From Acuticoccus sp. I52.16.1 (GTDB lineage: Bacteria > Pseudomonadota > Alphaproteobacteria > Rhizobiales > Amorphaceae): a DNA stretch of 64,000 nucleotides. Shown in pieces: positions 1 to 64,000 of the stretch. Below the pieces are notes generated by a model. That model was not told the origin of the DNA. It did not search any database and saw only the letters and a program-made list of their open reading frames with translations. Every line of letters starts with the position of its first letter. Within the stretch, counting starts at the first letter, position 1. A program made the position numbers and the translations under genes. Location of the stretch: positions 1-64,000 of the forward strand of contig NZ_CP094829.1 of the NCBI RefSeq assembly GCF_022865125.1, in the 5' to 3' direction.

Positions 1-1
1 G

Positions 2-208
2 CTCCACCACTCATCTCCACCGCCAAGGCCGCATGACGATGGCCTCCCTCGCTACACCCCAATTCTCCACCTCATTGACGGACGTGACCCTCCAAACAGA
101 AACAAAAGACGGTATGCTATCGAGATCTGGTCCGATCAAGGAATAGACCGGCAATGCCGATACGACGCGAACAACGGGGGTTCTACCCCATCGATTGGCC
201 GGAGCTGA
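2..208 (+). other. Open frame running in from the left edge, unidentified
   Basis: One frame stays open from the left edge to a TGA at 206-208 and overlaps the start of the HNH gene by about 55 bases. It could be the 3' end of a gene that begins outside the window. The translation (rich in Arg, Asn and Pro) matches no family I know. Short chance open frames are common in GC-rich DNA, so this is only a possibility. Confidence 0.2.
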
Positions 209-657
209 GCCATGTTATTCGCTTCGAGCGTGCGCAGGGATGTTGTGAACGGTGCACGAAACCGCATGGTGCGCGCGTTTGGCATCTTGGCGAGATGCGC
301 ATTTCGGGACACGTCGGTCTCTGGTGGACAGGCGAGGCTTGGCGCGACGAGAACGGGAAAAAGGTCAAGTTGGCGCCGCTTTCGGCGCTCCAGAAGCAGG
401 CGCTTCAACAAGTGTGGCTCTGGCCCGAACTGGTCTCTCCGGAGAAGGATGCCGCGATGATCGGTCTGCGTCGCTCGACGGTGTCTCTCGCGTGCTGCCA
501 TCTTGACCACGATTCATTCAACAACGCGCCGTCAAACCTCGCCGCACTTTGCCAGCGCTGCCATTTGAAGCACGATGCCAAAGACAACCTGTCCCGCCGG
601 CGCCTGAACCGATGGTCCCGATTGACAAACGGCATGCGTTCATTCGCGTTTGCTTGA
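154..657 (+). CDS. HNH-type zinc-binding nuclease-like protein
   Basis: The 167-residue protein has the layout of small HNH endonucleases. A first Cys pair (CERC, C31 and C34) is followed near the C-terminus by HLDHD (116-120) and an ALCQRCHLKHD block with C133, C136, H137 and H140. Together these look like a zinc-stabilised HNH fold in which H119 would be the general base. Such proteins occur in phages and plasmids, where they cut DNA or act in DNA repair. The ATG at 154 is the first in frame, and no strong ribosome-binding site is visible. No partner gene lies on the same strand. The HNH assignment is fairly safe; the substrate is unknown. Confidence 0.65.
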   Translation: MPIRREQRGFYPIDWPELSHVIRFERAQGCCERCTKPHGARVWHLGEMRISGHVGLWWTGEAWRDENGKKVKLAPLSALQKQALQQVWLWPELVSPEKDAAMIGLRRSTVSLACCHLDHDSFNNAPSNLAALCQRCHLKHDAKDNLSRRRLNRWSRLTNGMRSFAFA

Positions 658-715
658 TCGTTGACCAACAGAGCCAGATTGACGGGACCGCCGGCCTGAC
701 ATGAAAGCAGGCTCG

Positions 716-1378
716 CTAGTCGATCTCGTCATCATCGCGCATGAAGCGCCCGGCGACGGGAATATCCCCCGCCATCAGCTTCTCTTTGGACAGCAAGCCC
801 GCGTCCTCGAGGGCTTCCATATCCGGCAGGTCCCGCAGAGTGTCGAAGCCAAAATGCGACAGGAACGACGGCGTAGTGACATAGGTGTAGGGGGCGCCTG
901 GAGTCGGACTGCGCGGCCCCGCCGCGATAAAGCCCAGCGAGCGCAGGTGGCCGATGACATCACGGCTGACGTCCTTGCCGAAAAAAACGCTGAGCTCGCC
1001 GCGTGTGATCGGTTGGAAATACGCGATGCACATCAAGACCAGCGCATCTGACTGCGATAGCGCCTGCGTCTCGTCACCAAGGCCGGTGGCGGCACGAATG
1101 GCGGTAGCAAAACCCGTTCTGGTGCGGAACTGCCAACCGCCGGCGACCGCGACAAGCTCGTAGGCTCGGCCACGCAGCTCGCTGCGGATATCGTCGATGA
1201 TCAGATCGAGGTTGCACTCGCGGCCGACGACACGTGCCAGAACCTCGCGGCCCACGGGCTCGGGCGAGGCGAAAATCACCGCTTCGACACGGCCCATCCA
1301 TTCCCGCCAGCGTAGATCTGGCGGCAAATCTGCAAGTTCGACGTCGAGATCCCGTTTGGTCCGCTGGCGGCGCGTCAT
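716..1378 (-). CDS. scpB: ScpB-like segregation and condensation protein
   Basis: The 220-residue protein matches the ScpB family (two winged-helix domains), kleisin-complex partners that bridge ScpA and SMC during chromosome condensation. Recognisable blocks are the N-terminal VEAVIFASPEPV stretch, the LIDDIRSEL helix, AGGWQFRTR, and a second winged helix with TRGELSVFFGKDVS. It starts 3 bases after the stop of the DUF1403 gene on the same strand, so the two are almost certainly one operon. No scpA or smc is nearby, so a plasmid ScpB may work with chromosomal partners or have its own role. ScpB-DUF1403 pairs are, to my knowledge, a recurring feature of alphaproteobacterial plasmids. Confidence 0.8.
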   Translation of the reverse strand: MTRRQRTKRDLDVELADLPPDLRWREWMGRVEAVIFASPEPVGREVLARVVGRECNLDLIIDDIRSELRGRAYELVAVAGGWQFRTRTGFATAIRAATGLGDETQALSQSDALVLMCIAYFQPITRGELSVFFGKDVSRDVIGHLRSLGFIAAGPRSPTPGAPYTYVTTPSFLSHFGFDTLRDLPDMEALEDAGLLSKEKLMAGDIPVAGRFMRDDDEID

Positions 1379-1381
1379 GAT

Positions 1382-2320
1382 CTACAGCCCATAGAGCCGA
1401 AAGGTCGGCCGTCCGGTGAGCTCGCGCACGCCCCCCAGTGCGACCAGACGTTGGAACATCCGTCGGCTTGAGCGAGCGCTCGCCGCCTTGCCGGATCTGG
1501 CAGGCTGCGCGTCCTCACTGAGCAGGATCGCCACCATTCTATCGGCATCCCTGCTCCGCAGCTGCGGTGCCACCTGGAGAAGTTGTTCGGCGCGCCGGGC
1601 CAGATCGAGATAGCGGTCGGCCGCCGCCGCGGCGCCCCGGGCATAGGCGAGGTTGCAGGCATCGAGCCAGGCGCTATCGCCATCGCCGTGCGCGGCGGCG
1701 TTAGGGAAATCGCCGCGCTTCAGGTACGCCGCAAGCAACGGCACGGGCGACGGCCAATTCAGACGATGCGCCAGGACCGCGTCCGCGAGCCAGAGCGCAA
1801 GCGGCCGGCTATCGGGCCGAACCCGCAGACTGTTCGCCGCGACCGCGGCCGCGATTCGGACCGCGCTCCCCTGCCCTTTCCGCTGGTCAGAGGCAAAGGC
1901 AATGGCGTTCTGGAGCGCATCATCGCAGGTGTGCCCGAGCAACGTCGCGAGCTTCATCTCCCACTCGCTGGGGGACATCGCAGAACGCTCGCCCAGCCAA
2001 CGCCAGACCTTGAGCAAGCGCCCGGCCGGTCCTGGATCATCGCCAGCACGGCGCAGATACCAGTGGTCGCGCAGAATCGCCTCGTCCTCTGTCCGGCCGC
2101 CGAGGTTGGCTAACATCGCTGCACAGGTCAGCGACAAGCGCTGCCGCCATAAAATGCCGAGCGGGTGTTCGTGGCGGGCGACCGGATGCATGGCGGCGAG
2201 GGCAGCGCCGCAGAGAAAGCTCGCGTCGTCAACGGCTTCGCCTGACGTCGGCGGGCGCGACCAGTTGGGAACCGGCGGGAAGTGTGGCGGCGGTTCGGGC
2301 ATGATTCGCGCACGGGCCAT
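1382..2320 (-). CDS. DUF1403 family protein
   Basis: A soluble 312-residue protein, rich in Ala, Leu and Arg and mostly helical by composition. It has the features I associate with DUF1403: a Pro-rich N-terminus, an early stretch with SFLCGAALAAMHPVARHEHP, and RVRPDSRPLALWLADAVLAHRL in the middle. Function is unknown. It is the first gene of a two-gene operon with scpB (3-base gap), which hints at a role in DNA maintenance or recombination, but that is inference from neighbours. The ATG at 2320 follows a region holding a long inverted repeat (2393-2426) that may control it. Confidence 0.7.
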   Translation of the reverse strand: MARARIMPEPPPHFPPVPNWSRPPTSGEAVDDASFLCGAALAAMHPVARHEHPLGILWRQRLSLTCAAMLANLGGRTEDEAILRDHWYLRRAGDDPGPAGRLLKVWRWLGERSAMSPSEWEMKLATLLGHTCDDALQNAIAFASDQRKGQGSAVRIAAAVAANSLRVRPDSRPLALWLADAVLAHRLNWPSPVPLLAAYLKRGDFPNAAAHGDGDSAWLDACNLAYARGAAAAADRYLDLARRAEQLLQVAPQLRSRDADRMVAILLSEDAQPARSGKAASARSSRRMFQRLVALGGVRELTGRPTFRLYGL

Positions 2321-2392
2321 CTGTGAGCCTCTCTCATTGCGGCGCTTTGCGCCCTACCGAGTGGCATATAGCGCCGCGTTTGGCCGCGGTCG

Positions 2393-2426
2393 TTCGTATC
2401 AAAAAACAGTCCTGTTGTGATACGAA
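2393..2426. promoter_or_regulatory. 34-bp inverted repeat upstream of DUF1403-scpB
   Basis: Perfect 9-bp arms TTCGTATCA (2393-2401) and TGATACGAA (2418-2426) enclose a 16-bp core that itself holds ACAG-TC-CTGT, so nearly the whole 34 bp is a dyad. It lies about 75 bases upstream of the DUF1403 start in an AT-richer patch. It could be a repressor operator, a recombinase or partition site, or a hairpin. Between it and 2656 the only recognisable item is the IS256-type remnant listed separately. Confidence 0.45.
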
Positions 2427-2597
2427 TGGTCCCTTGTCCGGCCCGCCTCATGAGCTAAATCGACTTCGCGTCGCTCTGCAGACTCGCGGGTTAGCGTCCA
2501 CGGAAGTGGTGGAGTTTCGGGCGTGGGTTGGGGGTGGCCATCGGGACGTGCGGGTACGGTGGAGTTTGCCGACTTCAACCGATCCACAGAGGACCCG

Positions 2598-2660
2598 ATG
2601 ACCGAGGACAGGATGGCGCTGATGGAGGCGCTGCAAAAGGCCGACGGCGGGCCAACCTAA
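2598..2660 (+). pseudogene. N-terminal remnant of an IS256-family transposase
   Basis: A 20-codon frame (MTEDRMALMEALQKADGG...) matches the N-terminus of IS256-family transposases (usually about 400 residues) and then runs into TAA. It overlaps the 3' end of the vapC-like gene on the other strand. The 130 or so bases before it probably come from the end of the same element. It is a relic showing that an IS once sat beside the toxin-antitoxin pair. Confidence 0.5.
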
Positions 2661-3064
2661 TCTTCGCCCCAGGGGCTGTAGAGCGCGACTCCAAACCCAA
2701 GATTGCGGGTCGCCAGCGTCAGACCGTGCACCAGAGCAGTCGCCGCGATCAGCGCATCGGCAAGATGTAACGTGCGCCCACGCTGCGCCTGTCCGGCGCG
2801 TAGGGCAGCCGCCGCTCTCGCTTCGGGCACACCGACCGGTAAAACGCGGTCTTGATAAAGCGAAAGGAAACGCTCCACCGTCTCGGTCAGAGTTCGCCGC
2901 CTCGTTCCGTCTCCGAGCCGCTCCAGCCCATAGCGCAGTTCATGCAGCGTGATCACGGAAATGAATCCGTCCTCCAGCGTGTCGAGATAAGCAACCACCT
3001 GCGGGTTGCGGTTGAGCTTGGTAAGCTCGGAGATCACGTTGGTGTCGAGGAGCACGCCCGTCAC
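2657..3064 (-). CDS. PIN-domain toxin, VapC/FitB type
   Basis: The 135-residue protein has the PIN-domain RNase pattern. The N-terminus LLDTNVISEL gives the first acidic residue (D7), the HELRYGLERL helix gives E42, and LHLADALIAATA gives D103. Near the end, TLATRN stands where a fourth acidic residue is often found. VapC toxins cleave tRNA or rRNA. It overlaps the upstream antitoxin gene by 4 bases (ATGA), the usual translational coupling of toxin-antitoxin pairs. It probably helps stabilise the replicon and forms a complex that represses its own promoter. Confidence 0.85.
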   Translation of the reverse strand: MTGVLLDTNVISELTKLNRNPQVVAYLDTLEDGFISVITLHELRYGLERLGDGTRRRTLTETVERFLSLYQDRVLPVGVPEARAAAALRAGQAQRGRTLHLADALIAATALVHGLTLATRNLGFGVALYSPWGED

Positions 3065-3318
3065 GAAGGCTCATCGAAAGGATTGGGACGTGGTGGCTCA
3101 ATACGCGAGGGGAGTTCGAGTTCGCCCAACTGAGGCCAGTTCTGGACCAACCAGTGGCCGAGCCGCTGACGCGGCGCCTGAAGGCGCTGCCACTCGGCTT
3201 CTGAGACTACCATGTAGCCGCGGCGAGTACCGATGCGCTGTGGCCCTTCCTCTCCGGCGCGCCGCAGCACTTCGGACAGACGCGCCTTGGCCTCGGCGAT
3301 CGTCCAGATATGGGTCAT
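3061..3318 (-). CDS. Phd/YefM-type antitoxin
   Basis: From the ATG at 3318 the protein is 85 residues. It begins MTHIWTIAEAKARLSEVL, the typical Phd/YefM DNA-binding start, followed by RRGYMVVSEAEWQRL and a Pro-rich tail that should wrap the toxin. An upstream in-frame ATG (3360) would add 14 residues overlapping the direct-repeat operator, so 3318 is the better start. The 4-bp overlap with the PIN toxin gene and the tandem repeats just upstream support an autoregulated module. Confidence 0.8.
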   Translation of the reverse strand: MTHIWTIAEAKARLSEVLRRAGEEGPQRIGTRRGYMVVSEAEWQRLQAPRQRLGHWLVQNWPQLGELELPSRIEPPRPNPFDEPS

Positions 3319-3334
3319 GAATGCCATCCCCGAT

Positions 3335-3354
3335 CTAGTCCATACTAGTCCATA
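3335..3354. promoter_or_regulatory. Tandem 10-bp direct repeats upstream of the antitoxin
   Basis: CTAGTCCATA occurs twice in a row, exactly one helical turn apart, 17-36 bases upstream of the antitoxin start. This is where a Phd-type antitoxin would bind to repress its own operon, so an operator role is a reasonable inference. From 3355 to the recombinase promoter at 3630 no further gene or motif could be supported. Confidence 0.5.
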
Positions 3355-3629
3355 TCGCAAGCAAGCCTACACCCGCCCTATGCCGAGCGCCACCTCACCC
3401 GCCATTCCGCCGATCTCGTTGCCAAGGGGCGCAGCTCTGGCCGAATAATTGACGAGAAGCATGGCTCACATCAAGCACGACGTTTTGCGCAAGACCTAGC
3501 GTCTTCATGTGCCAGACACCGCTTCAAATGCGAATCAGCCAAAGGTCAGCCTGCCCATCGCGGCGCTTTTCGATGCGTTTTCGGACGAAAAGCGCCGCAC
3601 CTGTCGCCCTCTTCTGAGGAACGATAATG

Positions 3630-3658
3630 TTGCCTTATCAGTCGTTTCGCTCTTTATA
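3630..3658 (+). promoter_or_regulatory. Likely promoter of the tyrosine recombinase
   Basis: TTGCCT (3630-3635) and TTTATA (3653-3658) are separated by 17 bases, a good sigma-70 layout in a small AT-rich patch. Transcription would begin close to the ATG at 3665, which suggests a leaderless or nearly leaderless mRNA and decides against the upstream GTG at 3509. Confidence 0.45.
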
Positions 3659-3664
3659 GAGGAG

Positions 3665-4756
3665 ATGACCGATTCGCGCGCCCAAGACCCCGCAAAAGCC
3701 CTCCCCGCTCCGTCGGCAACGCAGGGCGCCGGCGCGGCGCCCCCCTCCCCCGCCCGGCATGCGCTACCGCCGGCACACCTCGAGCATCTCGTCGAGCGGG
3801 CGCGCGGCTACGTCGAAGCCGCGAGCTCGGCCAACACACGCCGCGCTTACGCCGCCGACTGGAAACATTTTACCGGTTGGTGCCGGCGGCAGGGCCTCGA
3901 CGTGCTGCCGCCCGATCCGCAAACCGTCGGCCTCTACATCACTGCCTGTGCCTCCGGAACGGTAAGCGGCGACAAGAAACCCAACGCCGTCACGACGATC
4001 GAGCGCCGCCTCTCGGCATTGAGCTGGCACTATGCGCAACAGGGACAGCCGCTCGACCGCAAGGACCGCCATATCGCAACCGTGATGGCCGGCGTGCGCA
4101 ACAAGCACTCCTCCCCTGCCCGCCAGAAGGAGGCGATCCTCCCCGAGGATCTGATCGCCATGCTGGAAACGCTCGATCGCGGCACGCTGCGCGGCCTGCG
4201 CGACCGGGCCATGCTCCTGCTCGGCTTCGCCGGAGGTCTGCGCCGCTCCGAAATCGTCGGTCTTGATGTCGGCCGCGACCAGACCGATGACGGCCGTGGC
4301 TGGATCGAGATTCTTGACAAGGGGCTGATCGTCACCCTGCGCGGCAAAACCGGATGGCGCGAGGTCGAGATCGGCCGCGGCTCGGCGGAGACCACGTGCC
4401 CCGTTGCAGCGATCGAGACCTGGCTGAGACTCGGCCGCATCGCGCACGGGCCGCTGTTTCGTCGCGTCACGGGCCGCGGCAAGCTGCTCGCGAGCGACAG
4501 GCTCAACGATCAGGAAGTCGCACGGGTGGTCAAGCGCGCGGCGCTGGCCGCCGGTATCCGTGGCGATCTCTCCGAAGGCGAACGGGCGCAAAAGTTCGCC
4601 GGCCATTCCCTGCGCGCCGGCCTCGCCTCCTCCGCCGAAGTCGAGGAGCGCTACGTCCAAAAACACCTCGGCCACGCCTCCGCCGATATGACCCGACGCT
4701 ACCAACGCCGCCGCGATCGCTTCCGCGTCAACCTTACAAAAGCCGCCGGACTATGA
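3665..4756 (+). CDS. Tyrosine recombinase / site-specific integrase
   Basis: A phage-integrase-type recombinase of 363 residues from the ATG at 3665. The N-terminal core-binding domain includes SANTRRAYAADWKHFTGWC. The catalytic domain shows GGLRRSEIVGLDVG (first Arg), a Lys in the following beta region, HSLRAGL (His and second Arg), LGHASADMTRRY (His and nucleophile Tyr). The frame is open back to a GTG at 3509, which would add 52 residues with no resemblance to the family. The promoter position favours 3665. It would catalyse integration, excision or resolution of the replicon or a nearby element. An IS630 copy begins about 200 bases downstream; nothing could be recognised in between. Confidence 0.85.
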   Translation: MTDSRAQDPAKALPAPSATQGAGAAPPSPARHALPPAHLEHLVERARGYVEAASSANTRRAYAADWKHFTGWCRRQGLDVLPPDPQTVGLYITACASGTVSGDKKPNAVTTIERRLSALSWHYAQQGQPLDRKDRHIATVMAGVRNKHSSPARQKEAILPEDLIAMLETLDRGTLRGLRDRAMLLLGFAGGLRRSEIVGLDVGRDQTDDGRGWIEILDKGLIVTLRGKTGWREVEIGRGSAETTCPVAAIETWLRLGRIAHGPLFRRVTGRGKLLASDRLNDQEVARVVKRAALAAGIRGDLSEGERAQKFAGHSLRAGLASSAEVEERYVQKHLGHASADMTRRYQRRRDRFRVNLTKAAGL

Positions 4757-4952
4757 CCGACCACCCACCAGCCCAGTGATGCCCGGGCGCTCGCCTGAGG
4801 AGATAGTGATCGCATTGGACAACGGATGATCCTGGCTAGCAGCGCAAAGCAATAGCTGGGCAGGTCACATGTTACCTATTGGGTGCTCAGACCTCACCGC
4901 CAACTCGACGCACCGTGCCTGCAACGAATGATGCTTTGTCTGACAATAACTA

Positions 4953-6102
4953 GTGGATTGATCGGATCAAAAGAGTCCGGCTTGTGGATTCCATATTGGA
5001 TTGCGGCGTGCGAGTCTGGCGCATGCGCACCGGTATCTCCTTCACGTTATCTTCGCGCGACCGCCAGAGATTGCTGGCGATCGTCGCGTCACCGCGGAGC
5101 CCGCAGAAGCATGTCTGGCGGTCGCGTATCGTGCTTTTGAGCGGCGACGGTCTCGGCACTTCGGCGATCATGGCTGAGACGGGCAAGTCCAAGACCTGCG
5201 TGTGGCGCTGGCAGGAGCGGTTCATGAGCGAAGGCGTCGATGGCCTGCTTCGCGACAAGTCGCGTCCGCCAGGCAAGGCTCCGGTCGCGCCCGATCACGT
5301 CGCCGAGATCGTCCGCCTGACGCTTGAGCCGCCGCCGTTCGAGGCCACCCATTGGACGCTGCGGGCGATGGCGAAGGTGGCCGGCGTGGCGGCTTCGACC
5401 GTGCAGGGCATCTGGAAGGCGCACGGACTCAGCCCGCACCGCTGGCGGCACTTCAAGCTCTCCAACGACCCGGCCTTCGCCGAGAAGCTCACCGACATTG
5501 TCGGCTTGTATGTCGATCCGCCGGCTCATGCGGTGGTGCTGTCGGTCGATGAAAAATCGCAGATCCAGGCGCTCGACCGCACCCAGCCCGGCCTCCCGAT
5601 GAAGAAGGGCCGCGCCGGCACCATGACCCACGACTATAAACGCCACGGCACCACCACGCTGTTTGCCGCACTCAACGTGCTCGACGGTACGGTCATCGGG
5701 CAGAACATGCAGCGCCACCGCCATCAGGAGTTCATCCGCTTCCTCAACCGCATCGAGCGCGAGGTGCCGCCCGATAAGGCCATCCATGTGATCCTCGACA
5801 ACTACGCCGCGCACAAGAAGGACAAGGTCCGTGCCTGGCTCGACCGCCATCCGCGCTGGACCTTCCACTTCACGCCAACCTCGTGCTCCTGGCTCAATGC
5901 CGTCGAAGGCTTCTTCGCCAAGCTCACCCGGCGCAGGCTCAAGCACGGCGTCTTCTATTCCGTCGTCGATCTTCAGGCCGCCATCAACCGCTTCGTGAGC
6001 GAATACAATGCGGCGAACCCAAAACCATTCGTCTGGAAAGCCGATCCCGATGATATCATCGCCGCTCGAAACAGAGGGTTCCAAACGTTGGAATCAATCT
6101 AC
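4953..6102 (+). mobile_element. IS630-family element, copy 1
   Basis: A 1150-bp element bounded by TA dinucleotides (4951-4952 and 6103-6104), the target duplication of the IS630/mariner group. The outer ends are GTGGATTGAT on the left and, read inward on the other strand, GTAGATTGAT on the right: imperfect terminal repeats. The flanking bases rebuild a CTAG site, the target I recall for IS630. Copy 2 at 13385-14534 has the same length and opposite orientation. The only coding difference I found is one codon, so the copies are recent duplicates. Confidence 0.92.
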
Positions 6103-6105
6103 TAG
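4984..6105 (+). CDS. IS630-family transposase, copy 1
   Basis: The 373-residue DDE transposase has an N-terminal helix-turn-helix region (about 25-100) and a catalytic core with D189 (SVDEKS), D272 (ILDNYAAHK) and E308 (LNAVEGF). The last codon is TAC (Tyr), and the TAG stop is made from the duplicated target TA plus the next host base G, so the element carries no stop codon of its own. An internal Met at residue 14 is an alternative start. It differs from copy 2 by Leu instead of Phe at residue 286. Confidence 0.93.
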   Translation: MDSILDCGVRVWRMRTGISFTLSSRDRQRLLAIVASPRSPQKHVWRSRIVLLSGDGLGTSAIMAETGKSKTCVWRWQERFMSEGVDGLLRDKSRPPGKAPVAPDHVAEIVRLTLEPPPFEATHWTLRAMAKVAGVAASTVQGIWKAHGLSPHRWRHFKLSNDPAFAEKLTDIVGLYVDPPAHAVVLSVDEKSQIQALDRTQPGLPMKKGRAGTMTHDYKRHGTTTLFAALNVLDGTVIGQNMQRHRHQEFIRFLNRIEREVPPDKAIHVILDNYAAHKKDKVRAWLDRHPRWTFHFTPTSCSWLNAVEGFFAKLTRRRLKHGVFYSVVDLQAAINRFVSEYNAANPKPFVWKADPDDIIAARNRGFQTLESIY

Positions 6106-6196
6106 ATCTAATCTCGGTGGCTGAATGTGAGCATAAACCTAGAAAAACTTTGGTTAACGCTGTCGCCGGCGCTGCAGCGCCAGGTTGCGGCCCGTG

Positions 6197-6450
6197 CGGG
6201 ATCTCGATCTCGACGAGGGTCTCGCCCTGCCCGAGTGCCGTTTCCATCAGACCGGTGAAGAAGGCATCGGCCGGAATCTCGCGCCAACCTTTCGGTCCGG
6301 TCGCCCGGAGTGTTGCGCAGAGCAGCGTGAGGATCAGCGGCACCTCCGAGGCAGGATCGTGAAATTCATCATCGGAACGAGACTCCGGCCGCCGGCGATC
6401 AGCTTCGCCCGGTCGCCATGTTCGCGGAGCGCGGCTTCGACCGTCTCGCT
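6197..6450 (-). pseudogene. Remnant of a CoxM-type FAD-binding subunit
   Basis: Two pieces of a molybdenum-hydroxylase FAD-binding (CoxM/CutM) subunit survive. One, about 6361-6450, carries EHGDRAKLIAGGRSLVPMMNF, the FAD-binding N-terminal region. The other, about 6197-6346, carries LRATGPKGWREIPADAFFTG and GETLVEIEIP. They lie in different frames, and the central part between them is missing, so this is a deletion derivative. Full-length subunits are about 280 residues. Confidence 0.65.
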
Positions 6451-6453
6451 GCA

Positions 6454-6597
6454 AACGGGAGCGCCACGACGACAGAGGCGATCCGTCGAGCAATACAAAA
6501 TAGTCAAGAGAGCCTGAGAGTTCTCGCCAGGCGCTACGGCATCAATCAGAAGACCGTCGCCAAATGGAAGAAGCGTGGCTCTGTCACCGACCTGCCG
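6454..6597 (+). pseudogene. N-terminal remnant of an IS481-type transposase
   Basis: The translation contains TTEAIRRAIQNSQESLRVLA followed by RRYGINQKTVAKWKKR, the N-terminal helix-turn-helix of a common IS481-family transposase. It then passes straight into IS5-type sequence, so about 50 codons remain of a gene normally over 300 codons long. Confidence 0.6.
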
Positions 6598-6600
6598 AAG

Positions 6601-7024
6601 AACCAGCCCGGTGCGCGGCGCGTCGATGATCGCCGCGTGATCTCGGGCATCATCCACGTGCTGAGGAGCGGCTGCCGCTGGCGTGATGTGCCGGCGGTCT
6701 ACGGCCCGCCAAAGACGATCTACAATCGCTGGCACCGGTGGTCTCAGCGGCGCTTCTGGCAGAGCCTCTTCGAGGCCTTGCGCGAGGTCAGCCCCGACGA
6801 TGCCCATTGCATCGATAGCACCACGCAATGGCCCACCGCTCTTCCGCCGGCGGAAAAGGGGGGCGTCTTGCCAGGATATCGGCCGCTCGCGCGGCGGTCG
6901 CAGCACCAAGATCCACCTACTGACCGACGGTCGCGGTCGGCCGATCGCGTTCCAGCTCACCCCCGGCCAGCGCGGCGATGTGCGCGTCGCAATTCCGCTG
7001 CTTGAGAAGGTGCCTGCCGGTCGC
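6601..7024 (+). pseudogene. IS5-type (IS427 group) transposase remnant, frameshifted
   Basis: [20 protein letters not shown] and [19 protein letters not shown] are hallmarks of the DUF4096-type N-terminal half of IS5/IS427 transposases. Near 6825 the frame changes, and the catalytic half continues in another frame with [19 protein letters not shown]. Both ends are replaced by other IS sequence, so it cannot be functional. Confidence 0.7.
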
Positions 7025-7171
7025 ATGTGCCTCGCCGAATGGCGAGCGCGCACCGGCGGCGTCGCGGATTGGCTTGGAAACGGGATGATGTCCAGCTGGC
7101 TGTGGCGCGGGCTCAATCAGCGCGGCCTTCCGGTGGTCTGCATTGATGCGCGACATGCCCATGTAGTGCTC
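7025..7171 (+). pseudogene. IS110-type transposase remnant
   Basis: Directly after the IS5 remnant the translation reads [20 protein letters not shown] then RHAHVVL, which matches the DEDD-domain region of IS110-family transposases. Nothing of the rest of the gene is present. It is the third IS family in a row to be cut within 600 bases. Confidence 0.5.
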
Positions 7172-7305
7172 TCGAACGGCGATCGCTCGCATGGAGGCCG
7201 GTAACTTCGGTGACATAAAGTCGGTGGGGGAGGGAGTCTCGGAGCGACGAATCGATTACGGCCCGGGTTATCGACCTATTTCGGACGGGACGGCCAGGAC
7301 CTCGT

Positions 7306-7455
7306 CCGCCGGTGGGTCTCAACGTCTACGTCATCAAGGGCGCGCTAGGCGACACGGTCTCGCTGACGACGATCTTCAAGGGAGTGACGTGGTTCATCCT
7401 GACCGACCTCGTCACCCTCACGATCATCATCGCCCTCCCCGCTCTCAGCGCCTAA
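7306..7455 (+). pseudogene. C-terminal remnant of a TRAP transporter large permease (DctM)
   Basis: The frame reads [12 protein letters not shown], then [20 protein letters not shown] and a final hydrophobic segment ending at TAA (7453-7455). This is the conserved C-terminus of DctM/TRAP-T large permeases (about 430 residues complete). Only the last 49 codons remain, so it is debris carried in with neighbouring DNA. Confidence 0.65.
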
Positions 7456-7503
7456 CTGCCGAGCCTCATCGACGTCTGAGCGGGCACGCCCCCTCCCCGC
7501 CAC

Positions 7504-7521
7504 CGTTTCGCGCGCGAAACG
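7504..7521. promoter_or_regulatory. parS-like palindrome downstream of repA
   Basis: CGTTTCGCGCGCGAAACG is a perfect 18-bp palindrome 32 bases past the repA stop. A close relative lies between parA and parB (10523-10542). Both share GTTTCGC-NN-GCGAAAC. ParB-type centromere sites are typically 14-16-bp palindromes, so these two are probable parS sites. Confidence 0.6.
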
Positions 7522-7552
7522 CCACACCTCGCCGCGAATGTCTTTCGACCGC

Positions 7553-8680
7553 TCACGCCTCGCCGTGATGGCGATACCAGCTGGCGCAGAACTTTGCGAA
7601 ATGGGGTTTCGGCCGCTTGATGGCGGTGCCTGATTTCGCACACCAGGCCTCCCACTCCTGCCGCAACAGGTAGGGATCCCAGGCTGGCGCATGTTTGCGG
7701 GCGATGTCCTGCCATTCGGCGCCGAGATCGATGGGGGGCGCCTCCCCTCCCCTGCCGTGAGCACCCCTCGCGCCCGCCGACTTGCGCGGCATCGTCCCGC
7801 GATTGTGGAAGGCGACGGTGTCCTCGGCCTCGTCGAAGACCACCCGGTAGTCGGGCAGGTGATCGCTGCGGGCGAGTTCCTTGATGGCGCGGCGGAACTC
7901 CTTCAGGGTGGAGCGTGAGCCGGATTTCTGGTGGAGGCGCGTCAAGGGCCAGGGCTTCCAGCTGTCCTGCTGGCCCACCGCCTTGCGCGCGAGCTCGTAG
8001 ACCCGGCGCTCAACGGGCCGCTTGAGGCGGAAATAGTCGCGATGAAGGGTCAGCACCGCCCGCCGCTCGATGGCCTCCAGCACCATGTCGGACAAGGTGA
8101 TGCGCAGGCTTCGCGGCTTGCCGCTGATCTCGTCGGTCTCGAGCGCCGCCCGGTCGATGATGCCCATCCACTCGTCCTTGCGCGTGCCTTCGAAGACGAC
8201 GTTGGTGCGAAAGCGCGTGCCGTCGAGCCGGTCGAGGCTGTCGCACAGCGCATCGTAGTCGCGCCCGCCGGTGCCGCGCTGGGTGTAGACGAGGAAGGCA
8301 TAAGGGTCGATCTCCACAGTCTTGGGCAGCGGGTCCCCGTCCTCGTGCTTCGCCATGATCTGGCTGATGGCGTAGATGATGAGGTCTTTGTCGTAGATCG
8401 TCGGCAGCCCTTTGACGGACGGGCGGAATTCGATCCACTTGTTGCCGTAGGTGTAGCGGCGCGGCTCGCGGTCGGGCTTCTTGGTGAGCGAATAGAACGG
8501 GTGCTCCATCGAGGCCATGTCGTCCTTGAGGATCACGTCGGAAAGATCGCAGACGAACAGATCGCCCTGCGGCGAGCGTGGCGCCTTGAGCGGAGCCGGC
8601 CCGTCGCGATCGACGCGCGGGTCGTCTTCCGTCAGCGCCAGCTGTCGGGAATCACCCACCTCGTCATAGAGTGCGCCCAT
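7553..8680 (-). CDS. repA: Replication initiator protein RepA (RPA type)
   Basis: The 375-residue protein matches the plasmid replication initiator A family (Pfam RPA). Diagnostic stretches include [57 protein letters not shown] and [20 protein letters not shown], followed by the winged-helix region and a C-terminal [18 protein letters not shown]. It should bind the 13 iterons upstream and open the origin. One iteron (8645-8660) lies inside its first codons, which suggests autoregulation. The order parA-parB-origin-repA on one strand resembles repABC layouts, though the initiator is not RepC-like. Confidence 0.9.
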
Positions 8681-9346
8681 GATCTGCCCTCGCCCCTCTC
8701 GCCCTCAATGCCGATTGTGACTTGCCTCGCCGGCGGTACTGCCAGTCCAAAGTGCCGGGCGATCCATCGGGAATCACCCACCGCCAGAATTCGGGAATCA
8801 CCCCCCACCGGCCCGGCATCGACCGAACCGCCTAGCAAGCCTAGCCTATTTTGTCGGGAAACGCACACCGCTTTATCGGGAATGACCCACCGCCCCTCTG
8901 TGCCGGACGATCCCTGCCCGTTTTCGGGCATGCGACAGCCGGTCAAAACTTACCCTGGCGGCGCTCGCACGACCCTTCCTGCCAGTCTAAAGGACGCAAT
9001 CCCCGTCGGGAATCGCCCACCTCGCGGCGTGGCGGCGCGGCCGAGCGATTCGGGAATCACCCACCGAAATTACCTGAGGCGCGGCCGTTTGTCGGGAATC
9101 ACCCACCGCCCAGGCGGACCTTCCTATGCAAAACCGGGCACACAGCCGCCATCAGCCGCAAGTTTCGCGATAAATGGCCCCCGAAGGGCTGCAAAATGCA
9201 CCCGCAGAGACCGCCTTCGCCTCGGGAATCACCCACCTTGCTCCATTTGCGCGCGTCGCGAAGGAATCGGGATTCACCCACCGCGACTCGGGAATAACCC
9301 ACCCTCATTTCGGGTTTCACCCACCCTGAATCGGGAATCGCCCACC
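8645..9346. repeat. Plasmid replication origin with 13 iterons
   Basis: The 16-bp sequence TCGGGAATCACCCACC, with small variations, occurs 13 times in one orientation, starting at 8645, 8767, 8791, 8854, 8876, 9006, 9050, 9092, 9222, 9267, 9288, 9310 and 9331. The last four are 21-22 bp apart, and several wider gaps are close to multiples of that (42, 44, 45), so the repeats face the same side of the helix. Position 8791 carries a few extra C residues; 8854 and 9310 are the most diverged. The AT-rich stretch at about 9361-9445 is the likely unwinding element. This is a typical iteron origin served by RepA; no gene is supported here. Confidence 0.88.
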
Positions 9347-9466
9347 GCAACGCCGCGAGAGAAGCCAAATTCCCGAATTATTTCAGTCAATTGGATTCAA
9401 CCAGCCGACCCTAAACACTTAAACCCATAGGAAACACAATAAACACAGGAAGGCAAAGCCGCCGGT

Positions 9467-10486
9467 TCAGCCTTCCTGCCGCAACATCTGGCGCACTTTC
9501 TCGCGCAGTTCCTGGGACAGCTCCGGGCCGCGCAGAACCATTTCCTCGGCCGTTTCGCGACAGAGAAGGCCAGGACGGAGATATTCCTGCCGCGGTTTGG
9601 ACCGAGCGGCCGCCGCTGGACGCGTGGGCGACAGGAGACGAGCCAAAACGTCAGTTTCCTCATCTGCCGTCCGCGGTGCGGCAGTCGCCAGCGCGTCGCG
9701 CACGCGATCGATGGCATCGCCATTGCCGTCGAGGAGCTTCACCAACGCGAGGCCCTGCCGCTCCGTAATGGCAGCGGGAAATTTCAGCACGCCGTCGAGC
9801 GCCTCCACCAGCAGCATGAAGCTGCCGATCTTGGAGCGGCGGGGACGGCTCGCCGAGGCAAAAAGGTCCGAAAGGGCCGTGCGGGTATCGGGATAGACGC
9901 CCGTCTCGGCGGAACGCACCGCGATCCGCGCCCGCTCATAGTAGGAGAGCGCGGCGCGGATTTCGTTTTCCTCCACCATAGCCTGATAGGCCAGCCGGGC
10001 CGACTGAGGATGGCGAATGGCGGCCAGAACATCGCTGGCTCCGAGGTTGCGCAGCGCCATCACCCGACGCCAGCCAGAAATGAGGCCCCAGCGTCCGCCC
10101 GCCCTCGCCTCACCGAGATCGGCCACCTCGATAGCGGTCTGCTGACCCCGCCGCCGCAAGCTTTCCGTGAGCGTGGCCATCTCCTCATCGTCGAGGACGA
10201 TGCGGTCGCGCACCAGGTAACCGACGTCGATGTCGTCGAGCGGTATGTTGAGCAACAGGCGGCCTTCGGACCGCGCCGCCTCGAGGCCCTGACCCATCTC
10301 GTTGAGGGCAGCAATGGCCGCAGCCTCACCGGCCACACCGGCGATGGGCGGCCGTCGCCGCGGTGTTGCGTTGCTGTCGGTGGCACTGGCGGGGACAACC
10401 GGATCGGCGCTCTTGGTCTCCGGGGCGCGTTCGTCCGCAGTCGGAGGTGCCAGACGGGCTGGGGTGAGACGCTTACGCTTGGCCAC
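9467..10486 (-). CDS. parB: Plasmid partition protein ParB
   Basis: The 339-residue ParB/RepB family protein binds parS and loads onto DNA with ParA for segregation. The N-terminal ParB domain includes NIPLDDIDVGYLVRDRIVLD, ESLRRRGQQTAIEVADL, GRWGLISGWRRVMAL (the GWRR motif) and the ENEIRAALSYYERA helix. A helix-turn-helix region follows (DLFASASRPRRSKIGSFMLL) and a charged C-terminal part. It lies 84 bases after parA on the same strand, with a parS-like palindrome in that gap. The adjacent iteron origin confirms a plasmid role. Confidence 0.9.
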   Translation of the reverse strand: MAKRKRLTPARLAPPTADERAPETKSADPVVPASATDSNATPRRRPPIAGVAGEAAAIAALNEMGQGLEAARSEGRLLLNIPLDDIDVGYLVRDRIVLDDEEMATLTESLRRRGQQTAIEVADLGEARAGGRWGLISGWRRVMALRNLGASDVLAAIRHPQSARLAYQAMVEENEIRAALSYYERARIAVRSAETGVYPDTRTALSDLFASASRPRRSKIGSFMLLVEALDGVLKFPAAITERQGLALVKLLDGNGDAIDRVRDALATAAPRTADEETDVLARLLSPTRPAAAARSKPRQEYLRPGLLCRETAEEMVLRGPELSQELREKVRQMLRQEG

Positions 10487-10522
10487 GACGGCTCCTCCTC
10501 AAAACGGCTGGATGGCAGGCAG

Positions 10523-10542
10523 GCGTTTCGCATGCGAAACGC
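10523..10542. promoter_or_regulatory. parS-like palindrome between parA and parB
   Basis: GCGTTTCGCATGCGAAACGC is a perfect 20-bp palindrome in the parA-parB gap. With the site at 7504-7521 it defines GTTTCGC-NN-GCGAAAC. Location and symmetry make it the best centromere candidate of the replicon, and it may also let ParB repress its own translation or transcription. Confidence 0.7.
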
Positions 10543-10570
10543 TTCGGGGTCGCTGAGCGGGTGGAAAGGC

Positions 10571-11965
10571 TCATTCGGCAGCCTCCCGCCCCGCGACCTC
10601 GTCGCGGCGCCAGGCGCCGAGGATGAGGCTCTTCAGCATCGCGTAAGTGGCGTCGAACGTTTCGCGACCGCGGGCGTAGGTCTCGCGGTTGAAGTCGCGA
10701 TAGTCGGCTTCGTAAATGCCGCGCACCTGCTCGCCCGCCTGGCCGATGAGTGCGGTAAAGTCCTGCCGGTGCGGGCTCAAGGTGCGGCCGAGATAGGCCT
10801 GCATCAGCGAGGCGAGCTCGCCCTGCTGTGCCGCGTCGAAACGGGTGACAACGGCGCGCACCGCATCCCACTGGAACATCGTTTCGGGACGCCCCAGCGC
10901 TCGGGCCGCGCGGTTCTCGCCGTCCTCGATGGAGCTGAACGTGGAATGCAGCATGTCGAAGAAGCGGCCCGTGGAGTCGAACTCCAGAAACGAGGCACCC
11001 AGCGGCACTAGGAGGATGTCCGCCGCCGAGAGGCCGTTGATGGTGAGATAGCCGAGGGCAGGGGGCGTATCGAGGAAGATGATGTCGTAGTCGGTGAGGA
11101 GATGATCGTCGGCCAACGTCTCGCCCAGCGCATCCCACAGATTCCAGCCGCCCGCCGCCATGCGCCAGACCGGGATCTGGAACTCAGCCCAGTAGAGGTT
11201 TAGCTGCGCACCGATTAGGTCGATGTTGGGCCAGTGGGTCTTGCGCACCAGGTCGGCCGCCTTCACCGTGAGCGCGTCCTTCAGCGTCTCGTCCAGCGTC
11301 AGGCGTGCGTCGCCGCGCTTGGCACGCCGCTCGTTCTCGGCCTCCACGAAGCGCGCATAATGGCGTGCCACCAGGGGGAACACCGTGTCCCATTCGTCTG
11401 CCACCTCGCCGCCGAAGATGGAGGTCATCGAGCCCTGGCTGTCGAGGTCGATGGCCAGCACGCGGTAGCCGTCGAGTGCGGCCGACATGGCAAGGTGCGC
11501 CGCCGTCGAGGTCTTGCCGACGCCACCCTTGAAGTTGGCCACGGTGACCACCTTGGCCGGTAGGCCCTTCGGCCGGTAAGGCAGGTATTTCTTGGCCTTC
11601 GACCCTTCTGCGCCGAAGAAGGCGCGCAACTTCAGCACCTCGTCGAGCGAGAACCATTTCGCCCCGCCTTCCGATTCCGAATAGCCTTGCGGCAACTCGG
11701 GGTTCGCCCGCAGTACGCGGCGAAAATGCGCCGGCGCCACGGGAATGAGATAGCGTGTGATCTCCCAGGTGGAGAACGGGCGTAGCCGGCGCTCGCCACG
11801 CTCGTTGATGCCGCGTGAGATGAGGTCCTTGCGGCCCGCCGCGCAGGCCCGCGCGATGGCAGCGAAACCCTCGGTCGTTGCCGGATCCCCTAGATCACGC
11901 AGCGCCGCGTCCGGATCGATCCTGAAATAGGGCGGGGTGTCGGTCATGTCGGGGGCCTCGTGCAT
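10571..11965 (-). CDS. parA: Plasmid partition ATPase ParA
   Basis: The 464-residue ParA-family ATPase has an N-terminal winged-helix extension (about 1-130; ITRYLIPVAPAHFRRVLRAN and WFSLDEVLKLRAFF), a deviant Walker A KGGVGKT at 146-152, the LAIDLDSQGSMTS switch around 170-183, and IIFLDTPPALGYLTING further on. Such long, DNA-binding ParA proteins also repress their own promoter. The ATG at 11965 is followed by a second in-frame ATG at 11947 (MTDTPPYF), which could equally be the start. It heads the parA-parB unit. Confidence 0.92.
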   Translation of the reverse strand: MHEAPDMTDTPPYFRIDPDAALRDLGDPATTEGFAAIARACAAGRKDLISRGINERGERRLRPFSTWEITRYLIPVAPAHFRRVLRANPELPQGYSESEGGAKWFSLDEVLKLRAFFGAEGSKAKKYLPYRPKGLPAKVVTVANFKGGVGKTSTAAHLAMSAALDGYRVLAIDLDSQGSMTSIFGGEVADEWDTVFPLVARHYARFVEAENERRAKRGDARLTLDETLKDALTVKAADLVRKTHWPNIDLIGAQLNLYWAEFQIPVWRMAAGGWNLWDALGETLADDHLLTDYDIIFLDTPPALGYLTINGLSAADILLVPLGASFLEFDSTGRFFDMLHSTFSSIEDGENRAARALGRPETMFQWDAVRAVVTRFDAAQQGELASLMQAYLGRTLSPHRQDFTALIGQAGEQVRGIYEADYRDFNRETYARGRETFDATYAMLKSLILGAWRRDEVAGREAAE

Positions 11966-11996
11966 GTGCCACGTTTGCGCGCAGATACCGTGTGTC

Positions 11997-12044
11997 GCGG
12001 TACACCGTTAGAAAGCACGAACCTCTTTCCAAGGTGTGAACCGC
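11997..12044. promoter_or_regulatory. Imperfect inverted repeat upstream of parA
   Basis: GCGGTACACC (11997-12006) and, after about 26 bases, GGTGTGAACCGC (12033-12044) form an imperfect dyad 32-80 bases upstream of parA, in the gap between parA and the divergent toxin-antitoxin pair. ParA proteins with an N-terminal DNA-binding domain repress such sites. The operator role is inferred from position. Confidence 0.35.
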
Positions 12045-12138
12045 TGGCGGAGGACGCGCCCCGCCGGCGCAGAAATCGCCGAAGCTTGCAACCGAGTATG
12101 ACCGGATATATAGCCGGCAGGCACGATGGGGAGGGCTC

Positions 12139-12438
12139 ATGGGCAAGGCACAGCAACGCGCCGTCGAAAGCTATCGCACGCGCCTCGGTGAGCGCGGTCT
12201 TATGCGCTTCGAAGTCATCGGCCGCGACACCGATCGCGAGCTCATCCGCAGCCTTGCCCGCCAGCTCTCGGAGGATACCGACGCGGCGGCCCGCCTGCGC
12301 GACACGGTGCGTCGCACGGTGCTGGGCGAAACGCCGCAAAAGGGCGGCATCCTGGCAGCGCTGCGACGCTCGCCCCTCGTCGGCGCCGATCTGGACGTCC
12401 AGCGTGAGCGCAGCGAAGGTCGCACCGTCGAGATCTGA
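12139..12438 (+). CDS. Antitoxin of the second PIN-toxin pair
   Basis: The 99-residue protein is basic and Arg-rich in its first half (ESYRTRLGERGLMRFEVIGR) with a C-terminal tail ending ERSEGRTVEI, as in ribbon-helix-helix or VapB-like antitoxins. Its stop TGA overlaps the ATG of the PIN toxin by one base, and an AGGG-type ribosome-binding site precedes the ATG. It lies divergent from parA, where plasmid addiction genes often sit. Assignment rests on size, pairing and position more than on a diagnostic motif. Confidence 0.7.
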   Translation: MGKAQQRAVESYRTRLGERGLMRFEVIGRDTDRELIRSLARQLSEDTDAAARLRDTVRRTVLGETPQKGGILAALRRSPLVGADLDVQRERSEGRTVEI

Positions 12439-12866
12439 TGCGCTTCCTTCTCGACACCAACATCATCAGCAACGCCGTCAAGCCCCAACCCTCCGAGCCG
12501 CTTCTCGCGTGGCTCGGCGATCAGAGCGACCAAGACCTCTTCATCGCAACGCTCACCGTGGCCGAGCTGCGCCGCGGCGTCCTCGAAAAGTCGGCAGGCA
12601 AGCGGCGCCGCGCGCTGGAGGCCTGGTTCGACGGACCCGACGGTCCGCGCGCGCTGTTTGCCGGGCGAATCCTCGCCTTCGACGAAGCGGCCGCGTTTGT
12701 GTGGGCGGAGTTGATGGCAGAGGCGAGCGCCAGGGGCTGCCCACGCAGCGCGCTCGACACCATGATCGCCGCCATCGCCCTCGCCAACGACTGCACCGTC
12801 GTCACCGACAACGAAAAGGATTTCGATGGCATCCCGTTCATCAACCCGCTGCGCCCCGCGCGCTGA
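12438..12866 (+). CDS. PIN-domain toxin, VapC type
   Basis: The 142-residue protein has the PIN pattern: MRFLLDTNIISNAV (D6), VAELRRGVLEK (E43), RSALDTMIAAIALAND and VTDNEKDFDGIPFINPL carrying the C-terminal acidic residues. It is expected to be a ribonuclease held inactive by the upstream gene. It is only distantly similar to the pair at 2657-3318, so it is a second, independent stabilisation system. Being inside the IS630-bracketed replicon, it probably travelled with repA-parAB. Confidence 0.87.
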   Translation: MRFLLDTNIISNAVKPQPSEPLLAWLGDQSDQDLFIATLTVAELRRGVLEKSAGKRRRALEAWFDGPDGPRALFAGRILAFDEAAAFVWAELMAEASARGCPRSALDTMIAAIALANDCTVVTDNEKDFDGIPFINPLRPAR

Positions 12867-13384
12867 GCGGGGAGGGAGGGGAGATCGGAATTAAGCGGTG
12901 CTGCGGGGGAGGCCATGATGCGCTCCCGCAGGTGTCACGCTGTGCCATTCCCCCGGCCCTCATGCTCCGGGACACCGGAACAAAGAGACTCAAGCTGAAG
13001 GGCCACAGCACCCTCGTCGAGGCGCGCCGCCTCAAGCTCCCTCGAGCGGCGCGGTCGGTCTGCAGACCAAGATTACTGACGAGCAGTTTGAAGTGTCGTC
13101 CGGCGCGCGAATTTGCGCAAGCAACTCATAGCAAGGAGGCCCGCAAGGGCTACGCATGTTGTTGACGTTTTCATAATAATTCGACACGTTTATTAAGAAA
13201 TGCTCGGAGGCTGCTGACCTTTCTCGTGCTGATGGGGGCCGCCATCCTCGCTCGGTACCGGAATCGCTGGTTCGGTCGCTGTCATCGAAAGCGCAATGTT
13301 CCGCGCGTCTTGCGCGATACTGACGAGCGTATATCTCCTCAGAAGGGTGGCGGAGCCTGAGGAAATTGTTGGGGTCGTTCTCTA
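12867..13384. other. Gene-poor spacer between vapC and IS630 copy 2
   Basis: No gene could be supported in these 518 bases. A stem with arms CTGCGGG and CCCGCAG (12901-12931) is a possible weak terminator for the toxin operon, without a T-run. Around 13210-13360 a short open stretch codes a hydrophobic segment followed by basic residues (TFLVLMGAAILARYRNRWFG), perhaps the tail of a lost membrane-protein gene. The stretch at 13165-13200 is AT-rich. Confidence 0.5.
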
Positions 13385-14503
13385 GTAGATTGATTCCAAC
13401 GTTTGGAACCCTCTGTTTCGAGCGGCGATGATATCATCGGGATCGGCTTTCCAGACGAATGGTTTTGGGTTCGCCGCATTGTATTCGCTCACGAAGCGGT
13501 TGATGGCGGCCTGAAGATCGACGACGGAATAGAAGACGCCGTGCTTGAGCCTGCGCCGGGTGAGCTTGGCGAAGAAGCCTTCGACGGCATTGAGCCAGGA
13601 GCACGAGGTTGGCGTGAAGTGGAAGGTCCAGCGCGGATGGCGGTCGAACCAGGCACGGACCTTGTCCTTCTTGTGCGCGGCGTAGTTGTCGAGGATCACA
13701 TGGATGGCCTTATCGGGCGGCACCTCGCGCTCGATGCGGTTGAGGAAGCGGATGAACTCCTGATGGCGGTGGCGCTGCATGTTCTGCCCGATGACCGTAC
13801 CGTCGAGCACGTTGAGTGCGGCAAACAGCGTGGTGGTGCCGTGGCGTTTATAGTCGTGGGTCATGGTGCCGGCGCGGCCCTTCTTCATCGGGAGGCCGGG
13901 CTGGGTGCGGTCGAGCGCCTGGATCTGCGATTTTTCATCGACCGACAGCACCACCGCATGAGCCGGCGGATCGACATACAAGCCGACAATGTCGGTGAGC
14001 TTCTCGGCGAAGGCCGGGTCGTTGGAGAGCTTGAAGTGCCGCCAGCGGTGCGGGCTGAGTCCGTGCGCCTTCCAGATGCCCTGCACGGTCGAAGCCGCCA
14101 CGCCGGCCACCTTCGCCATCGCCCGCAGCGTCCAATGGGTGGCCTCGAACGGCGGCGGCTCAAGCGTCAGGCGGACGATCTCGGCGACGTGATCGGGCGC
14201 GACCGGAGCCTTGCCTGGCGGACGCGACTTGTCGCGAAGCAGGCCATCGACGCCTTCGCTCATGAACCGCTCCTGCCAGCGCCACACGCAGGTCTTGGAC
14301 TTGCCCGTCTCAGCCATGATCGCCGAAGTGCCGAGACCGTCGCCGCTCAAAAGCACGATACGCGACCGCCAGACATGCTTCTGCGGGCTCCGCGGTGACG
14401 CGACGATCGCCAGCAATCTCTGGCGGTCGCGCGAAGATAACGTGAAGGAGATACCGGTGCGCATGCGCCAGACTCGCACGCCGCAATCCAATATGGAATC
14501 CAC
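13382..14503 (-). CDS. IS630-family transposase, copy 2
   Basis: This is a 373-residue DDE transposase like copy 1, except Phe at residue 286 (TTC) where copy 1 has Leu (CTC). The catalytic residues D189, D272 and E308 are intact, so it may be active. As in copy 1, the TAG stop is formed by the duplicated TA and the adjacent host base, here read on the minus strand at 13382-13384. Confidence 0.93.
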   Translation of the reverse strand: MDSILDCGVRVWRMRTGISFTLSSRDRQRLLAIVASPRSPQKHVWRSRIVLLSGDGLGTSAIMAETGKSKTCVWRWQERFMSEGVDGLLRDKSRPPGKAPVAPDHVAEIVRLTLEPPPFEATHWTLRAMAKVAGVAASTVQGIWKAHGLSPHRWRHFKLSNDPAFAEKLTDIVGLYVDPPAHAVVLSVDEKSQIQALDRTQPGLPMKKGRAGTMTHDYKRHGTTTLFAALNVLDGTVIGQNMQRHRHQEFIRFLNRIEREVPPDKAIHVILDNYAAHKKDKVRAWFDRHPRWTFHFTPTSCSWLNAVEGFFAKLTRRRLKHGVFYSVVDLQAAINRFVSEYNAANPKPFVWKADPDDIIAARNRGFQTLESIY

Positions 14504-14534
14504 AAGCCGGACTCTTTTGATCCGATCAATCCAC
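13385..14534 (-). mobile_element. IS630-family element, copy 2 (inverted)
   Basis: Same 1150-bp element as 4953-6102 in inverted orientation, flanked by TA at 13383-13384 and 14535-14536. The rebuilt target is TTCTC-TA-GGAGAA, itself almost symmetrical. It landed directly before the ribosome-binding site of the phnD remnant (TA followed by GGAG). The two copies give the 4.95-14.5 kb segment the form of a composite element, and recombination between them could invert the replicon. Confidence 0.92.
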
Positions 14535-14547
14535 TAGGAGAACGCTC

Positions 14548-15050
14548 ATGTTCACCCGTTGCGCTCTGATGGGCGCTGTTGCCGCCGTTGCGTTTGCGGT
14601 CGCGCCCGTTGCTCACGCGGAGTTCAAGCTCGACAGCCGCTATCAGGATGCTGACGGCGATCTTGTTGCCGACATCCCCACCGATACGACGCAGCTCGTC
14701 GATCCCGACACCCTCATCTTTGCGTATACACCCGTCGAGGATCCGGCCGTGTACGCCGAGGCTTCGAAGCCATCGAGGCGACGGGCGCCGGCCCGCTTCA
14801 GCGGCTCAACTACGGAACTTGGCCGCAGATCGCGCCCGCCTTCTGGGGCATCTCGGTGTTTCGCTGGGATATCAACATCCGCGAGAGCGCGGTGCTCGGC
14901 CTCGTCGGCGCGGGTGGCCTGGGGCTGAAGCTGCAATCCTCGCTGAATGTGCTCGCCTGGCCGCAGGTGACGATGATCCTCCTCGTGATCTTCGCGACCG
15001 TGATCGTGAGCGAGTGGGTCAGTGCAGTAGTACGACGGGCGATCACCTGA
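14548..15050 (+). pseudogene. Fused remnant: PhnD N-terminus joined to PhnE C-terminus
   Basis: The first 71 codons encode a signal peptide (MFTRCALMGAVAAVAFAVA) and the start of a phosphonate/phosphite-binding protein (DTLIFAYTPVEDPAVYAEA). Near 14760 the sequence jumps, in another frame, to the end of a PhnE permease (IEATGAGPLQRL, VFRWDINIRESAVLGLVGAG, and NVLAWPQVTMILLVIFATVI), stopping at TGA 15048-15050. Everything from mid-phnD through phnC to most of phnE is lost. IS630 copy 2 sits directly upstream. The stop overlaps the ATG of the next gene. Confidence 0.8.
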
Positions 15051-15721
15051 TGGCGACGCCGCTCAACCTCCTCGTCGTAGTCGGCTCGGTCCGGGACAGT
15101 GCGCCGCCGCGCCCGGCGCGGCTCGGGCTGCGCGTGGCGCGCGCGATGAGTGCCCACCTCGTTGCCGCCGGGCATTGCCCCGAACTGGTGGACCCTCTCG
15201 ACATCTCCATCCCGAAGCCGTTCAAGCCGCATTTCGCCTATCCAGCGGGGCAAGCGCCGGCCGCGCTCGAGACGCTGGCTGGGCGGATAGGGCATGCCGA
15301 CGGCTATGTCATGGTGAGCCCCGAGTACAACCACTCGATGAGTCCGGCACTCGCGGATCTCCTCAATCATTTCGGCAGCTCGCTCTTCTCGTTCAAGCCG
15401 AGCGCGATCGTGACCTATTCCGCCGGGCAATGGGGTGGCACGCGGGCGGCCGTCGTCATGCGGACGTTCTTGTCGGAGCTCGGCTGTCTGCCGGTCTCCG
15501 CCATGGTGCACGTTCCCTTCGTCCAGGACGTGTTCGACGAGGAGGGGCTTGCGAAGGAGGGCGTGGACGGCGCCCGATGGGATAGCTATTTCGGCCGCGT
15601 CTCGTCCCAGCTCGCCTGGTGGGCCATCGCCGCGAAGCACATGCGGCAGGAGCCCGGCGACGCCGTCGCGACGCCCGCATTCACGACCTCGCCGAGCCAG
15701 CGCAACGCGCCGCCGTCATGA
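15050..15721 (+). CDS. NAD(P)H-dependent FMN reductase family protein
   Basis: The 223-residue flavodoxin-fold protein starts MATPLNLLVVVGSVRDSAPP, with the phosphate-binding loop near the N-terminus. SPEYNHSMSPALADLLNHFG is the classic FMN-reductase motif (PEYN and the following helix), and VTYSAGQWGGTRA follows. These enzymes reduce flavins, quinones or metal oxyanions with NAD(P)H and are relatives of ArsH. Its ATG overlaps the stop of the phnE remnant (ATGA), so it was once the end of a phosphonate/phosphite operon. With that operon broken, how it is now transcribed is unclear. Confidence 0.85.
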   Translation: MATPLNLLVVVGSVRDSAPPRPARLGLRVARAMSAHLVAAGHCPELVDPLDISIPKPFKPHFAYPAGQAPAALETLAGRIGHADGYVMVSPEYNHSMSPALADLLNHFGSSLFSFKPSAIVTYSAGQWGGTRAAVVMRTFLSELGCLPVSAMVHVPFVQDVFDEEGLAKEGVDGARWDSYFGRVSSQLAWWAIAAKHMRQEPGDAVATPAFTTSPSQRNAPPS

Positions 15722-15770
15722 CCGAATTCGAAGCGCTGGTCGGATCGCGCCGGCGACTGCGTCGCCGCAA

Positions 15771-16760
15771 TCAGATCGAGCGCTGATTGACCCGTTTCGA
15801 CAGCGCCTCGGCGGTTTCGACCCGCTCCGAATAGCGGTCTGTGAGGGTGGCCGAGCGGCCGCGGGTCAGGACGGTGAACTTGAAGAGCTCCTCCATCACG
15901 TCGACGATCCGGTTGTAGTAGGGTGAGGCTCGCATCCGGCCCGCCTCGTCGAACTCGTTGAACGCCTTGGTGACGGAGGACTGGTTCGGGATCGTCACCA
16001 TGCGCATCCAGCGGCCGAGAATGCGCATCTGGTTGACGGCGTTGAAGCTCCGGGAGCCGCCGCAGATAATTTCGATCGCGGTCACCTCCGCGTTCGTACG
16101 AACGTAGATGCCGAGCTGGTTGAACTTGTCGATCAGCCATCCGAAGAGGTCATGATCGAAATGCTTCAGCATGCGCTCGCCATGCTGCAGGATCGTCACC
16201 TTTGCGCCGGCACGTGCCGCGACATGCGAGAACTCGGCCGCAATGTAGCCGCCGACAAGCACGATCCGCTTCGGCAACGTCTCGAGCCCCAGGAAGCCCG
16301 CGTTGTCGATCGGGTTGCTCCTCGCCGGGGATACCGAGCCCGCACTGGCTCCGCCTGCCGCGATCAGGATGTGGCGCGCCTCGACCGCCTCACCGCCGAT
16401 CTCAAGCGCGTTGCGGCCGGTGAAACGGAGGCGCCCGTGAAAGGCGTCGACCCCTTCTCGGTGAATGCCTTCTCGCGCTTGTCCGGCACCGGACCGGTGA
16501 AGCCGCGCTTGAAGGTCATTAGACCCGGCCAGTCGAGATCGGCCGCGCCTTCGACGTCGCGGCCCTTCATGCGCCGGGTGTGATCCGCCGCCTCGGCGTC
16601 GCCGATCATCATCTTCTTGGGGTCGCAACCGCGCAGGGCGCAGGTGCCGCCGTAGGGCCGGAAATCGTCCGACGCTCCATCCCGCCGCGCGCACTCGGTT
16701 CGCTGCCACCATGGCGGCCGTTCCAGTTCCGATGATCGCAAGGTCGTATCTCTCCGTCAT
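15771..16760 (-). pseudogene. Frameshifted FAD-disulfide reductase fused to an ArsH C-terminus
   Basis: Starts [17 protein letters not shown] (FAD-binding GxGxxA-like loop) of a MerA/glutathione-reductase relative. After about 20 codons the reading shifts frame to [20 protein letters not shown], the redox-active Cys pair, then shifts back before [18 protein letters not shown] and an NAD-binding [20 protein letters not shown]. At about 16069 it changes abruptly to the last 94 residues of ArsH ([19 protein letters not shown] to the end). The ArsH part is diverged from the intact arsH at 19920, so it is not a fresh copy of it. Confidence 0.75.
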
Positions 16761-16789
16761 CTCGTCTCCTCGGATCGCGGGCTCGGGGC

Positions 16790-18214
16790 TCATCCGGCGC
16801 AGCAGGAAAGCCTCGCAACATCCTTACCGAAGCTCTGGGCGGCGAGCTTCAGCCCCTCGACGGTGGTGAGATAGGGGAAGATTGTCTCGCCGAGCGCCTG
16901 CGTCGTCATCCCGGCCTTCACGGCCATGGCCAGCGTCTGTACGCTGTCGGCACCCTCGGGCGCGAGGATCTGCCCACCGAGGATGCGGTCGGTCTCGGAA
17001 TCCGCCACCAGCTTGATGAGCCCGCGCGTGTTCCGGGCGGCGAGCGCCCGCGGCACCTGATCGAGCGGCACGATCGAGGTCTTGACCCGATGGCCCGCGG
17101 CGCGCCCCTGCGCCTCCGTCAGCCCAACGCCCGCCACCTGCGGATCGGTGAACACAACCCACGGCATCGCACTGTTGTCGTAGGTAAGACTGTCCCCGTT
17201 CAACGCGTTCTTCGCCGCGAGCTTCCCGCCATAGGCCGCCATGTAGACGAACTGGTCGCGCCCGGTGACGTCGCCCGCGGCGTAGACGCCGGATCGCGTC
17301 GTCCGCATGCGGTCGTCGATGACCACCGCGCCGCGGCCGTCGCGCTCGATACCAGCCTCTGCCAGGTTCAGATCGACGGTGTTGTGGCGCCGGCCGGTCG
17401 TCGAAAGGACCTGCGCTGCTGTCAGAGCTTCATCCCGGCCGCGGGCGAGGACGGTGAGCGTGACGCCGTCACCGCCGCGGGCGATGCGACGGTAAGAAAG
17501 GCCGGTGCGAACCACGACGCCCTCGTCGCGCAGATACCCTGTCAGCGCCTCCGAGATCTCGGGCTCTACTTCGGGCAGGAGGCGCGAGCGCGCCACGAGC
17601 GTCACCGCCGTTCCCATACGCGCGAACATCTGCGCGAGCTCGCAACCGATGTAGCCCCCGCCGATCACGAGGAGGGATCGAGGAAGCTCGGCGAGCTCAA
17701 GCGCCGTTGTGCTGGTCAGGACCGGCACGTCCTCGAGGCCGGCGATGTCCGGCATCGCCGGAGACGCGCCGGTGGCGATGATCGCCTTGCCGGCGCGGAG
17801 CGGCGCGCCGTCGACCAGGAGAGCGCCGCCATTGAAACGCGCCTGACCTTCAATGTAGTCTATCGTCTCGTAGTTCGGCAGCAGGTCCGCGTACTTCTTC
17901 TGTCGTAGCGTCGTGACGAGATCGTCCTTCGCCGCGATGAGCGACAACCAGTCGGTCACGCGGGCTTCGGCCGAAAGTCCGGGGAAACGTGCGGCGGCTC
18001 CGGCGCCGTGCAGTGCCTCGGCGGCCCGGATCATCGTCTTCGACGGCACGCAGCCGACATTCACGCAGGTGCCGCCGATCGTGCCGTGGCCGATCAAGGC
18101 GACCCGCGCACCGAGTTCCGCGGCGGTGATGGCGGCGGAAAACCCGGCTGATCCCGCGCCGACCACTGCGAGGTCGTAGCCGCCCTTGCGCGGCGTCGAG
18201 CAGCAATCTTCCAT
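16790..18214 (-). CDS. merA: Mercuric reductase MerA
   Basis: Reduces Hg(II) to volatile Hg(0) with NADPH in the cytosol. From the ATG at 18214 it has 474 residues: [23 protein letters not shown] loop GAGSAG, the redox disulfide [18 protein letters not shown]-binding [34 protein letters not shown] and the C-terminal metal-binding pair SCCAG. The N-terminal HMA domain found in many MerA proteins is absent, leaving only MEDCC. An in-frame ATG 30 codons upstream adds unrelated sequence overlapping merF and is unlikely. It follows merF with a 1-base gap in the merTPFA operon. Confidence 0.95.
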
Positions 18215-18215
18215 G

Positions 18216-18455
18216 TCAGCGTCCTTCGTTCTTCGACTGAGCGATGGGCGCGCAGCAATCGGCCGCTCGGCGCTGCCGCCATATCCCGTAGCCGATCGGC
18301 CCAATCGACAGGACCAGCGCCGGCAGCAACACGTAATCGAGCCAGGCAGACAGGCCCACGACCCCGAGACCGATCACGAGGACGGGCGTGAAGCAGCAGA
18401 TGGCCGCGATGACTACCCCGACGACGCCGGTCCTGATGAGCGTCCGATCCTTCAT
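18216..18455 (-). CDS. merF: Mercury transporter MerF
   Basis: This is a 79-residue inner-membrane protein with two transmembrane segments. ICCFTPVLV in the first helix gives the vicinal Cys pair that accepts Hg(II), and DCCAP near the C-terminus gives the second pair that passes it to MerA. Size and motif spacing fit MerF. It lies between merP (7-base gap) and merA in a compact operon driven from the merR-merT gap. Confidence 0.93.
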   Translation of the reverse strand: MKDRTLIRTGVVGVVIAAICCFTPVLVIGLGVVGLSAWLDYVLLPALVLSIGPIGYGIWRQRRAADCCAPIAQSKNEGR

Positions 18456-18462
18456 GTCGACG

Positions 18463-18789
18463 TCAGACCTTTACGCTGGCGGGATAGCCGGCGCCGGCCG
18501 AGGCGGCGCCGATCGCCTCGGGGGTGGCGACGGCAGGATCGAACACGACGGTGGCGGTCCTGGCTTCGAAATCGATCTGCACCGATTGGACGCCCTCGAC
18601 GCCTTCCATGGCCCGCTTCACCGTCACCGGACAGAGCTCGCAGGTCATGTTCTCGACGGTGAACGTGGCGCTCCGGAGTTCCGCCTGTGCCGACGCCGTC
18701 TGGGCGGAAGCAGACGTGCCGAATGGCGCGACGAGCGGCGCGACGCCGAGGATAAGCGCCACCGCGGCGCGGACGAGATGGGATTTCAT
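18463..18789 (-). CDS. merP: Periplasmic mercury-binding protein MerP
   Basis: The ATG at 18789 gives 108 residues: a signal peptide (about 1-29, ending SASAQ) and one heavy-metal-associated domain with ENMTCELCPVTVKRAMEGV. The two Cys of the metal loop are kept, but the loop is MTCELCP instead of the usual MTCxxCP with small residues. MerP captures Hg(II) in the periplasm and hands it to MerT. The gene lies 16 bases after merT. Confidence 0.92.
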   Translation of the reverse strand: MKSHLVRAAVALILGVAPLVAPFGTSASAQTASAQAELRSATFTVENMTCELCPVTVKRAMEGVEGVQSVQIDFEARTATVVFDPAVATPEAIGAASAGAGYPASVKV

Positions 18790-18805
18790 ATCGAATCCTC
18801 CTGGT

Positions 18806-19198
18806 TCAGTAGAGAAAGGGGGCCCACCAGCCGATCGTGATTGCGGCCAGCACCAGAGCGGTGGCAAACCACAGCGCCGTCTTGGTGAAGAGCGCCGAGC
18901 CGGGACGCGCACAGTAGGAGCCGGGCTCGCACGCCATCCTCGGCCGGACGTAGACCTGCCAGAACCCGAGCCCGATGAAGACGAGTGCGATGGCCGCAAA
19001 GACGGGCTTGTAAGGCTCCAGGGCCGTCAGATTGCCGATCCACGCGCCCGAGATCCCGAGCGACAGGAGCACGAGCGGCCCGATACAGCAGGTGGACGCC
19101 AACACCGCGCCGAGGACGCCTCCGGCCGCGAGCCAGCCCTTCCGCCGATCCGGGACATCGCCCGCCAGTGCTGCGCTCTGCTGCTTCGTCATGGCCAT
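18806..19198 (-). CDS. merT: Mercury transporter MerT
   Basis: The 130-residue inner-membrane protein has three hydrophobic segments. The first helix carries STCCIGPLVLL with the vicinal Cys pair; the cytoplasmic loop has CEPGSYC as the second pair. This is the standard MerT pattern for importing Hg(II) from MerP to MerA. It is the first gene after the mer operator and so the promoter-proximal gene of merTPFA. Confidence 0.94.
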   Translation of the reverse strand: MAMTKQQSAALAGDVPDRRKGWLAAGGVLGAVLASTCCIGPLVLLSLGISGAWIGNLTALEPYKPVFAAIALVFIGLGFWQVYVRPRMACEPGSYCARPGSALFTKTALWFATALVLAAITIGWWAPFLY

Positions 19199-19229
19199 CG
19201 CTGCGCCCTCTCGATCCGGTGCTCGTCCT

Positions 19230-19260
19230 TGTGTAAGGTCTGTACCAACTACAGACTCAA
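19230..19260 (-). promoter_or_regulatory. mer operon promoter and MerR operator
   Basis: On the minus strand TTGAGT (19255-19260) and TACACA (19230-19235) are 19 bases apart, the over-long spacer that MerR-type activators correct by bending DNA. Inside it lies a perfect dyad GTCTGTA-N5-TACAGAC (19238-19256). It sits between merT and the divergent merR, as in other mer loci. Confidence 0.85.
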
Positions 19261-19275
19261 GAGGGTTTTTCAGAA

Positions 19276-19692
19276 TTGTCCGATCACGTGTCCGGGAGGG
19301 GATTACAGCGCGCTGAGCTGGCCCGGCGAACCGGCTGCAACCTCGAGACCATCCGCTACTACGAGAAGATCGGCATGATACCCGACCCGCCGCGCACGCC
19401 GGCGGGGTACCGCGTCTATGACACGAGCCATGTCTCGCGGCTGAAGTTCATCCTGCGCGCCCGGGAGCTTGGCTTCTCGATCGATGAGACACGTGGGCTT
19501 CTCGACCTCGTGGATGGCGGCGACCAGACCTGTGCGGAGGTCAAGGAACGCACCGAGCGCCACCTCGCCGATGTGCGTGCGAAGATCGCGGATCTGAAGC
19601 GGATTGAGAAAGTGCTATCGGCGACCGCGAAACGCTGCTCCGGCGAGGACGTGCCGGAATGCGCCGTGCTCGAGACGCTCGACGGCTCATGA
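19276..19692 (+). CDS. merR: Mercury-responsive regulator MerR
   Basis: The 138-residue MerR-family regulator has a winged-helix DNA-binding part (AELARRTGCNLETIRYYEKI GMIPDPPRT) and a dimerisation helix followed by the metal-binding Cys residues: one in GGDQTCAEVKE and two in KRCSGEDVPECAV, one residue closer together than in the Tn21-type MerR I remember. The best start is TTG at 19276, 16 bases past the operator; a GTG at 19288 is an alternative. It represses and, with Hg(II), activates merTPFA and controls itself. Confidence 0.9.
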   Translation: MSDHVSGRGLQRAELARRTGCNLETIRYYEKIGMIPDPPRTPAGYRVYDTSHVSRLKFILRARELGFSIDETRGLLDLVDGGDQTCAEVKERTERHLADVRAKIADLKRIEKVLSATAKRCSGEDVPECAVLETLDGS

Positions 19693-19919
19693 AGCGCAGC
19701 GTTGCGGCCCAAAACGTCGGCCTTGGCGAGCCGCGGCCGTAGGTGGCGACACCTGCTCCCGCATCGCAGCGTAGTCACCAACCAATTCGGCCAGGGCCGA
19801 CCCTCGGGATCAGCTCAATCTCGGCTGCGCCCGTCTGCCGAAGCTGCCGAAATACCTGATTGCAGATACGCACGCCCCGGTGGGCTCTGCGCCAGCAATT
19901 ACAGGCCGCCGAGGACCCG

Positions 19920-20651
19920 CTAGATCGAGCGCTGGTTGACGCGCTTTGACAGCTGCTCTGCGCTTTCCACCCGCTCCGAGTAGCGATCGGTCAGATAAGC
20001 CGAGCGGTCGCGGGTGAGATGGGTGAACTTCACGAGTTCCTCCATCACGTCGACGATGCGGTTGTAGTAGGGCGACGGCCGCATGCGGCCGTTCTCGTCG
20101 AACTCGTTGAAGGCCTTCGCCACGGAGGACTGGTTCGGGATCGTTACCATGCGCATCCAGCGGCCGAGGATGCGCATCTGGTTGACGGCGTTGAAGCTCT
20201 GGGAGCCGCCGCAGACCTGCATCACCGCGAGCGTCTTTCCCTGGGTGGGCCGGATCCCGCCCAGGGACAGCGGCAGCCAGTCGATCTGCGCCTTCATCAG
20301 TCCGGTCATCGCCCCGTGCCGTTCCGGCGAGGACCAGACCATTCCTTCCGACCACATGGCGAGCTCGCGCAGCTCCCGGACCTTCGGGTGGTCGGGCTCC
20401 TCGGCGTCGGGAAGCGGCAACCCGCGCGGGTCGAACGTGCGCGTCTCGGCGCCGAACCAGCGCAAGAGCCGCCCCGCCTCCTCGGCGGCGAAGCGCGAGA
20501 AGGAGCGCTCCCGCAGCGAGCCGTAGAGGAGGAGGACGCGGGGCGGATGGGCCGGCGCCCCTTCGCCCGCGAGCGCGGCGACATCGATCGGCTGCAGCGC
20601 GTCCGGGTCGATGTTCGGCAGATCCTCGATCGGCACGGCGTGGTCCGTCAT
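19920..20651 (-). CDS. arsH: ArsH, NADPH-dependent organoarsenical oxidase/flavoprotein
   Basis: The 243-residue ArsH has the flavodoxin-like loop [60 protein letters not shown] and the typical ending [19 protein letters not shown]. ArsH oxidises trivalent methylated or aromatic arsenicals and reduces flavins or quinones. It overlaps acr3 by 4 bases and closes the arsR-arsC-acr3-arsH operon. A diverged C-terminal fragment of another arsH lies at 15771-16068. Confidence 0.95.
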
Positions 20652-21730
20652 GCGCCGGCCGGGAAGTGGTGGCGCGTGCGATTGGCGAAGGCGACGAGGG
20701 ACAGCATCACCGGCACCTCGACGAGGACACCGACGACCGTCGCGAGCGCCGCACCCGAGGAGAGGCCGAACAGGCTGATCGCGACCGCGACCGCGAGCTC
20801 GAAGAAGTTCGACGTGCCGATCAGGGCGCAGGGGGCCGCCACGTTGAACGGCACCCGCCAGGCCCAGGCCGCGGCATAGGCGATGGCGAAGATGCCGTAG
20901 GACTGGATAAGGAGCGGTAGGGCGATCAGCGCGATCAGCACGGGCTGCTCCAGGATCACCTGACCTTGAAAGCCGAAGAGGAGCACCACGGTGGCGAGGA
21001 GACCGATCACCGAGAAAGGTTTCACGGCGGCCGTGAAACGCGTAACGGCAGCCTCTGGGTCACGGCTTCCCCGCGCCAGCCAGCGCCGTGTCAGCGCGCC
21101 GGCGGCGAGCGGGATCAGGATGTAGAGGCCGACCGAGAGGAGCAGCGTTTCCCATGGCACCGAAAGGTCGGTGACGCCCAGCAGCAGCGCCACGATCGGC
21201 GCAAAGGCGAAGATCATGATGATGTCGTTCACCGACACCTGCATCAGCGTGTAGGTGGCATCGCCGCGGGTGAGCTGCGACCAGACGAACACCATCGCCG
21301 TGCACGGTGCCGCGCCGAGCAGGATGAGGCCGGCGATATATTGCTGCGCGTCGGCCGGTGCGATCCAGTCGGCGAACAGGACCTCGAAGAAGAGGACGGC
21401 GAGGCCGGCCATGGTGAAGGGTTTTATCAGCCAGTTGACGATGATCGTCAGCACGAGCCCCTTCGGCCGGTCGCCGATATGGGAGAGGCTGGCGAAGTCG
21501 ACCGCCACCATCATCGGGTAGACCATCGCCCAGATCAGCACCGCGACGACGAGGTTGACCGACGCGACCTCGAATCCGGCGAGGGTCTGGAACAGGCCGG
21601 GCAGCGTATTGCCGAGGATCAGCCCGGCGGTGATCGCCAGCGCGACCCAGATGGAGAGCCATTTCTCGAAGATGCCGATGCAGCCGGGCGCCTCGCCGAG
21701 CGCCGGGGCCGTCGTCTCGGAGGCGCTCAT
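20648..21730 (-). CDS. acr3: Arsenite efflux permease Acr3
   Basis: The 360-residue inner-membrane transporter of the ACR3/bile-acid-type family, with about ten hydrophobic segments, exports As(III) using the proton gradient. Family blocks seen: [17 protein letters not shown]-type loop ([19 protein letters not shown]), [17 protein letters not shown] with the essential-type Cys, [14 protein letters not shown] and the late [18 protein letters not shown] motif. The 4-bp overlaps with arsC upstream and arsH downstream show translational coupling. Confidence 0.95.
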
Positions 21731-22167
21731 CGGGCAGCCTCAGCCGGCGTGATGCGATGCCCCTCGGCATCGACGACCGGCTCGCCGTCTTCCTTCGTGA
21801 AGGCCCCGTGTTGCGGGCTCGGCAAAATGTCGAGCACCGTTTCCGATGGCCGGCAGAGGCGCGTGCCGATCTCCGTCTCCACGATCGGCCGGTTGATCAG
21901 GATCGGATGCTCGAGCATCAGGTCGATCAGTTCGTCGTCGGAGAATTTGGGGTCGTCGAGCCCGAGCGCGTCGTACGGCGTTCCCTTGCGACGCAGGAGA
22001 TCGCGCACGGGAATGCCCATTGCGCCGATCAGCGCCACCAGCCGCTCCCGGCTCGGCGGCGTCTTGAGATACTCGATGATCTGCGGCTCCTCGCCGCTGT
22101 TGCGGATCAGCGCGAGGACGTTGCGGGACGTCCCGCAGGCGGGGTTGTGATAGATCGTGATGGTCAT
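21727..22167 (-). CDS. arsC: Arsenate reductase ArsC (glutaredoxin-dependent type)
   Basis: From the ATG at 22167 the protein has 146 residues, starting [20 protein letters not shown], with the catalytic Cys of the HNPxCGTSRN loop typical of Spx/ArsC-family enzymes that use glutathione and glutaredoxin. [11 protein letters not shown] supplies the conserved Arg. It reduces arsenate to arsenite for export by Acr3. An upstream in-frame ATG (22227) lies inside arsR and is ignored because the 4-bp overlap fits operon design. Confidence 0.95.
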
Positions 22168-22499
22168 GTCGTCTCTCTGCGCGCGCGGATCTCGGTGAGA
22201 TCGCACGCCGTCATGTCGCCCCCGCAACAGTTGCGGGTGAGGAAGCCGATGAGGTCGTTCATGGTGGCGAAGCTGGCGCTGTAGATCAGCGAGCGACTTT
22301 CGCGCCGCACGGCAACGAGGCCCGCGTTCTTCAGCTCCTTCAGGTGGAAGGACAGCGTCGCCGAGGGGAGGCCGAGGGCCTCGCCGATCGAGCCCACGGC
22401 CCGTCCCTCCGCGCCTGCCTCGACGAGCAAGCGAAAGATCGCAAGTCGTGTCTCCTGAGCGAGAGCGGACAAAGCCGCCAGGGCGTCTTCATTCTCCAT
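22164..22499 (-). CDS. arsR: ArsR-family transcriptional repressor
   Basis: The 111-residue winged-helix repressor has ALSALAQETRLAIFRLLVEA and SATLSFHLKELKNAGLVAVR (recognition helix). A Cys pair NCCGGDMTACDL near the C-terminus is the probable As(III) site, since the classical ELCVC motif is not present in the DNA-binding helix. The start codon lies inside the operator palindrome (22491-22528). As(III) binding would release the repressor and induce arsR-arsC-acr3-arsH. Confidence 0.93.
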   Translation of the reverse strand: MENEDALAALSALAQETRLAIFRLLVEAGAEGRAVGSIGEALGLPSATLSFHLKELKNAGLVAVRRESRSLIYSASFATMNDLIGFLTRNCCGGDMTACDLTEIRARRETT

Positions 22500-22533
22500 A
22501 TCTCGATAAATATAGAGATATGGAGAATGTCAA
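22491..22533 (-). promoter_or_regulatory. ars promoter and ArsR operator overlapping the start codon
   Basis: A perfect 14-bp inverted repeat (ATTCTCCATATCTC and GAGATATGGAGAAT, 10-bp centre) covers 22491-22528 and includes the arsR start codon (22497-22499). On the minus strand a TTGACA box (22528-22533) is 17 bases from TTTATC (22505-22510), placing the transcription start at or next to the ATG. ArsR would cover the -10 box, start site and start codon together. Confidence 0.75.
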
Positions 22534-22555
22534 TGCCATTCGTCGACCTGACAGC

Positions 22556-22939
22556 TCAGTCGGTCGGCGGGCTCATTTGCCTGTTGTCGATCGCATCGCC
22601 GGCAACTTGCTCGAAATCGACCTGCTCGAAATATGGCACCAGACCGTGTGTGAAGAGGTATCCGCCCACCGGGTTCATGCCGCGCACATATTCCTGGACG
22701 AACTCCGACATTCCGGGGACGAGTTTCTCGTGCCGGTTCTTCAGGTAGATGAAGAGCGGTCGCGCGAGAGGGTACTCCAGCCTCGAGATTGTCAGGAAGG
22801 CGGGTGCGATGCCGTTGATCGTCGCGGCACGGAGCGTCGCTTCGTGCTCGAACAGATACCCGTAACCCATGATGCCAAGCTTGTGCGGGTCTTTCTCGAT
22901 GTCGGCGACGATCGCCTCATCATCCTCGCCTGGACAAGC
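22556..22939 (-). pseudogene. C-terminal remnant of a PstS-type phosphate-binding protein
   Basis: About 127 codons remain, reading GEDDEAIVADIEKDPHKLGI, then MGYGYLFEHEATLRAATING and SRLEYPLARPLFIYLKNRH, the end of a periplasmic phosphate-binding protein of the Pst system. The N-terminal two thirds and signal peptide are missing; the break is close to the start of the aioX frame on the other strand. Phosphate and phosphonate uptake genes are frequent neighbours of aio loci, so this is a decayed island component. Confidence 0.7.
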
Positions 22940-22953
22940 GCTGGACCCTAGGG

Positions 22954-23835
22954 ATGAACGTCGAGAGAAGAGGGGCGACGCGCTCCGGGTTCACCCGTCG
23001 CGCGGTGCTCGGCAGCCTATCTGCGCTTCTGGTTCCTTTGCCGGCCCTGAAGGCGGCGGAGACGCTCCGCTTCGGGCTGACGCCGGTCTTCTTGAGCGAC
23101 GACCTGCAGCTCCTGGCGGACCTCAAAGCCTATCTTGAAACCGCCACAGGCTCTCCCGTCGAGCTCGTCACCCGCCGGACTTATCAGGAGATCACCGCGC
23201 TTCTCGTCGCCGGTCAGCTCGATGCGGCATGGATCTGCGGCTTTCCCTACGTGGCCTTTCGCGATCGGCTGACGCTGGCAGCGGTCCCGCTCTGGAGGGG
23301 GAAGCCGCTCTACCAGTCCTACCTCATCGCGGAAGTCGGGCGGTCCGTTGCCGGCATCGGCGACCTCGCCGGCGACCTCCACGCCTATTCCGATCCGGAC
23401 TCGAACTCAGGATTCCTCGTCACCCAGGCGCTCTTTGCCGAACGCGGGTTCGACCGGGGGACGTTCTTCCGTCGCGCGATCTTCACCTAAGGCCATCGCA
23501 ACGTCGTGCGCGCAGTGGCCGCCGGGCTCGCCCAGTCGGGCTCGGTCGACGGCTATGTGCTCGAGGTCCTCACGAACGTGGAGCCGGAACTCACGCGCCG
23601 GGTGGAGATCGTCCGGCGCTCCGAGTGGCTCGGGTTCCCTCCGATCGCTGCCCCGCGCGCGCTGGAGGGAACGGACCGCCTGGTTCGGGTCCGCGAGGCC
23701 TTCACCACGATGGCGTCCGCAGAGCTCGGCCGGCGGGTCCTCGCGACGCTCCAACTCGACGGCTTCGTCATGGCCGCGGACGCGCTGTTCGACCCGATCG
23801 CGGAAAAGGTCGCTCTCGTCGGCTCGCATTCATGA
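22954..23835 (+). pseudogene. aioX: AioX-like periplasmic arsenite-binding protein, interrupted by a stop codon
   Basis: The frame codes a PhnD/phosphonate-type binding protein with signal peptide (RRAVLGSLSALLVPLPALKA), TPVFLSDDLQLLADLKAYLE, DAAWICGFPYVAF with Cys95, and YSDPDSNSGFLVTQALF. Codon 179 is TAA (23488-23490) where relatives have Tyr (FT-Y-GHRN). The same frame then continues intact to TGA at 23835 (GHRNVVRAVAAGLAQSGSVD onward), so one base change is the only damage. Position before aioS-aioR identifies it as aioX, the arsenite sensor partner of AioS. It is complete but for this nonsense codon; a recent mutation or sequencing error are both possible. Confidence 0.8.
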
Positions 23836-25280
23836 ACTGGCTCCGGCGAATTCCCCTCACGATCAAAGTGCCGCTCCTCGTTGTCGCGCTGATGATCGCG
23901 ATCAGTGCGGCGATCTCCGAGCGCGTGATGAGCCGTCTCGCTGAGACCCAGGAGCGCCACCTCGGCGAACTCGCCTCGGCCTATCTCGACGGCCTCGCCG
24001 GCTCTCTCGTTCCCCATGTTCTCAGAGACGACATCTGGGAGGTGTTCGACACCATCGATCGCTCGCTGGCGCTCTACGAGAGCGTGCGCCCGGTGGAGAC
24101 AATCGTCACTGGGCGGGACGGCATCGTCCTCGCGGCGACGGATCCTCGCCGGGTGCCGTCCCTTGGGCCGCTGCCGGCGGCGTTCCAAGCGCTTTCCGAG
24201 GGCGGTGCGGAGATCGACGAGACGACCGGGCACGCGCGGCTGCGTCGGACGATCCGCTATCAGGGGACAGAGATCGGCGACATCTACACGCTCGTCGATA
24301 TCGCGCCTCTCCTTGCCGAGCGCGGCAGGGTCGCCCGGATGCTCGTTGCGACCAATGCCGTCCTCACCCTCCTCTTCGCGGCGTTCGGCTATTTCGCTGT
24401 CACCCGCATGATCGCGCCGATGCGCATCCTGACGCGGCATATGGCCGGCAGCGCCGGCGCCCCGCCGTCGCCCATCGCGCCGCAGCACATGCCGACTGAG
24501 GGGACGGAAGGCCATCGCCTGATGACCGCCTACAACAGCCTCGTCGCCGCCGAGCGCGATCGCACGCGTCTCGCGGCACGCCTGGCGACGGAAGAGCGTC
24601 TGACCAGCCTCGGTCGGCTCGCTTCCGGGATGGCGCACGAGATCAACAACCCGCTGGGCGGGCTGTTCAATGCGCTCGACACCGTGAAGCGGCATGGTGA
24701 CAAGCCGGCGGCGCGGACGCGGGCCGTGGCGCTGATCGAGCGAGGACTCTCCGGCATCCGCGACATCGTCACCGCAACGCTGGAGACCTACCGCCCGGAC
24801 CGCGCCAGCCGTCCGTTCGGGGCCCGTGATCTTGACGATATCCGTCTCCTGACCGAGGCCGCCACGCGGCGGCGGCAGATCCGCGCCGAGTGGTGCTCGC
24901 AGCTCAGTGGCGACGTCCACCTCGCAACCCCTTTCGTCCGGCAGGCGGTTCTGAATCTCGTCCTCAACGCCATCGAAGCATCGCCACCCGGCGGACGGAT
25001 CGCCGTCACGACGAGCGCTTCCAATGCGGCTCTTTGCATTGCCGTGGCCGACAGCGGGCCTGGCCTCTCGGCAGCTGCCGAACGGATCCTCGCCGACGCG
25101 AAAGCTGTGGCGCCGATCGGCGAGCCGGGCGGACTCGGCCTCTGGATGGTGCGGCGCGTGGTCAGCGAGGCCGGCGGCACGATCGGTTGCGGCACCGGCG
25201 CCTTGGGCGGCGCCGTCGTCACACTCACCCTTCCCATCAGAACGACTGGCGTGCGGGAGCCGAGCGATGAAGCGGCATGA
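23832..25280 (+). CDS. aioS: Sensor histidine kinase AioS
   Basis: The 482-residue membrane kinase has TM1 at about 10-28, a periplasmic domain (about 30-168), TM2 at 170-190, a linker, then the dimerisation domain GMAHEINNPLGG with phosphoacceptor His269 and the ATPase domain with an N box near VLNLVLNAIEAS and glycine boxes DSGPGL and GGLGLWMVRRVV. It should sense arsenite through AioX and phosphorylate AioR. Its ATG overlaps the aioX stop (ATGA). The kinase frame is intact although aioX is not. Confidence 0.9.
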   Translation: MNWLRRIPLTIKVPLLVVALMIAISAAISERVMSRLAETQERHLGELASAYLDGLAGSLVPHVLRDDIWEVFDTIDRSLALYESVRPVETIVTGRDGIVLAATDPRRVPSLGPLPAAFQALSEGGAEIDETTGHARLRRTIRYQGTEIGDIYTLVDIAPLLAERGRVARMLVATNAVLTLLFAAFGYFAVTRMIAPMRILTRHMAGSAGAPPSPIAPQHMPTEGTEGHRLMTAYNSLVAAERDRTRLAARLATEERLTSLGRLASGMAHEINNPLGGLFNALDTVKRHGDKPAARTRAVALIERGLSGIRDIVTATLETYRPDRASRPFGARDLDDIRLLTEAATRRRQIRAEWCSQLSGDVHLATPFVRQAVLNLVLNAIEASPPGGRIAVTTSASNAALCIAVADSGPGLSAAAERILADAKAVAPIGEPGGLGLWMVRRVVSEAGGTIGCGTGALGGAVVTLTLPIRTTGVREPSDEAA

Positions 25281-26571
25281 CGCGACGAAGGTTTGGGTGA
25301 TCGAGGATGATCCCATCATGGGGCAGTCGCTGGTCGACGCGCTGGAGCTGGAAGACTTTGCCGTCGAATTGTTCGAGGACGGGGAGACGGCGCTCCGAGC
25401 CTGGGCCGCAGGGGCGGCCCCCGACATCGTCGCCTGCGACATACGCTTGCCCGGATCCTCGGGCGAGGAGGTCTACACCGCGCTCAGATCGGCGGGGTTC
25501 GCCGGGCCGGTTCTCTTCATGACGGCCTACGGCGAGATCGACCAGGCCGTCCGCCTGATCCGCGGCGGCGCCAGCGACTATGTCACGAAGCCGTTCGAGA
25601 TGAAGCTGTTCCTGGAGCGGCTCGCGGGTCTCGCCCCGCAGGCTCGTGGCGCGACGCCGCTCGGTGTCTCGGAGGCGATGCTGGAGATCGACGATCTGAT
25701 CCATCGCATCGCCGATCAGGACGGCCCGGTGCTCATCACCGGAGAGACCGGCGTTGGCAAGGAAGTCGCCGCCAGACGCCTGCACGAGGTATCGCGGGCG
25801 GACAAGCCGTTCGTCGCCGTGAACTGCGCAGCAATCCCGGCGGAACTCCTCGAGAGCGAGCTGTTCGGCTACGAGCGAGGCGCTTTCACCGGTGCGAGCG
25901 CTCGCCATGCCGGCTACGCCGAGCGAGCCCGTGACGGCGTCCTGTTCCTCGACGAGATCGCTGAGATGCCGCTGGCGCTGCAGCCCAAGCTGCTCCGCCT
26001 CCTCGAGGCGAAGAGCTTCCATCGCCTCGGCAGCGAGAAGGCGACGCCATTCAAAGCCCGGGTGGTCGCAGCCACGAACCGGAACGTCCGCCACGCGGCG
26101 CAGGCCGGCCAGTTCCGCGAGGATCTCCTCTACCGCCTCGACATGTTCGCGATCGACATCCCGCCGCTGCGCGAGCGTCCCGACGATGTCGAGTGGCTGC
26201 TCGAGGAACTCGTCGGCCCCGCCAGCGCAAACGCCCGCCGCGCCATTCGCCCGCTGAGCGCCCTCGCGATCGAGGCGGCGCGGTCCTATTCGTGGCCGGG
26301 CAACGTGCGCGAGCTGCGCTTCAAGCTCGAACGGGCGGTGGTGTTCGCGCAAGGACCGGCGCTGATGCCGGCGGATCTGTTCCCGCCCGCTCGCATAGCT
26401 CCCCGCGCGCCGAGTGGGCCGCTCGCCAACATCCGCGACGCGGCGGAGCGCCGCGCGATCGACGGGGCCCTGCGCGATGCCGGCGGCGAGATGCAGGAGG
26501 CGGCGAGGCTCCTCGGCATCTCCCGGACGACGCTGTGGGAGAAGATCCGCCGGTTGGGATCGGGCGAATAA
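25267..26571 (+). CDS. aioR: Sigma-54-dependent response regulator AioR
   Basis: The 434-residue NtrC-type activator has a receiver domain with Asp58 (IVACDIRLPGSS), a AAA+ domain with Walker A GETGVGKE, the sigma-54 contact loop GAFTGA, GVLFLDEIAEMPL, and a C-terminal Fis-type helix-turn-helix (AARLLGISRTTLWEKIRRLG). It overlaps aioS by 14 bases. It should bind the dyads at 26608-26654 and drive aioBA from the sigma-54 promoter. The order aioX-S-R-B-A supports the name. Confidence 0.92.
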   Translation: MKRHDATKVWVIEDDPIMGQSLVDALELEDFAVELFEDGETALRAWAAGAAPDIVACDIRLPGSSGEEVYTALRSAGFAGPVLFMTAYGEIDQAVRLIRGGASDYVTKPFEMKLFLERLAGLAPQARGATPLGVSEAMLEIDDLIHRIADQDGPVLITGETGVGKEVAARRLHEVSRADKPFVAVNCAAIPAELLESELFGYERGAFTGASARHAGYAERARDGVLFLDEIAEMPLALQPKLLRLLEAKSFHRLGSEKATPFKARVVAATNRNVRHAAQAGQFREDLLYRLDMFAIDIPPLRERPDDVEWLLEELVGPASANARRAIRPLSALAIEAARSYSWPGNVRELRFKLERAVVFAQGPALMPADLFPPARIAPRAPSGPLANIRDAAERRAIDGALRDAGGEMQEAARLLGISRTTLWEKIRRLGSGE

Positions 26572-26607
26572 ACGGCGGGAAGCTGCGCCCGACAGTAAAC
26601 GACTTGA

Positions 26608-26654
26608 ATGTTCGGAAATCCGAACATCGCCCGCATGATTTCGGGAATTCGAAC
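26608..26654 (+). promoter_or_regulatory. Two dyads, probable AioR binding sites
   Basis: ATGTTCGGAAATCCGAACAT (26608-26627) is a dyad with 8-bp arms. A second, related dyad TTCGGGAATTCGAA lies at 26640-26653, with centres 29 bases apart. Both share TTCGG-AAT-CGAA. They sit 65-110 bases upstream of the -24/-12 element, the normal place for an NtrC-type activator. Confidence 0.65.
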
Positions 26655-26718
26655 GAGCGAAGATTGTCGAAAATTACGATTCGGAAGCTATTACAAGAGC
26701 TTGCCGAACCTTTTGGTG

Positions 26719-26735
26719 TTGGCCCGCGGCTCGCA
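26719..26735 (+). promoter_or_regulatory. Sigma-54 (-24/-12) promoter of aioBA
   Basis: TTGGCCCGCGGCTCGCA matches the sigma-54 consensus TGGCACG-N4-TTGCA at most positions, with the invariant GG (26721-26722) and GC (26733-26734) exactly ten bases apart. The expected start is near 26746, and an AGGAGG ribosome-binding site (26759-26764) precedes the aioB ATG at 26771. It agrees with AioR being a sigma-54 activator. Confidence 0.75.
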
Positions 26736-26770
26736 GAAGAGCGGGAAAACGGCAACACAGGAGGGAACGC

Positions 26771-27298
26771 ATGACGCATTGCCATCGAATGGTCGACCTC
26801 GGGCGCCGGCAGTTCTTGCGAGGCGGCGCGGTCGCGGCGGTCGCTGGGGCCACGGCGACCATCGCCGGCCCGGCACGGGCGCAGGGGCAAACCGCCGCGA
26901 GGGTGGCCTATCCGGAGAACCGCCTCGCCAACCTCTCCGACCTCACCGTCAACGAGCCGCCCTACGTTGCTTATCCGGACGACAATGCTCCGGGCGTCCT
27001 CTTCAAGCTCGGCACCAAAGTCGCCGGCGGGGTGGGGCCGGACGGCGACATCGTCGGATTCTCCGCCACATGCCCGCACAAAGGCTTTCCGCTCATCTAT
27101 TCCGGCCAGAGTCGCACGTTCAATTGCCCGGGCCATTTCTCGGTCTTCGACGCCGAGAAGGGGGGGCAGCAGACCTGGGGGCAGGCGACGCAGAACCTGC
27201 CGCAGTACGTGCTCAGGATCGACGATGCCGGCGATATTTTCGCCGAAGGCCTCGACGAGCTTCTCTACGGCCGCACCTCGAACGTTCTGGAGGGCTGA
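26771..27298 (+). CDS. aioB: Arsenite oxidase small (Rieske) subunit AioB
   Basis: The 175-residue exported protein has a Tat signal (GRRQFLRGG at 11-19, then a hydrophobic stretch to PARAQ). The [2Fe-2S] Rieske ligands are CPHKG (C101, H103) and CPGH (C119, H122). The two positions that form a disulfide in some relatives are Phe (CPHKGF) and Gly (CPGH), the disulfide-free pattern I recall from the alphaproteobacterial NT-26 enzyme. It passes electrons from AioA to a periplasmic acceptor and carries AioA through the Tat pathway. It starts 35 bases after the sigma-54 promoter. Confidence 0.95.
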   Translation: MTHCHRMVDLGRRQFLRGGAVAAVAGATATIAGPARAQGQTAARVAYPENRLANLSDLTVNEPPYVAYPDDNAPGVLFKLGTKVAGGVGPDGDIVGFSATCPHKGFPLIYSGQSRTFNCPGHFSVFDAEKGGQQTWGQATQNLPQYVLRIDDAGDIFAEGLDELLYGRTSNVLEG

Positions 27299-27300
27299 AC

Positions 27301-29844
27301 ATGGCGTTCAAGCGCAACATCGACCGCCTGCCGATCCCGCCCGCCAACGCCAAGAAGCACAACGTCGTCTGCCACTACTGCATCGTCGGGTGCGGATATC
27401 ACGCCTACACCTGGCCAGCGAACAAGCAGGGAGGCACGGGCCCAGACGAGAACGCCTTCGGCGTCGACCTCGCCGTGCAGCAGCCGGCGGAGAGCGAGGC
27501 CTGGTACGCCCCCTCGATGTACAACCTCGTCAAGCAGGACGGAAAGGACGTCCACCTCGTCATCAAGCCGGACCACGCTTGCGAGGTGAACTCCGGCCTC
27601 GCCTCGCCGCGCGGCGGGCGCATGGCCGAAATGAGCTATTCCGAGCAGCGCAACACTGAGCTGCAGCGCCTCACCGATCCACTGGTCTGGCGCTACGGCC
27701 AGCTCCAGCCGACAGCCTGGGACGACGCGCTCGACCTCGTCGCCCGTGTCACCGTGGCCACGATCGCGGAATATGGCGAGGATGGGCTGTTCGTTTCCGC
27801 GGCCGACCATGGCGGCGCCGGCGGGGGCTACGAGTTCACCTGGGGCACGGGCAAGCTCTATTTCGACGCGATGAAGATCCGCAACATCCGGATCCACAAC
27901 CGTCCTGCCTATAACTCCGAGGTCCATGCCACCCGCGACATGGGCATCGGCGAGCTCAACAATTGCTACGAGGACGCCGAGCTCGCCGATACAATCTTCG
28001 TCGTCGGCGCCAATCCGCTCGAGGCGCAGACCAACTACTTCCTGAACCACTGGGTCCCGAACCTCAGGGGCATGTCCGGCGGCAAGAAGACCGAGCAGCT
28101 CCCGGACGAGCCGCACGCCCCGGGTCGTATCGTCTTCGTCGATCCGCGGCGCACCGTGTCGGTCAACGCGTCGGAGCTCGTGGCCGGTGCGAGCAACGTC
28201 CTCCACCTCGCGGTAAACCCTGGCACCGACATGGTGCTGTTCAACGCGCTCTTCACCCTCGTCGCCGACAAGGGTTGGGTCGATCAGGCGTTCATCGACG
28301 CCCACACGGCCGAGGCGTCCAGGACGCAAGGCGCGCCCGAGCTTCCGCGAAAGCCCTCGACCAAGGGCGAGGTCGCCGAACTCACCGATTTCCGGCGGGC
28401 GCTGGAGGCCAATCGCACCACGCTCGAGAGGGCCGCCGAGATCACCGGCCTCAGCCCCGAGGACATCGAGAAGGCGGCCGCATGGATCGCCGAGCAGAAG
28501 GAGGGCGGTGCGCGGCGGCGGACGATGTTCGCCTACGAGAAGGGCCTCATCTGGGGCAACGACAATTACCGAACCAATGGCGCTCTGGTTAACCTCGCCC
28601 TCGCTACCGGCAATATCGGCCGGCCCGGCGGCGGTTGCGTGCGTCTCGGCGGCCACCAGGAGGGCTACGTGCGCCCGTCCGACGGCTTCATCGGCTGTCC
28701 GGCGCCCTATGTCGACCGCCTGCTCATCGAGGGGCAGGGCGGCGTCCACCACGTCTGGGCGTGCGATCACTACAAGACGACGCTCAACGCCTTCGAGTTC
28801 AAGCGCGTCTACAAGGAGCGCACGGACAAGGTGAAGGACGCCATGAGCAGCGTCCCCTACGGCGATCGCGAGGCGATGGTGGAGGCCATCATGGGCGCGA
28901 TCCGCGATGGCGGCCTCTTCGTCGCCGACGTCGACATCGTGCCGACGAAGATTGGCGAGGCGGCGCACGTCGTGCTCCCCGCCGCGACGTCGGGCGAGAT
29001 CAACCTCACCTCGATGAACGGTGAGCGGCGGATGCGCCTCACCGAGCGCTACATGGACCCACCCGGCCAGGCGATGGGCGACGGCATCATCGCCGCCCGC
29101 CTCGCCAACGCCATGGAGCGCGTCTTCCGCGAGAAGGGTATGTCGGAGGCAGCCGACAAGTTCGCCGGCAAGTTCGACTGGCAGACGGAGGAAGACGTCT
29201 TCATGGACGGCTATCACCAGAACGCCGAGGGCGGCGAGCACGTCACCTACGAACGGCTGCGCGCGATGGGCACCAACGGATTCCAAGAGCCGGCCACCGG
29301 GTTCGAGGGTGGCCAGATCGTCGGCACCAAACGGCTCTACGAGGACGGCAAGTTCTCGACGGACGAAGGCCGCGCCCGCTTCTGCGTCGCCGAATGGGGC
29401 GGGCTCCGCGCGCCGGGCAAGGAGGAGGAGAAGGCGAAGTTCGACTACCTCATCAACAACGGCCGCGCCAACCTCGTCTGGCAGTCGGCCTATCTCGACA
29501 CCGGCAACGAACTCGTCATGGACCGCTGGCCCTATCCGTTCATCGAGATGAACCCCGGCGACATGGAGAAGGTCGGCGTGAAAGAGGGGGACCTCGTCGA
29601 GGTCTGGAACGACGCCGGCTCGACGCAGGCGATGGTCTATCCGACTCCGACGGCCCGTTCCGGTGAGACGTTCATGCTGTTCGCCTACCCAACCGGGGTA
29701 CAGGGCAACGTCGTGAACGACGGCGTCAACGAGCTGGTGATCCCCAACTACAAGAAGACCTGGGGCAACATCCGCAAGATCGCCGATGCGCCGCGCGGCG
29801 TCGCGCACGTGTCGTTCAAGCCGAAGGAAGCCTCCTTCAGCTGA
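27301..29844 (+). CDS. aioA: Arsenite oxidase large molybdopterin subunit AioA
   Basis: The 847-residue DMSO-reductase-family enzyme oxidises As(III) to As(V) at a Mo-bis-MGD centre. The N-terminal CHYCIVGC (C24, C27, C31) binds the 3Fe-4S cluster in the pattern special to arsenite oxidase, followed by GCGYHAYTWPANKQGG. Further blocks are IRIHNRPAYNSEVHATRDMG, LIWGNDNYRTNGALVNLALA and the MGD-binding C-terminus. It has no signal of its own and is exported with AioB. The ATG is 3 bases after the aioB stop. Length and motifs look complete. Confidence 0.96.
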   Translation: MAFKRNIDRLPIPPANAKKHNVVCHYCIVGCGYHAYTWPANKQGGTGPDENAFGVDLAVQQPAESEAWYAPSMYNLVKQDGKDVHLVIKPDHACEVNSGLASPRGGRMAEMSYSEQRNTELQRLTDPLVWRYGQLQPTAWDDALDLVARVTVATIAEYGEDGLFVSAADHGGAGGGYEFTWGTGKLYFDAMKIRNIRIHNRPAYNSEVHATRDMGIGELNNCYEDAELADTIFVVGANPLEAQTNYFLNHWVPNLRGMSGGKKTEQLPDEPHAPGRIVFVDPRRTVSVNASELVAGASNVLHLAVNPGTDMVLFNALFTLVADKGWVDQAFIDAHTAEASRTQGAPELPRKPSTKGEVAELTDFRRALEANRTTLERAAEITGLSPEDIEKAAAWIAEQKEGGARRRTMFAYEKGLIWGNDNYRTNGALVNLALATGNIGRPGGGCVRLGGHQEGYVRPSDGFIGCPAPYVDRLLIEGQGGVHHVWACDHYKTTLNAFEFKRVYKERTDKVKDAMSSVPYGDREAMVEAIMGAIRDGGLFVADVDIVPTKIGEAAHVVLPAATSGEINLTSMNGERRMRLTERYMDPPGQAMGDGIIAARLANAMERVFREKGMSEAADKFAGKFDWQTEEDVFMDGYHQNAEGGEHVTYERLRAMGTNGFQEPATGFEGGQIVGTKRLYEDGKFSTDEGRARFCVAEWGGLRAPGKEEEKAKFDYLINNGRANLVWQSAYLDTGNELVMDRWPYPFIEMNPGDMEKVGVKEGDLVEVWNDAGSTQAMVYPTPTARSGETFMLFAYPTGVQGNVVNDGVNELVIPNYKKTWGNIRKIADAPRGVAHVSFKPKEASFS

Positions 29845-29853
29845 TGTGCGGCA

Positions 29854-29876
29854 GGGCGCTCGGCCTCCGGGCGCCC
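29854..29876 (+). terminator. Hairpin between aioA and moeA
   Basis: GGGCGC (29854-29859) and GCGCCC (29871-29876) form a GC-rich stem with an 11-base loop, followed by CTTTCTTG. It lies 10 bases after the aioA stop and 21 before the moeA start, so it may partly terminate or limit transcription into moeA. The T-run is weak. Confidence 0.45.
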
Positions 29877-29896
29877 CTTTCTTGAGGACGCGTCCC

Positions 29897-31150
29897 ATGC
29901 TTCTCGACCACACGGCAGGATCCGTCCGCGCCGTTCGCCAACCTCTTCTCGATGTCGCCGCGGTGTCCAGTTTCATTTGCGCGCAGGTCCCGCGGATGGG
30001 CGGCCGCGAGATCGTCTCCCTTGCGCGAGCACGGGGGCGCGTCGCCGCGGCCGATATTGCGGCGCCGATGGCCTTGCCACTGTTCGACCACGCGGCGGTC
30101 GATGGCTACGGCCTCGGCGCGGCGAGCCTGAGCGCGGTCGCCACGCCCATCCCCGTCGATCGCCCGATCCGCGCCGGCGATCCGCCCGGAGGTCCCGTTC
30201 TCGGATGCGTGCGCATCCTGACCGGCGCGCCGGTGCCACCCGGAATGTCGGCCGTCGTCATGCAGGAGCACGTGGAGCGCTCCGGCGGTGCGATCAGCCT
30301 CTCGCAGCCGGTTCGGCCCGGGGCGAACATCCGCCGGGTCGGCGAGGACCTCGCGTCGGGTGACGTCGTCGTTCGCGCCGGTCAGGTCCTCGATGTCCGG
30401 CACGTGGCCTTGCTCGCAGCTCTCGGCCTCGACGAAGTCGCGGTCGCAAGGCGCCCGTCGGTCGCGATCGTGGCCCTCGGGAACGAGATCATCGAGCCCG
30501 GTCGCCCGCGAGCCGACAATCAGATCTACGATTTGAACTCGTCCATGGCGGCCGCCTTCTTCGAGCGTCATGGTTGCGAGGTCCGGACGATCGCGCGGGT
30601 GCCGGACGACCCGGGTCGGATCGAAAAGGCGCTGGCGGCGGTCGCGGGGACGACCAATCTCCTCATCACCAGTGGCGGAATGGCCGACGGCGACGAGGAC
30701 CATACCCGCACCGCTCTGACCACTCTCGGAGGTACTTGGCGGACGCTCGGGATCAAGATGAAGCCGGGCAAGCCGGCTGCGCTCGGCGAGGTGTCCGGGA
30801 CCACGGTTCTCGGGCTCCCTGGCAATCCATTTGCGGCCCTTGTCGGTCTGGTCGTCGTCGGCTTACCGATCCTGGAAGCGCTCGACGGGCGCAATCCGTT
30901 GCCACCGATGGTGCCTGCGAGATCAGCGTTCGAGCTCGACAGGCTGCCTGGCCGCGCCGAGTTCTTCCCTGCGTGCCGCCTCACTGCAGCCTCCGGATTG
31001 ACGATGATCGACCGGCTCGGCAAAGGCGGATCGGCTCGGCTCAGCCCCCTCATCGAGGCGGACGCTCTCGGCTACATCGAAACCAGCACCGGGGACATTC
31101 GCCGCGGGAGCCGCCTCGGATACGTGCCGTTCGAGAACCTCTTCCATTGA
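29897..31150 (+). CDS. moeA: Molybdopterin molybdotransferase MoeA
   Basis: The 417-residue MoeA-family enzyme inserts molybdenum into molybdopterin. Seen are VSLARARGRVAAADI, FDHAAVDGYGL (MoeA domain I), RILTGAPVPPGMSAVVMQE, ANIRRVGEDLASGD, then the MoeA/MogA-type core NLLITSGGMADGDEDHTR and KMKPGKPAALGEV plus LGLPGNPFAALVG. The ATG at 29897 gives the usual start. A local moeA next to aioBA is known from other aio loci and presumably supplies cofactor for AioA. Confidence 0.92.
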   Translation: MLLDHTAGSVRAVRQPLLDVAAVSSFICAQVPRMGGREIVSLARARGRVAAADIAAPMALPLFDHAAVDGYGLGAASLSAVATPIPVDRPIRAGDPPGGPVLGCVRILTGAPVPPGMSAVVMQEHVERSGGAISLSQPVRPGANIRRVGEDLASGDVVVRAGQVLDVRHVALLAALGLDEVAVARRPSVAIVALGNEIIEPGRPRADNQIYDLNSSMAAAFFERHGCEVRTIARVPDDPGRIEKALAAVAGTTNLLITSGGMADGDEDHTRTALTTLGGTWRTLGIKMKPGKPAALGEVSGTTVLGLPGNPFAALVGLVVVGLPILEALDGRNPLPPMVPARSAFELDRLPGRAEFFPACRLTAASGLTMIDRLGKGGSARLSPLIEADALGYIETSTGDIRRGSRLGYVPFENLFH

Positions 31151-31182
31151 AGAGGGCCTCCGTGCCGCATCGACCGGTGTTG

Positions 31183-31196
31183 GGGGGCCGGCCCCC
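31183..31196. terminator. GC palindrome after moeA
   Basis: GGGGGCCGGCCCCC is a perfect 14-bp palindrome 33 bases after the moeA stop, before the IS5-type remnant. It could end the aio transcript or belong to the end of the IS. No T-run follows. Confidence 0.35.
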
Positions 31197-31225
31197 GTGT
31201 GTCAGATCGGGGTCCTGCGGCAGGA

Positions 31226-31942
31226 TCATCGATCGCCGCCAAGGAAGTTGGCAGCGAGGCGGTCGTAGCGGGTGGCAATGCGACGGAAGTCCTTGAGCCG
31301 GCACCACATCCGCTCGACGACGTTGCGAAGGCGGTAGGTGGCACGGTCGTAAGGCAGCGGCGAGCGGCGGGACGTGGTCGAGGGAATGACCGCCTCGGCC
31401 CCACTGTCGGCAAGGCGGTGGCGCAGGTGGTTGGCGTCGTAACCACGGTCTGCGATCAGCCGCTCGACCGGTCCGGCGAGGTCGACGAGCCGGGCCGCGA
31501 GCGTGATGTCCTCGACGTTGCCGGCCGTCAGCAGAAGGACGCGCGAGCGTCCCGTCGCGTCGGTCAGGGCATGCAGCTTCGAGGTTCTGCCGCCGCGGGA
31601 GCGGCCGATGGCCTGTCCCCTCTTCCGCCGGCGGCGGAGCGGTGCGCCCGCACGTGGGTCGCGTCGATCGCCGCCGTCTCGGCCGCGGGAGCTCGCGAGA
31701 CCAAGGCGTCGAAGATCGCCTGCCAGACGCCCTGCTGGCTCCAGCGGTGGAAACGGGTGTAGACCGTGGTCGGCGGGGCCGTACGGCGCCGGCGTGTCTC
31801 GCCAGCGCGCCCGCGGCAGCATGTGCACGATCCCTGACAGCACCCGCCGGTCGTCGACCCGTCGCGCACCGCAACGCCCCAGCGGAAGGTGCGGTTCGAT
31901 CCGCTCCACCTGCACGTCGCTCAACCAGAATAAATCCGCCAT
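31226..31942 (-). pseudogene. IS5-type transposase with two compensating frame changes
   Basis: It starts MADLFWLSDVQVERIEPHLP, the IS5/IS427 N-terminus, and continues RRVDDRRVLSGIVHM. After APYGPA the family sequence moves to another frame (TTVYTRFHRWSQQGVWQAIFDALV to AIDATHVRAHRSAAGG) and then returns to the first frame at [20 protein letters not shown], going on to the end. The 238-codon frame is open, but its middle third is nonsense, so the protein is unlikely to work. Element ends were not resolved. Confidence 0.7.
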
Positions 31943-32197
31943 GTCCGATCCCTCGTTGGGATCGGTACATTGCCGGCGAACCCGTTGGATTGGATTCGGA
32001 GTCTAGCGAACATATCTCTACCCGCCGCATCTTCGCGGCTTTAGACGTACTCGGCCACACGACATACGCAGAAAACCATCACGATCGGCGACCCATTTCA
32101 GCTCATGAAAGGACGCAGTCGTGCAACGTTGATTGCGCGCAATAGGAATCAAACACCTGCTATTGACAGTTCGCGGAAGCAGAGCCATCAACATCAG

Positions 32198-32569
32198 ATG
32201 CGTCTGTTCGCCGTCATACTCCACGCGTTGATCGTAGCGGGGCTCCTTCTGAGCAATCCCGCCTCCGTCCGCGCGGCTCCCGCGATGTCGGGATCGCCAA
32301 ACGACACGGTGATGACGATTGCGAAGAGTGACGCCAGTTCAATGTCGCCATGCTTCGACGGTCACTGTCCCGACGGGAAGACCTCCATGCCGGAGTGCCC
32401 CGCCAACCTCACGTCTTGCGGCGGCTCCGCGATGCTCGCTGTTGATCCGTTCGTTCCGGGTTTCATCCGTACGTCAGGGGGTATTCCCTGCAGCGTGGTG
32501 TGGAATGCGACCGTTGTGCCGCCTCGGCACGATCCACCACCTCCGAGATTTTCCGCAAACACGGTCTGA
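32198..32569 (+). CDS. Small exported Cys-containing protein, unknown function
   Basis: The 123-residue protein from the ATG at 32198 has a clear signal peptide (MRLFAVILHALIVAGLLLSN, cleavage near VRAAPA), then a Met/Ser/Cys-bearing segment with CFDGHCPDG, PECPAN and TSCGG. I do not recognise the family. Similar small exported proteins stand at 55112 and 63859, each before copper-related genes or at the window end, which suggests a periplasmic metal-binding or sensing role (inference). About 255 bases before it, back to the IS remnant, show no gene. Confidence 0.6.
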   Translation: MRLFAVILHALIVAGLLLSNPASVRAAPAMSGSPNDTVMTIAKSDASSMSPCFDGHCPDGKTSMPECPANLTSCGGSAMLAVDPFVPGFIRTSGGIPCSVVWNATVVPPRHDPPPPRFSANTV

Positions 32570-32732
32570 GCGCTGCGCGCCGTCTTCTCGGCGAACGGTG
32601 TGACTCCGACCCAACGCCCATCGACTTGTCGCCGGTGAGAGCGTGTGTCCGCCCAAACAAGGGCGGTGTTGCGGGTCACTTCCCCGCTTGTCTCGCCATT
32701 CACGCATAAAGTGATGGCTGCGGAAGATCACC

Positions 32733-34163
32733 ATGAGACCCTTTTCCGGCGTTGCGATCACGCGGCGCACGATCCTCGCTGGCGCCGCCGCCAGCCTCGC
32801 GAGCTTGTCCACCACGCACCAAACACTCGCAGCGGGCATACCCGCGCGACTTATCGCTGCCCCAGGCCGCCAAGCGCTCGAGTTCGGCAAAGCCACCCGA
32901 CTGGTGGACACCTGGAGCTACAACGGCACAGTTCCAGGCCCGCTCCTTCGATATCACGTAGGCGATCGGCTGGAGGTCCTGTTCGAGAACCGCCTCGATG
33001 AGCCAACCTCGGTCCACTGGCACGGACTCAGGCCACCGAACGCGATGGACGGCGCCGCACCCCTGACACAGGCTCCCGTGGAGCCGGGCGGTTCAATGAA
33101 CTACGCCTTCGACCTCGCCGACGCCGGCACCTACTGGTACCACACCCATTTCCGCGGCTGGAACCAGCAGGACCGCGGACTCTATGGCATCCTGATCGTC
33201 GATGAGCGCAAACCGTTTAAGGTCGACCGAGACGTTCTTCTCGTTCTCGACGACTGGGTGATCGACCGTGGCGGTCGCCTCGACACCGACCTCGGTCAGA
33301 TGCACGAGTGGGCGCACGCCGGGCGCCTCGGCAACCTAGCGACGATCAACGGCAGCGCTAACGCAGCGGTACCTTTGACGCCTGGCGAGCGTGTGCGATT
33401 CCGGCTCGTCAACGTCGCCAACGCGCAGATCTTTGCGCTTCTGTTCCCCGGCCACGCCCCCGTCGTTATCGCTGAGGACGGCAATCCGGTGGCGCCAAGA
33501 GCCGTCGGTGAAGAGCCGCTCATTCTCGGCCCCGGTCAGCGCGTCGACTTGGTCCTCGACGCAACAGGCAAGGCAGGATCGATGTACCCCATCAAGGCCT
33601 ACACGCTGACCGATGAGGTCACGCTCGGCCAGTTCGCATACCGCGATGAGCCGGGCGGCAGCGGCCTTATCGGTACCGAGGTCACGCCCCTGGAGGCGAA
33701 CGCGCGGCCGGCCCTCGCAATCGCCGAGGCCCAGCGGATCGAACTTCGTATGGAAGGCGGTGCGATGGGCCGCATGCGCGGTGCGATGATGGGGGGACGC
33801 ATGATGGGAATGCGCGACCTTGTCGCCAACGGCCGCGTTTGGGCATTCAACGGCGTCGCAGGGGACATGGAGACGCCGCTCGTTTCGCTGAAGCGTGGCG
33901 AGTCCGTCGTCGTCGACTTGATCAACGACACCGCGTTTCCGCACGCGATGCACCTCCACGGGATGCACTTCCGCGAGATCGAGCGGAACGGCGTGCCGGT
34001 AGACGGACCGTGGCGGGACACCACCGTCATGGCGCCGGACGATCGCGTCTCGATTGCCTTCGCCGCCGAAACAGCCGGCAAGTGGATGCTTCACTGCCAC
34101 ATGATCGAACATCAGGCCGGCGGGATGATGACGTTCGTCGACGTCAAAGGGGACGCCGCATGA
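32733..34163 (+). CDS. Multicopper oxidase, CueO/CopA type
   Basis: The 476-residue exported oxidase has a Tat signal (ITRRTILAGAAASLASL). Copper ligands: HWHG (near 98), YHTH (near 134), HAMHLHGMH and the C-terminal HCHMIEH holding the Cys ligand of the type 1 site. A short Met-rich insert (MGRMRGAMMGGRMMGMRD) between domains is typical of Cu(I)-oxidising enzymes. It would oxidise Cu(I) to Cu(II) in the periplasm. It heads a run of seven genes with tiny gaps or overlaps (to 39150) and overlaps the next ORF by 4 bases. Confidence 0.92.
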   Translation: MRPFSGVAITRRTILAGAAASLASLSTTHQTLAAGIPARLIAAPGRQALEFGKATRLVDTWSYNGTVPGPLLRYHVGDRLEVLFENRLDEPTSVHWHGLRPPNAMDGAAPLTQAPVEPGGSMNYAFDLADAGTYWYHTHFRGWNQQDRGLYGILIVDERKPFKVDRDVLLVLDDWVIDRGGRLDTDLGQMHEWAHAGRLGNLATINGSANAAVPLTPGERVRFRLVNVANAQIFALLFPGHAPVVIAEDGNPVAPRAVGEEPLILGPGQRVDLVLDATGKAGSMYPIKAYTLTDEVTLGQFAYRDEPGGSGLIGTEVTPLEANARPALAIAEAQRIELRMEGGAMGRMRGAMMGGRMMGMRDLVANGRVWAFNGVAGDMETPLVSLKRGESVVVDLINDTAFPHAMHLHGMHFREIERNGVPVDGPWRDTTVMAPDDRVSIAFAAETAGKWMLHCHMIEHQAGGMMTFVDVKGDAA

Positions 34164-34717
34164 GCGCACCTTCGCGTCGCGAGGTTTTCGCCGGCCTTGC
34201 AGCGAGTGTTTTCGCCGTGGCGCTACCGTCTGGTGCGGAGGCGCATCCCCGTCCGGTCACGCCACCTACCATCGTCGGCTTTCGCACGCGCGCACCCGCT
34301 GGGGCGATCGTGGTGCACACAGGCGAACGGCGTCTCTACTTGATTCTGGGTCGAGGCCGGGCGCTCGAATACGTAATCGGCGTCGGTGGCGCAGGGCGAT
34401 CGTTTCGCGGCTCGGGGCGCATCGGGCGCAAAGTGACCTGGCCGAGCTGGACACCGACGGAGAACATGATCCGCCGCGAGCCGCAAAAGTACGCGAGGTT
34501 CGCAGGCGGGGTTCCGGGTGGACTTGGCAACCCGCTCGGCGCCCGTGCGCTCTACCTCTACCGCGGCGGTCGCGATACGATGTACCGCATACACGGCACC
34601 AACGATCCGACGAGCGTCGGTCGCGCGGTCTCGAACGGCTGTATCCGCCTCCTCAATGCTCACGTCGAAGACCTCTACACCCGCGTCTCGATCGGCGCGC
34701 CGGTGTACGTCCAGTAA
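34160..34717 (+). CDS. L,D-transpeptidase (YkuD domain), first copy
   Basis: The 185-residue exported protein has signal MSAPSRREVFAGLAASVFAV (twin-Arg-like) and then a YkuD catalytic domain: [22 protein letters not shown] with the active-site His, and GRAVSNGCIRLLN with the catalytic Cys. It forms 3-3 peptidoglycan cross-links or attaches proteins to the wall. It overlaps the multicopper oxidase gene (ATGA) and has a paralogue at 35187 on the other side of the DUF411 gene. Confidence 0.9.
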   Translation: MSAPSRREVFAGLAASVFAVALPSGAEAHPRPVTPPTIVGFRTRAPAGAIVVHTGERRLYLILGRGRALEYVIGVGGAGRSFRGSGRIGRKVTWPSWTPTENMIRREPQKYARFAGGVPGGLGNPLGARALYLYRGGRDTMYRIHGTNDPTSVGRAVSNGCIRLLNAHVEDLYTRVSIGAPVYVQ

Positions 34718-34732
34718 AGTTCGGAGTTTTCC

Positions 34733-35200
34733 ATGTTCAGTGCAAAGTACGTCGCCGCAGCGCTCTTCGCCGGAACGATCGCCGGATGGGCGCAGCCTGC
34801 TGCTGCCGGCGATCCGTCTGCCTACACCATGCACGTCTACAAGACGCCTTGGTGCAGCTGCTGCGGCGCGTGGACGGACCACATGAAACGCCTTGGCTAC
34901 AAGGTCGAGGTGACGGAGCTGAACGACCTCGCTCAGTTGCGCAAGCAGGCCGGTGTCCCCGACGAGGTCCAGGGCTGCCACACCGCGGCCATCCAGGATT
35001 ATGTCTTGGAGGGCCACGTGCCGCCAGAGGCGATCGCCAAGCTCCTCGACGAGCGGCCGAAGGTCCATGGGATCTCTGTCCCCGGCATGCCGCAGGGCTC
35101 CGTTGGCATGGGCGACGATCCGCGCGCGCAGTACGATGTCGTGACGTTCGACGCCGGTCCAGCCTCGAACAGCCGGGTTTTCTACCGTGCAGGGCATTAA
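34733..35200 (+). CDS. DUF411 metal-binding protein
   Basis: The 155-residue exported protein has a signal peptide ending near PAAAG and a thioredoxin-like DUF411 domain: VYKTPWCSCCGAWTDHMKRL (CSCC motif), EVQGCHTAAIQDYVLEGHVP and PGMPQGSVGMGD with conserved Met. DUF411 proteins recur in copper-resistance operons and are thought to bind Cu(I). It lies between two L,D-transpeptidase genes and overlaps the second by 14 bases. Confidence 0.88.
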   Translation: MFSAKYVAAALFAGTIAGWAQPAAAGDPSAYTMHVYKTPWCSCCGAWTDHMKRLGYKVEVTELNDLAQLRKQAGVPDEVQGCHTAAIQDYVLEGHVPPEAIAKLLDERPKVHGISVPGMPQGSVGMGDDPRAQYDVVTFDAGPASNSRVFYRAGH

Positions 35201-35873
35201 TCTGATCGGCCGCCGCGCGTTTCTCGTCGGAGGCGGCGCCGCGCTGCTCGGTGGCTGTACCGTTGCGCAAGCACCCGCGCCGCAGGTAGCTGCCACCTCA
35301 CGCGTGCCCCCGCTGTACCGCGAGATGTACGGCGCCCGGCCGGACGAGCGGTTTGCCATTCCGGCGGTTGATCTCTCCAAGGTCGATCCGCGGTTCTGGC
35401 GGCGGGAGGTGGCTGATCCGACGGGAGAGCGCGCCGGTACAGTCGTCGTCGATACCGGGAGCTATTTCCTTTATTGGACGATGGAAGGCGGCAGGGCGAT
35501 GCGCTATGGCGTCGGCCTCGGTCGCGAGGGGTTCGGCTGGAACGGCACCGCGACGATCGAGCGGAAGGCACAGTGGCCGACTTGGACGCCACCGGCCGAG
35601 ATGATCGCGCGCGAACCAGAGCTCGAGGAATATCGAAACGGGATGCCGCCGGGTCTCGGCAACCCGCTGGGCGCACGGGCGCTCTATCTCTACCAGAACG
35701 GCCGCGACACGCTCTACCGCCTGCACGGCACGCAGGAAGCCTACTCGATCGGCCGCGCGGTATCCTCCGGCTGCGTCCGCCTTCTGAATCAGGACATCAT
35801 CGACCTGCACATGCGCGTGCCCACCGGGTCGCGTGTCGTGGTGCGGCCGCCCAGCCAGTCGCTGCTCGGGTGA
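35187..35873 (+). CDS. L,D-transpeptidase (YkuD domain), lipoprotein-like second copy
   Basis: The 228-residue protein has an N-terminus with [16 protein letters not shown], a lipobox (LGGC), so it is probably anchored as a lipoprotein. The YkuD domain has [26 protein letters not shown] (His) and [13 protein letters not shown] (catalytic Cys). It shares long blocks with the copy at 34160 but has an extra 40 residues before the domain. L,D-transpeptidases are reported to be inhibited by copper, so two copies in a copper operon may be protective spares. Confidence 0.88.
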
Positions 35874-35878
35874 ACGCC

Positions 35879-36370
35879 ATGACCAAGAAACGTCCCTTCA
35901 TCATGCTTGGCGTCGGGTTGCTCGTCGGCGCGACCGCCATCGCCGCGGTAGCGTTCTGGCTGCAGACTCAGACGGCGCCGGCGATCGCACTCGCTCCGGA
36001 CGATGCGACCGTGGTCGCACAAGGTGCAAACGTCTATGAGGCGCAGTGCGCCTCGTGCCACGGCCCGAACCTCCAGGGCCAGCTGAATTGGCGTGAGCGC
36101 GGCGCGGACGGCCGGCTTCCGGCCCCTCCGCACGACGAGACCGGGCACACCTGGCACCACCCTGACGTGCTGCTCTTCAAGCTGACCAAAGAAGGGCCGC
36201 CGAAGGAGATGGGCAACGGCGAGCCCTACTACTCGAACATGCCGGCGTTCGGGGGCGTCCTGAGCGACGACGAGATCGTTGCAGTCCTTTCCTACATCAA
36301 GAGCCGCTGGCCGGAGGACGTTCGGCGACGGCATGACGAGCTCAACCGCCAGATGGCGGGGATGCAATGA
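35879..36370 (+). CDS. Membrane-anchored c-type cytochrome
   Basis: The 163-residue protein has one N-terminal transmembrane segment (about 8-28) and a class I cytochrome c domain: [11 protein letters not shown] (haem site, CXXCH), then [13 protein letters not shown] and [26 protein letters not shown] with a candidate Met axial ligand. It could take electrons from the multicopper oxidase or ScsB-type proteins, but this is inference. It overlaps the next gene by 4 bases. Confidence 0.88.
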
Positions 36371-38415
36371 CGATCGCCACCCGCATCGCCTGTGCGCTGA
36401 TCCTGCTGGCGCCGTTCAGCGCATCGGCCGTCGCCGCAACGCCGTGGCAGGAGGGGGCAAACAGTGCGGCCCGTCTCCACATCGCACGAGATGCATCGGG
36501 CGACATCGTCGCCGGGCTTGAGGTGCGTCTCGACGATGGTTGGAAGACGTACTGGCGCTCCGCCGGATCAACGGGCCTTCCCCCTCGTATCCAGACGGAG
36601 GGCTCGCAGAATGTCGGCGAAGCCCGCGTCGTCTTCCCGGCACCGGAGCGGTTCGTGGCCTTCGGCATCGAGGCCCTGGGCTACGAGCACGGAGTCACAC
36701 TGCCGCTTCGGATCAATCTGGCGGACCCGGCTCGAGGCGCGCGGCTGGACGTTCAGGCAGACTTCCTTGTCTGCGGCAAGGTGTGCATCCCGACGCATTT
36801 TTCATTCGCGGCGACGATTCCCGCCGATTCATCATTCCTGCCAGCGATCGCCGACACACCCATCGCGGCCGCGCTGGCGCGTGTGCCTCGTCCCGCTCTC
36901 GATGAGAATGTCGCGCTGGCACAACTTGTCCCGGCTGCCGAAGGTCTTAAGGTTGAACTGAAGTCGTTCGGCGAAGGTGGCGACCTCACCGGTGCGCTGA
37001 TCGTGGCGGAGGTCGAGGGCGCCAACCCGTTGATCGGCAAGCTTGGCGCCAGGGGAGGCGGCCGTTTCACGGCGACGCTCATAGGCGTGCCGCCCCCGCC
37101 GGGCACTGCCGTGCGTCTCACCGTTGCGGATGAAGACCTGGCGCTCGACCTTTCGGGCACGGTGACGGATGCTGTCGCGGCGGAGCCGACGACGGGCGGC
37201 TACAGCCTTGCCGCGATCCTCGCAATCGCGTTCCTCGGCGGTCTCATCCTCAACGTCATGCCCTGCGTCCTGCCGGTGCTGTCGATCAAGGTGGCGGCGC
37301 TTTCTCGCGCAGCGGCTCTCGATAGGGGACAGCAACGTCTCGCATTTCTGGCAACGGCAGGTGGTATTGTCACCTTCATCGCAGTCCTCGCAGTGGCGCT
37401 CGGGACGCTCAAAGCGTTCGGCCGGGACGTGTTCTGGGGAATGCAGTTTCAAGAGCCGCTCTTCGTCGGGTTTCTCTTCGCGCTCTTCGCGCTGATGACG
37501 CTGAACCTTGCCGGCGTCTTCGAGATCCGCCTGCCCGACGGTATGCAGAACCGGCTTGGCCGACTCGGCCGAACCGGCGATTTCGCCGACGGCTTCGTGA
37601 TCGCGCTCCTCGCAACGCCGTGCAGCGCGCCGTTTCTCGGAACCGCCATCGCCTTCGGGCTCGCCGGGGGAGCTAGCGCGCTCGCGGCGACGTTCGCGGC
37701 GCTCGCTGCTGGCTTTGCGTTTCCCTACGTCCTCGTTGCCGCTGTGCCGGGAGCCACGAGGCTTCTGCCGAAGCCGGGGCGGTGGATGGCACGGCTCCAG
37801 CGCGCACTCGTCGTGCCGATGCTGGCGGTCGTCGCCTGGCTTGGGTCGATCCTCTTTGCTCAGGTGGGCGTCGGTGTCCTGATCGCCCTCGCAACCGGGA
37901 GCCTCGCCGTTGCAGCGGTCCTACGCCGTCCGCGCCCGGCGACGGTCGGATTGGGTGGCGCTGTGATCGCCGCGTGCGTCCTGGTCGTCGTCGCGAATGT
38001 CGGCTCGGCCTCGGTCGGCGGACCTTCCGAGAACGCGGGGCACTGGCAGCCGTTCGACAGGGAGGCGATCGAGGGACATGTCGCACGCGGTCACGTCGTC
38101 TTCGTCGACGTGACCGCCGACTGGTGCATCACCTGCGTCTACAACAAGGCGGCCGCGCTCGACCGGGAACCCGTCGAGGCCCTTCTCGCCCGGCCGGACA
38201 CGGTCGCGATGCGGGCCGACTGGACGCGGCCCGACGACGCGATCGCGGCGTTCGTGAAGGACCACGGCCGCTACGGCATTCCGCTCGACGTCGCATACGG
38301 CCCAGCTGCGCCGAACGGCATACTTCTTCCAGAAATCTTGACTATCGACGCCGTCCGGAACGCGATCGCCGCCGCGCGCGGGCGAACCGGCACCATGGCA
38401 AAGACCGGAGAATAG
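36367..38415 (+). CDS. ScsB/DsbD-type thiol-disulfide transmembrane reductase
   Basis: The 682-residue protein has a signal peptide (1-23), a periplasmic alpha domain with [12 protein letters not shown], a transmembrane DsbD core ([20 protein letters not shown] and [20 protein letters not shown], the two redox Cys), and a C-terminal thioredoxin domain with WCITCVYN. It carries electrons from cytoplasmic thioredoxin to the periplasm and fits ScsB of the suppressor-of-copper-sensitivity family. The DsbA-like partner gene follows 3 bases later. Confidence 0.9.
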
Positions 38416-38418
38416 ACC

Positions 38419-39150
38419 ATGCTGAGACTGTTCATCGCCGCTGCAGCGGTCGGCCTGTCTGTCGTGAGCGCATTGGCCGACGGGTTGAGCGCCGGGGAGA
38501 AGGATGAGGTCCGTGCGCTCATCCGCGACCACCTTCTCGAAAATCCCGAGATTCTCGCCGAGGCGTTTGAAGCCCTGCAGGCGAAGCAGAGGGCCGCGGA
38601 TGAGGAGGCGGTGAAGGGCGCTCTCGCCGACCTCGGTGAGACGTTGCGCAACGCGGGAGACGATCCTGTGGGCGGGAATCCGGACGGAACGATCACGGTC
38701 GTAGAATTCTTCGACTACAACTGTCCGTACTGCCGGAAGGTGAAACCCGAGGTAATAGAGTTCCTCGAGAACGACGACCGGATCCGGTACGTATTCAAGG
38801 AATTTCCGATCCTGTCGGCGTCGTCAGCCCAGGCCGCGCGGGCTGCGCTTGCCGTGTGGGCGAGCGCTCCGGACAGGTACTGGGACGTGCATCAGGCGCT
38901 TATGGGCCATGAAGGAACGCTGACCGAGGCCCAGATCCAGGCGGCCATCGAAGGAGCAGGACTCGACTGGAGCGAGATCGTAGCGCGCGGCGATGCCGAC
39001 GACATCACCGCCAAGATTCGCGAGACGATGCAGGTCGCCGGGCGCCTCAACATCAACGGGACGCCGAGCTTCGTGATCGGGAACGAGGTGATTCCGGGCT
39101 TCGTGGACGCGAAGCAGCTGGAGGCAGCTGTCGCCGCCTCCGGCGAATGA
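38419..39150 (+). CDS. ScsC/DsbA-type periplasmic thioredoxin-fold protein
   Basis: The 243-residue exported protein has a signal peptide ending near ALA-DG, an N-terminal helical stretch (LLENPEILAEAFEALQAKQR), and the DsbA-like domain with EFFDYNCPYCRKVKPEVI (CPYC active site) and cis-Pro region NGTPSFVIGNEVIPGF. It probably works with the ScsB-like protein upstream to protect or repair periplasmic thiols under copper stress. It is the last gene of the 32.7-39.15 kb run. Confidence 0.9.
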   Translation: MLRLFIAAAAVGLSVVSALADGLSAGEKDEVRALIRDHLLENPEILAEAFEALQAKQRAADEEAVKGALADLGETLRNAGDDPVGGNPDGTITVVEFFDYNCPYCRKVKPEVIEFLENDDRIRYVFKEFPILSASSAQAARAALAVWASAPDRYWDVHQALMGHEGTLTEAQIQAAIEGAGLDWSEIVARGDADDITAKIRETMQVAGRLNINGTPSFVIGNEVIPGFVDAKQLEAAVAASGE

Positions 39151-39185
39151 GCAAGGTACGCCAGCGCCCGGCTCCCGGACATGCC

Positions 39186-39386
39186 TTACCGGACGATGGC
39201 CGGGAAGCCCGCCTTTTCGAGCGAGGCGAGGATGTCGGCCTCGCTGGCGCGCGTCTCGACGACCGCCTCGTGCGTCGCGAGATCGGTCCTGACGGTCGCA
39301 TCCTTGTCGACCTTTTCGACGGCGCGGGTGACGCCGTTCACGCAGCCGCCGCAGCGCATCGTTGGGATCGAGATCGAGAGTTTCAT
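39186..39386 (-). CDS. copZ: CopZ-type copper chaperone
   Basis: The 66-residue single heavy-metal-associated domain has PTMRCGGCVNGVTRAVEKVD with the metal-binding CxxC, and the KAGFPAI ending typical of the fold. It is cytoplasmic and passes Cu(I) to CopA. It is read away from copA, with its own CueR-type promoter at 39425-39446. Confidence 0.9.
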   Translation of the reverse strand: MKLSISIPTMRCGGCVNGVTRAVEKVDKDATVRTDLATHEAVVETRASEADILASLEKAGFPAIVR

Positions 39387-39424
39387 GACGACATCTCCAG
39401 TTCATCTCTCGCCGGGAAGTGGGG

Positions 39425-39446
39425 CTTCCCACCGTGGGAAGGTCAA
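39425..39446 (-). promoter_or_regulatory. CueR-type promoter element for copZ
   Basis: On the minus strand TTGACC (39441-39446) overlaps the dyad CTTCCC-N5-GGGAAG (39425-39441). The -10 position, 19 bases further on, reads CACTTC. The layout matches the copA site at 39482 almost base for base. Confidence 0.75.
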
Positions 39447-39481
39447 GATGACGGCGGCATACATTCTTTCGAGGACCGCGC

Positions 39482-39512
39482 TTGACCTTCCCATCATGGG
39501 AAGCCCCATCTC
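39482..39512 (+). promoter_or_regulatory. CueR-type promoter of copA
   Basis: TTGACC (39482-39487), a 19-base spacer and CATCTC (39507-39512), with a perfect dyad CTTCCC-ATCAT-GGGAAG at 39487-39503. This is the hallmark of Cu(I)-activated MerR-family promoters. The regulator is probably CueR at 45255. Confidence 0.8.
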
Positions 39513-39538
39513 GCGTTGACGTGCCAAGGGAGGTTCTC

Positions 39539-42073
39539 ATGGATGCATCGGTCGGCCGGCTTCAGCGAACGGGAATGGCGGCGTCGAGTATCGAATTCGG
39601 CGTTGAGGGGATGACCTGCGCGTCCTGCGTCGGCCGCGTGGAAAGAGCTTTGAGGGCGATCCCCGGTGCTACGGATACTAGCGTGAACCTCGCCACCGAG
39701 CGAGCCCGAGTGACCTTTACGGGACCTGCCGACGCCGCTGTGGTGCGCGAGGCGATCGAGGGCGCCGGATACGACGTCGCCGAGGCGACGACCGAGCTCG
39801 CCGTCGACGGTATGACATGCGCGTCCTGCGTCGGCCGGGTGGAGCGCGCGCTCGCCGCCGTCCCGGGAGTTAAGTCTGTCAACGTCAACCTCGCGACTGA
39901 GCGGGCGACCGTGCGTCACGCGGACGGGGTGGTGACGACGGCCGCGCTTGTCGAAGCGGTGGAAGACGTCGGGTACCAAGCGAAGCTCGCGAGCGCGGCC
40001 GATGCAGGCGACGAGGCGGACGCAAAGAAAGCAGGCGAGCTCAAGGCGCTTCAGCGCGACGTCGCCATCGCCGCGATGCTGACGCTGCCGGTGTTCGTGC
40101 TGGAGATGGGCGCGCACCTCGTCCCCGCGTTCCACCACGCCATCGACGTCGCGATCGGGCGCGAGACGAGCTGGCTCATTCAGTTCGCGCTGACGACGCT
40201 GGTGCTATTCGGTCCGGGTCTGCGCTTCTTCCGAAAGGGTATTCCGGCGCTCCTGCATGGCGGGCCGGACATGAACTCGCTGGTCGCTTTGGGCTCGGGC
40301 GCGGCCTGGGCCTATTCGGTGGTGGCGACCTTCGCAGCTGGTAGCCTGCCCGCGGAAACGCAGAATGTATATTACGAGGCCGCGGCCGTGATCGTCACTC
40401 TGATCCTCCTCGGCCGCTTCATGGAGGCCCGCGCAAAGGGGCAGACCGGCGAGGCGATCAAGCGCCTGATGGGTCTGAGGGCGAAGACCGCGCGCGTCGT
40501 GCGCGGCGACGAGACCGTGGACGTGCTGATCGAGGAGGTCACGGCCGGCGACGTGATCGCGGTGCGCCCGGGAGACAAGATCCCCGTCGACGGCGTGGTG
40601 CTCGACGGATCGAGCTTCGTGGATCAGTCCATGATCACGGGCGAGCCGGTTCCCGTGTCGCGCGGCGAGGGGGACGAGGTTGTCGGCGGCACCCTCAACA
40701 AGACCGGCGCGTTCACCTTCCGCGCCACCAAGGTCGGCGCCGACACCGTGCTGTCGCAGATCATCCGCATGGTGGAGACGGCGCAGGGTGCGAAGCTTCC
40801 GATCCAGGCGCTGGTCGACCGCGTGACGTTCGTCTTCGTACCGGTCGTGATGGCGGTCGCGGCCGTCACGTTCCTCGTCTGGCTGACGTTCGGGCCGGAT
40901 CCTGCGCTCACCTTCGCCCTCGTCAACGGCGTTGCGGTGCTCATCATTGCGTGCCCATGCGCGATGGGGCTCGCGACACCCACCTCTATCATGGTCGGTA
41001 CCGGTCGTGGGGCGGAGTTGGGCGTCCTTATGCGCAAGGGAGAGGCGCTCCAGTCGCTGCGGGACGTCACCATCGTGGCGCTCGACAAGACTGGCACACT
41101 CACAAAGGGGCGTCCGGAGCTCACCGACTTCTCCGTGGCGGAAGGCTTCACCGAGGATGAGGTGCTGGCGCTCGTCGCGGCCGTTGAGGCGAAGTCCGAG
41201 CACCCGATTGCTGAAGCTATCGTACAGGCGGCACGGGCGCGCGGACTCTCAGCGGGGGAGGTTGCCAGGTTTGACGCCGTCCCGGGCTTCGGCGTCGGCG
41301 CGAACGTCGCGGGCCGGCGCATCGACGTCGGTGCGGACCGCTACATGACGCGGTTGGGTCTCGAGCCGGCCGCCTTCGCTGATGAGAGCGCGAGGCTGGG
41401 CGGGGAGGGTAAGTCGCCGCTCTACGCCGCCGTCGATGGTCGCCTCGCCGCGGTCATCGCTGTGGCCGACCCGGTGAAGCCGACGACGGCCGCCGCGCTC
41501 GCCGCGTTGCATGATCTCGGCCTGTCGGTCGCGATGATCACCGGTGACAACCGCCGCACGGCCGAGGCCATCGCCGCGCGGCTAGGCATCGACGAGGTCA
41601 TCGCCGAGGTGTTGCCGGATGGCAAGGTAGACGCGGTAAAGACACTGGGCGCGCGCGGCCGGGTGGCGTTTGTCGGCGACGGGATCAACGACGCGCCGGC
41701 GCTCGCCGAGGCGGACGTGGGCCTTGCCATCGGCACGGGCACCGACGTCGCCATTGAAGCGGCGGACGTGGTGCTGATGTCCGGCGATCTCAACGGCGTG
41801 CCGAACGCCATCGCGCTGTCGCGGGCGACGATGCGCAACATCCGCCAGAACCTCTTCTGGGCGTTCGCGTACAATACCGCGCTGATTCCGGTGGCGGCGG
41901 GGGCTCTCTATCCGGCGTTTGGGTTGCTGCTTTCGCCCATCCTCGCGGCGGGAGCGATGGCGTTGTCGAGCATCTTTGTGCTCACGAATGCCCTGCGACT
42001 GAAAGGCTTCCGGCCACCCATGGCCCGTGACGGTCGTGTGGTGGCTGCGGTCGCCGCCTCTCCCGCGGAGTGA
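39539..42073 (+). CDS. copA: Cu(I)-exporting P-type ATPase CopA
   Basis: The 844-residue P1B-ATPase has two N-terminal heavy-metal domains, each with [15 protein letters not shown], the transmembrane CPC motif ([13 protein letters not shown]), phosphorylation site DKTGTLT, HP motif (SEHPIAEAI), TGDN and [10 protein letters not shown]. It pumps Cu(I) out of the cytoplasm. The ATG at 39539 has an ideal AAGGGAGG site 5 bases before it and lies downstream of the CueR promoter. Upstream in-frame alternatives would lie inside the promoter. Confidence 0.96.
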
Positions 42074-42165
42074 ACCCGCAGAGTTTCGGCGGCGCTCGTC
42101 GCCGCTGGGAAAACCGGGCGGAACTCGCCCGCCTCGATATCTCACGAGCATTGGAGGAAATGGTG

Positions 42166-42606
42166 ATGAAACGAAGAGCAACAGCAATCGCCACGCTTGC
42201 CGGAGCGGCGTTCTTCACAGTCGCTCCCGCACTGGCCCAGGATAGCAGCCAGAGGCATGCGTCCACGACCGAGACAACGTCGCCAGAGACGCCCGGCAGT
42301 AGCCCGCGCGACGGCGCCATGATGCAACGTATGAGCTCCGGTACGATGCCGGGATCGGGAATGAACCAAGTCGGGCAGGGCAAGAACGTGCGTGATGCCC
42401 AGCATGGCGGGGACCGGAGAATGGGCCATTCGATGATGATGCGGATGTTGTTCATCGCGGTGGACACAGACGGCAGCGGAACCCTGTCCCTTCCTGAGGT
42501 TCAGGAGTTTCATGCACGTATGTTCAAGGCCGCCGATGCGGACGATGACGGCGAACTAACCCCTGCGGAAATGCGCGCAATCATGATGGGCGGAATGGGC
42601 GGCTGA
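42166..42606 (+). CDS. Exported EF-hand protein
   Basis: The 146-residue protein has a signal peptide (MKRRATAIATLAGAAFFTVA, cleavage near ALAQ), a Met/Gly/His-rich segment (MMQRMSSGTMPGSGM) and two EF-hand loops: DTDGSGTLSLPE and DADDDGELTPAE. The GGAGG site at 42153-42157 fits the ATG at 42166 better than the one at 42160. Between copA and other copper genes, the Met-rich part may bind Cu(I) and the EF-hands calcium; both are inference. Confidence 0.8.
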   Translation: MKRRATAIATLAGAAFFTVAPALAQDSSQRHASTTETTSPETPGSSPRDGAMMQRMSSGTMPGSGMNQVGQGKNVRDAQHGGDRRMGHSMMMRMLFIAVDTDGSGTLSLPEVQEFHARMFKAADADDDGELTPAEMRAIMMGGMGG

Positions 42607-42666
42607 TCCGCCTTTCCGACGGACCTCACGATCTTGTTCGGAGACGCAAACGCAAGGGAGGACCGC

Positions 42667-42783
42667 ATGTTCGGTCACATGGACGGGTGGGGCATGAATC
42701 TTATGGGCGGCGGAATGCTGATCGGCGCGGCCGGCATCCTTCTTGCCGGCATCCTAATCGGCTTTCTGTTCGCCAGACGATAA
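42667..42783 (+). CDS. 38-residue membrane mini-protein
   Basis: A very short gene after a strong AAGGGAGG site: a Met/Gly/His-rich N-terminus (MFGHMDGWGMNLMGGGM) followed by one transmembrane helix and FARR at the end. Composition and position directly after the EF-hand gene suggest a real small protein of the copper region, but no family is recognised. Confidence 0.55.
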   Translation: MFGHMDGWGMNLMGGGMLIGAAGILLAGILIGFLFARR

Positions 42784-42889
42784 CGGACGGTCCTTCCGCA
42801 CACGGCCAAGCCGGCGATCGCGCGCCAGACACGGCACGGCGGTCCCGGTGCGAGGACATTGGCCTGTATCATAGCAAGATGAGAGAGCC

Positions 42890-44209
42890 TTGAGTTCAAG
42901 CTACGCAAAGAACAGCCTATCGTTTCTCGATGCGGTCGCGATGGGAACAGGCGTCATGATCGGTGCGGGCATTCTCGCGCTGACAGGGCAGATCGCGGAA
43001 GTGGCGGGGTCACTGTTTCCGCTTTCCTTCCTAGTAGGCGCGGTCATAACCGCCTTCAGCGCCTACACATACGTCAAGATGTCGAACGCCTACCCGTCCG
43101 CCGGGGGGATCGGGATGATCTTGCAGAAGGCCTATGGGCCGACGACGGTGGCAGCGGGCGCGGCGCTCCTGATGGCTCTCTCGATGGTGATCAATGAGAG
43201 CCTCGTGGCGCGGACATTCGCCAACTATCTCTTGCGCGGCCTCGGAATGCCCGCTGAGGGCTGGTTGGTGCCGGCGATCGGCGTTGCGCTCATCGTGTTC
43301 GCCTATCTGGTCAACGCGGCGGGCAATCGTTCAGTTGGGCTGCTTTCGCAGATCATGGCGGCGCTCAAGGTTGGCGGGATCGCGCTCTTCGGGATCGCCG
43401 CGCTGTGGGCGGGGGGCATCTCCTTCGAAGCTGGCAGCAGCGACGCGGGAGCCGTTGGGTTCGTCGCATCGGTCGCACTGGCGATTCTCGCGTTCAAGGG
43501 CTTTACGACAATCACCAACAGCGGGGCCGAAATCACCGACCCCCATCGAAACGTCGGCCGTGCGATCGTGATCTCCATTGGCCTATGTACTGTCATCTAC
43601 CTCCTTGTCGCGCTCGGCGTTGGGTCGAGCCTGCCGCTCGACCAGATCGTTGCAGCGAAGGACTACGCGCTCGCGGAAGCGGCCAAGCCCGCGCTCGGAC
43701 AGGCAGGGTTCTATCTTACCGTCGCGCTGGCGCTCGTTGCGACAGCATCTGGGGTCGTCGCCAGTATCTTTGCCGTGTCGCGCATGCTCGCAATGCTGAC
43801 TGACATGAAGCTCGTTCCGCACAGTCATTTCAGGATGCGCGGCACAATTCGCGACCACACGCTCGTCTACACCGTTGTTATTGCGGGTGGCCTTACGGTT
43901 TTCTTCGATCTGAGCCGCATCGCGTCATTAGGGGCGTTCTTCTACCTCGTGATGGACATGCTGATCCATTGGGGCGTCTTCAGGAATCAGCGCAAGACGA
44001 TCGCCGCGCGCGGCTGGGTTATGCTGACAGCCATCGGGCTGGACGCTTTGGTTCTGGGGGCATTTGCCTTGTTGAAGTGGCAGACCGATCGTCCAATCGT
44101 CTTCATCGCGCTCGCCGGGATCCTCTCGGTCTTCGCGTTCGAGCGCATCTTCCTGGCCGCGAGACAGTCGCGGTCCGCGCACCACCACGAGAGTAACGAA
44201 GGGGGTTGA
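42890..44209 (+). CDS. APC-superfamily amino acid/polyamine permease
   Basis: The 439-residue inner-membrane protein has about 12 hydrophobic segments and the APC-family start VAMGTGVMIGAGILALTG, then PSAGGIGMILQKAYG and FKGFTTITNSGAEITDPHRN. The substrate is unknown. The start appears to be TTG at 42890; the nearby ATG at 42879 runs into a stop at once. The C-terminus is His-rich (HHHESNEGG). Why a permease sits among copper genes is unclear; export or import of a copper-chelating amino acid is one idea. Confidence 0.85.
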   Translation: MSSSYAKNSLSFLDAVAMGTGVMIGAGILALTGQIAEVAGSLFPLSFLVGAVITAFSAYTYVKMSNAYPSAGGIGMILQKAYGPTTVAAGAALLMALSMVINESLVARTFANYLLRGLGMPAEGWLVPAIGVALIVFAYLVNAAGNRSVGLLSQIMAALKVGGIALFGIAALWAGGISFEAGSSDAGAVGFVASVALAILAFKGFTTITNSGAEITDPHRNVGRAIVISIGLCTVIYLLVALGVGSSLPLDQIVAAKDYALAEAAKPALGQAGFYLTVALALVATASGVVASIFAVSRMLAMLTDMKLVPHSHFRMRGTIRDHTLVYTVVIAGGLTVFFDLSRIASLGAFFYLVMDMLIHWGVFRNQRKTIAARGWVMLTAIGLDALVLGAFALLKWQTDRPIVFIALAGILSVFAFERIFLAARQSRSAHHHESNEGG

Positions 44210-44311
44210 AATGCGCGTCCGAGTGCGAGGGCTGCGGCCGGCGAGACGCGCCAACGGCCGTTTCTCCCGCGACGCGAGGGCCTTTCGGATAACCAATTCC
44301 ACCGAAACTTT

Positions 44312-44336
44312 AACCCCCTTCCGGGGTTGAGGTTTG
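44312..44336 (+). promoter_or_regulatory. MerR-type promoter before the DUF305 gene
   Basis: AACCCC-CTTCC-GGGGTT (44312-44328) is a perfect 6-5-6 dyad with the same geometry as the copZ and copA sites but a different sequence. A weak -35 (CTTTAA) and a -10-like GTTTGA (44331-44336) lie 19 bases apart. The start site would be downstream of the TTG at 44334, which supports the GTG start at 44370. Confidence 0.6.
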
Positions 44337-44369
44337 ATCAGCCTACATGTGATCTCAACGGAGAAGCCT

Positions 44370-45233
44370 GTGTCTTATTTGCGTTTCGCTGCGATGATCC
44401 TGACGTCGACAGCCGTCATGTTCGTCCTCATGTATCTGAACACGTATCTCTTCAGTCACGTCTTCTTCTCGGAGACGCGGACGTACATGGCGATCATGAT
44501 GGGCGCGGTCATGACGCTGATCATGCTGGCCTTCATGCTGGCAATGTACAAGAACACCCGCCTCAATTTTGCGATCTTCGCCGGCGCGGTAGTCGTTTTC
44601 GGTGTGTCGCTCTGGCTCGTACGCAGTCAGGTCACGGTCGGCGACACATCCTACATGCGCGCGATGATCCCGCATCACTCGATCGCCATCATGACTTCGA
44701 GCCGAGCGGATATCTCCGACCCGCGCGTGCGCAAGCTCGCCGACGAGATCATCTACGCGCAGGACAAGGAGATCGCCGAGATGCGCTTCCTCATCGACGA
44801 CATCGACCGGAACGGTGACGGCACCGGGACGGCTGCGCCGTCCGCGTCGGCAATGACGCTCGACGAGGCGCTCGCCACGGCGGACCTTCCCTCGCTCGAC
44901 CCGCAGTTTATGACGGACGATGAGATCGCGCTGGGTCTTTCGGGCGGAACGACATGCCGGTTCACCTATACCGAAGGAAGCCGTCCAGTGCTGGCGCTTG
45001 CCAGCGACGGCGCAGCGCTAATGAAGATCAGCGGGGACCTCGTGCAACTGCAGGCCGACCCGGCCTCACTTGCCAGAGGCCCGACGGCTGCCGCAGCGGG
45101 TGTGTCGATGGCTGTCAACGGACCGACCGGCGATCTCCTCGCGGGTGATGGCGAGCGTGACGCTGTGCTGACGATGAGCCTCGATCGCGGGATGACCGTT
45201 GGCTACAGCGGCTTCTACGACTGCCGCACCTAA
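44370..45233 (+). CDS. DUF305 membrane protein with an extra C-terminal domain
   Basis: Starting at GTG 44370 (GGAG six bases before it) the protein has 287 residues. It has three hydrophobic segments, then a DUF305-type segment with SYMRAMIPHHSIAIMTSSRA and ISDPRVRKLADEII (paired His of the ferritin-like fold), followed by about 130 residues of unknown type with two Cys (TTCRFTY and the final DCRT). DUF305 proteins often lie with copper genes. The extra domain may be periplasmic. An earlier TTG in frame is ruled out by the promoter. Confidence 0.8.
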   Translation: MSYLRFAAMILTSTAVMFVLMYLNTYLFSHVFFSETRTYMAIMMGAVMTLIMLAFMLAMYKNTRLNFAIFAGAVVVFGVSLWLVRSQVTVGDTSYMRAMIPHHSIAIMTSSRADISDPRVRKLADEIIYAQDKEIAEMRFLIDDIDRNGDGTGTAAPSASAMTLDEALATADLPSLDPQFMTDDEIALGLSGGTTCRFTYTEGSRPVLALASDGAALMKISGDLVQLQADPASLARGPTAAAAGVSMAVNGPTGDLLAGDGERDAVLTMSLDRGMTVGYSGFYDCRT

Positions 45234-45254
45234 CGCTCGCTCGGGAGGCGGAGA

Positions 45255-45731
45255 ATGAACATCGGGCAGGCTGCGAAGGAGTCTGGTGTCAACGCCAAGA
45301 TGATCCGATACTATGAAAGTATTGGCCTCATAGGCGCGGTCGAACGATCTGCTGCGGGGTACCGAAGCTACGCACCAGCCGATATCCAGACCCTTCGCTT
45401 CGTCAGGCGGGCGCGTGATCTCGGCTTTTCGATCAATCAGATTGCGGAGCTGTTGAAACTCTGGGGGGACGGGTCGAGAGCGAGCGCGGACGTGAAGTCC
45501 GTTGCGCTGGCCCACATCGCAGAGCTGGAAGGCAAGATCGCGGACATGCAGGCGATGGTCTCGTCGCTGCGAAACCTCGCCTCCCACTGCTCCGGCGACG
45601 AACGCCCGGAGTGTCCGATCATCGACGACCTTGCTGAAGCAGGGGGCGGAGCGGGCCGGCCGAATTCCCAACGCCGTGCATCGGCGTCGAAAGGCGGCCC
45701 CGCAACGAGACCCGCTACTACGAGCGCGTGA
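45255..45731 (+). CDS. cueR: Cu(I)-responsive MerR-family regulator CueR
   Basis: The 158-residue regulator has the DNA-binding start MNIGQAAKESGVNAKMIRYY and the ESIGLI wing, a long dimerisation helix, and the Cu(I)-binding loop HCSGDERPECPI, two Cys seven residues apart as in CueR. A basic tail extends beyond the usual end. It is the probable activator of the CueR-type sites at 39425, 39482, 44312 and 46230. Confidence 0.92.
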   Translation: MNIGQAAKESGVNAKMIRYYESIGLIGAVERSAAGYRSYAPADIQTLRFVRRARDLGFSINQIAELLKLWGDGSRASADVKSVALAHIAELEGKIADMQAMVSSLRNLASHCSGDERPECPIIDDLAEAGGGAGRPNSQRRASASKGGPATRPATTSA

Positions 45732-45738
45732 GTAGATC

Positions 45739-46176
45739 GTGGCTATGGCTTTGGCGATACTCTTGTCCGTCGTGCTGTTTGCCGTCTCGACGAGCATCCA
45801 CTACGCAACCTTGTGTTCAATTTCGGGTGTACTCTCCAGGATGCCCCCGCGCCCGCACCTCGGACTGACAATCGCCATGATGGCGATCGCGTTGGCGCAT
45901 GTCGTGGAGGCGACCCTCTACGCTGTCGGGTTCTGGTTAGGTGATACGGCGCTCGGCTTAGGATCCTTCAAGTCGGAAAGCGAGCTGGACTGGATGGACC
46001 ACTTCTACTTCTCGCTGGTCAACTTCACGACTCTCGGTCGTGGTGACCTGACGCCGACCGGACATCTCCGCTTCATGGCGGGCATCGAAGCCCTGCAGGG
46101 CTTCTTGTTGATCACCGCGTCAGGCTCGTTTCTATTCCAGGTAATGCGAGGCTCTGTTCCCCTCTCCCGCCGTTGA
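45739..46176 (+). CDS. Ion-channel-like membrane protein with an altered pore loop
   Basis: The 145-residue protein has three hydrophobic segments and, between the second and third, a re-entrant pore-loop-like stretch DHFYFSLVNFTTLGRGD. Two-helix potassium channels have TVGYGD at this position; here TTLGRGD replaces it, so K+ selectivity is doubtful. The gene starts with GTG at 45739 (or ATG at 45745), 7 bases after cueR, and may be co-transcribed with it. Confidence 0.6.
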   Translation: MAMALAILLSVVLFAVSTSIHYATLCSISGVLSRMPPRPHLGLTIAMMAIALAHVVEATLYAVGFWLGDTALGLGSFKSESELDWMDHFYFSLVNFTTLGRGDLTPTGHLRFMAGIEALQGFLLITASGSFLFQVMRGSVPLSRR

Positions 46177-46229
46177 ACGCGGCTCCATGTTTCACGTCCG
46201 GTTGATCGCCTGAGATCCAAGAGTCAGTA

Positions 46230-46260
46230 TTGACCTTACCATGCTGGAAGGTTGTAGCTG
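46230..46260 (+). promoter_or_regulatory. CueR-type promoter before DUF2933 and the complex-I-like operon
   Basis: TTGACC (46230-46235), 19 bases, TAGCTG (46255-46260), with the dyad ACCTT-N10-AAGGT (46233-46252). This resembles classic CueR promoters closely. The DUF2933 gene starts 25 bases later, and the complex-I-like genes follow without an obvious terminator. Confidence 0.75.
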
Positions 46261-46284
46261 ATTCTGGAAGTCATCTTCTAAAGG

Positions 46285-46593
46285 ATGAGCCCTATGCGCG
46301 GCGCGCCATCGTCTAATAAAATTAATATTGACCCAGAACCTGGGTATCAAAGGACTTCGAAGTCCGCAGGTAATATCGGGATGTGGGCGTGCTGCGTTGC
46401 GATGCTCGTGCCCATCGGCATATACTTCGCCTCCGGCGGAAGCCTGACCAGTGTGACCTCTGCGATTGGTCTGCTTGCTCCGCTGGCCCTTTGCGGTGGC
46501 ATGCACTTCGTCATGCATCGCTGGCTTGGCCGCTCCTGCCACGGCGCCGCGCAGGGCGTTCCGACCGCCGAGCCTTCCCGGCGACGAGCTTAA
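46285..46593 (+). CDS. DUF2933 family membrane protein
   Basis: The 102-residue protein has two hydrophobic segments. The block NIGMWACCVAMLVPIGIYFA and the end CGGMHFVMHRWLGRSCHG are the DUF2933 signature (paired Cys in the first helix, Met/His at the second). The family is common in metal-resistance clusters; function is unknown. It lies just after a CueR-type promoter and 79 bases before nuoA. Confidence 0.8.
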   Translation: MSPMRGAPSSNKINIDPEPGYQRTSKSAGNIGMWACCVAMLVPIGIYFASGGSLTSVTSAIGLLAPLALCGGMHFVMHRWLGRSCHGAAQGVPTAEPSRRRA

Positions 46594-46672
46594 GCCATGA
46601 CCCGCATCGTTTGCACCGGCGAGTGACCCACCCGGCGCCGTCTCGCGATCTCGCTCAATGGTTGGATAAGAT

Positions 46673-47017
46673 TTGGAAGCGCTCCTCACCGCCCTCGTTC
46701 TGACCGGCATCTTCGTCGCGCTCGTCCTGGCGGCGTACCGGGCGGCCGGCCCGCGATGTTCGCCCTGGCCGCAGCGGCTTCCCTTCCTTGGCGGCGGTGA
46801 AGCCGACACGCACGCCTGGCAGCGCTACCATGTGCGCTTCTACACGATGACGCTCGTCTTCATCGCCTTCGAGATGGAGATGATGTTCATGTACCCGTGG
46901 GCGGTCGTGTTCGTCGAAGAGGGCCTGAAGGCGCTCGCCGAGATGGGGATGTTCCTGGCCATTCTCTCCCTCGGCATCCTCTATGGTTGGCGCGAAGGGA
47001 TCTTCCGGTGGCAGTAG
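46673..47017 (+). CDS. nuoA: Complex-I-like subunit NuoA
   Basis: The 114-residue protein has three transmembrane segments in the NuoA pattern, including HVRFYTMTLVFIAFEMEMMF and MYPWAVVF (the acidic FEMEMMF helix). The YECG loop of ordinary NuoA/ND3, with its conserved Cys, is missing; the region reads PFLGGGEADTH instead. The start is TTG at 46673. It is the first of eight tightly packed genes; the next gene starts 10 bases before its stop. Confidence 0.8.
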   Translation: MEALLTALVLTGIFVALVLAAYRAAGPRCSPWPQRLPFLGGGEADTHAWQRYHVRFYTMTLVFIAFEMEMMFMYPWAVVFVEEGLKALAEMGMFLAILSLGILYGWREGIFRWQ

Positions 47018-47994
47018 GAGGCACCCCGGTCTTCGTCGCCGCGGGTGGCGGTGTCCTCGGCGCAGTCGAGGCACTGCGGCTGGAGCCAGCGCTGACGCTG
47101 GTCGCGACCCCACGGGCTGCGCAGGTGCTCGTTGTGGCGGGCGAGCAGCGACCAAGCGACCGTATCGCCCTCGCGCGGATCCACGCCCAGCTTTTTGAGC
47201 CCCGCGCGACCGTGTGGTGGCGCGCCGACCGGCCGTCAGGATTCGACTTCGGCACCGGCGCGCCGGAGAGTGTGTCCGACGCTGCGGCCTTCATCAGTGC
47301 GCAGGCGACGCAGTCCGAGGGTGAGGCGATCCTGCTCGACGATGGGCCACCCAACCCGTGGGAGGGCGTCGGACCTTACGGTCAGGGCGGCAATGGCATG
47401 ATGGGCGGGACACCCTACGGCCGACCGATGGCGATGACGACCGACGACCTGCGAGATGGTTTGGCGCTCGACGCATACAGCGCGACATTCGGCCCGTATC
47501 TGACACAATGGCCGCCCGGTCTCATCATGGAGACGACGCTCCAGGGCGATGTGATCCAGTCCGTCCGCATCGTCGAAGCGCCGCTCGCGCAGGACCTTCT
47601 CGCGGCGACGCCTCATTTGGAGCTCGCACGCCTCCTGCGGCTCCTCGAGCTTCCTGCGCTCGCCGATCGGCTCGTGCGGGCGGCGCTTGCCGATCCCGCG
47701 CGCGCCGCAGCCGGGCTGGCCCGCGCGGTCCGGTGGACAGGCCTTCTCGCCGCGATCCCGTCCGCGCTCGCCCGCGACGAGAGCGGCGGCGACGTGCGCA
47801 GTCGGACGGCGGGCCGGCTCGACGCGCTGAGCGCCGGCCGACCCGCCGACCCGGCCGCACCCGGCGATCTCGCCGCGATGCTCATCGGCCTCGAATGGCA
47901 CGAGGCGGCGCTGGTCCTGGCGAGCTTTTCCATCGACGAACTGCGCGGAGCGATCGCGTCGCCGGCCGTCCGAATGGCGAAGGGCGCCGCATGA
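47008..47994 (+). CDS. Cysteine-free NuoB-like plus NuoD-like fusion protein
   Basis: The 328-residue protein starts at GTG 47008. Residues about 20-75 resemble NuoB (TPRAAQVLVVAGEQRP, then RIHAQLFEPRATVWW), but not one cysteine occurs in the protein, so the N2 [4Fe-4S] cluster cannot be present. The middle (NPWEGVGPYGQGGNGMMGG and LTQWPPGLIMETTLQGDVIQ) recalls NuoD or hydrogenase-large-subunit ends. The C-terminal 130 residues are Ala/Arg/Leu-rich. In complex I, B and D form the quinone site next to NuoH; this protein seems to be a redox-dead cap for the arm. It overlaps nuoA and nuoH. Confidence 0.6.
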   Translation: MAVGGTPVFVAAGGGVLGAVEALRLEPALTLVATPRAAQVLVVAGEQRPSDRIALARIHAQLFEPRATVWWRADRPSGFDFGTGAPESVSDAAAFISAQATQSEGEAILLDDGPPNPWEGVGPYGQGGNGMMGGTPYGRPMAMTTDDLRDGLALDAYSATFGPYLTQWPPGLIMETTLQGDVIQSVRIVEAPLAQDLLAATPHLELARLLRLLELPALADRLVRAALADPARAAAGLARAVRWTGLLAAIPSALARDESGGDVRSRTAGRLDALSAGRPADPAAPGDLAAMLIGLEWHEAALVLASFSIDELRGAIASPAVRMAKGAA

Positions 47995-48902
47995 GCCTCG
48001 CAGCATTCCCGTTCCTAGTGTTCTTCCTGGCGCTGGGCGCCGTGCTCGTGGTCGTCCTCGACGCCGTCGCGCGGGCGGCGCTCGCAGGCGCGCCGGCGGG
48101 GCCATACCTCGCTGGCACCTTCCGCCATGCCGCGATGCGTCTCTCCGGTCAGTTGGTGACAACCGAGGCGCCCGACCGTGCCAACTGGCGCCTCGCCCCG
48201 GCGTGGTACGGGGCGCTCGCGGCGGCGGGTCTCGCCGTCGTCCCGTTCGGCGAGGGCATGGCCCTCATCCAGCTACCCACGAGCATCGTTCTCTGGGGCG
48301 CGGTCGAGGCGCTGGTGGTGGTCGTCGTCTTCCTCCACGGGTGGTCGCCGAACGCGCCGTTCCCGCTGATCGGCGCCTACCGCTACGTCGCCACCGGCCT
48401 GCCGGTCATGCTGCCGTCGATGTTCGTTCTCATCGGCGCCGCCCTTCCGGCCCGCTCGCTCGACGTACTCGCCATCGTCGAAAGTCAGCGTGAGATGTGG
48501 AATGTCGTACGCCAGCCGCTGGGGCTGCCGCTCTTCCTCATCGTCGGCCTGTCGCTCACCTTGCGCGGGCCGATGGACTACGCCGATTCCGCCGACCTTG
48601 CCGGCGGTAGCAGCGCCGAGGACTCCGGCCCCGCGCGGGCCATGTGGCAGGCGGCGCGGCTCGCGATGCTGGTCGCATTCTCGGCGATGGCGGCGACCGT
48701 CTTCCTCGGCGGCTACCTCGGCCCGCTGCTGCCTGGACCGCTTTGGCTCGCGCTCAAGACTGCGCTCGTCCTCGTGCTGATGGTGGCGGCAACGCACCTC
48801 CTACCAAGAATGCCGGTATCGCGGATGGTGACATTCTTGTGGGTGGTCCTCCTGCCGGTCTCCTTCCTCCACCTCCTTGCCGCGGGGCTCGTCGCGCTAT
48901 GA
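47991..48902 (+). CDS. nuoH: Complex-I-like subunit NuoH, diverged
   Basis: The 303-residue protein has about eight transmembrane segments, in the NuoH position of the operon. WNVVRQPLGLPLFLIVGLSL corresponds to the NuoH stretch before the quinone loop. That loop, normally with several Glu (EAESELVAG-type), reads DYADSADLAGGSSAED, so the acidic quinone-site and E-channel residues are largely replaced. It overlaps the upstream and downstream genes by 4 bases each. Confidence 0.75.
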   Translation: MSLAAFPFLVFFLALGAVLVVVLDAVARAALAGAPAGPYLAGTFRHAAMRLSGQLVTTEAPDRANWRLAPAWYGALAAAGLAVVPFGEGMALIQLPTSIVLWGAVEALVVVVVFLHGWSPNAPFPLIGAYRYVATGLPVMLPSMFVLIGAALPARSLDVLAIVESQREMWNVVRQPLGLPLFLIVGLSLTLRGPMDYADSADLAGGSSAEDSGPARAMWQAARLAMLVAFSAMAATVFLGGYLGPLLPGPLWLALKTALVLVLMVAATHLLPRMPVSRMVTFLWVVLLPVSFLHLLAAGLVAL

Positions 48903-49609
48903 TCGATGCGCTGTTCACCGGTCTCTCCGCTCTGGCGCTCTACGCCGGTTGGCGCGTCTTCCGCGTCGATTCCATGGTGCGGGCTAGCTTCTGGCTGATG
49001 ATCTCGTTCATCGCCGTCGGCGGGATCGGGCTCCTCCTGTCGGCGCCATACATCGGCGTCGCGACGGTATTCATGATGGCCGTGGAGATGACCGTCATGG
49101 TGCTCTTCATGGTCATGTTCATGATGAACCCGGCCGGCCTCAACCCGATGATGATGGTCCATCAGCACCGCTTCTCCATCGGCGCCGGGGTCGTCGCTTT
49201 CGCCGGAATGACGGCTGCGACGCTCCTCACCGACCTCCCATCGAACCCTGTCGCGGCGGGCAAGGCGATTGTCCACGACCTGGGGATCGAGCTTCTGGGG
49301 GACTCGATGCTGATCTTCGAGACCGCCGGCGTCACGTTGCTCGCGACGATGATGGCCGCCGTCATCCTCTCCGCGCGCACGGGTCGCTTCGGCGACGCCG
49401 TCGAGGGCTCGGTCCCGCCGGGCCTCGAGCCGGGAGGGACGCCCGCGGGCCGCGTGCCGGAGAAGAGCGGCGGCCACCACCACGGCCACGGCGGACACGA
49501 CCACGGCTCCCACGGCGACGGTAGGAGCGATCACGCACACCATCACGAAGGGCATGACCACGACAGCGGCGGGCACGATCATGCCGGCGACAAGGAGAAG
49601 CACGCATGA
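48899..49609 (+). CDS. nuoJ: Complex-I-like subunit NuoJ with a histidine-rich tail
   Basis: The 236-residue protein has five hydrophobic segments in its first 160 residues (VEMTVMVLFMVMFMMNPAG corresponds to the NuoJ helix 3 region). Residues 193-235 then carry 16 His among Asp, Gly and Ser (HHHGHGGHDH, HHHEGHDHDSGGHDH). Such tails bind Zn, Ni or Cu in ZIP and CDF transporters; I do not know one on ordinary NuoJ. The gene overlaps nuoH and nuoK by 4 bases. Confidence 0.8.
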   Translation: MIDALFTGLSALALYAGWRVFRVDSMVRASFWLMISFIAVGGIGLLLSAPYIGVATVFMMAVEMTVMVLFMVMFMMNPAGLNPMMMVHQHRFSIGAGVVAFAGMTAATLLTDLPSNPVAAGKAIVHDLGIELLGDSMLIFETAGVTLLATMMAAVILSARTGRFGDAVEGSVPPGLEPGGTPAGRVPEKSGGHHHGHGGHDHGSHGDGRSDHAHHHEGHDHDSGGHDHAGDKEKHA

Positions 49610-49911
49610 CGCTCGCCTCGGTTCTCATCGTTGCCGCGGGGCTCATCGGCATCGGCCTCTACGGCGCACTATCGCAGCAGTCCTTCGTCATGCTGATGAT
49701 GGGGCTCGAGCTGATCATGAACGGGGCGCTTCTGGCGGTGCTCGGCTTCTGGTCGTTCGCGCTCGGCGGGATGCCGGAGGGGCAGCTCCTCGCGATCGTC
49801 ATCATGGCCGTCATGGCGGTGGAGATGGCGGCCGGGTTCGCGCTCGTCGTCGCCGTTTACCGCAACCGGCAGGCGGACGTCACCGAAAGCCTCACGACGC
49901 TGAAACAATGA
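49606..49911 (+). CDS. nuoK: Complex-I-like subunit NuoK
   Basis: The 101-residue protein with three transmembrane helices matches NuoK/MrpC. LMMGLELIMNGALLAVLGFW carries the conserved first-helix Glu and MAVMAVEMAAGFALVVAVYR the second, both needed for proton transfer in complex I. Normal length for the family. It overlaps nuoJ and nuoL by 4 bases. Confidence 0.92.
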   Translation: MTLASVLIVAAGLIGIGLYGALSQQSFVMLMMGLELIMNGALLAVLGFWSFALGGMPEGQLLAIVIMAVMAVEMAAGFALVVAVYRNRQADVTESLTTLKQ

Positions 49912-51812
49912 TCCTCGCCCTCGTCGTCCTCCTGCCGACGCTAGCCGGATTTGCCCTCATTGCCGCCGCGCCGGACCGGCGGGGTGAGCTCGCATTGGCC
50001 GCCGGGTTCATCCTCGGCGCCACGCTGGCGCTCGCCGTGGCGGCGATCCTCACCGGCGATACGCTCCTCATCGCCTGGGGCAGCGGCATCGAGCTCGCCG
50101 GGCGGCTGACGCCGCTTTCGGCGATCATGCTCATCCTCCCGCCGCTCGTCGCGCTCCCCGTCGTGGTACGCGGCGCGCTGACGGAGGAAGGGCCAGGCTT
50201 GCCGCGCATGGTCGGCCTCCTTCTCGTGTTCGTCGGCGGGATGGAGCTCGTCGTCATTGCGGACGATCTCGTCACGCTACTCGTCGGATGGGAGGTGATC
50301 GGCGCGGCCTCGTGGGCGCTGGTCGCCCATCGCTGGCGTGATCCGGACGCCGTGACGTCCGGCATCTGGGCGTTTGTCGTCACGCGCACGGGCGACCTCG
50401 GCCTGTTCCTCGCGCTGATGGCGACTGTCGCCGCCACCGGCTCGACCCGGCTCAATGCTCTCGGTGAGCTGACCGGCATGCCTCTCGTGCTGGTGTCAGC
50501 GGGCCTTCTGGTTTCGGCGGCGGCTAAGGCGGCGCAAGCGCCGTTCTCGCCGTGGCTGTTCCGGGCGATGGATGGACCGACTCCGGTCTCCGCGCTGCTC
50601 CACAGCGCCACGCTGGTCGCCGCCGGCGCCTACCTCGTCCTGCGCGCCGGGCCCATGCTGGGCGACGGGTTCGGGGCAGGCGCGATGGCGGTCGGCGCTA
50701 CCACCGCGGTTGCCGGCGGAATCGTCGCGCTCCTCAACCTGCACGCCAAGCGGCTCCTCGCCGGATCGACCTCGGCGCATCTCGGGCTCATGTTCGTGGC
50801 GGCGGGCGCCGGATATCCGGGTGTCGCGCTCGCCCACCTCGTCACCCACGCAGCAATGAAATCGGCGCTCTTTATCGAGGCCGGCACCGCGCACGAGCTT
50901 CGCGGCACCTACGCGCTGGACCGCCTCGCCATCGGTCGTGCCGTACCGGTCCTCACCTGGATGACGCTCTTGCCCACGCTGGCGCTCGCCGGCATCCCGC
51001 CACTCGGCGCGGCGTGGAGCAAGGAGAAGATCGCTGGCGCCGCGCACGATGCCTCGACGCTCGCTACCATAGCGGTCGTCGTGGCGGGGGCACTTAGCGC
51101 CGCCTACGCGATGCGTTTCTATGTCGCCGTCTTCTCCCCCGGCCCGGACGTCGACCCCGGCCGTATCCCATCTCGTGCGGTACTAATCCTCCCGTCGGCC
51201 TTCCTCGCCGTGGTGACGCTGGCCCTATCGGTGCTGTGGATCCCCGCGGTTCCCAACACCATCGCCGATCGTCTCGGGGTTGCCCTGCCGCCCGGCTCGC
51301 TCGGCCTGTTCGCCGCCTCCATCGCGGCGATCGCGGCCGGGGCCGTCCTCGGCATCGTCATCGCCCGGCGACGCGCGGATCTAGGCAGCAATGACACTGC
51401 AGCGGCGCTCGGCGACTGGCTCGGTCTTCCGTGGCTCTTGGAGAACGCGGTGGCGCGGCCGGCCGTCGCGCTTGCCCGCGTCCTCGCCCGCATCGACGAT
51501 GTCCTCGTCGACCGCGGTGTGCACCTTGGCGCAGCGCTGTCGCGGACGATTGCCCACGTCCTTGCCCGCATCGACGACACTGTCGTCGACCGCGGCGTGC
51601 GCCTCGTCGCTGCGTTGTCACGGTGGCTCGCCAACGCGGGGGACCGCTTTGGCGAGTGGGCTACCGATGGCCTGCCCCGGTTGACCGCCTATCTCGTCGG
51701 CGCAGCCGGCGGCGGCGTGCGGCGCACGCAGACCGGGCTTTCCCACCATTATTTCGCGATCCTCGTGGCGGGCCTCGCCGTCGCGGTCGCCGTCCTCTCC
51801 TACGGAGCGTGA
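49908..51812 (+). CDS. nuoL: Complex-I-like subunit NuoL
   Basis: The 634-residue antiporter-like subunit keeps the helix-5 Glu (LLVGWEVIGAASWALVAHRW) and the Lys of SAAAKAAQAPFSPWLFRAMD, plus GPTPVSALLHSATLVAAGAY. The C-terminal part, where ordinary NuoL has the long lateral helix, contains a tandem 26-residue repeat starting VLARIDD (51480-51635), then a final transmembrane segment. The order NuoK-NuoL-NuoM-NuoN is that of nuo operons. Confidence 0.9.
   Translation: MILALVVLLPTLAGFALIAAAPDRRGELALAAGFILGATLALAVAAILTGDTLLIAWGSGIELAGRLTPLSAIMLILPPLVALPVVVRGALTEEGPGLPRMVGLLLVFVGGMELVVIADDLVTLLVGWEVIGAASWALVAHRWRDPDAVTSGIWAFVVTRTGDLGLFLALMATVAATGSTRLNALGELTGMPLVLVSAGLLVSAAAKAAQAPFSPWLFRAMDGPTPVSALLHSATLVAAGAYLVLRAGPMLGDGFGAGAMAVGATTAVAGGIVALLNLHAKRLLAGSTSAHLGLMFVAAGAGYPGVALAHLVTHAAMKSALFIEAGTAHELRGTYALDRLAIGRAVPVLTWMTLLPTLALAGIPPLGAAWSKEKIAGAAHDASTLATIAVVVAGALSAAYAMRFYVAVFSPGPDVDPGRIPSRAVLILPSAFLAVVTLALSVLWIPAVPNTIADRLGVALPPGSLGLFAASIAAIAAGAVLGIVIARRRADLGSNDTAAALGDWLGLPWLLENAVARPAVALARVLARIDDVLVDRGVHLGAALSRTIAHVLARIDDTVVDRGVRLVAALSRWLANAGDRFGEWATDGLPRLTAYLVGAAGGGVRRTQTGLSHHYFAILVAGLAVAVAVLSYGA
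51480..51635 (+). repeat. Tandem 78-bp repeat in the lateral-helix region of NuoL
   Basis: Two in-frame copies with a period of exactly 78 bp (26 codons): VLARIDDVLVDRGV and VLARIDDTVVDRGV, each followed by AALSR. The codons differ at several third positions, so the duplication is not very recent. It falls in the segment that would form the amphipathic lateral helix. Confidence 0.85.
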
Positions 51813-51816
51813 CCCG

Positions 51817-53322
51817 ATGCTGACCCTTGCGATCCTCGTCCCGTTCGTCGGGGCCTTGGTCCTCGTGACCGCCCCCGGTTTGAGGGCAACGACCGCGCGT
51901 GCGCTCGCCGTCGCCACCGCCGCGGTGCCGCTGGCGCTCCTGTGCTTTGCATGGTCGCGCTTCAGCCTAGGCGGCACCGACTTCCAGCTCGTCGAGGAGA
52001 TGGCATGGGTGCCGGCGCTCGGCGTCGCCTGGCGCGTCGGCGTTGACGGCGTGTCGCTGGCGCTGTCCCTGATGACGGGGGTCCTCTTCGTCGCCACGAT
52101 CGCCTGGCCGATGGAGCAGCGCGAGCGGGAGCGCCAGTACTATGCCTGGTTCCTGTTCCTGGAAGCCGCGTCGCTTGGCCTCTTCCTCACGCTCGACCTT
52201 CTCGTCTTCTACGTGTTCTTCGACCTCTCGCTGGTCGGCATGTTCTTCCTGATCGGCCGCTGGGGGCACGGAGAGCGGCAGGCTGCGGCGCTGAAGTTCT
52301 TCATCTACACCTTCGTCGGCTCACTCGCGATTCTGCTCGCGATCATCGTGCTCGTCCTTCGCACTGATCCGATGACGTTCGATATGCGCGTGCTGATCGC
52401 ACAGCAGCCGCTCGCCGGGGCGGGGCCGGTCGCGACGCTCGTCTTTCTCGGCTTCGTCGTGGGCTTCGCGATCAAGGCGCCGCTGTTTCCGGTCCACACA
52501 TGGCTACCACCGGCGCACGTCAACGCGCCTGGGCCGGCGTCCGCCATCCTCGCCGGCGTTCTCCTCAAGATGGGCACCTACGGCATGGTCCGGATGCCGC
52601 TCCAGATGATGCGCGAAACGTTCGCGGCCTATGCGCTGCCCCTGGCTGTCGTCGCCCTCGCGTCGATCCTTTGGGGCGCGTTCGTGGCGCTCGGCCAGAC
52701 CTCGATCAAGCGGCGCATCGCTTACACGTCGGTCAACCACATGGGCTACGCGGTGCTCGGCATCGCGGCGGCGGGCGCGCTCGTCGCCGGTGAGGAGCAC
52801 GCGCGCCAGCTCGCCCTCACCGGCGCGGTGGTGGAAATGGTGGCGCACGGGCTCATCACCGGCACGCTGTTCCTCCTTGCCGGCAGTATCTGGGCGCGGG
52901 CGGATACTTACGAGATGGACCGCTTCGGCGGTCTCGCCGGCGTCGCGCCGAAGCTGACGGCGGCGACGGTGGTGGCGGCCTTCGCGAGCCTTGGCCTGCC
53001 GGGCCTCGCCGGCTTTGTCGCCGAGGTGCAGATCTTCATCGGCGCCTTCGCGGTGTTCCCGTGGGTTGCGGCCGTCGGCCTCGTCGGCATCCTCATCACC
53101 GCCGCGCTGTTCCTCACGATGCTGCGGCAGGTCTTCTTCGGCGAGCGACCGGTGGAGCGGAACGCCTTTGCGGACGTCGGCCGGGTGGAGGGGGCGGTCC
53201 TCCTCGCCATCCTCGCCCTCGTCGTCGTGATCGGCGTCTATCCCGCTTGGCTCCTCGACCTCGTCAACGCCGCCACGGATAGCGCCGTCGTCGGGACCGC
53301 CACCGTCGCGCCCGGGGGCTGA
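51817..53322 (+). CDS. nuoM: Complex-I-like subunit NuoM
   Basis: The 501-residue antiporter-like subunit has FAIKAPLFPVHTWLPPAHVN with the conserved Lys and LLKMGTYGMVRM with the second Lys, plus VNHMGYAVLGIAA. In helix 5 the usual Glu is Asp (VFYVFFDLSLVGMFF), a conservative change. The start ATG is 4 bases after the nuoL stop. Confidence 0.92.
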   Translation: MLTLAILVPFVGALVLVTAPGLRATTARALAVATAAVPLALLCFAWSRFSLGGTDFQLVEEMAWVPALGVAWRVGVDGVSLALSLMTGVLFVATIAWPMEQRERERQYYAWFLFLEAASLGLFLTLDLLVFYVFFDLSLVGMFFLIGRWGHGERQAAALKFFIYTFVGSLAILLAIIVLVLRTDPMTFDMRVLIAQQPLAGAGPVATLVFLGFVVGFAIKAPLFPVHTWLPPAHVNAPGPASAILAGVLLKMGTYGMVRMPLQMMRETFAAYALPLAVVALASILWGAFVALGQTSIKRRIAYTSVNHMGYAVLGIAAAGALVAGEEHARQLALTGAVVEMVAHGLITGTLFLLAGSIWARADTYEMDRFGGLAGVAPKLTAATVVAAFASLGLPGLAGFVAEVQIFIGAFAVFPWVAAVGLVGILITAALFLTMLRQVFFGERPVERNAFADVGRVEGAVLLAILALVVVIGVYPAWLLDLVNAATDSAVVGTATVAPGG

Positions 53323-53326
53323 GGCG

Positions 53327-54736
53327 ATGCCGATCGGCGACCTTGCACCAGAGATCGCGGTTCTCTTCACCGCGGTTGCAACGCTCCTCTTTGCGATGTT
53401 CGCGCCGCGTCGGCTGCATGTCGTCGGCGTGATCATCGCGCTCTCCGGCCTCACTGTGGCGGGTGTTCTCCTCGCCGACCAGCTCGGTCGCACAGGCACC
53501 ACCTTCTCCGGCACCTTCGCGATCGATGGCGTCGGTGTCTGGGCTCGCTTCCTGATCCTCGTCGCGACAGGCGTGTGCGTGATGATCTCACCGGGCTGGT
53601 TTGCAACGGACCGCCGCCACGGCGAGGTCTACGCGGTGTTTCTTCTGTCGGCGGTTGGGGCGATGGCGCTCGCTGGCGCCGCCGACCTGATGCAGCTCGT
53701 CGTTGCCGTGCTCCTGTCGTCCGTCACCGGCTACACGCTGGCCGCCTACCATCGCGGCTGGGCAATCTCGGTGGAAGCGGGGATGAAGTATTTCCTCATC
53801 GGCGCGCTCGCCAACGCCGTCCTCGTCACCGGCGTCGTATTCGTGACCGGTATGGCCGGGGTTACCGGCTACGAGCCGCTCGCGAACGCCTTTGCCGATG
53901 GGCTCATCGCCTCGCCGCTCCTTGTTGCCGGTCTTGCGATGGTCGCCGTCGGGATCGCCTACAAGCTTGGTGCTGCACCGGCGCATACTTGGGTACCAGA
54001 CGTCGCGGAAGGCGCGCCAGTTCCATCGGCGGCGTTCCTCACGGTGGTCCCGAAGATCGGCGCCGCGGTAGCATTCGCGCGGTTGGTCACCGCTGTTCCT
54101 CCAGATGCTCTCGCGTTGCGTCCCCTCGTCGCGACAATAGCGGCTGTGACGATGACGATTGGCAACCTAGCTGCGCTCCGGCAGCAAGATGTGCGGCGGC
54201 TGCTCGGCTGGTCGTCCGTCAGCCAGGCTGGGTACGTGCTGATGGCGGTTGTCGTCATCGACCTCGATACCGGTGCGCCGACAGCACTTGTCGCGATGCT
54301 CGGAGCGTATACCGTCGGCAACATCGCCGCGTTCGCCGTCGTCGCGGACCTTCGCGGTCGAACGGCGCTTTCGGACTATAGCGGCCTCGCGGCGCGCCGG
54401 CCGCTTGACGCCGTGGTGTTGGCGCTTGCGTTTCTTTCCCTCGTTGGCATCCCGCCCACAGTCGGCTTCTTCGGAAAGTTCACAGTGTTCGAGGTTACAA
54501 TCGCGGGCGGTTACGGTTGGCTCGCCCTCGTGGCGGCGACAAATACGGTTGTGTCGCTCATCTACTACGCCCGCGTGCTGTCGCGGATGGTCTTCGATGC
54601 ATCAACCAATGGCGCCGTAGCCCAACTCGACAAAATGACTTGGGCGGCGGCGGTCGCAACGGGATCGGCCATTATAGCACTTGGGCTCACCGCCGGGCTC
54701 CTGCTGGATCAGCTCGCCGACATCAGCCTCCTGTAA
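53327..54736 (+). CDS. nuoN: Complex-I-like subunit NuoN
   Basis: The 469-residue antiporter-like subunit has ISVEAGMKYFLIGALANAVL, YKLGAAPAHTWVPDVAEGAP with the conserved Lys and PSAAFLTVVPKIGA. The helix-5 Glu expected before this (LGLEL-type) appears as VAVLLSSVTGY, so the residue is lost. It is the last gene of the complex-I-like operon; spacing from nuoM is 4 bases. Confidence 0.9.
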   Translation: MPIGDLAPEIAVLFTAVATLLFAMFAPRRLHVVGVIIALSGLTVAGVLLADQLGRTGTTFSGTFAIDGVGVWARFLILVATGVCVMISPGWFATDRRHGEVYAVFLLSAVGAMALAGAADLMQLVVAVLLSSVTGYTLAAYHRGWAISVEAGMKYFLIGALANAVLVTGVVFVTGMAGVTGYEPLANAFADGLIASPLLVAGLAMVAVGIAYKLGAAPAHTWVPDVAEGAPVPSAAFLTVVPKIGAAVAFARLVTAVPPDALALRPLVATIAAVTMTIGNLAALRQQDVRRLLGWSSVSQAGYVLMAVVVIDLDTGAPTALVAMLGAYTVGNIAAFAVVADLRGRTALSDYSGLAARRPLDAVVLALAFLSLVGIPPTVGFFGKFTVFEVTIAGGYGWLALVAATNTVVSLIYYARVLSRMVFDASTNGAVAQLDKMTWAAAVATGSAIIALGLTAGLLLDQLADISLL

Positions 54737-55111
54737 TGCTACCCGTTCCAAAAGGGTCGGCTCACTGATGGATTCCAGAAGCACCGGCTCGGGCCGAGGC
54801 TATGAGCATGACGGGCGGCACGCGAGTTTGCCGCTCTCGGGGTATCGGCGCGGAGGGCCCCACCGGACTGATTTGTCGAAGCGCGCGGTAAGCCGGGCAG
54901 GCGATCCACGAATGCACTTCGCAGCTATAGGATCGAGCCCGATCCGCCGGAGCTATCCCGAGTTCTCCGCTGATAGCAAAGCCGAGCTTCATCACTTTCC
55001 ACAATCGATAATTGTGTGACTTTTTAGGCGCACGTGGAGCTGTGGCTTCGTAGCACACTTGTTGGTGCACAGGCCGAATGATATCAGGCCAAAGCGTATG
55101 TGGAGAAGGTT
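54737..55111. other. Spacer after nuoN with a 6-5-6 inverted repeat
   Basis: No gene could be supported in this stretch. CACAAT-CGATA-ATTGTG (55000-55016) is a perfect dyad of the geometry seen at the copper promoters and is followed by TGACTTTTTAGG, so it is either an operator for the next genes or a terminator-like hairpin. ACCC-N9-GGGT near 54741 is a weak hairpin after nuoN. Confidence 0.4.
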
Positions 55112-55471
55112 TTGGCTGTCGCTCGCTTCATATTTGTCGCGCTGATCGTGCTGGCCGTTGGAACGGCTGGTATTGGTCACACTGCGGCCTATGAAGGCGG
55201 GAGGACGGCCATCTCCGTAGATGGCTCCGACATTGATGCTCACAGCTCTCATTCAACCGAGGGAGGCGTCGCAAGCGACACCTCTGACGCAGGTGACTGC
55301 TCCGATGTGGGGCCCTGTGTCGGCTGCGCCACCCATTGCTCAGCAATGGCTGTTTTTGATCCATTGTCGATGACCACGAGCTTTCGTCCTGAGCGATTGT
55401 TAGTGATGCCACACGAACAATTGCTTGCGAGCGATACTGCGACGCTAGAACGTCCGCCTCGAACGATCTGA
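55112..55471 (+). CDS. Small exported Cys-containing protein, second member
   Basis: The 119-residue protein (TTG start at 55112, GGAG six bases before; a GTG at 55100 is possible) has a signal peptide (RFIFVALIVLAVGTAGIGHT) and the Cys cluster DCSDVGPCVGCATHCSAMAV. It resembles the proteins at 32198 and 63859 in size, signal and Cys content but not by clear alignment. It precedes a copper export cluster, so a metal-binding role is likely but unproven. Confidence 0.6.
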   Translation: MAVARFIFVALIVLAVGTAGIGHTAAYEGGRTAISVDGSDIDAHSSHSTEGGVASDTSDAGDCSDVGPCVGCATHCSAMAVFDPLSMTTSFRPERLLVMPHEQLLASDTATLERPPRTI

Positions 55472-55538
55472 CCGAGCTGCGTCCTTCTGTGGGCGCCGTC
55501 AGTCAATTGTCCGATCGCTCCATCTTGAATTGAATTCC

Positions 55539-55769
55539 ATGAAACGCTTGCTCACGGGCGCGCTCGCCGCGTCAGTGGCTGGCTGCGCGGGTGCACCTTA
55601 CACGGCTGCGCCCCCGCCGCCGGCTGCCGTGCCGACGCTTGCTTCGGTCTCGCTTCCTCAATCTTCCCCGACGGGCGGATATGTTCACCGCGTCCCGGTC
55701 GAACCGGATCCGCCGCGCTCTGTCACGCCCCCGGAAGAGGGGTTTGCACGGCCGAGGGTTGGGTCATGA
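55539..55769 (+). CDS. Small Pro-rich lipoprotein
   Basis: The 76-residue protein starts at ATG 55539 with a lipobox: MKRLLTGALAASVAGC. The rest is Pro-rich and probably unstructured. Its stop overlaps the start of the TolC-family gene (ATGA), so the two are translated together. Small lipoproteins of this kind may assist outer-membrane channels; this is inference. Confidence 0.65.
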   Translation: MKRLLTGALAASVAGCAGAPYTAAPPPPAAVPTLASVSLPQSSPTGGYVHRVPVEPDPPRSVTPPEEGFARPRVGS

Positions 55770-57220
55770 CCCGCTGGTCCCGTGCAGCGAGTGCTGTGAC
55801 TCTCGCCGGGTTCCTTAGTGGCTGCGTTTCCGCGGCGGAGTTTCCCATCGATCGGGGATTTGCCGCCGTCAGCGCCGGCGCCGAGCCGGTCACGAAGTCC
55901 CGAAGTGTTTGGGCTACGAATGCGGTCCAGCAGGCACAGAACGAAGCCGAGGTGCACTCACTCGTGACAGACCGCACCATCGACGCCGATACGGCGGTGC
56001 GCGTCGCTCTTTTGAACAACCAGGATCTGCAGGCGGCTTATGCGGACCTTGGCCTCTCGGTAGCCGCGCTCTGGCAGGAGAGCTTGCCGGTCAATCCCCG
56101 TTTGTCGCTTGGGGTCAATACCACTACCGACATTCTGACCCAGGCCGTCGAAGGCGCCGTGATCGCCAATGTCCTGTCCTACGCCACACGCGGACGTCGT
56201 GTGGCCATCGCGGAAACACGCGTTCGCCAGGCGCAGCAACGCGCCATCGAAGCCACTTTGCGGCTCGCTCATGAGACCCGACGTGCTTACTACGAAGCGG
56301 CAGCGGCGTGGGGAGTTGTCATCGAGCTGAACCGTGCGCTTGTCGCGGCGGACGCCGCCGCAGAATTGGCGGCCGAGCTCGGTAAAACCGGCGCTTTCTC
56401 CAAAGTCGAGCAAGCACGTCAGCAGGCCTTCTACGCGGAACTCACCTCTGAGAAGGCCCGTGCAGTGATGGCAGCCCGACTTGCCAAGGAGGAGCTGACG
56501 CGTCGCCTTGGGCTTTGGGGTGCCCGGCTTTCCTACGAGGTTCCAAATGGCCTGCCGCCTCTGCCCCGTTCAGTCCCCGATCAATCCGCCATTGAACGGT
56601 TGGCGCTTCAAAACCGCGCCGACCTCAAGATCGCGAAGCTGGAGCTTGAAGCGCTGGCCCGCAGTTATGGCCTTACGAAAGCGACCCGGTTCGTCACCGA
56701 CCTTGAGGTCGCCGCAGGGCTGGAGCTCGAGCGCGAAGAAGAGGTGGACGAAGGTGATACCACGGTTACGAATCGTCTGACGCCCCGGCTCGAAGCGGAT
56801 TTCGCTATTCCAATCTTCGACACGGGAGAAGCACGCCTCAGAACGGCGGAGCTCAAAATCATGCGGGCGACAAACCTCCTTGCCGCCCGCGCCGTGGCCG
56901 TGCGCTCGGAGGCTCGAGCTGCACATACCGCGTACCGGGGTACCTACGACATCGCCAAGCACTACCGTGACGCTGTCGTTCCGCTGCGCAAGACCGTCGA
57001 GGACGAGGCCGTCCTGACCTACAACGGCATGATCACCAATACATTCGATCTGCTGGCCGATACCCGTGCGCGCATCGAGTCTGTGAGGGCTTCGCTCGAG
57101 GCACGGCGGGACTTCTTCCTCGCGGAGGTCGATGTCGCGGCGGCGATCTGGGGTGGTGGTGTTGCCGGTTCTGAACCCGCCGAAACCGAGGTTGCAGAAG
57201 CCGAAGGAGACGAAGAATGA
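55766..57220 (+). CDS. TolC-family outer-membrane protein, CusC-like
   Basis: The 484-residue protein has a lipoprotein-like signal (AVTLAGFLSGC) and the TolC fold of two repeated helical hairpins: ALLNNQDLQAAYADLGLS, then RRAYYEAAAAWGVV, and in the second half IERLALQNRADLKIAKLELE and DFAIPIFDTGEARLRTAELK. It probably forms the outer-membrane duct for copper export, but no RND pump or membrane-fusion protein is within the window. It overlaps the next gene by 4 bases. Confidence 0.85.
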   Translation: MTRWSRAASAVTLAGFLSGCVSAAEFPIDRGFAAVSAGAEPVTKSRSVWATNAVQQAQNEAEVHSLVTDRTIDADTAVRVALLNNQDLQAAYADLGLSVAALWQESLPVNPRLSLGVNTTTDILTQAVEGAVIANVLSYATRGRRVAIAETRVRQAQQRAIEATLRLAHETRRAYYEAAAAWGVVIELNRALVAADAAAELAAELGKTGAFSKVEQARQQAFYAELTSEKARAVMAARLAKEELTRRLGLWGARLSYEVPNGLPPLPRSVPDQSAIERLALQNRADLKIAKLELEALARSYGLTKATRFVTDLEVAAGLELEREEEVDEGDTTVTNRLTPRLEADFAIPIFDTGEARLRTAELKIMRATNLLAARAVAVRSEARAAHTAYRGTYDIAKHYRDAVVPLRKTVEDEAVLTYNGMITNTFDLLADTRARIESVRASLEARRDFFLAEVDVAAAIWGGGVAGSEPAETEVAEAEGDEE

Positions 57221-58608
57221 CCGATCGTTCGAGTGCCACCGGCATGTCAAGGCGCCAGATCCTGGGTGCAGGTGCTGCAGCCGGAGCTCTGGTATCCACC
57301 GCAGCATGGTCGCGCACGACCAACATGAGCTTGCCTGATGCGCCGCTGATGGAAAGTTCGGCCACGCAGACCCCGGTGAGACCGACTGCAGGACTGCCAT
57401 ACAATCCCGTCTGTACGCTGAACGGCTGGTCGCTTCCGTTCCGCATGAACGGCAACGTCAAGGAATTCCATCTCGTCGCCGAGCCGGTCGAGCGCGAGCT
57501 CTCCGACGGCACGATCGCGCATCTCTGGGGCTACAACGGCCAGTCGCCAGGACCGACTATCGAAGCGGTTGAAGGCGAGAGAGTCCGAATTTTCGTTACC
57601 AACCGGCTCCCGGAACACACGAGTGTCCACTGGCACGGCCTTATCCTGCCGTGTGGCATGGATGGTGTCACGGGATTGACCCAGCCCGGCATCCCGGCCG
57701 GCAAGACCTTCGTCTACGAGTTCGAACTGACGAAGTCAGGCACGCACATGTACCATCCGCACGGCGACGAGATGGTGCAGATGGCGATGGGCATGATGGG
57801 CTTCTTCGTCATCCATCCGAAAGACCCGGATTTCATGCGCGTCGACCGGGACTATGTGTTCCTGCTGTCGGCCTATGACATCGATCCGGGCAGTTACATG
57901 CCCCGCGTCATGGAGATGACCGACTTCAACCTGTGGGCCATCAACAGTCGCGTCTTTCCAGGCGTCGATCCGCTTGTGGCCGCGAAGGGGGACCGTGTCA
58001 GGGTCCGTGTGGGCAACCTGACGATGACCAACCATCCGATCCACATGCACGGATACCATTTCGAGGTGACGGGCACTGATGGCGGTTGGGTGCGGCCCGA
58101 GGCGCGCTGGCCGGAAGTGACGATCGACATCCCCGTGGGGGCGATGCGCGCCTATGAATTCGATGCGATCCACGAAGGCGACTGGGCACTGCACTGTCAC
58201 AAGTCGCATCACACGATGAACGCGATGGGCCACGACGTCCCGACCTTCATCGGCGCTGACAAGACGAACGTCGCCAGAAAGATCCGCCTTATCCAGCCCG
58301 AATATATGCCGATGGGCACCAACGGCATGGCCGATATGGCCGAAATGGCGATGCCGATCCCGGACAACACCGAACCCATGATGGGGGGATGGGGCCCCTT
58401 TGGCTCGGTGGAGATGGGCGGCATGTTCACAGTGATGAAGGTTCGCGAAGGGCTCGCCGCGGACGACTATTCGGACCCCGGCTGGTTCGATCATCCCCCG
58501 GGTACCGTCGCTTACGAGTGGACGGGTTCACTGCCCGAGGTGGCCTCCATGGACGAGGCCGCCACGGTTCCGCCGCAACACGCCGAGCCCGTTCGGCGGG
58601 TTGACTGA
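57217..58608 (+). CDS. Copper oxidase (multicopper oxidase family)
   Basis: The 463-residue exported protein has a Tat signal (MSRRQILGAGAAAGALVS). Copper-ligand motifs: VHWHGLILPCGMDG, MYHPHGDEMVQMAMGMMG, HPIHMHGYHFEV and the C-terminal ALHCHKSHHTMNAM. The Met-rich tail (MPMGTNGMADMAEMAMPI) may bind Cu(I). It is only distantly related to the oxidase at 32733. It follows the TolC-family gene with an ATGA overlap and precedes two copper-binding proteins. Confidence 0.9.
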   Translation: MTDRSSATGMSRRQILGAGAAAGALVSTAAWSRTTNMSLPDAPLMESSATQTPVRPTAGLPYNPVCTLNGWSLPFRMNGNVKEFHLVAEPVERELSDGTIAHLWGYNGQSPGPTIEAVEGERVRIFVTNRLPEHTSVHWHGLILPCGMDGVTGLTQPGIPAGKTFVYEFELTKSGTHMYHPHGDEMVQMAMGMMGFFVIHPKDPDFMRVDRDYVFLLSAYDIDPGSYMPRVMEMTDFNLWAINSRVFPGVDPLVAAKGDRVRVRVGNLTMTNHPIHMHGYHFEVTGTDGGWVRPEARWPEVTIDIPVGAMRAYEFDAIHEGDWALHCHKSHHTMNAMGHDVPTFIGADKTNVARKIRLIQPEYMPMGTNGMADMAEMAMPIPDNTEPMMGGWGPFGSVEMGGMFTVMKVREGLAADDYSDPGWFDHPPGTVAYEWTGSLPEVASMDEAATVPPQHAEPVRRVD

Positions 58609-58631
58609 CCATCTCAACAGACGAGGACAAG

Positions 58632-59153
58632 ATGAAGCTTTCTGCTGCTGCATGGCTCGCCGCCACGCTCATTATCACTCCGGCTACGGCATTCGCCGCT
58701 GGCAGTCACTCTGGTGGCCACGAGGATGGCCAATCCGCAAAGGCCGACGCTGATGATCATCACGGGGAGATGGCGATCGGCTCCCCCGGGAAAGCATCCG
58801 AGGTGGCTCGAACGATCCGCATCTCGATGAAGGAAACCGACAGCGGAGCGATGGTTTTCGAGCCAGCTTCCATCGACGTGAAGCGCGGCGAAACCATACG
58901 CTTTTCGATTACCAATGACGGGGTACTCGAGCATGAGTTCGTGATGGACGCTTCGCCGGAGATCGCCGAGCACAAAGATCTCATGCGGCGGTTTCCTGAG
59001 ATGATGCACGACGATGAAAACGCAGTGCGTCTCGAGCCAGGCGATGATGGCGAAATTCTCTGGCGCTTTACCAATACTGGCAGCTTCGAATTCGCCTGCC
59101 TCATTCCCGGTCACTACGAGATGGGGATGCACGGTCCACTCACCGTCAATTAA
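58632..59153 (+). CDS. Cupredoxin-like copper-binding protein
   Basis: The 173-residue exported protein has a signal peptide to TAFA-AG, then a His-rich stretch (SHSGGHEDG, DDHHGEM) and a cupredoxin domain with EHEFVMD, FACLIPGHYEMGM (Cys, His and Met ligands) near the C-terminus. It should bind copper in the periplasm and shuttle it or its electrons. Placed 23 bases after the copper oxidase gene. Confidence 0.88.
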   Translation: MKLSAAAWLAATLIITPATAFAAGSHSGGHEDGQSAKADADDHHGEMAIGSPGKASEVARTIRISMKETDSGAMVFEPASIDVKRGETIRFSITNDGVLEHEFVMDASPEIAEHKDLMRRFPEMMHDDENAVRLEPGDDGEILWRFTNTGSFEFACLIPGHYEMGMHGPLTVN

Positions 59154-59179
59154 TCCCGCAACGTCTTAAGGACATCCTC

Positions 59180-59461
59180 ATGAACAAACTTGCGCTCACT
59201 GCAGCATTGATCGGCAGCCTCGTCTTCACTCCAGTCGTTTTTGCGGCTCCGGTATCGAAGGGCGAGGTGACCAAAGTGGACACTCGTCGCAATCGCGTCA
59301 CCGTCAAACACGGCCCGCTCGACAACCTCGAGATGCCGGCGATGACGATGGTCTTTGAGGTCTCTGACCCGGCGATGATGGATCGCTTAACCGTTGGTCG
59401 CGCCATTACATTCACCGCCGATCGCGTCGAAGGGAAGCTCACGATTGTTGAGATAGAGTAA
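59180..59461 (+). CDS. CusF-like periplasmic copper chaperone
   Basis: The 93-residue protein has a signal peptide (MNKLALTAALIGSLVFTPVV) and the CusF fold with KGEVTKVDTRRNRVTVKHGP, LEMPAMTMVFEV (the two Met ligands with adjacent aromatic/Phe) and TADRVEGKLTIVEIE. CusF binds Cu(I)/Ag(I) and feeds Cus-type pumps. It ends the copper cluster; a strong hairpin follows. Confidence 0.9.
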   Translation: MNKLALTAALIGSLVFTPVVFAAPVSKGEVTKVDTRRNRVTVKHGPLDNLEMPAMTMVFEVSDPAMMDRLTVGRAITFTADRVEGKLTIVEIE

Positions 59462-59469
59462 ACATCATC

Positions 59470-59492
59470 GGCGCCGCCAATTTGGCGGCGCC
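59470..59492 (+). terminator. Hairpin after the CusF-like gene
   Basis: GGCGCCGCC-AATTT-GGCGGCGCC is a perfect 9-bp stem with a 5-base loop, 9 bases after the stop of the CusF-like gene, followed by CTCTCT. It is a good rho-independent-type terminator apart from the short pyrimidine run. Base composition changes sharply after it. Confidence 0.65.
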
Positions 59493-59549
59493 CTCTCTAA
59501 GCGTCGGTAGGCGTGCGTACGGCATTAGAATAGTAACGGAGTAAATTCT

Positions 59550-60584
59550 ATGTCAGAGATTTCTGTGGACTCACGGCTATCTAAGGTTATATTGAAGAAT
59601 AAGTATAGGTTCGAGCTTAAGCCTCTTCTTAAGGGCATGAATGCATTCACATTTTTCGCATACGTATTAAATATTACCTGGAGAATTCAGGCGCTCGCGT
59701 GTCTTTTTGGTTTATTCCTATTGATAATAACATATATTAATCTTGAACTAATAAAATTAACGATCAATTCGGTCATCGACTCCGGTCACTTCCCGATAAT
59801 ACTTCTTAAAAATGAAGTGTCACAATTAGAACTTCTAATAGTATCGCTGGCCGCATTAATGTTAGTTTATCTAATGCTTTCCGTAATTCGGTTCTTGGTA
59901 AATATTCTGCAGGGTATGATTTGTGAGCGAGTCCTGATTGCTTTGAGACGAAAAATCTACGCTTCACGGGCGCAAACAAACAGCAAAAAGAGTGGAAATG
60001 GGATTATCCCAGTCGTTTCACAGGAAATCGAGCCCCTCGGTGGATTTTCTGGTGAAATGATAATTCTGCCGCTAGTCCAGGTTGGAACATTCCTAACTGT
60101 GCTATTTTTTATTTTTTCGCAGAGTAATGTACTCGGTGTTGCAGTGGTTGCACTCATCCCTATCCAGGTTATTTGGTCGGCCTGGATGCAGAAGAAGCTA
60201 AACCGATTTTGGCGAGATCGTATTCGTTTGATGCGGATACTGGCCGTGAGAGCTACAAAATTATCGTCCGTTCCAACGGGCATGGAGCGTATATTTTCTA
60301 ATATATACGCCAATAGGATAGCAATCTATAGGACAAAATACTTAATAAAATCGGCAAATTCATATTTAGTTGGAGTGTCATCTGTAGTAGTTATTGGGGT
60401 CGGTGGATATCTAGTGATGAGTGATGATTTGACAGTTGGAGTTATCGCCGTGACTCTCGGTGCTCATAAAGATTTGTCTGGAGCATTTCGTGAATTGTTA
60501 CGTTATAGGCAGATGTGGTGTGACGTATCAGTCAGATACCTTGAACTGAAAAGGAGCGTAGGGGAAGTCTTCGCTGAAGCGTGA
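59550..60584 (+). CDS. ABC-transporter-type membrane domain protein without ATPase
   Basis: The 344-residue membrane protein has about six hydrophobic segments and the layout of a type-1 ABC exporter membrane domain, including VSQEIEPLGGFSGE, FWRDRIRLMRILAVRATKL and the ending SDDLTVGVIAVTLGAHKDLS. There is no ATP-binding domain; such domains normally follow in the same chain or an adjacent gene, and none is present here. The gene is strikingly AT-rich compared with its neighbours, with rare codons such as ATA and TTA, a sign of recent transfer. Confidence 0.6.
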   Translation: MSEISVDSRLSKVILKNKYRFELKPLLKGMNAFTFFAYVLNITWRIQALACLFGLFLLIITYINLELIKLTINSVIDSGHFPIILLKNEVSQLELLIVSLAALMLVYLMLSVIRFLVNILQGMICERVLIALRRKIYASRAQTNSKKSGNGIIPVVSQEIEPLGGFSGEMIILPLVQVGTFLTVLFFIFSQSNVLGVAVVALIPIQVIWSAWMQKKLNRFWRDRIRLMRILAVRATKLSSVPTGMERIFSNIYANRIAIYRTKYLIKSANSYLVGVSSVVVIGVGGYLVMSDDLTVGVIAVTLGAHKDLSGAFRELLRYRQMWCDVSVRYLELKRSVGEVFAEA

Positions 60585-60624
60585 TCTAACTGTTAGAGTG
60601 TATCAGGTACGTTGGGAGGCTCGG

Positions 60625-61056
60625 ATGAGTGTAAGGTGGGGTCTGACTGTAGTCGCGGCATTATTCGTGGGAGGCGTTGCTCATGCCAACGGATCATTGC
60701 CCAATGCCGAGGTGGGCGACGGGATCAATATCACGAACGTAACTCTTGATCGCATCGTAGATGAGAATAAAATAAGAGCTTCATTTGTAGTAGAGAATTC
60801 TAGCTCGCAAGTTGTGAGGCTAAATAGTATAACGATAGGGGGTGGTGATGCGACCATTACAGTCGGTGGTGTTCCTCTAATTTCGTCTATGCCTGGCCTT
60901 TTGATGCGATATAATGATGAGCTTGACTTCTCGACGTCTCATTTGATGGCAACAGTTGAAGCGATTGATGTCGAGTTTGAAGAGCTGGATCATATTGTAG
61001 TCGAAATCGAAATTAATGGTGTTAAAAATCAGATAACAGTGCATCGCCGCCTCTGA
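60625..61056 (+). CDS. Exported protein of unknown function
   Basis: From the ATG at 60625 (GGGAGG just before it) the protein has 143 residues: a signal peptide (MSVRWGLTVVAALFVGGVAH, cleavage near ANG), then a beta-rich domain (IRASFVVENSSSQVVRLNSI). It vaguely recalls PCuAC-type periplasmic copper chaperones but lacks the H(M)X10MX21HXM ligands, so I do not assign it. It is AT-rich like the gene before it, suggesting a shared origin. Confidence 0.5.
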   Translation: MSVRWGLTVVAALFVGGVAHANGSLPNAEVGDGINITNVTLDRIVDENKIRASFVVENSSSQVVRLNSITIGGGDATITVGGVPLISSMPGLLMRYNDELDFSTSHLMATVEAIDVEFEELDHIVVEIEINGVKNQITVHRRL

Positions 61057-61148
61057 CTACGTGCTGTCGGTTGTCCGCATTCCGAATGCAAATCGGCAGA
61101 AGAGGGAAGTTTTGCGCTGACGGCGAGGCGTGACCTGCCACTGATCGT

Positions 61149-61300
61149 TCATCCAGCGACGACTTGAGTCTCGGCTGTTGATGCACCATTTTGACGCGGG
61201 TGAGCCATCGGAGCGTCGGTGCCGATTGCGGTGATGGTGGTCGCGAACCGTGCCGGAGTGGTGTAGCCCAATGCCGAGTGAGGCCTCTCGGTGGTGTAAT
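61149..61300 (-). pseudogene. IS3-type transposase C-terminal remnant, part cut off by IS66
   Basis: On the minus strand the frame reads TTERPHSALGYTTPARFATT to a stop at 61149, the end of an IS3-family OrfB. IS66 is inserted exactly here: its 8-bp target copy GGTGTAAT lies at 61293-61300. The frame resumes on the far side at 63718 (about 63718-63770: FRNAISEWVID before TTERPHS). The rest of the IS3 element is missing. Confidence 0.75.
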
Positions 61301-61406
61301 GTAAGCGTACGGCGTGCTCGCCCTTGCGGTCGGGCTCGTGGTGGCGAGTCTGCTGACGCGTAGCGGGCGGTAAGTGTCCGCGTAGCAATAAGCGGACACG
61401 TCGGGA

Positions 61407-61784
61407 ATGACCGGTCACATGACAGCGGTGCGGCGGCGCCGGCGGTACGAGGCCGCATTCAAGCGTAAGGTCGTGCGCGAGGCGAATGCGCCGGGAGCGT
61501 CGGTCGCCGCTGTGGCGCGGCGATACGGCCTCAACGCGAACATGGTGTTCATGTGGCGCCGGGATCCCCGTTTCGGGTCGCGCGCGGCGGAAGCCGTTTT
61601 TCTGCCGGTCGAGATCGGCACGAGCGGCACTGCGGCCCGCACCGATCAACCGCCCAGGGCGAGCGCTGTGCCGGACGGTGAGATCGTCATCAGGTTCGAC
61701 TGCGGCGTCGAGGTGATGTGCCGCGGGGACGTTGACGAGGATGCTCTGGAGAGGGTGCTGCGGGCCGTGAGGCGTAGCGCATGA
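61407..61784 (+). CDS. tnpA: IS66 accessory protein TnpA
   Basis: The 125-residue protein has a helix-turn-helix of the IS66 OrfA type: [20 protein letters not shown] followed by [20 protein letters not shown]. The C-terminal part resembles IS66 OrfA tails. It is DNA-binding and works with TnpB and TnpC. It overlaps tnpB by 4 bases. Confidence 0.9.
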
Positions 61785-62128
61785 TCCCGGTGCCCGCCTC
61801 GACACGGATCTGGCTCGCGGCGGGCGTGACGGACATGCGCAAAGGCTTCAACGGGCTCGCGATGCTGGCCGAGACGATCCTCAAGGAGGACCCGTTCAGC
61901 GGTCATCTGTTCGTATTCCGCGGCCGGCGCGGCGACCTGATCAAGGTGATCTGGTGGGACGGTCAGGGAGCGTGCCTGTTCTCCAAGCGGCTCGAGCGTG
62001 GGCACTTCGTGTGGCCGTCGCCCGCGGATGGACGCGTGGCGGTGACGAAGGCGCAGCTGGCAATGCTCCTGGAAGGCATCGACTGGCGCGCGCCGCAGCG
62101 CACCTGGCGCCCGCTGATCGCAGGATGA
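61781..62128 (+). CDS. tnpB: IS66 accessory protein TnpB
   Basis: The 115-residue protein has the TnpB pattern: [24 protein letters not shown], then [20 protein letters not shown] and [14 protein letters not shown]. It is the standard second gene of IS66 elements; its exact role in transposition is not known. It overlaps tnpA (ATGA). Confidence 0.93.
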
Positions 62129-62168
62129 AGCCCGCCGGGTAAGGGAGCGAATCACGTAGGATTGGGCC

Positions 62169-63674
62169 ATGCCGAGCACGCTGGCCGATCTTCCCGACGA
62201 CGTCGACGCCCTGAAGGCGATCGTGGCGACGACGCGGGCGGAGCTCGCCTCGCGCGACCTCCTGATCGAGAAGCTCAAGCACCAGCTGAGCGGATTGAAG
62301 CGGCATCGCTTCGGCACGTCCGCCGAGGGGCTCGAGCAGCTCCAGATGACGCTGGAAGATATCGAGATCACGCACTCGGCCGAGGTCATTCCCGAGCCGT
62401 CGGCGAGCGAGCCAAAGGGCAAGCCCGTCCGCAAGCCGCTCCCCGGCCATCTGCCGCGCCGGAACGAGATCCTGTCGCCGGGCAAGGCGTGCGAGCGGTG
62501 CGGCGGCAGGCTGAAGCTGCTGGGCGAGGACGTCACCGAAGAGTTGGAGTACGTTCCCGGCCGCTTCGTCGTGAACCGGATCGTGCGGCCGCGCATGGCA
62601 TGCGCGTGCTGCGAGGCGATCCTTCAGGCGCCGCTGCCGTCGCGCCCGATCGAGCGGGGCCGGCCGGGGCCCGGCCTCATCGCGCACGTCCTCACCGCCA
62701 AGTACGCCGATCACCTGCCGCTCTACCGCCAGAGTCAGATCTTCGAGCGCGACGGCCTCGATCTCACGCGATCTACGTTGGCCGGCTGGGTCGGTCAGGC
62801 AACGCGCCTTCTCGAGCCGCTTGCCGACGCGATCGGCCGGCACGTGCGCCAAGGCGCTGCGATCTTCGCCGACGACACGCCCGTGCGGGTTCTCTCGGCC
62901 GGTGCCGGCGGCAAGACGGCGACGGGCCGGGTGTGGGTCTACGCCCGTGATGAACGGCCTTGGGGCGGCGCAGCGCCGCCGGCGGCCTGGTACAGGTTCT
63001 CGCCGGACCGAAAAGGGATCCATCCCCGGACCCATCTCGCCGGGTTCAGCGGCTTCATGCACGCAGACGGCTATGCCGGGTTCAACGAGATCACGCGCAC
63101 CGGCGCCGTGCGCGAGGTCGCCTGCCTCGCGCATATCCGGCGCAAGTTCGTCGACGTCGCCACCGCGCAGGGTTCGTCGGTGGCCGAAGAGACGCTGCGG
63201 CGCATTGCGGAGCTCTACGCGGTCGAAGAGAACATCCGAGGCAAGCCGCCCGACGAGCGAGCCAGGATCCGGCAGGTCGAGACGAGACCTCGCTTGGACG
63301 CCCTCGTTCTGTTCCTGACGATCACGCTGCAGCGGGTGTCCGGAAAATCCTCACTCGGGCAGGCTATCCGCTATGCGCTCACCCGGCTGCCGCGGCTCGA
63401 GCCGATCTTCGAAGACGGCAGGCTCGAGATCGACAACAACTCGGCCGAGCGGGCCATGCGCGGCATCGCCCTCGGCCGCAAGAATTATCTCTTCATGGGA
63501 TCCGACGGAGGCGGCAACGCCGCAGCGATCGCCTACACTCTGATCGAGACCGCCAAGCTCAACGGCGTCGATCCGCAAGCCTGGCTCACCGACGTCCTCA
63601 CGCGCATCGCCGACCATAAGATCACCAAGCTCGACGCGCTGATGCCCTGGCACTTCAACGCCTCAGCCCACTGA
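62169..63674 (+). CDS. tnpC: IS66 transposase TnpC
   Basis: The 501-residue DDE transposase has an N-terminal helical region (about 1-50), a zinc-binding segment [11 protein letters not shown] with CACC later, then the catalytic domain with [23 protein letters not shown] and [14 protein letters not shown] giving D, D and E. It ends near HFNASAH. Complete in length and motifs. Confidence 0.95.
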
Positions 63675-63717
63675 CGGAAAAAGCAAGGTCGGGCACGCCG
63701 CACGCTTACGGTGTAAT

Positions 63718-63770
63718 CGATGACCCACTCGGAGATGGCATTCCGGAACAACCTGAAACGGCAGTTCGTC
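63718..63770 (-). pseudogene. Other side of the split IS3-type remnant
   Basis: Reading the minus strand here gives RLFRNAISEWVID, which joins in frame with Y-TTERPHSALG at 61300 once IS66 and one target copy are removed. The upstream part does not match a complete IS3 OrfB, so the IS3 copy was already truncated before IS66 arrived. The outer limit at 63770 is approximate. Confidence 0.5.
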
Positions 63771-63858
63771 GCTCGACCGGGATCGACGACAGTCATCCAG
63801 CATAACCCGGCCTCTAAGGGCCGTCGACAAACACGGCTCAAGCATTTACATAAGAGCC

Positions 63859-64000
63859 ATGCAGAGCTTCGTCCGCATCCTCGTCGTCGCCTTGCTCGCC
63901 GTCTTTGCGGCGGGTTCGGTTGCGCATGTGGCGAGCACGACGACTATGGCCATCAAGATGGCCTTTGCCGACACCGGCGCCATCGATATGGCAGACTGCA
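63859..64000 (+). CDS. Small exported protein, cut by the right window edge
   Basis: The first 47 codons are present: a signal peptide (MQSFVRILVVALLAVFAAGS, cleavage near VAHVA) then a short segment ending with a Cys. It looks like the proteins at 32198 and 55112, which also begin with a signal peptide and contain Cys. The rest lies outside the window. Confidence 0.55.
   Translation, partial: MQSFVRILVVALLAVFAAGSVAHVASTTTMAIKMAFADTGAIDMADC

Follow-up and report, generated by a model that had tools for sequence, protein, structure and literature searches.

It remains an open question how complex I couples events at its quinone site to proton channels as much as about 200 Å distant. The window, a stretch of 64,000 nucleotides from a plasmid of Acuticoccus sp. 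I52.16.1, carries on its forward strand (46673–54736) a cassette of eight genes in which each either overlaps its neighbor or lies 4 bases from it. The first encodes a NuoA-like protein (46673–47017; PF00507, Oxidored_q4, E 2.1e-22) with a FEMEMMFMYPW motif, in which alignments show the ECG-loop cysteine to be gone. It is followed by X, a NuoB-NuoD fusion (47008–47994), by NuoH-like (47991–48902; PF00146, NADHdh, 1.4e-39), NuoJ-like (48899–49609; PF00499, Oxidored_q3, 1.5e-15) and NuoK-like (49606–49911; PF00420, Oxidored_q2, 4e-16) proteins, and by three proton-channel subunits matching PF00361 (Proton_antipo_M) that are of the NuoL (49908–51812; 2.4e-45), NuoM (51817–53322; 5e-63) and NuoN (53327–54736; 1e-54) types. 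All seven membrane arm proteins (A, H, J, K, L, M, and N) pass their Pfam cut-offs, and among the NCBIfam matches listed only M (TIGR01972, 473.6 bits versus a cut-off of 263.8) and K (NF004320, 58.5 versus 57) do so; in the PDB, the best matches of the cassette A and K proteins are cyanobacterial chains. Coordinates, strand and Pfam matches thus agree with the set of eight overlapping or nearly touching genes described in the initial annotation.

With the host's own subunits as tblastn queries, no match to NuoC, E, F, G, or I was found in the window, and across the cassette stretches the NADH module (E, F, and G) together with C and I was not found apart from G-type matches in loci L004 and L052, the former carrying a formate dehydrogenase annotation. 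The same kind of search at canonical loci, in 20-kb stretches, recovers all fourteen subunits in 22 of 36 and part of them in the rest. A family search of the host genome finds one copy each of NuoC and NuoD and two of PF01512 (NuoF type), all chromosomal, and the host chromosome does have an ordinary complex I of its own, in three pieces (A–F, G-H-I, and J–N). The claims that the window lacks NuoC, E, F, G, and I, and that a full membrane arm is retained with neither an NADH module nor an Fe-S chain, are therefore borne out by the tblastn and Pfam results.

The order A-X-H-J-K-L-M-N was found in 70 of the 80 loci from a genome scan, nine others being truncated at contig ends and one broken, and the same cassette is also present on plasmids of Proteobacteria and Actinomycetota (annotation was examined for 18 of the plasmid regions matched). 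Recurrence of this exact gene set across so many other records rules out chance. A single branch separates the sampled cassettes from ordinary nuo in the tree of H (support 99/96), where the energy-converting hydrogenases stand apart from both, and again in the tree of HLMN (support 100). Locus L086 is tallied with clade 1, yet it branches apart in the tree, and L008, a near copy of the window, was left out of the alignments and of the copper-marker, clade-column and X-cluster counts. The cassettes are not all intact: some have short frames, L006, L009, and L162 are interrupted, and that of L087 (Vreelandella) is split in the annotation of its record. Canonical NuoD is also present in 37 of 40 hosts and absent from three, in which the cassette NuoH is the sole PF00146 match; in these three hosts, as in the window, the cassette frames are open and full length. 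PF01512 matches do exist in the three hosts that lack canonical NuoD and NuoH, but they are not decisive since this domain is common to formate dehydrogenase and Rnf subunits.

X contains 328 aa and, taken alone, has no Pfam match and only a weak NCBIfam match to NuoB (E 0.076). In hhalign, the profile of its family matches NuoB across 47 columns (94%, E 1e-7) and NuoD across 193 (96%, E 1e-8), and its PDB matches from hmmsearch (60 listed of 94) are the 20-kDa and 49-kDa chains of complex I or their equivalents in formate hydrogenlyase and membrane-bound hydrogenase. These profile alignments and PDB matches show that the label of a NuoB/D-like fusion was correct. The AF2 model of X (pLDDT 88, pTM 0.85) places NuoB-type chains at the top in Foldseek with a probability of 1.00, yet with E values of 2e-3 or weaker and none ≤0.001. 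In the alignment of 70 X proteins (of 82, 12 being left out) the N2 cysteines of NuoB are absent, the best Cys column having Cys in 18 of the 70, and no conserved Cys is seen for either a NuoB-type Fe-S cluster or the Cys pairs that bind [NiFe]; by composition the window X has zero Cys, and the clade 2 row aligned with NuoB has Gly and Ala at two Cys sites. The quinone histidine of the NuoD GPQHP motif is also absent, the X consensus being GPFxPxLPPGL and the window sequence GPYLTQWPPGL. The linker, GMMGGTPYGRPMAM in the window, is of a metal-binding type in every clade but by differing means, namely a Gly/Met motif, CPMHP HMBD domains, or His/Met-rich stretches, and the conservation of the part matching G[QH]GG[EN]GMM comes partly from selection, since this was among the patterns of the genome scan. 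The linker comparison was made without L160, whose guessed frame contains stops, and L162, which is IS-interrupted; rows 12 and 70 of the alignment were additionally left out in one further analysis of X.

The second departure from complex I is in methionine content, which is raised in the cassette relative to canonical subunits in A (8.6% versus 2.8%), J (9.4% versus 3.9%), and K (9.7% versus 3.8%), and lowered in H (2.9% versus 4.4%), L (2.2% versus 4.5%), M (3.0% versus 5.1%), and N (3.0% versus 5.1%). The clades differ in A, with 3.5% Met in clade 2 and 5.1% in clade 3. New Met columns, taken as those with Met in ≥80% of each of three deep clades but in ≤5% of canonical sequences, number eleven in J (26, 59, 60, 64, 67, 71, 75, 76, 84, 86, and 137), with three in K (29, 70, and 74) and two in A (70 and 73); the cassette clades have also gained a conserved Glu63 in J. 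For these alignments, sequences beyond 0.85–1.35 times the median length were left out, and in the three-clade comparison clade 1 was thinned to every second sequence after removal of L003 and L007, the latter being placed in clade 3. The window J protein has a Met-rich third transmembrane helix, a NPAGLNPMMMVHQ loop and a His-rich C-terminal tail, and tails with at least five His are found in 60 of the 79 J proteins longer than 185 aa. Its AF2 model (pLDDT 72, pTM 0.48), in which the third helix spans residues 50–76, matches NuoJ chains in Foldseek with a probability of 1.00. A methionine ladder along a single face of this helix failed a simple test, as a one-sided face for all seven of its new Met was not significant (p 0.16); five of the seven do form such a face, a subset chosen post hoc.

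The proton path is largely retained in the channel subunits. L keeps E129, K207, H232, K281, H314, K318, and K372, M keeps K220, K251, and E403, K keeps E35 and E73, and N keeps K243 and K384 in all three clades. In all three clades, one canonical membrane Glu of N is replaced by Leu or Val, so that coupling in N may be impaired, and alignments show that several acids conserved in canonical NuoH are substituted in the cassette H.

The metal context claimed in the initial annotation is supported by the flanking genes. Copper markers, drawn from families of which the P-type ATPase, MerR, multicopper oxidase, and RND families also have non-copper members, occur in the flanks of 43 of 79 cassettes versus 0 of 36 chromosomal nuo loci of the same hosts and 1 of 24 random windows, and in 15 of 25 X clusters; no marker is found in 26 of the 64 loci whose flanks reach 8 kb or more, or in nine of the 18 Egt-linked loci. 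In the window, all on the forward strand, a Cu(I)-exporting P-type ATPase (39482–42073; TIGR01511, 596 bits versus a cut-off of 397), a DUF305 protein (44334–45233; PF03713, 3.2e-10), the Cu(I)-responsive regulator CueR (45255–45731; TIGR02044 equivalog, 162.8 bits versus 147.4), and an Ion_trans_2 channel-like protein (45739–46176; PF07885, 1.7e-10) precede the cassette, and a multicopper oxidase follows it (57217–58608; PF07732, 2.5e-41). A CueR/MerR-type promoter-like site, TTGACCTTACCATGCTGGAAGG (46230–46251, forward strand), presumably resembles the E. coli copA promoter, and the first gene past it encodes a small DUF2933 protein (46285–46593; PF11666, E 2.5e-4, 21.5 bits versus 21). The site was noticed by eye and counted afterward, so its choice is post hoc; it is unique within the window, has no match in 2,388 kb of control strands, where a looser palindrome pattern has eight, and has a similar counterpart 190 bp upstream of nuoA in L086, giving two of 83 loci in total. 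A separate CueR operator pattern was rejected, as it gave just two sites, near the Cu ATPase gene, and was matched by eight of 100 shuffles.

The loss of the redox parts, the conserved Met, the linkers of metal-binding type, and the company of copper genes together suggest that the cassette is probably a proton-driven copper-handling machine, and its metal is most likely Cu(I). Judging from sequence, we put forward as somewhat the better bet that it is a redox-dead complex I paralogue that is powered by the proton motive force and either transports Cu(I) or is gated by it, efflux being the most likely role. We propose that X would collect Cu(I), or possibly Ag(I), from the cytosol and that Cu(I) would bind or travel along the Met-rich J/K/A region, which would be where complex I has its quinone-linked charge movements. 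The proton motive force would drive H+ through L, M, and N, and this flux would be coupled to Cu(I) binding, with the most likely outcome that Cu(I) is expelled from the cytosol. More tentatively, and with rather less conviction, the cassette could be a pump for Cu(I) (or Ag(I)) with eight subunits, widespread and carried on plasmids, in which Cu(I) binding in the Met-lined Q/E-channel region takes the place of quinone and Fe-S chemistry and metal movement is tied directly to the passage of protons through L, M, and N. The evidence points the way of the initial suggestion that the complex draws on an energy source other than the oxidation of NADH to move ions, or that it runs on the proton gradient in reverse, while the driver and the species moved are what we infer here. 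The putative Cu(I), the metal-binding-type linker in the former Fe-S/quinone module and the Met-rich A, J, and K were points that this first description could not see. The cassette would be a natural version of complex I that separates coupling from redox, a metal-binding-type module having replaced the redox one while its channels and K/J linkage are retained; as such a pump, it would be the first complex I relative known to us with a metal ion of this sort as coupling substrate. If copper is moved, it would represent a new class of metal transporter borne by plasmids from marine, soil, and actinobacterial hosts.

The cassette shares with complex I (NDH-1) homologous A, B, D, H, J, K, L, M, and N in the same order, the main ion-path residues of L and M, and the K glutamates, and differs from it in the missing C, E, F, G, and I, in a fused and reduced B and D devoid of the N2 cysteines and the GPQHP histidine, in its Met-rich A/J/K and metal-binding-type linker, and in being often plasmid-borne and copper-linked. 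Hyf, Hyc, and Mbh likewise combine B/D/H with antiporter-like subunits, and the listed PDB matches of X include formate hydrogenlyase subunit 5 and MbhJ, but these enzymes retain a NuoB-type Fe-S cluster and the [NiFe] site and stand apart in the H tree. CopA P-type ATPases and CusCBA resemble the cassette in their copper setting, CueR/CsoR neighbors, and Met-rich and HMBD-type sequence, whereas they belong to other protein families and use another energy source; the cassette would be an inner-membrane complex derived from complex I and driven by protons. In PMC13144422, the DAB1/DAB2 CO2-uptake systems couple a soluble enzyme module both to a NuoL-like channel subunit and to the proton motive force. 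The cassette would be similar in joining a soluble module to such a subunit and to the proton motive force, but DAB has a carbonic-anhydrase-like module and one channel-type subunit, and none of the eight cassette proteins has a Pfam match to DabA (DUF2309).

Mrp antiporters (MrpA–G) also use NuoL/M/N-like subunits free of redox chemistry, and a copper-gated or copper-induced H+/cation antiporter of this kind, rebalancing pH, K+ or Na+, and membrane potential under metal stress while Met residues sense or gate and Cu never crosses the membrane, is the alternative that survives best, although we regard it as unlikely. Its L, M, and N would fit, being similar to Mrp and NDH channel subunits with most Lys and Glu retained, and so would the channel-like gene beside the window cassette and the potassium-channel-family gene that adjoins the Pseudarthrobacter cassette. 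However, the many conserved Met in the membrane helices of J and K and the metal-binding-type domains of X seem excessive for a sensor, and the cassette retains the whole membrane arm and the B/D module, while Mrp is not known to include homologues of NuoA, H, or B/D; on the cassette proteins the Mrp models fall far below their cut-offs, so the MrpA–G set is not matched. A copper importer or supplier serving multicopper oxidases of the periplasm, or the same complex working in the opposite direction, is improbable: multicopper oxidase, DsbA/D-type, and cytochrome c genes adjoin cassettes in several loci, but many neighbors serve detoxification (Cu ATPase, PcoB, CueR, and CsoR) and X is expected to be cytosolic like NuoB and NuoD. 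Quite improbable, too, is a Cu(I)/Cu(II) redox machine that replaces Fe-S clusters and passes electrons between copper and quinone, for which the copper setting and the metal-binding-type linker joining what were the N2 and quinone modules would speak, but the quinone histidine of NuoD and several conserved acids of NuoH are gone and, as Met/His sites favor Cu(I) at high potential, quinone reduction would yield little energy. A spare membrane arm docking the host's chromosomal peripheral arm, or a decayed ordinary nuo operon, is mostly refuted and barely credible, as most hosts do have canonical NuoD but B and D are replaced by X, the hosts lacking canonical NuoD and NuoH matches speak against a borrowed peripheral arm, and decay is rejected on the recurrence, the open frames in the window and in those three hosts, and the one-branch split in both trees.

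In open-access PMC literature (titles and abstract openings, with subscription papers and preprints outside this scope) no description of the cassette was found, and the text of the copper paper PMC8478169 contains no NADH, Nuo, complex I, or DUF305. In the annotated records examined, the cassette genes are labeled “NADH-quinone oxidoreductase”.

The cassette at 46673-54736 consists of eight genes encoding NuoA, X, NuoH, J, K, L, M and N, and none of C, E, F, G or I is matched within the window, in agreement with the initial annotation of a membrane arm (A, B/D, H, J-N) lacking these five subunits. That annotation had also asked whether the host has another nuo operon, and an ordinary complex I is indeed found on the chromosome, split over three clusters; the host genome has one copy each of the NuoC and NuoD families and two of PF01512 (NuoF type), all chromosomal. 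The window makes up the initial 64 kb of contig G000:C2 (123,782 bases), probably a plasmid, since it carries RepA-like, ParA and ParB-like genes. These are flanked by two DDE_3 transposase genes (4984-6105 and 13382-14503) of equal length and opposite orientation, about 7 kb apart, and an IS66 transposase lies at 62169-63674.

X, the product of the second gene, is a NuoB-NuoD fusion, as first read from the sequence. The family profile, built from 70 X proteins, can be aligned to 47 columns of NuoB (E 1.4e-7) and to 193 of NuoD (E 1.3e-8), and the best 60 of 94 PDB matches are the 20-kDa/49-kDa chains of complex I or their equivalents in formate hydrogenlyase/membrane-bound hydrogenase. Many X proteins exceed the Pfam cut-off for PF00346, and one matches PF01058 weakly. 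The AlphaFold model (pLDDT 88, pTM 0.85) falls below pLDDT 50 over most of the Met linker (128-152), and Foldseek places NuoB-type chains at the top with probability 1.00, yet with E-values of 2e-3 or weaker. Judged from the alignments, the redox residues are gone from the cassette proteins. Cysteine occurs in at most 18 of 70 X rows at any column, clade-2 X aligned to 85 NuoB columns has Gly and Ala at two NuoB Cys sites, and the NuoD segment GPQHPAAHG reads GPFxPxLPPG in the X consensus. Likewise, the ECG cysteine of NuoA and several charged NuoH residues that are near-invariant in canonical sequences are missing in all clades. The proton-path residues are largely kept: E35 and E73 of K, E129, K207, H232, K281, H314, K318 and K372 of L, K220, K251 and E403 of M, and K243 and K384 of N, where one canonical membrane Glu is gone in every clade.

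Methionine is two- to three-fold higher in A, J and K and lower in H, L, M and N than in canonical subunits (69-83 cassette proteins per subunit vs 20-21 canonical). In a broader sample (34-39 sequences of clade 1, 5 of clade 2, 8 of clade 3 and 21-22 canonical), J has eleven columns newly occupied by Met (80% or more in every clade, 5% or less in canonical), K three and A two, and the gain in clade-2 A is small (3.5% vs 2.8%). The typical J motif is MMxxEMxxMxxFMVMFM. The X linker comes in three kinds, one per clade: GMMGGxPYGRPMAM in clade 1, part of which had served as a search pattern; CPMHP...CPKCGM domains in clade 2 (matched by Pfam HMBD in all three proteins scanned and by motif counts in 5/5); and His- or His/Met-rich stretches in clade 3. 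The linker of Pseudonocardia X (L007:9923-11041) is a long HGE tripeptide repeat. A C-terminal tail with at least five His is present in 60 of the 79 J proteins longer than 185 aa. Charge weakly favours an N-out, C-in topology for J, which might place the NPxGLNPMxMVHQ loop and the tail in the cytosol alongside X.

A scan of 84,980 species genomes gave at least 80 cassette loci, in Alpha- and Gammaproteobacteria and Actinomycetota, and the exact gene set recurs, the question having been raised earlier: by match position, 70 of the 80 loci listed have all eight genes on one strand and in order, including the window's near copy L008, and contig ends cut nine of the 80. Locus L009 is broken inside L, with an apparent recombinase gene behind the break; transposases interrupt the cassettes L006 (Martelella, ISL3) and L162 (Pseudarthrobacter, IS3). 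X is rare among alphaproteobacterial genomes: at E 1e-10 it occurs in at least one of 385, namely the host, a lower bound with up to four candidates scored per genome, and 19 others have matches of about 41-49 bits on NuoD columns. A three-row profile searched against the host and 100 relatives exceeds 300 bits in 4 of the 101 genomes, all of the host's genus, and gives some match in 92. Beyond these four, the matches are mostly single and weak (about 19-29 bits), on NuoB-like columns; the weak match in the window's own genome lies 1.7 kb from the chromosomal NuoD. X of Acuticoccus yangtzensis, the nearest named record, is 100% identical to that of the window (328 aa).

A cassette arising by local decay of an ordinary nuo locus, one of the outcomes that the initial annotation named as refuting, is rejected because cassettes and ordinary nuo lie opposite each other in the trees, although this does not place the origin of the cassette. 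In the NuoH tree 25 cassettes are on one side of a branch (support 99/96) and 21 ordinary nuo on another, with four hydrogenase H sequences outside. The concatenated H, L, M and N tree (quick method, midpoint root, uneven composition) separates 32 cassettes from 22 nuo loci with support 100; clades 2 and 3 each form one group, as does clade 1 save L086, which branches apart. Canonical NuoD is present in 37 of 40 hosts examined. In the hosts of L046, L049 and L063, whose genomes may be incomplete, X is the only PF00346 match and the cassette NuoH the only PF00146 match; their cassettes have open, full-length frames.

The cassette is often linked to copper genes. A tblastn survey of twelve marker groups places at least one copper marker beside 43 of the 79 cassette loci (10.7 groups per 100 kb over 838 kb), none of the 36 same-host chromosomal nuo loci (268 kb) and 1 of 24 same-host random windows (478 kb; 0.4 per 100 kb; Fisher 4e-6 against cassette flanks), the random windows coming from large contigs, with a possible accessory-region bias, and some marker families also having non-copper members. 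After collapsing, 15 of 25 X clusters have a copper marker. J searched by tblastn against 72,556 plasmids matched 30 records, and copper or heavy-metal genes are close by in 15 of the 18 regions examined, Vreelandella by marker search only and Ornithinimicrobium with only DUF305 and an ArsR-type gene; the stretches examined in the Gordonia, Pseudarthrobacter and Thioclava plasmids have none. In the window, the neighbours are a Cu(I) ATPase, a CueR equivalog, DUF305 and multicopper oxidases, and a putative CueR-type site lies about 440 bp before nuoA; among 82 other loci such a site occurs at L086 only. Where the Cu(I) ATPase gene begins (39423-39505) there are two CueR-like palindromes, weak candidates, as 8 of 100 shuffles reach that number.

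We propose a mechanism by analogy with isolated complex I antiporter modules, which conduct protons without the redox arm (PMC11496545), and with DAB2, where a NuoL-like subunit is coupled to a soluble enzyme (PMC13144422). Cytosolic Cu(I) would be captured by X, the Met-rich A/J/K region would replace quinone-linked charge transfer, and proton entry via L, M and N would drive Cu(I) expulsion. The sequences themselves establish the gene set, its homology, the loss of redox residues, the gains of Met and metal domains and the link to copper genes; we infer the identity of the metal, its transport, the direction and the coupling. In complex I the E-channel sits between the Q-cavity and NuoN, and TMH3 of NuoJ rotates (PMC8357420).

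Other genes also adjoin the cassettes. EgtB/EgtD (ergothioneine biosynthesis) do so in 18 of 79 loci (e.g. L004:22015-24287), nine of these 18 without a copper marker, and 6 of 83 have a gene for S-adenosylhomocysteine hydrolase. The contig has genes for several metals: mercuric reductase MerA lies at 16790-18304 on the minus strand (TIGR02053, 534 bits, cut-off 454), and at 23229-31150 a histidine kinase and a sigma-54-type response regulator precede an arsenite oxidase large subunit (26608-29844; TIGR02693, 1266 bits) and MoeA. The mycobacterial plasmid cassettes L155 and L166 (M. avium pMAH135, M. paragordonae) have metal P-type ATPases nearby and are annotated as NADH-quinone oxidoreductase.
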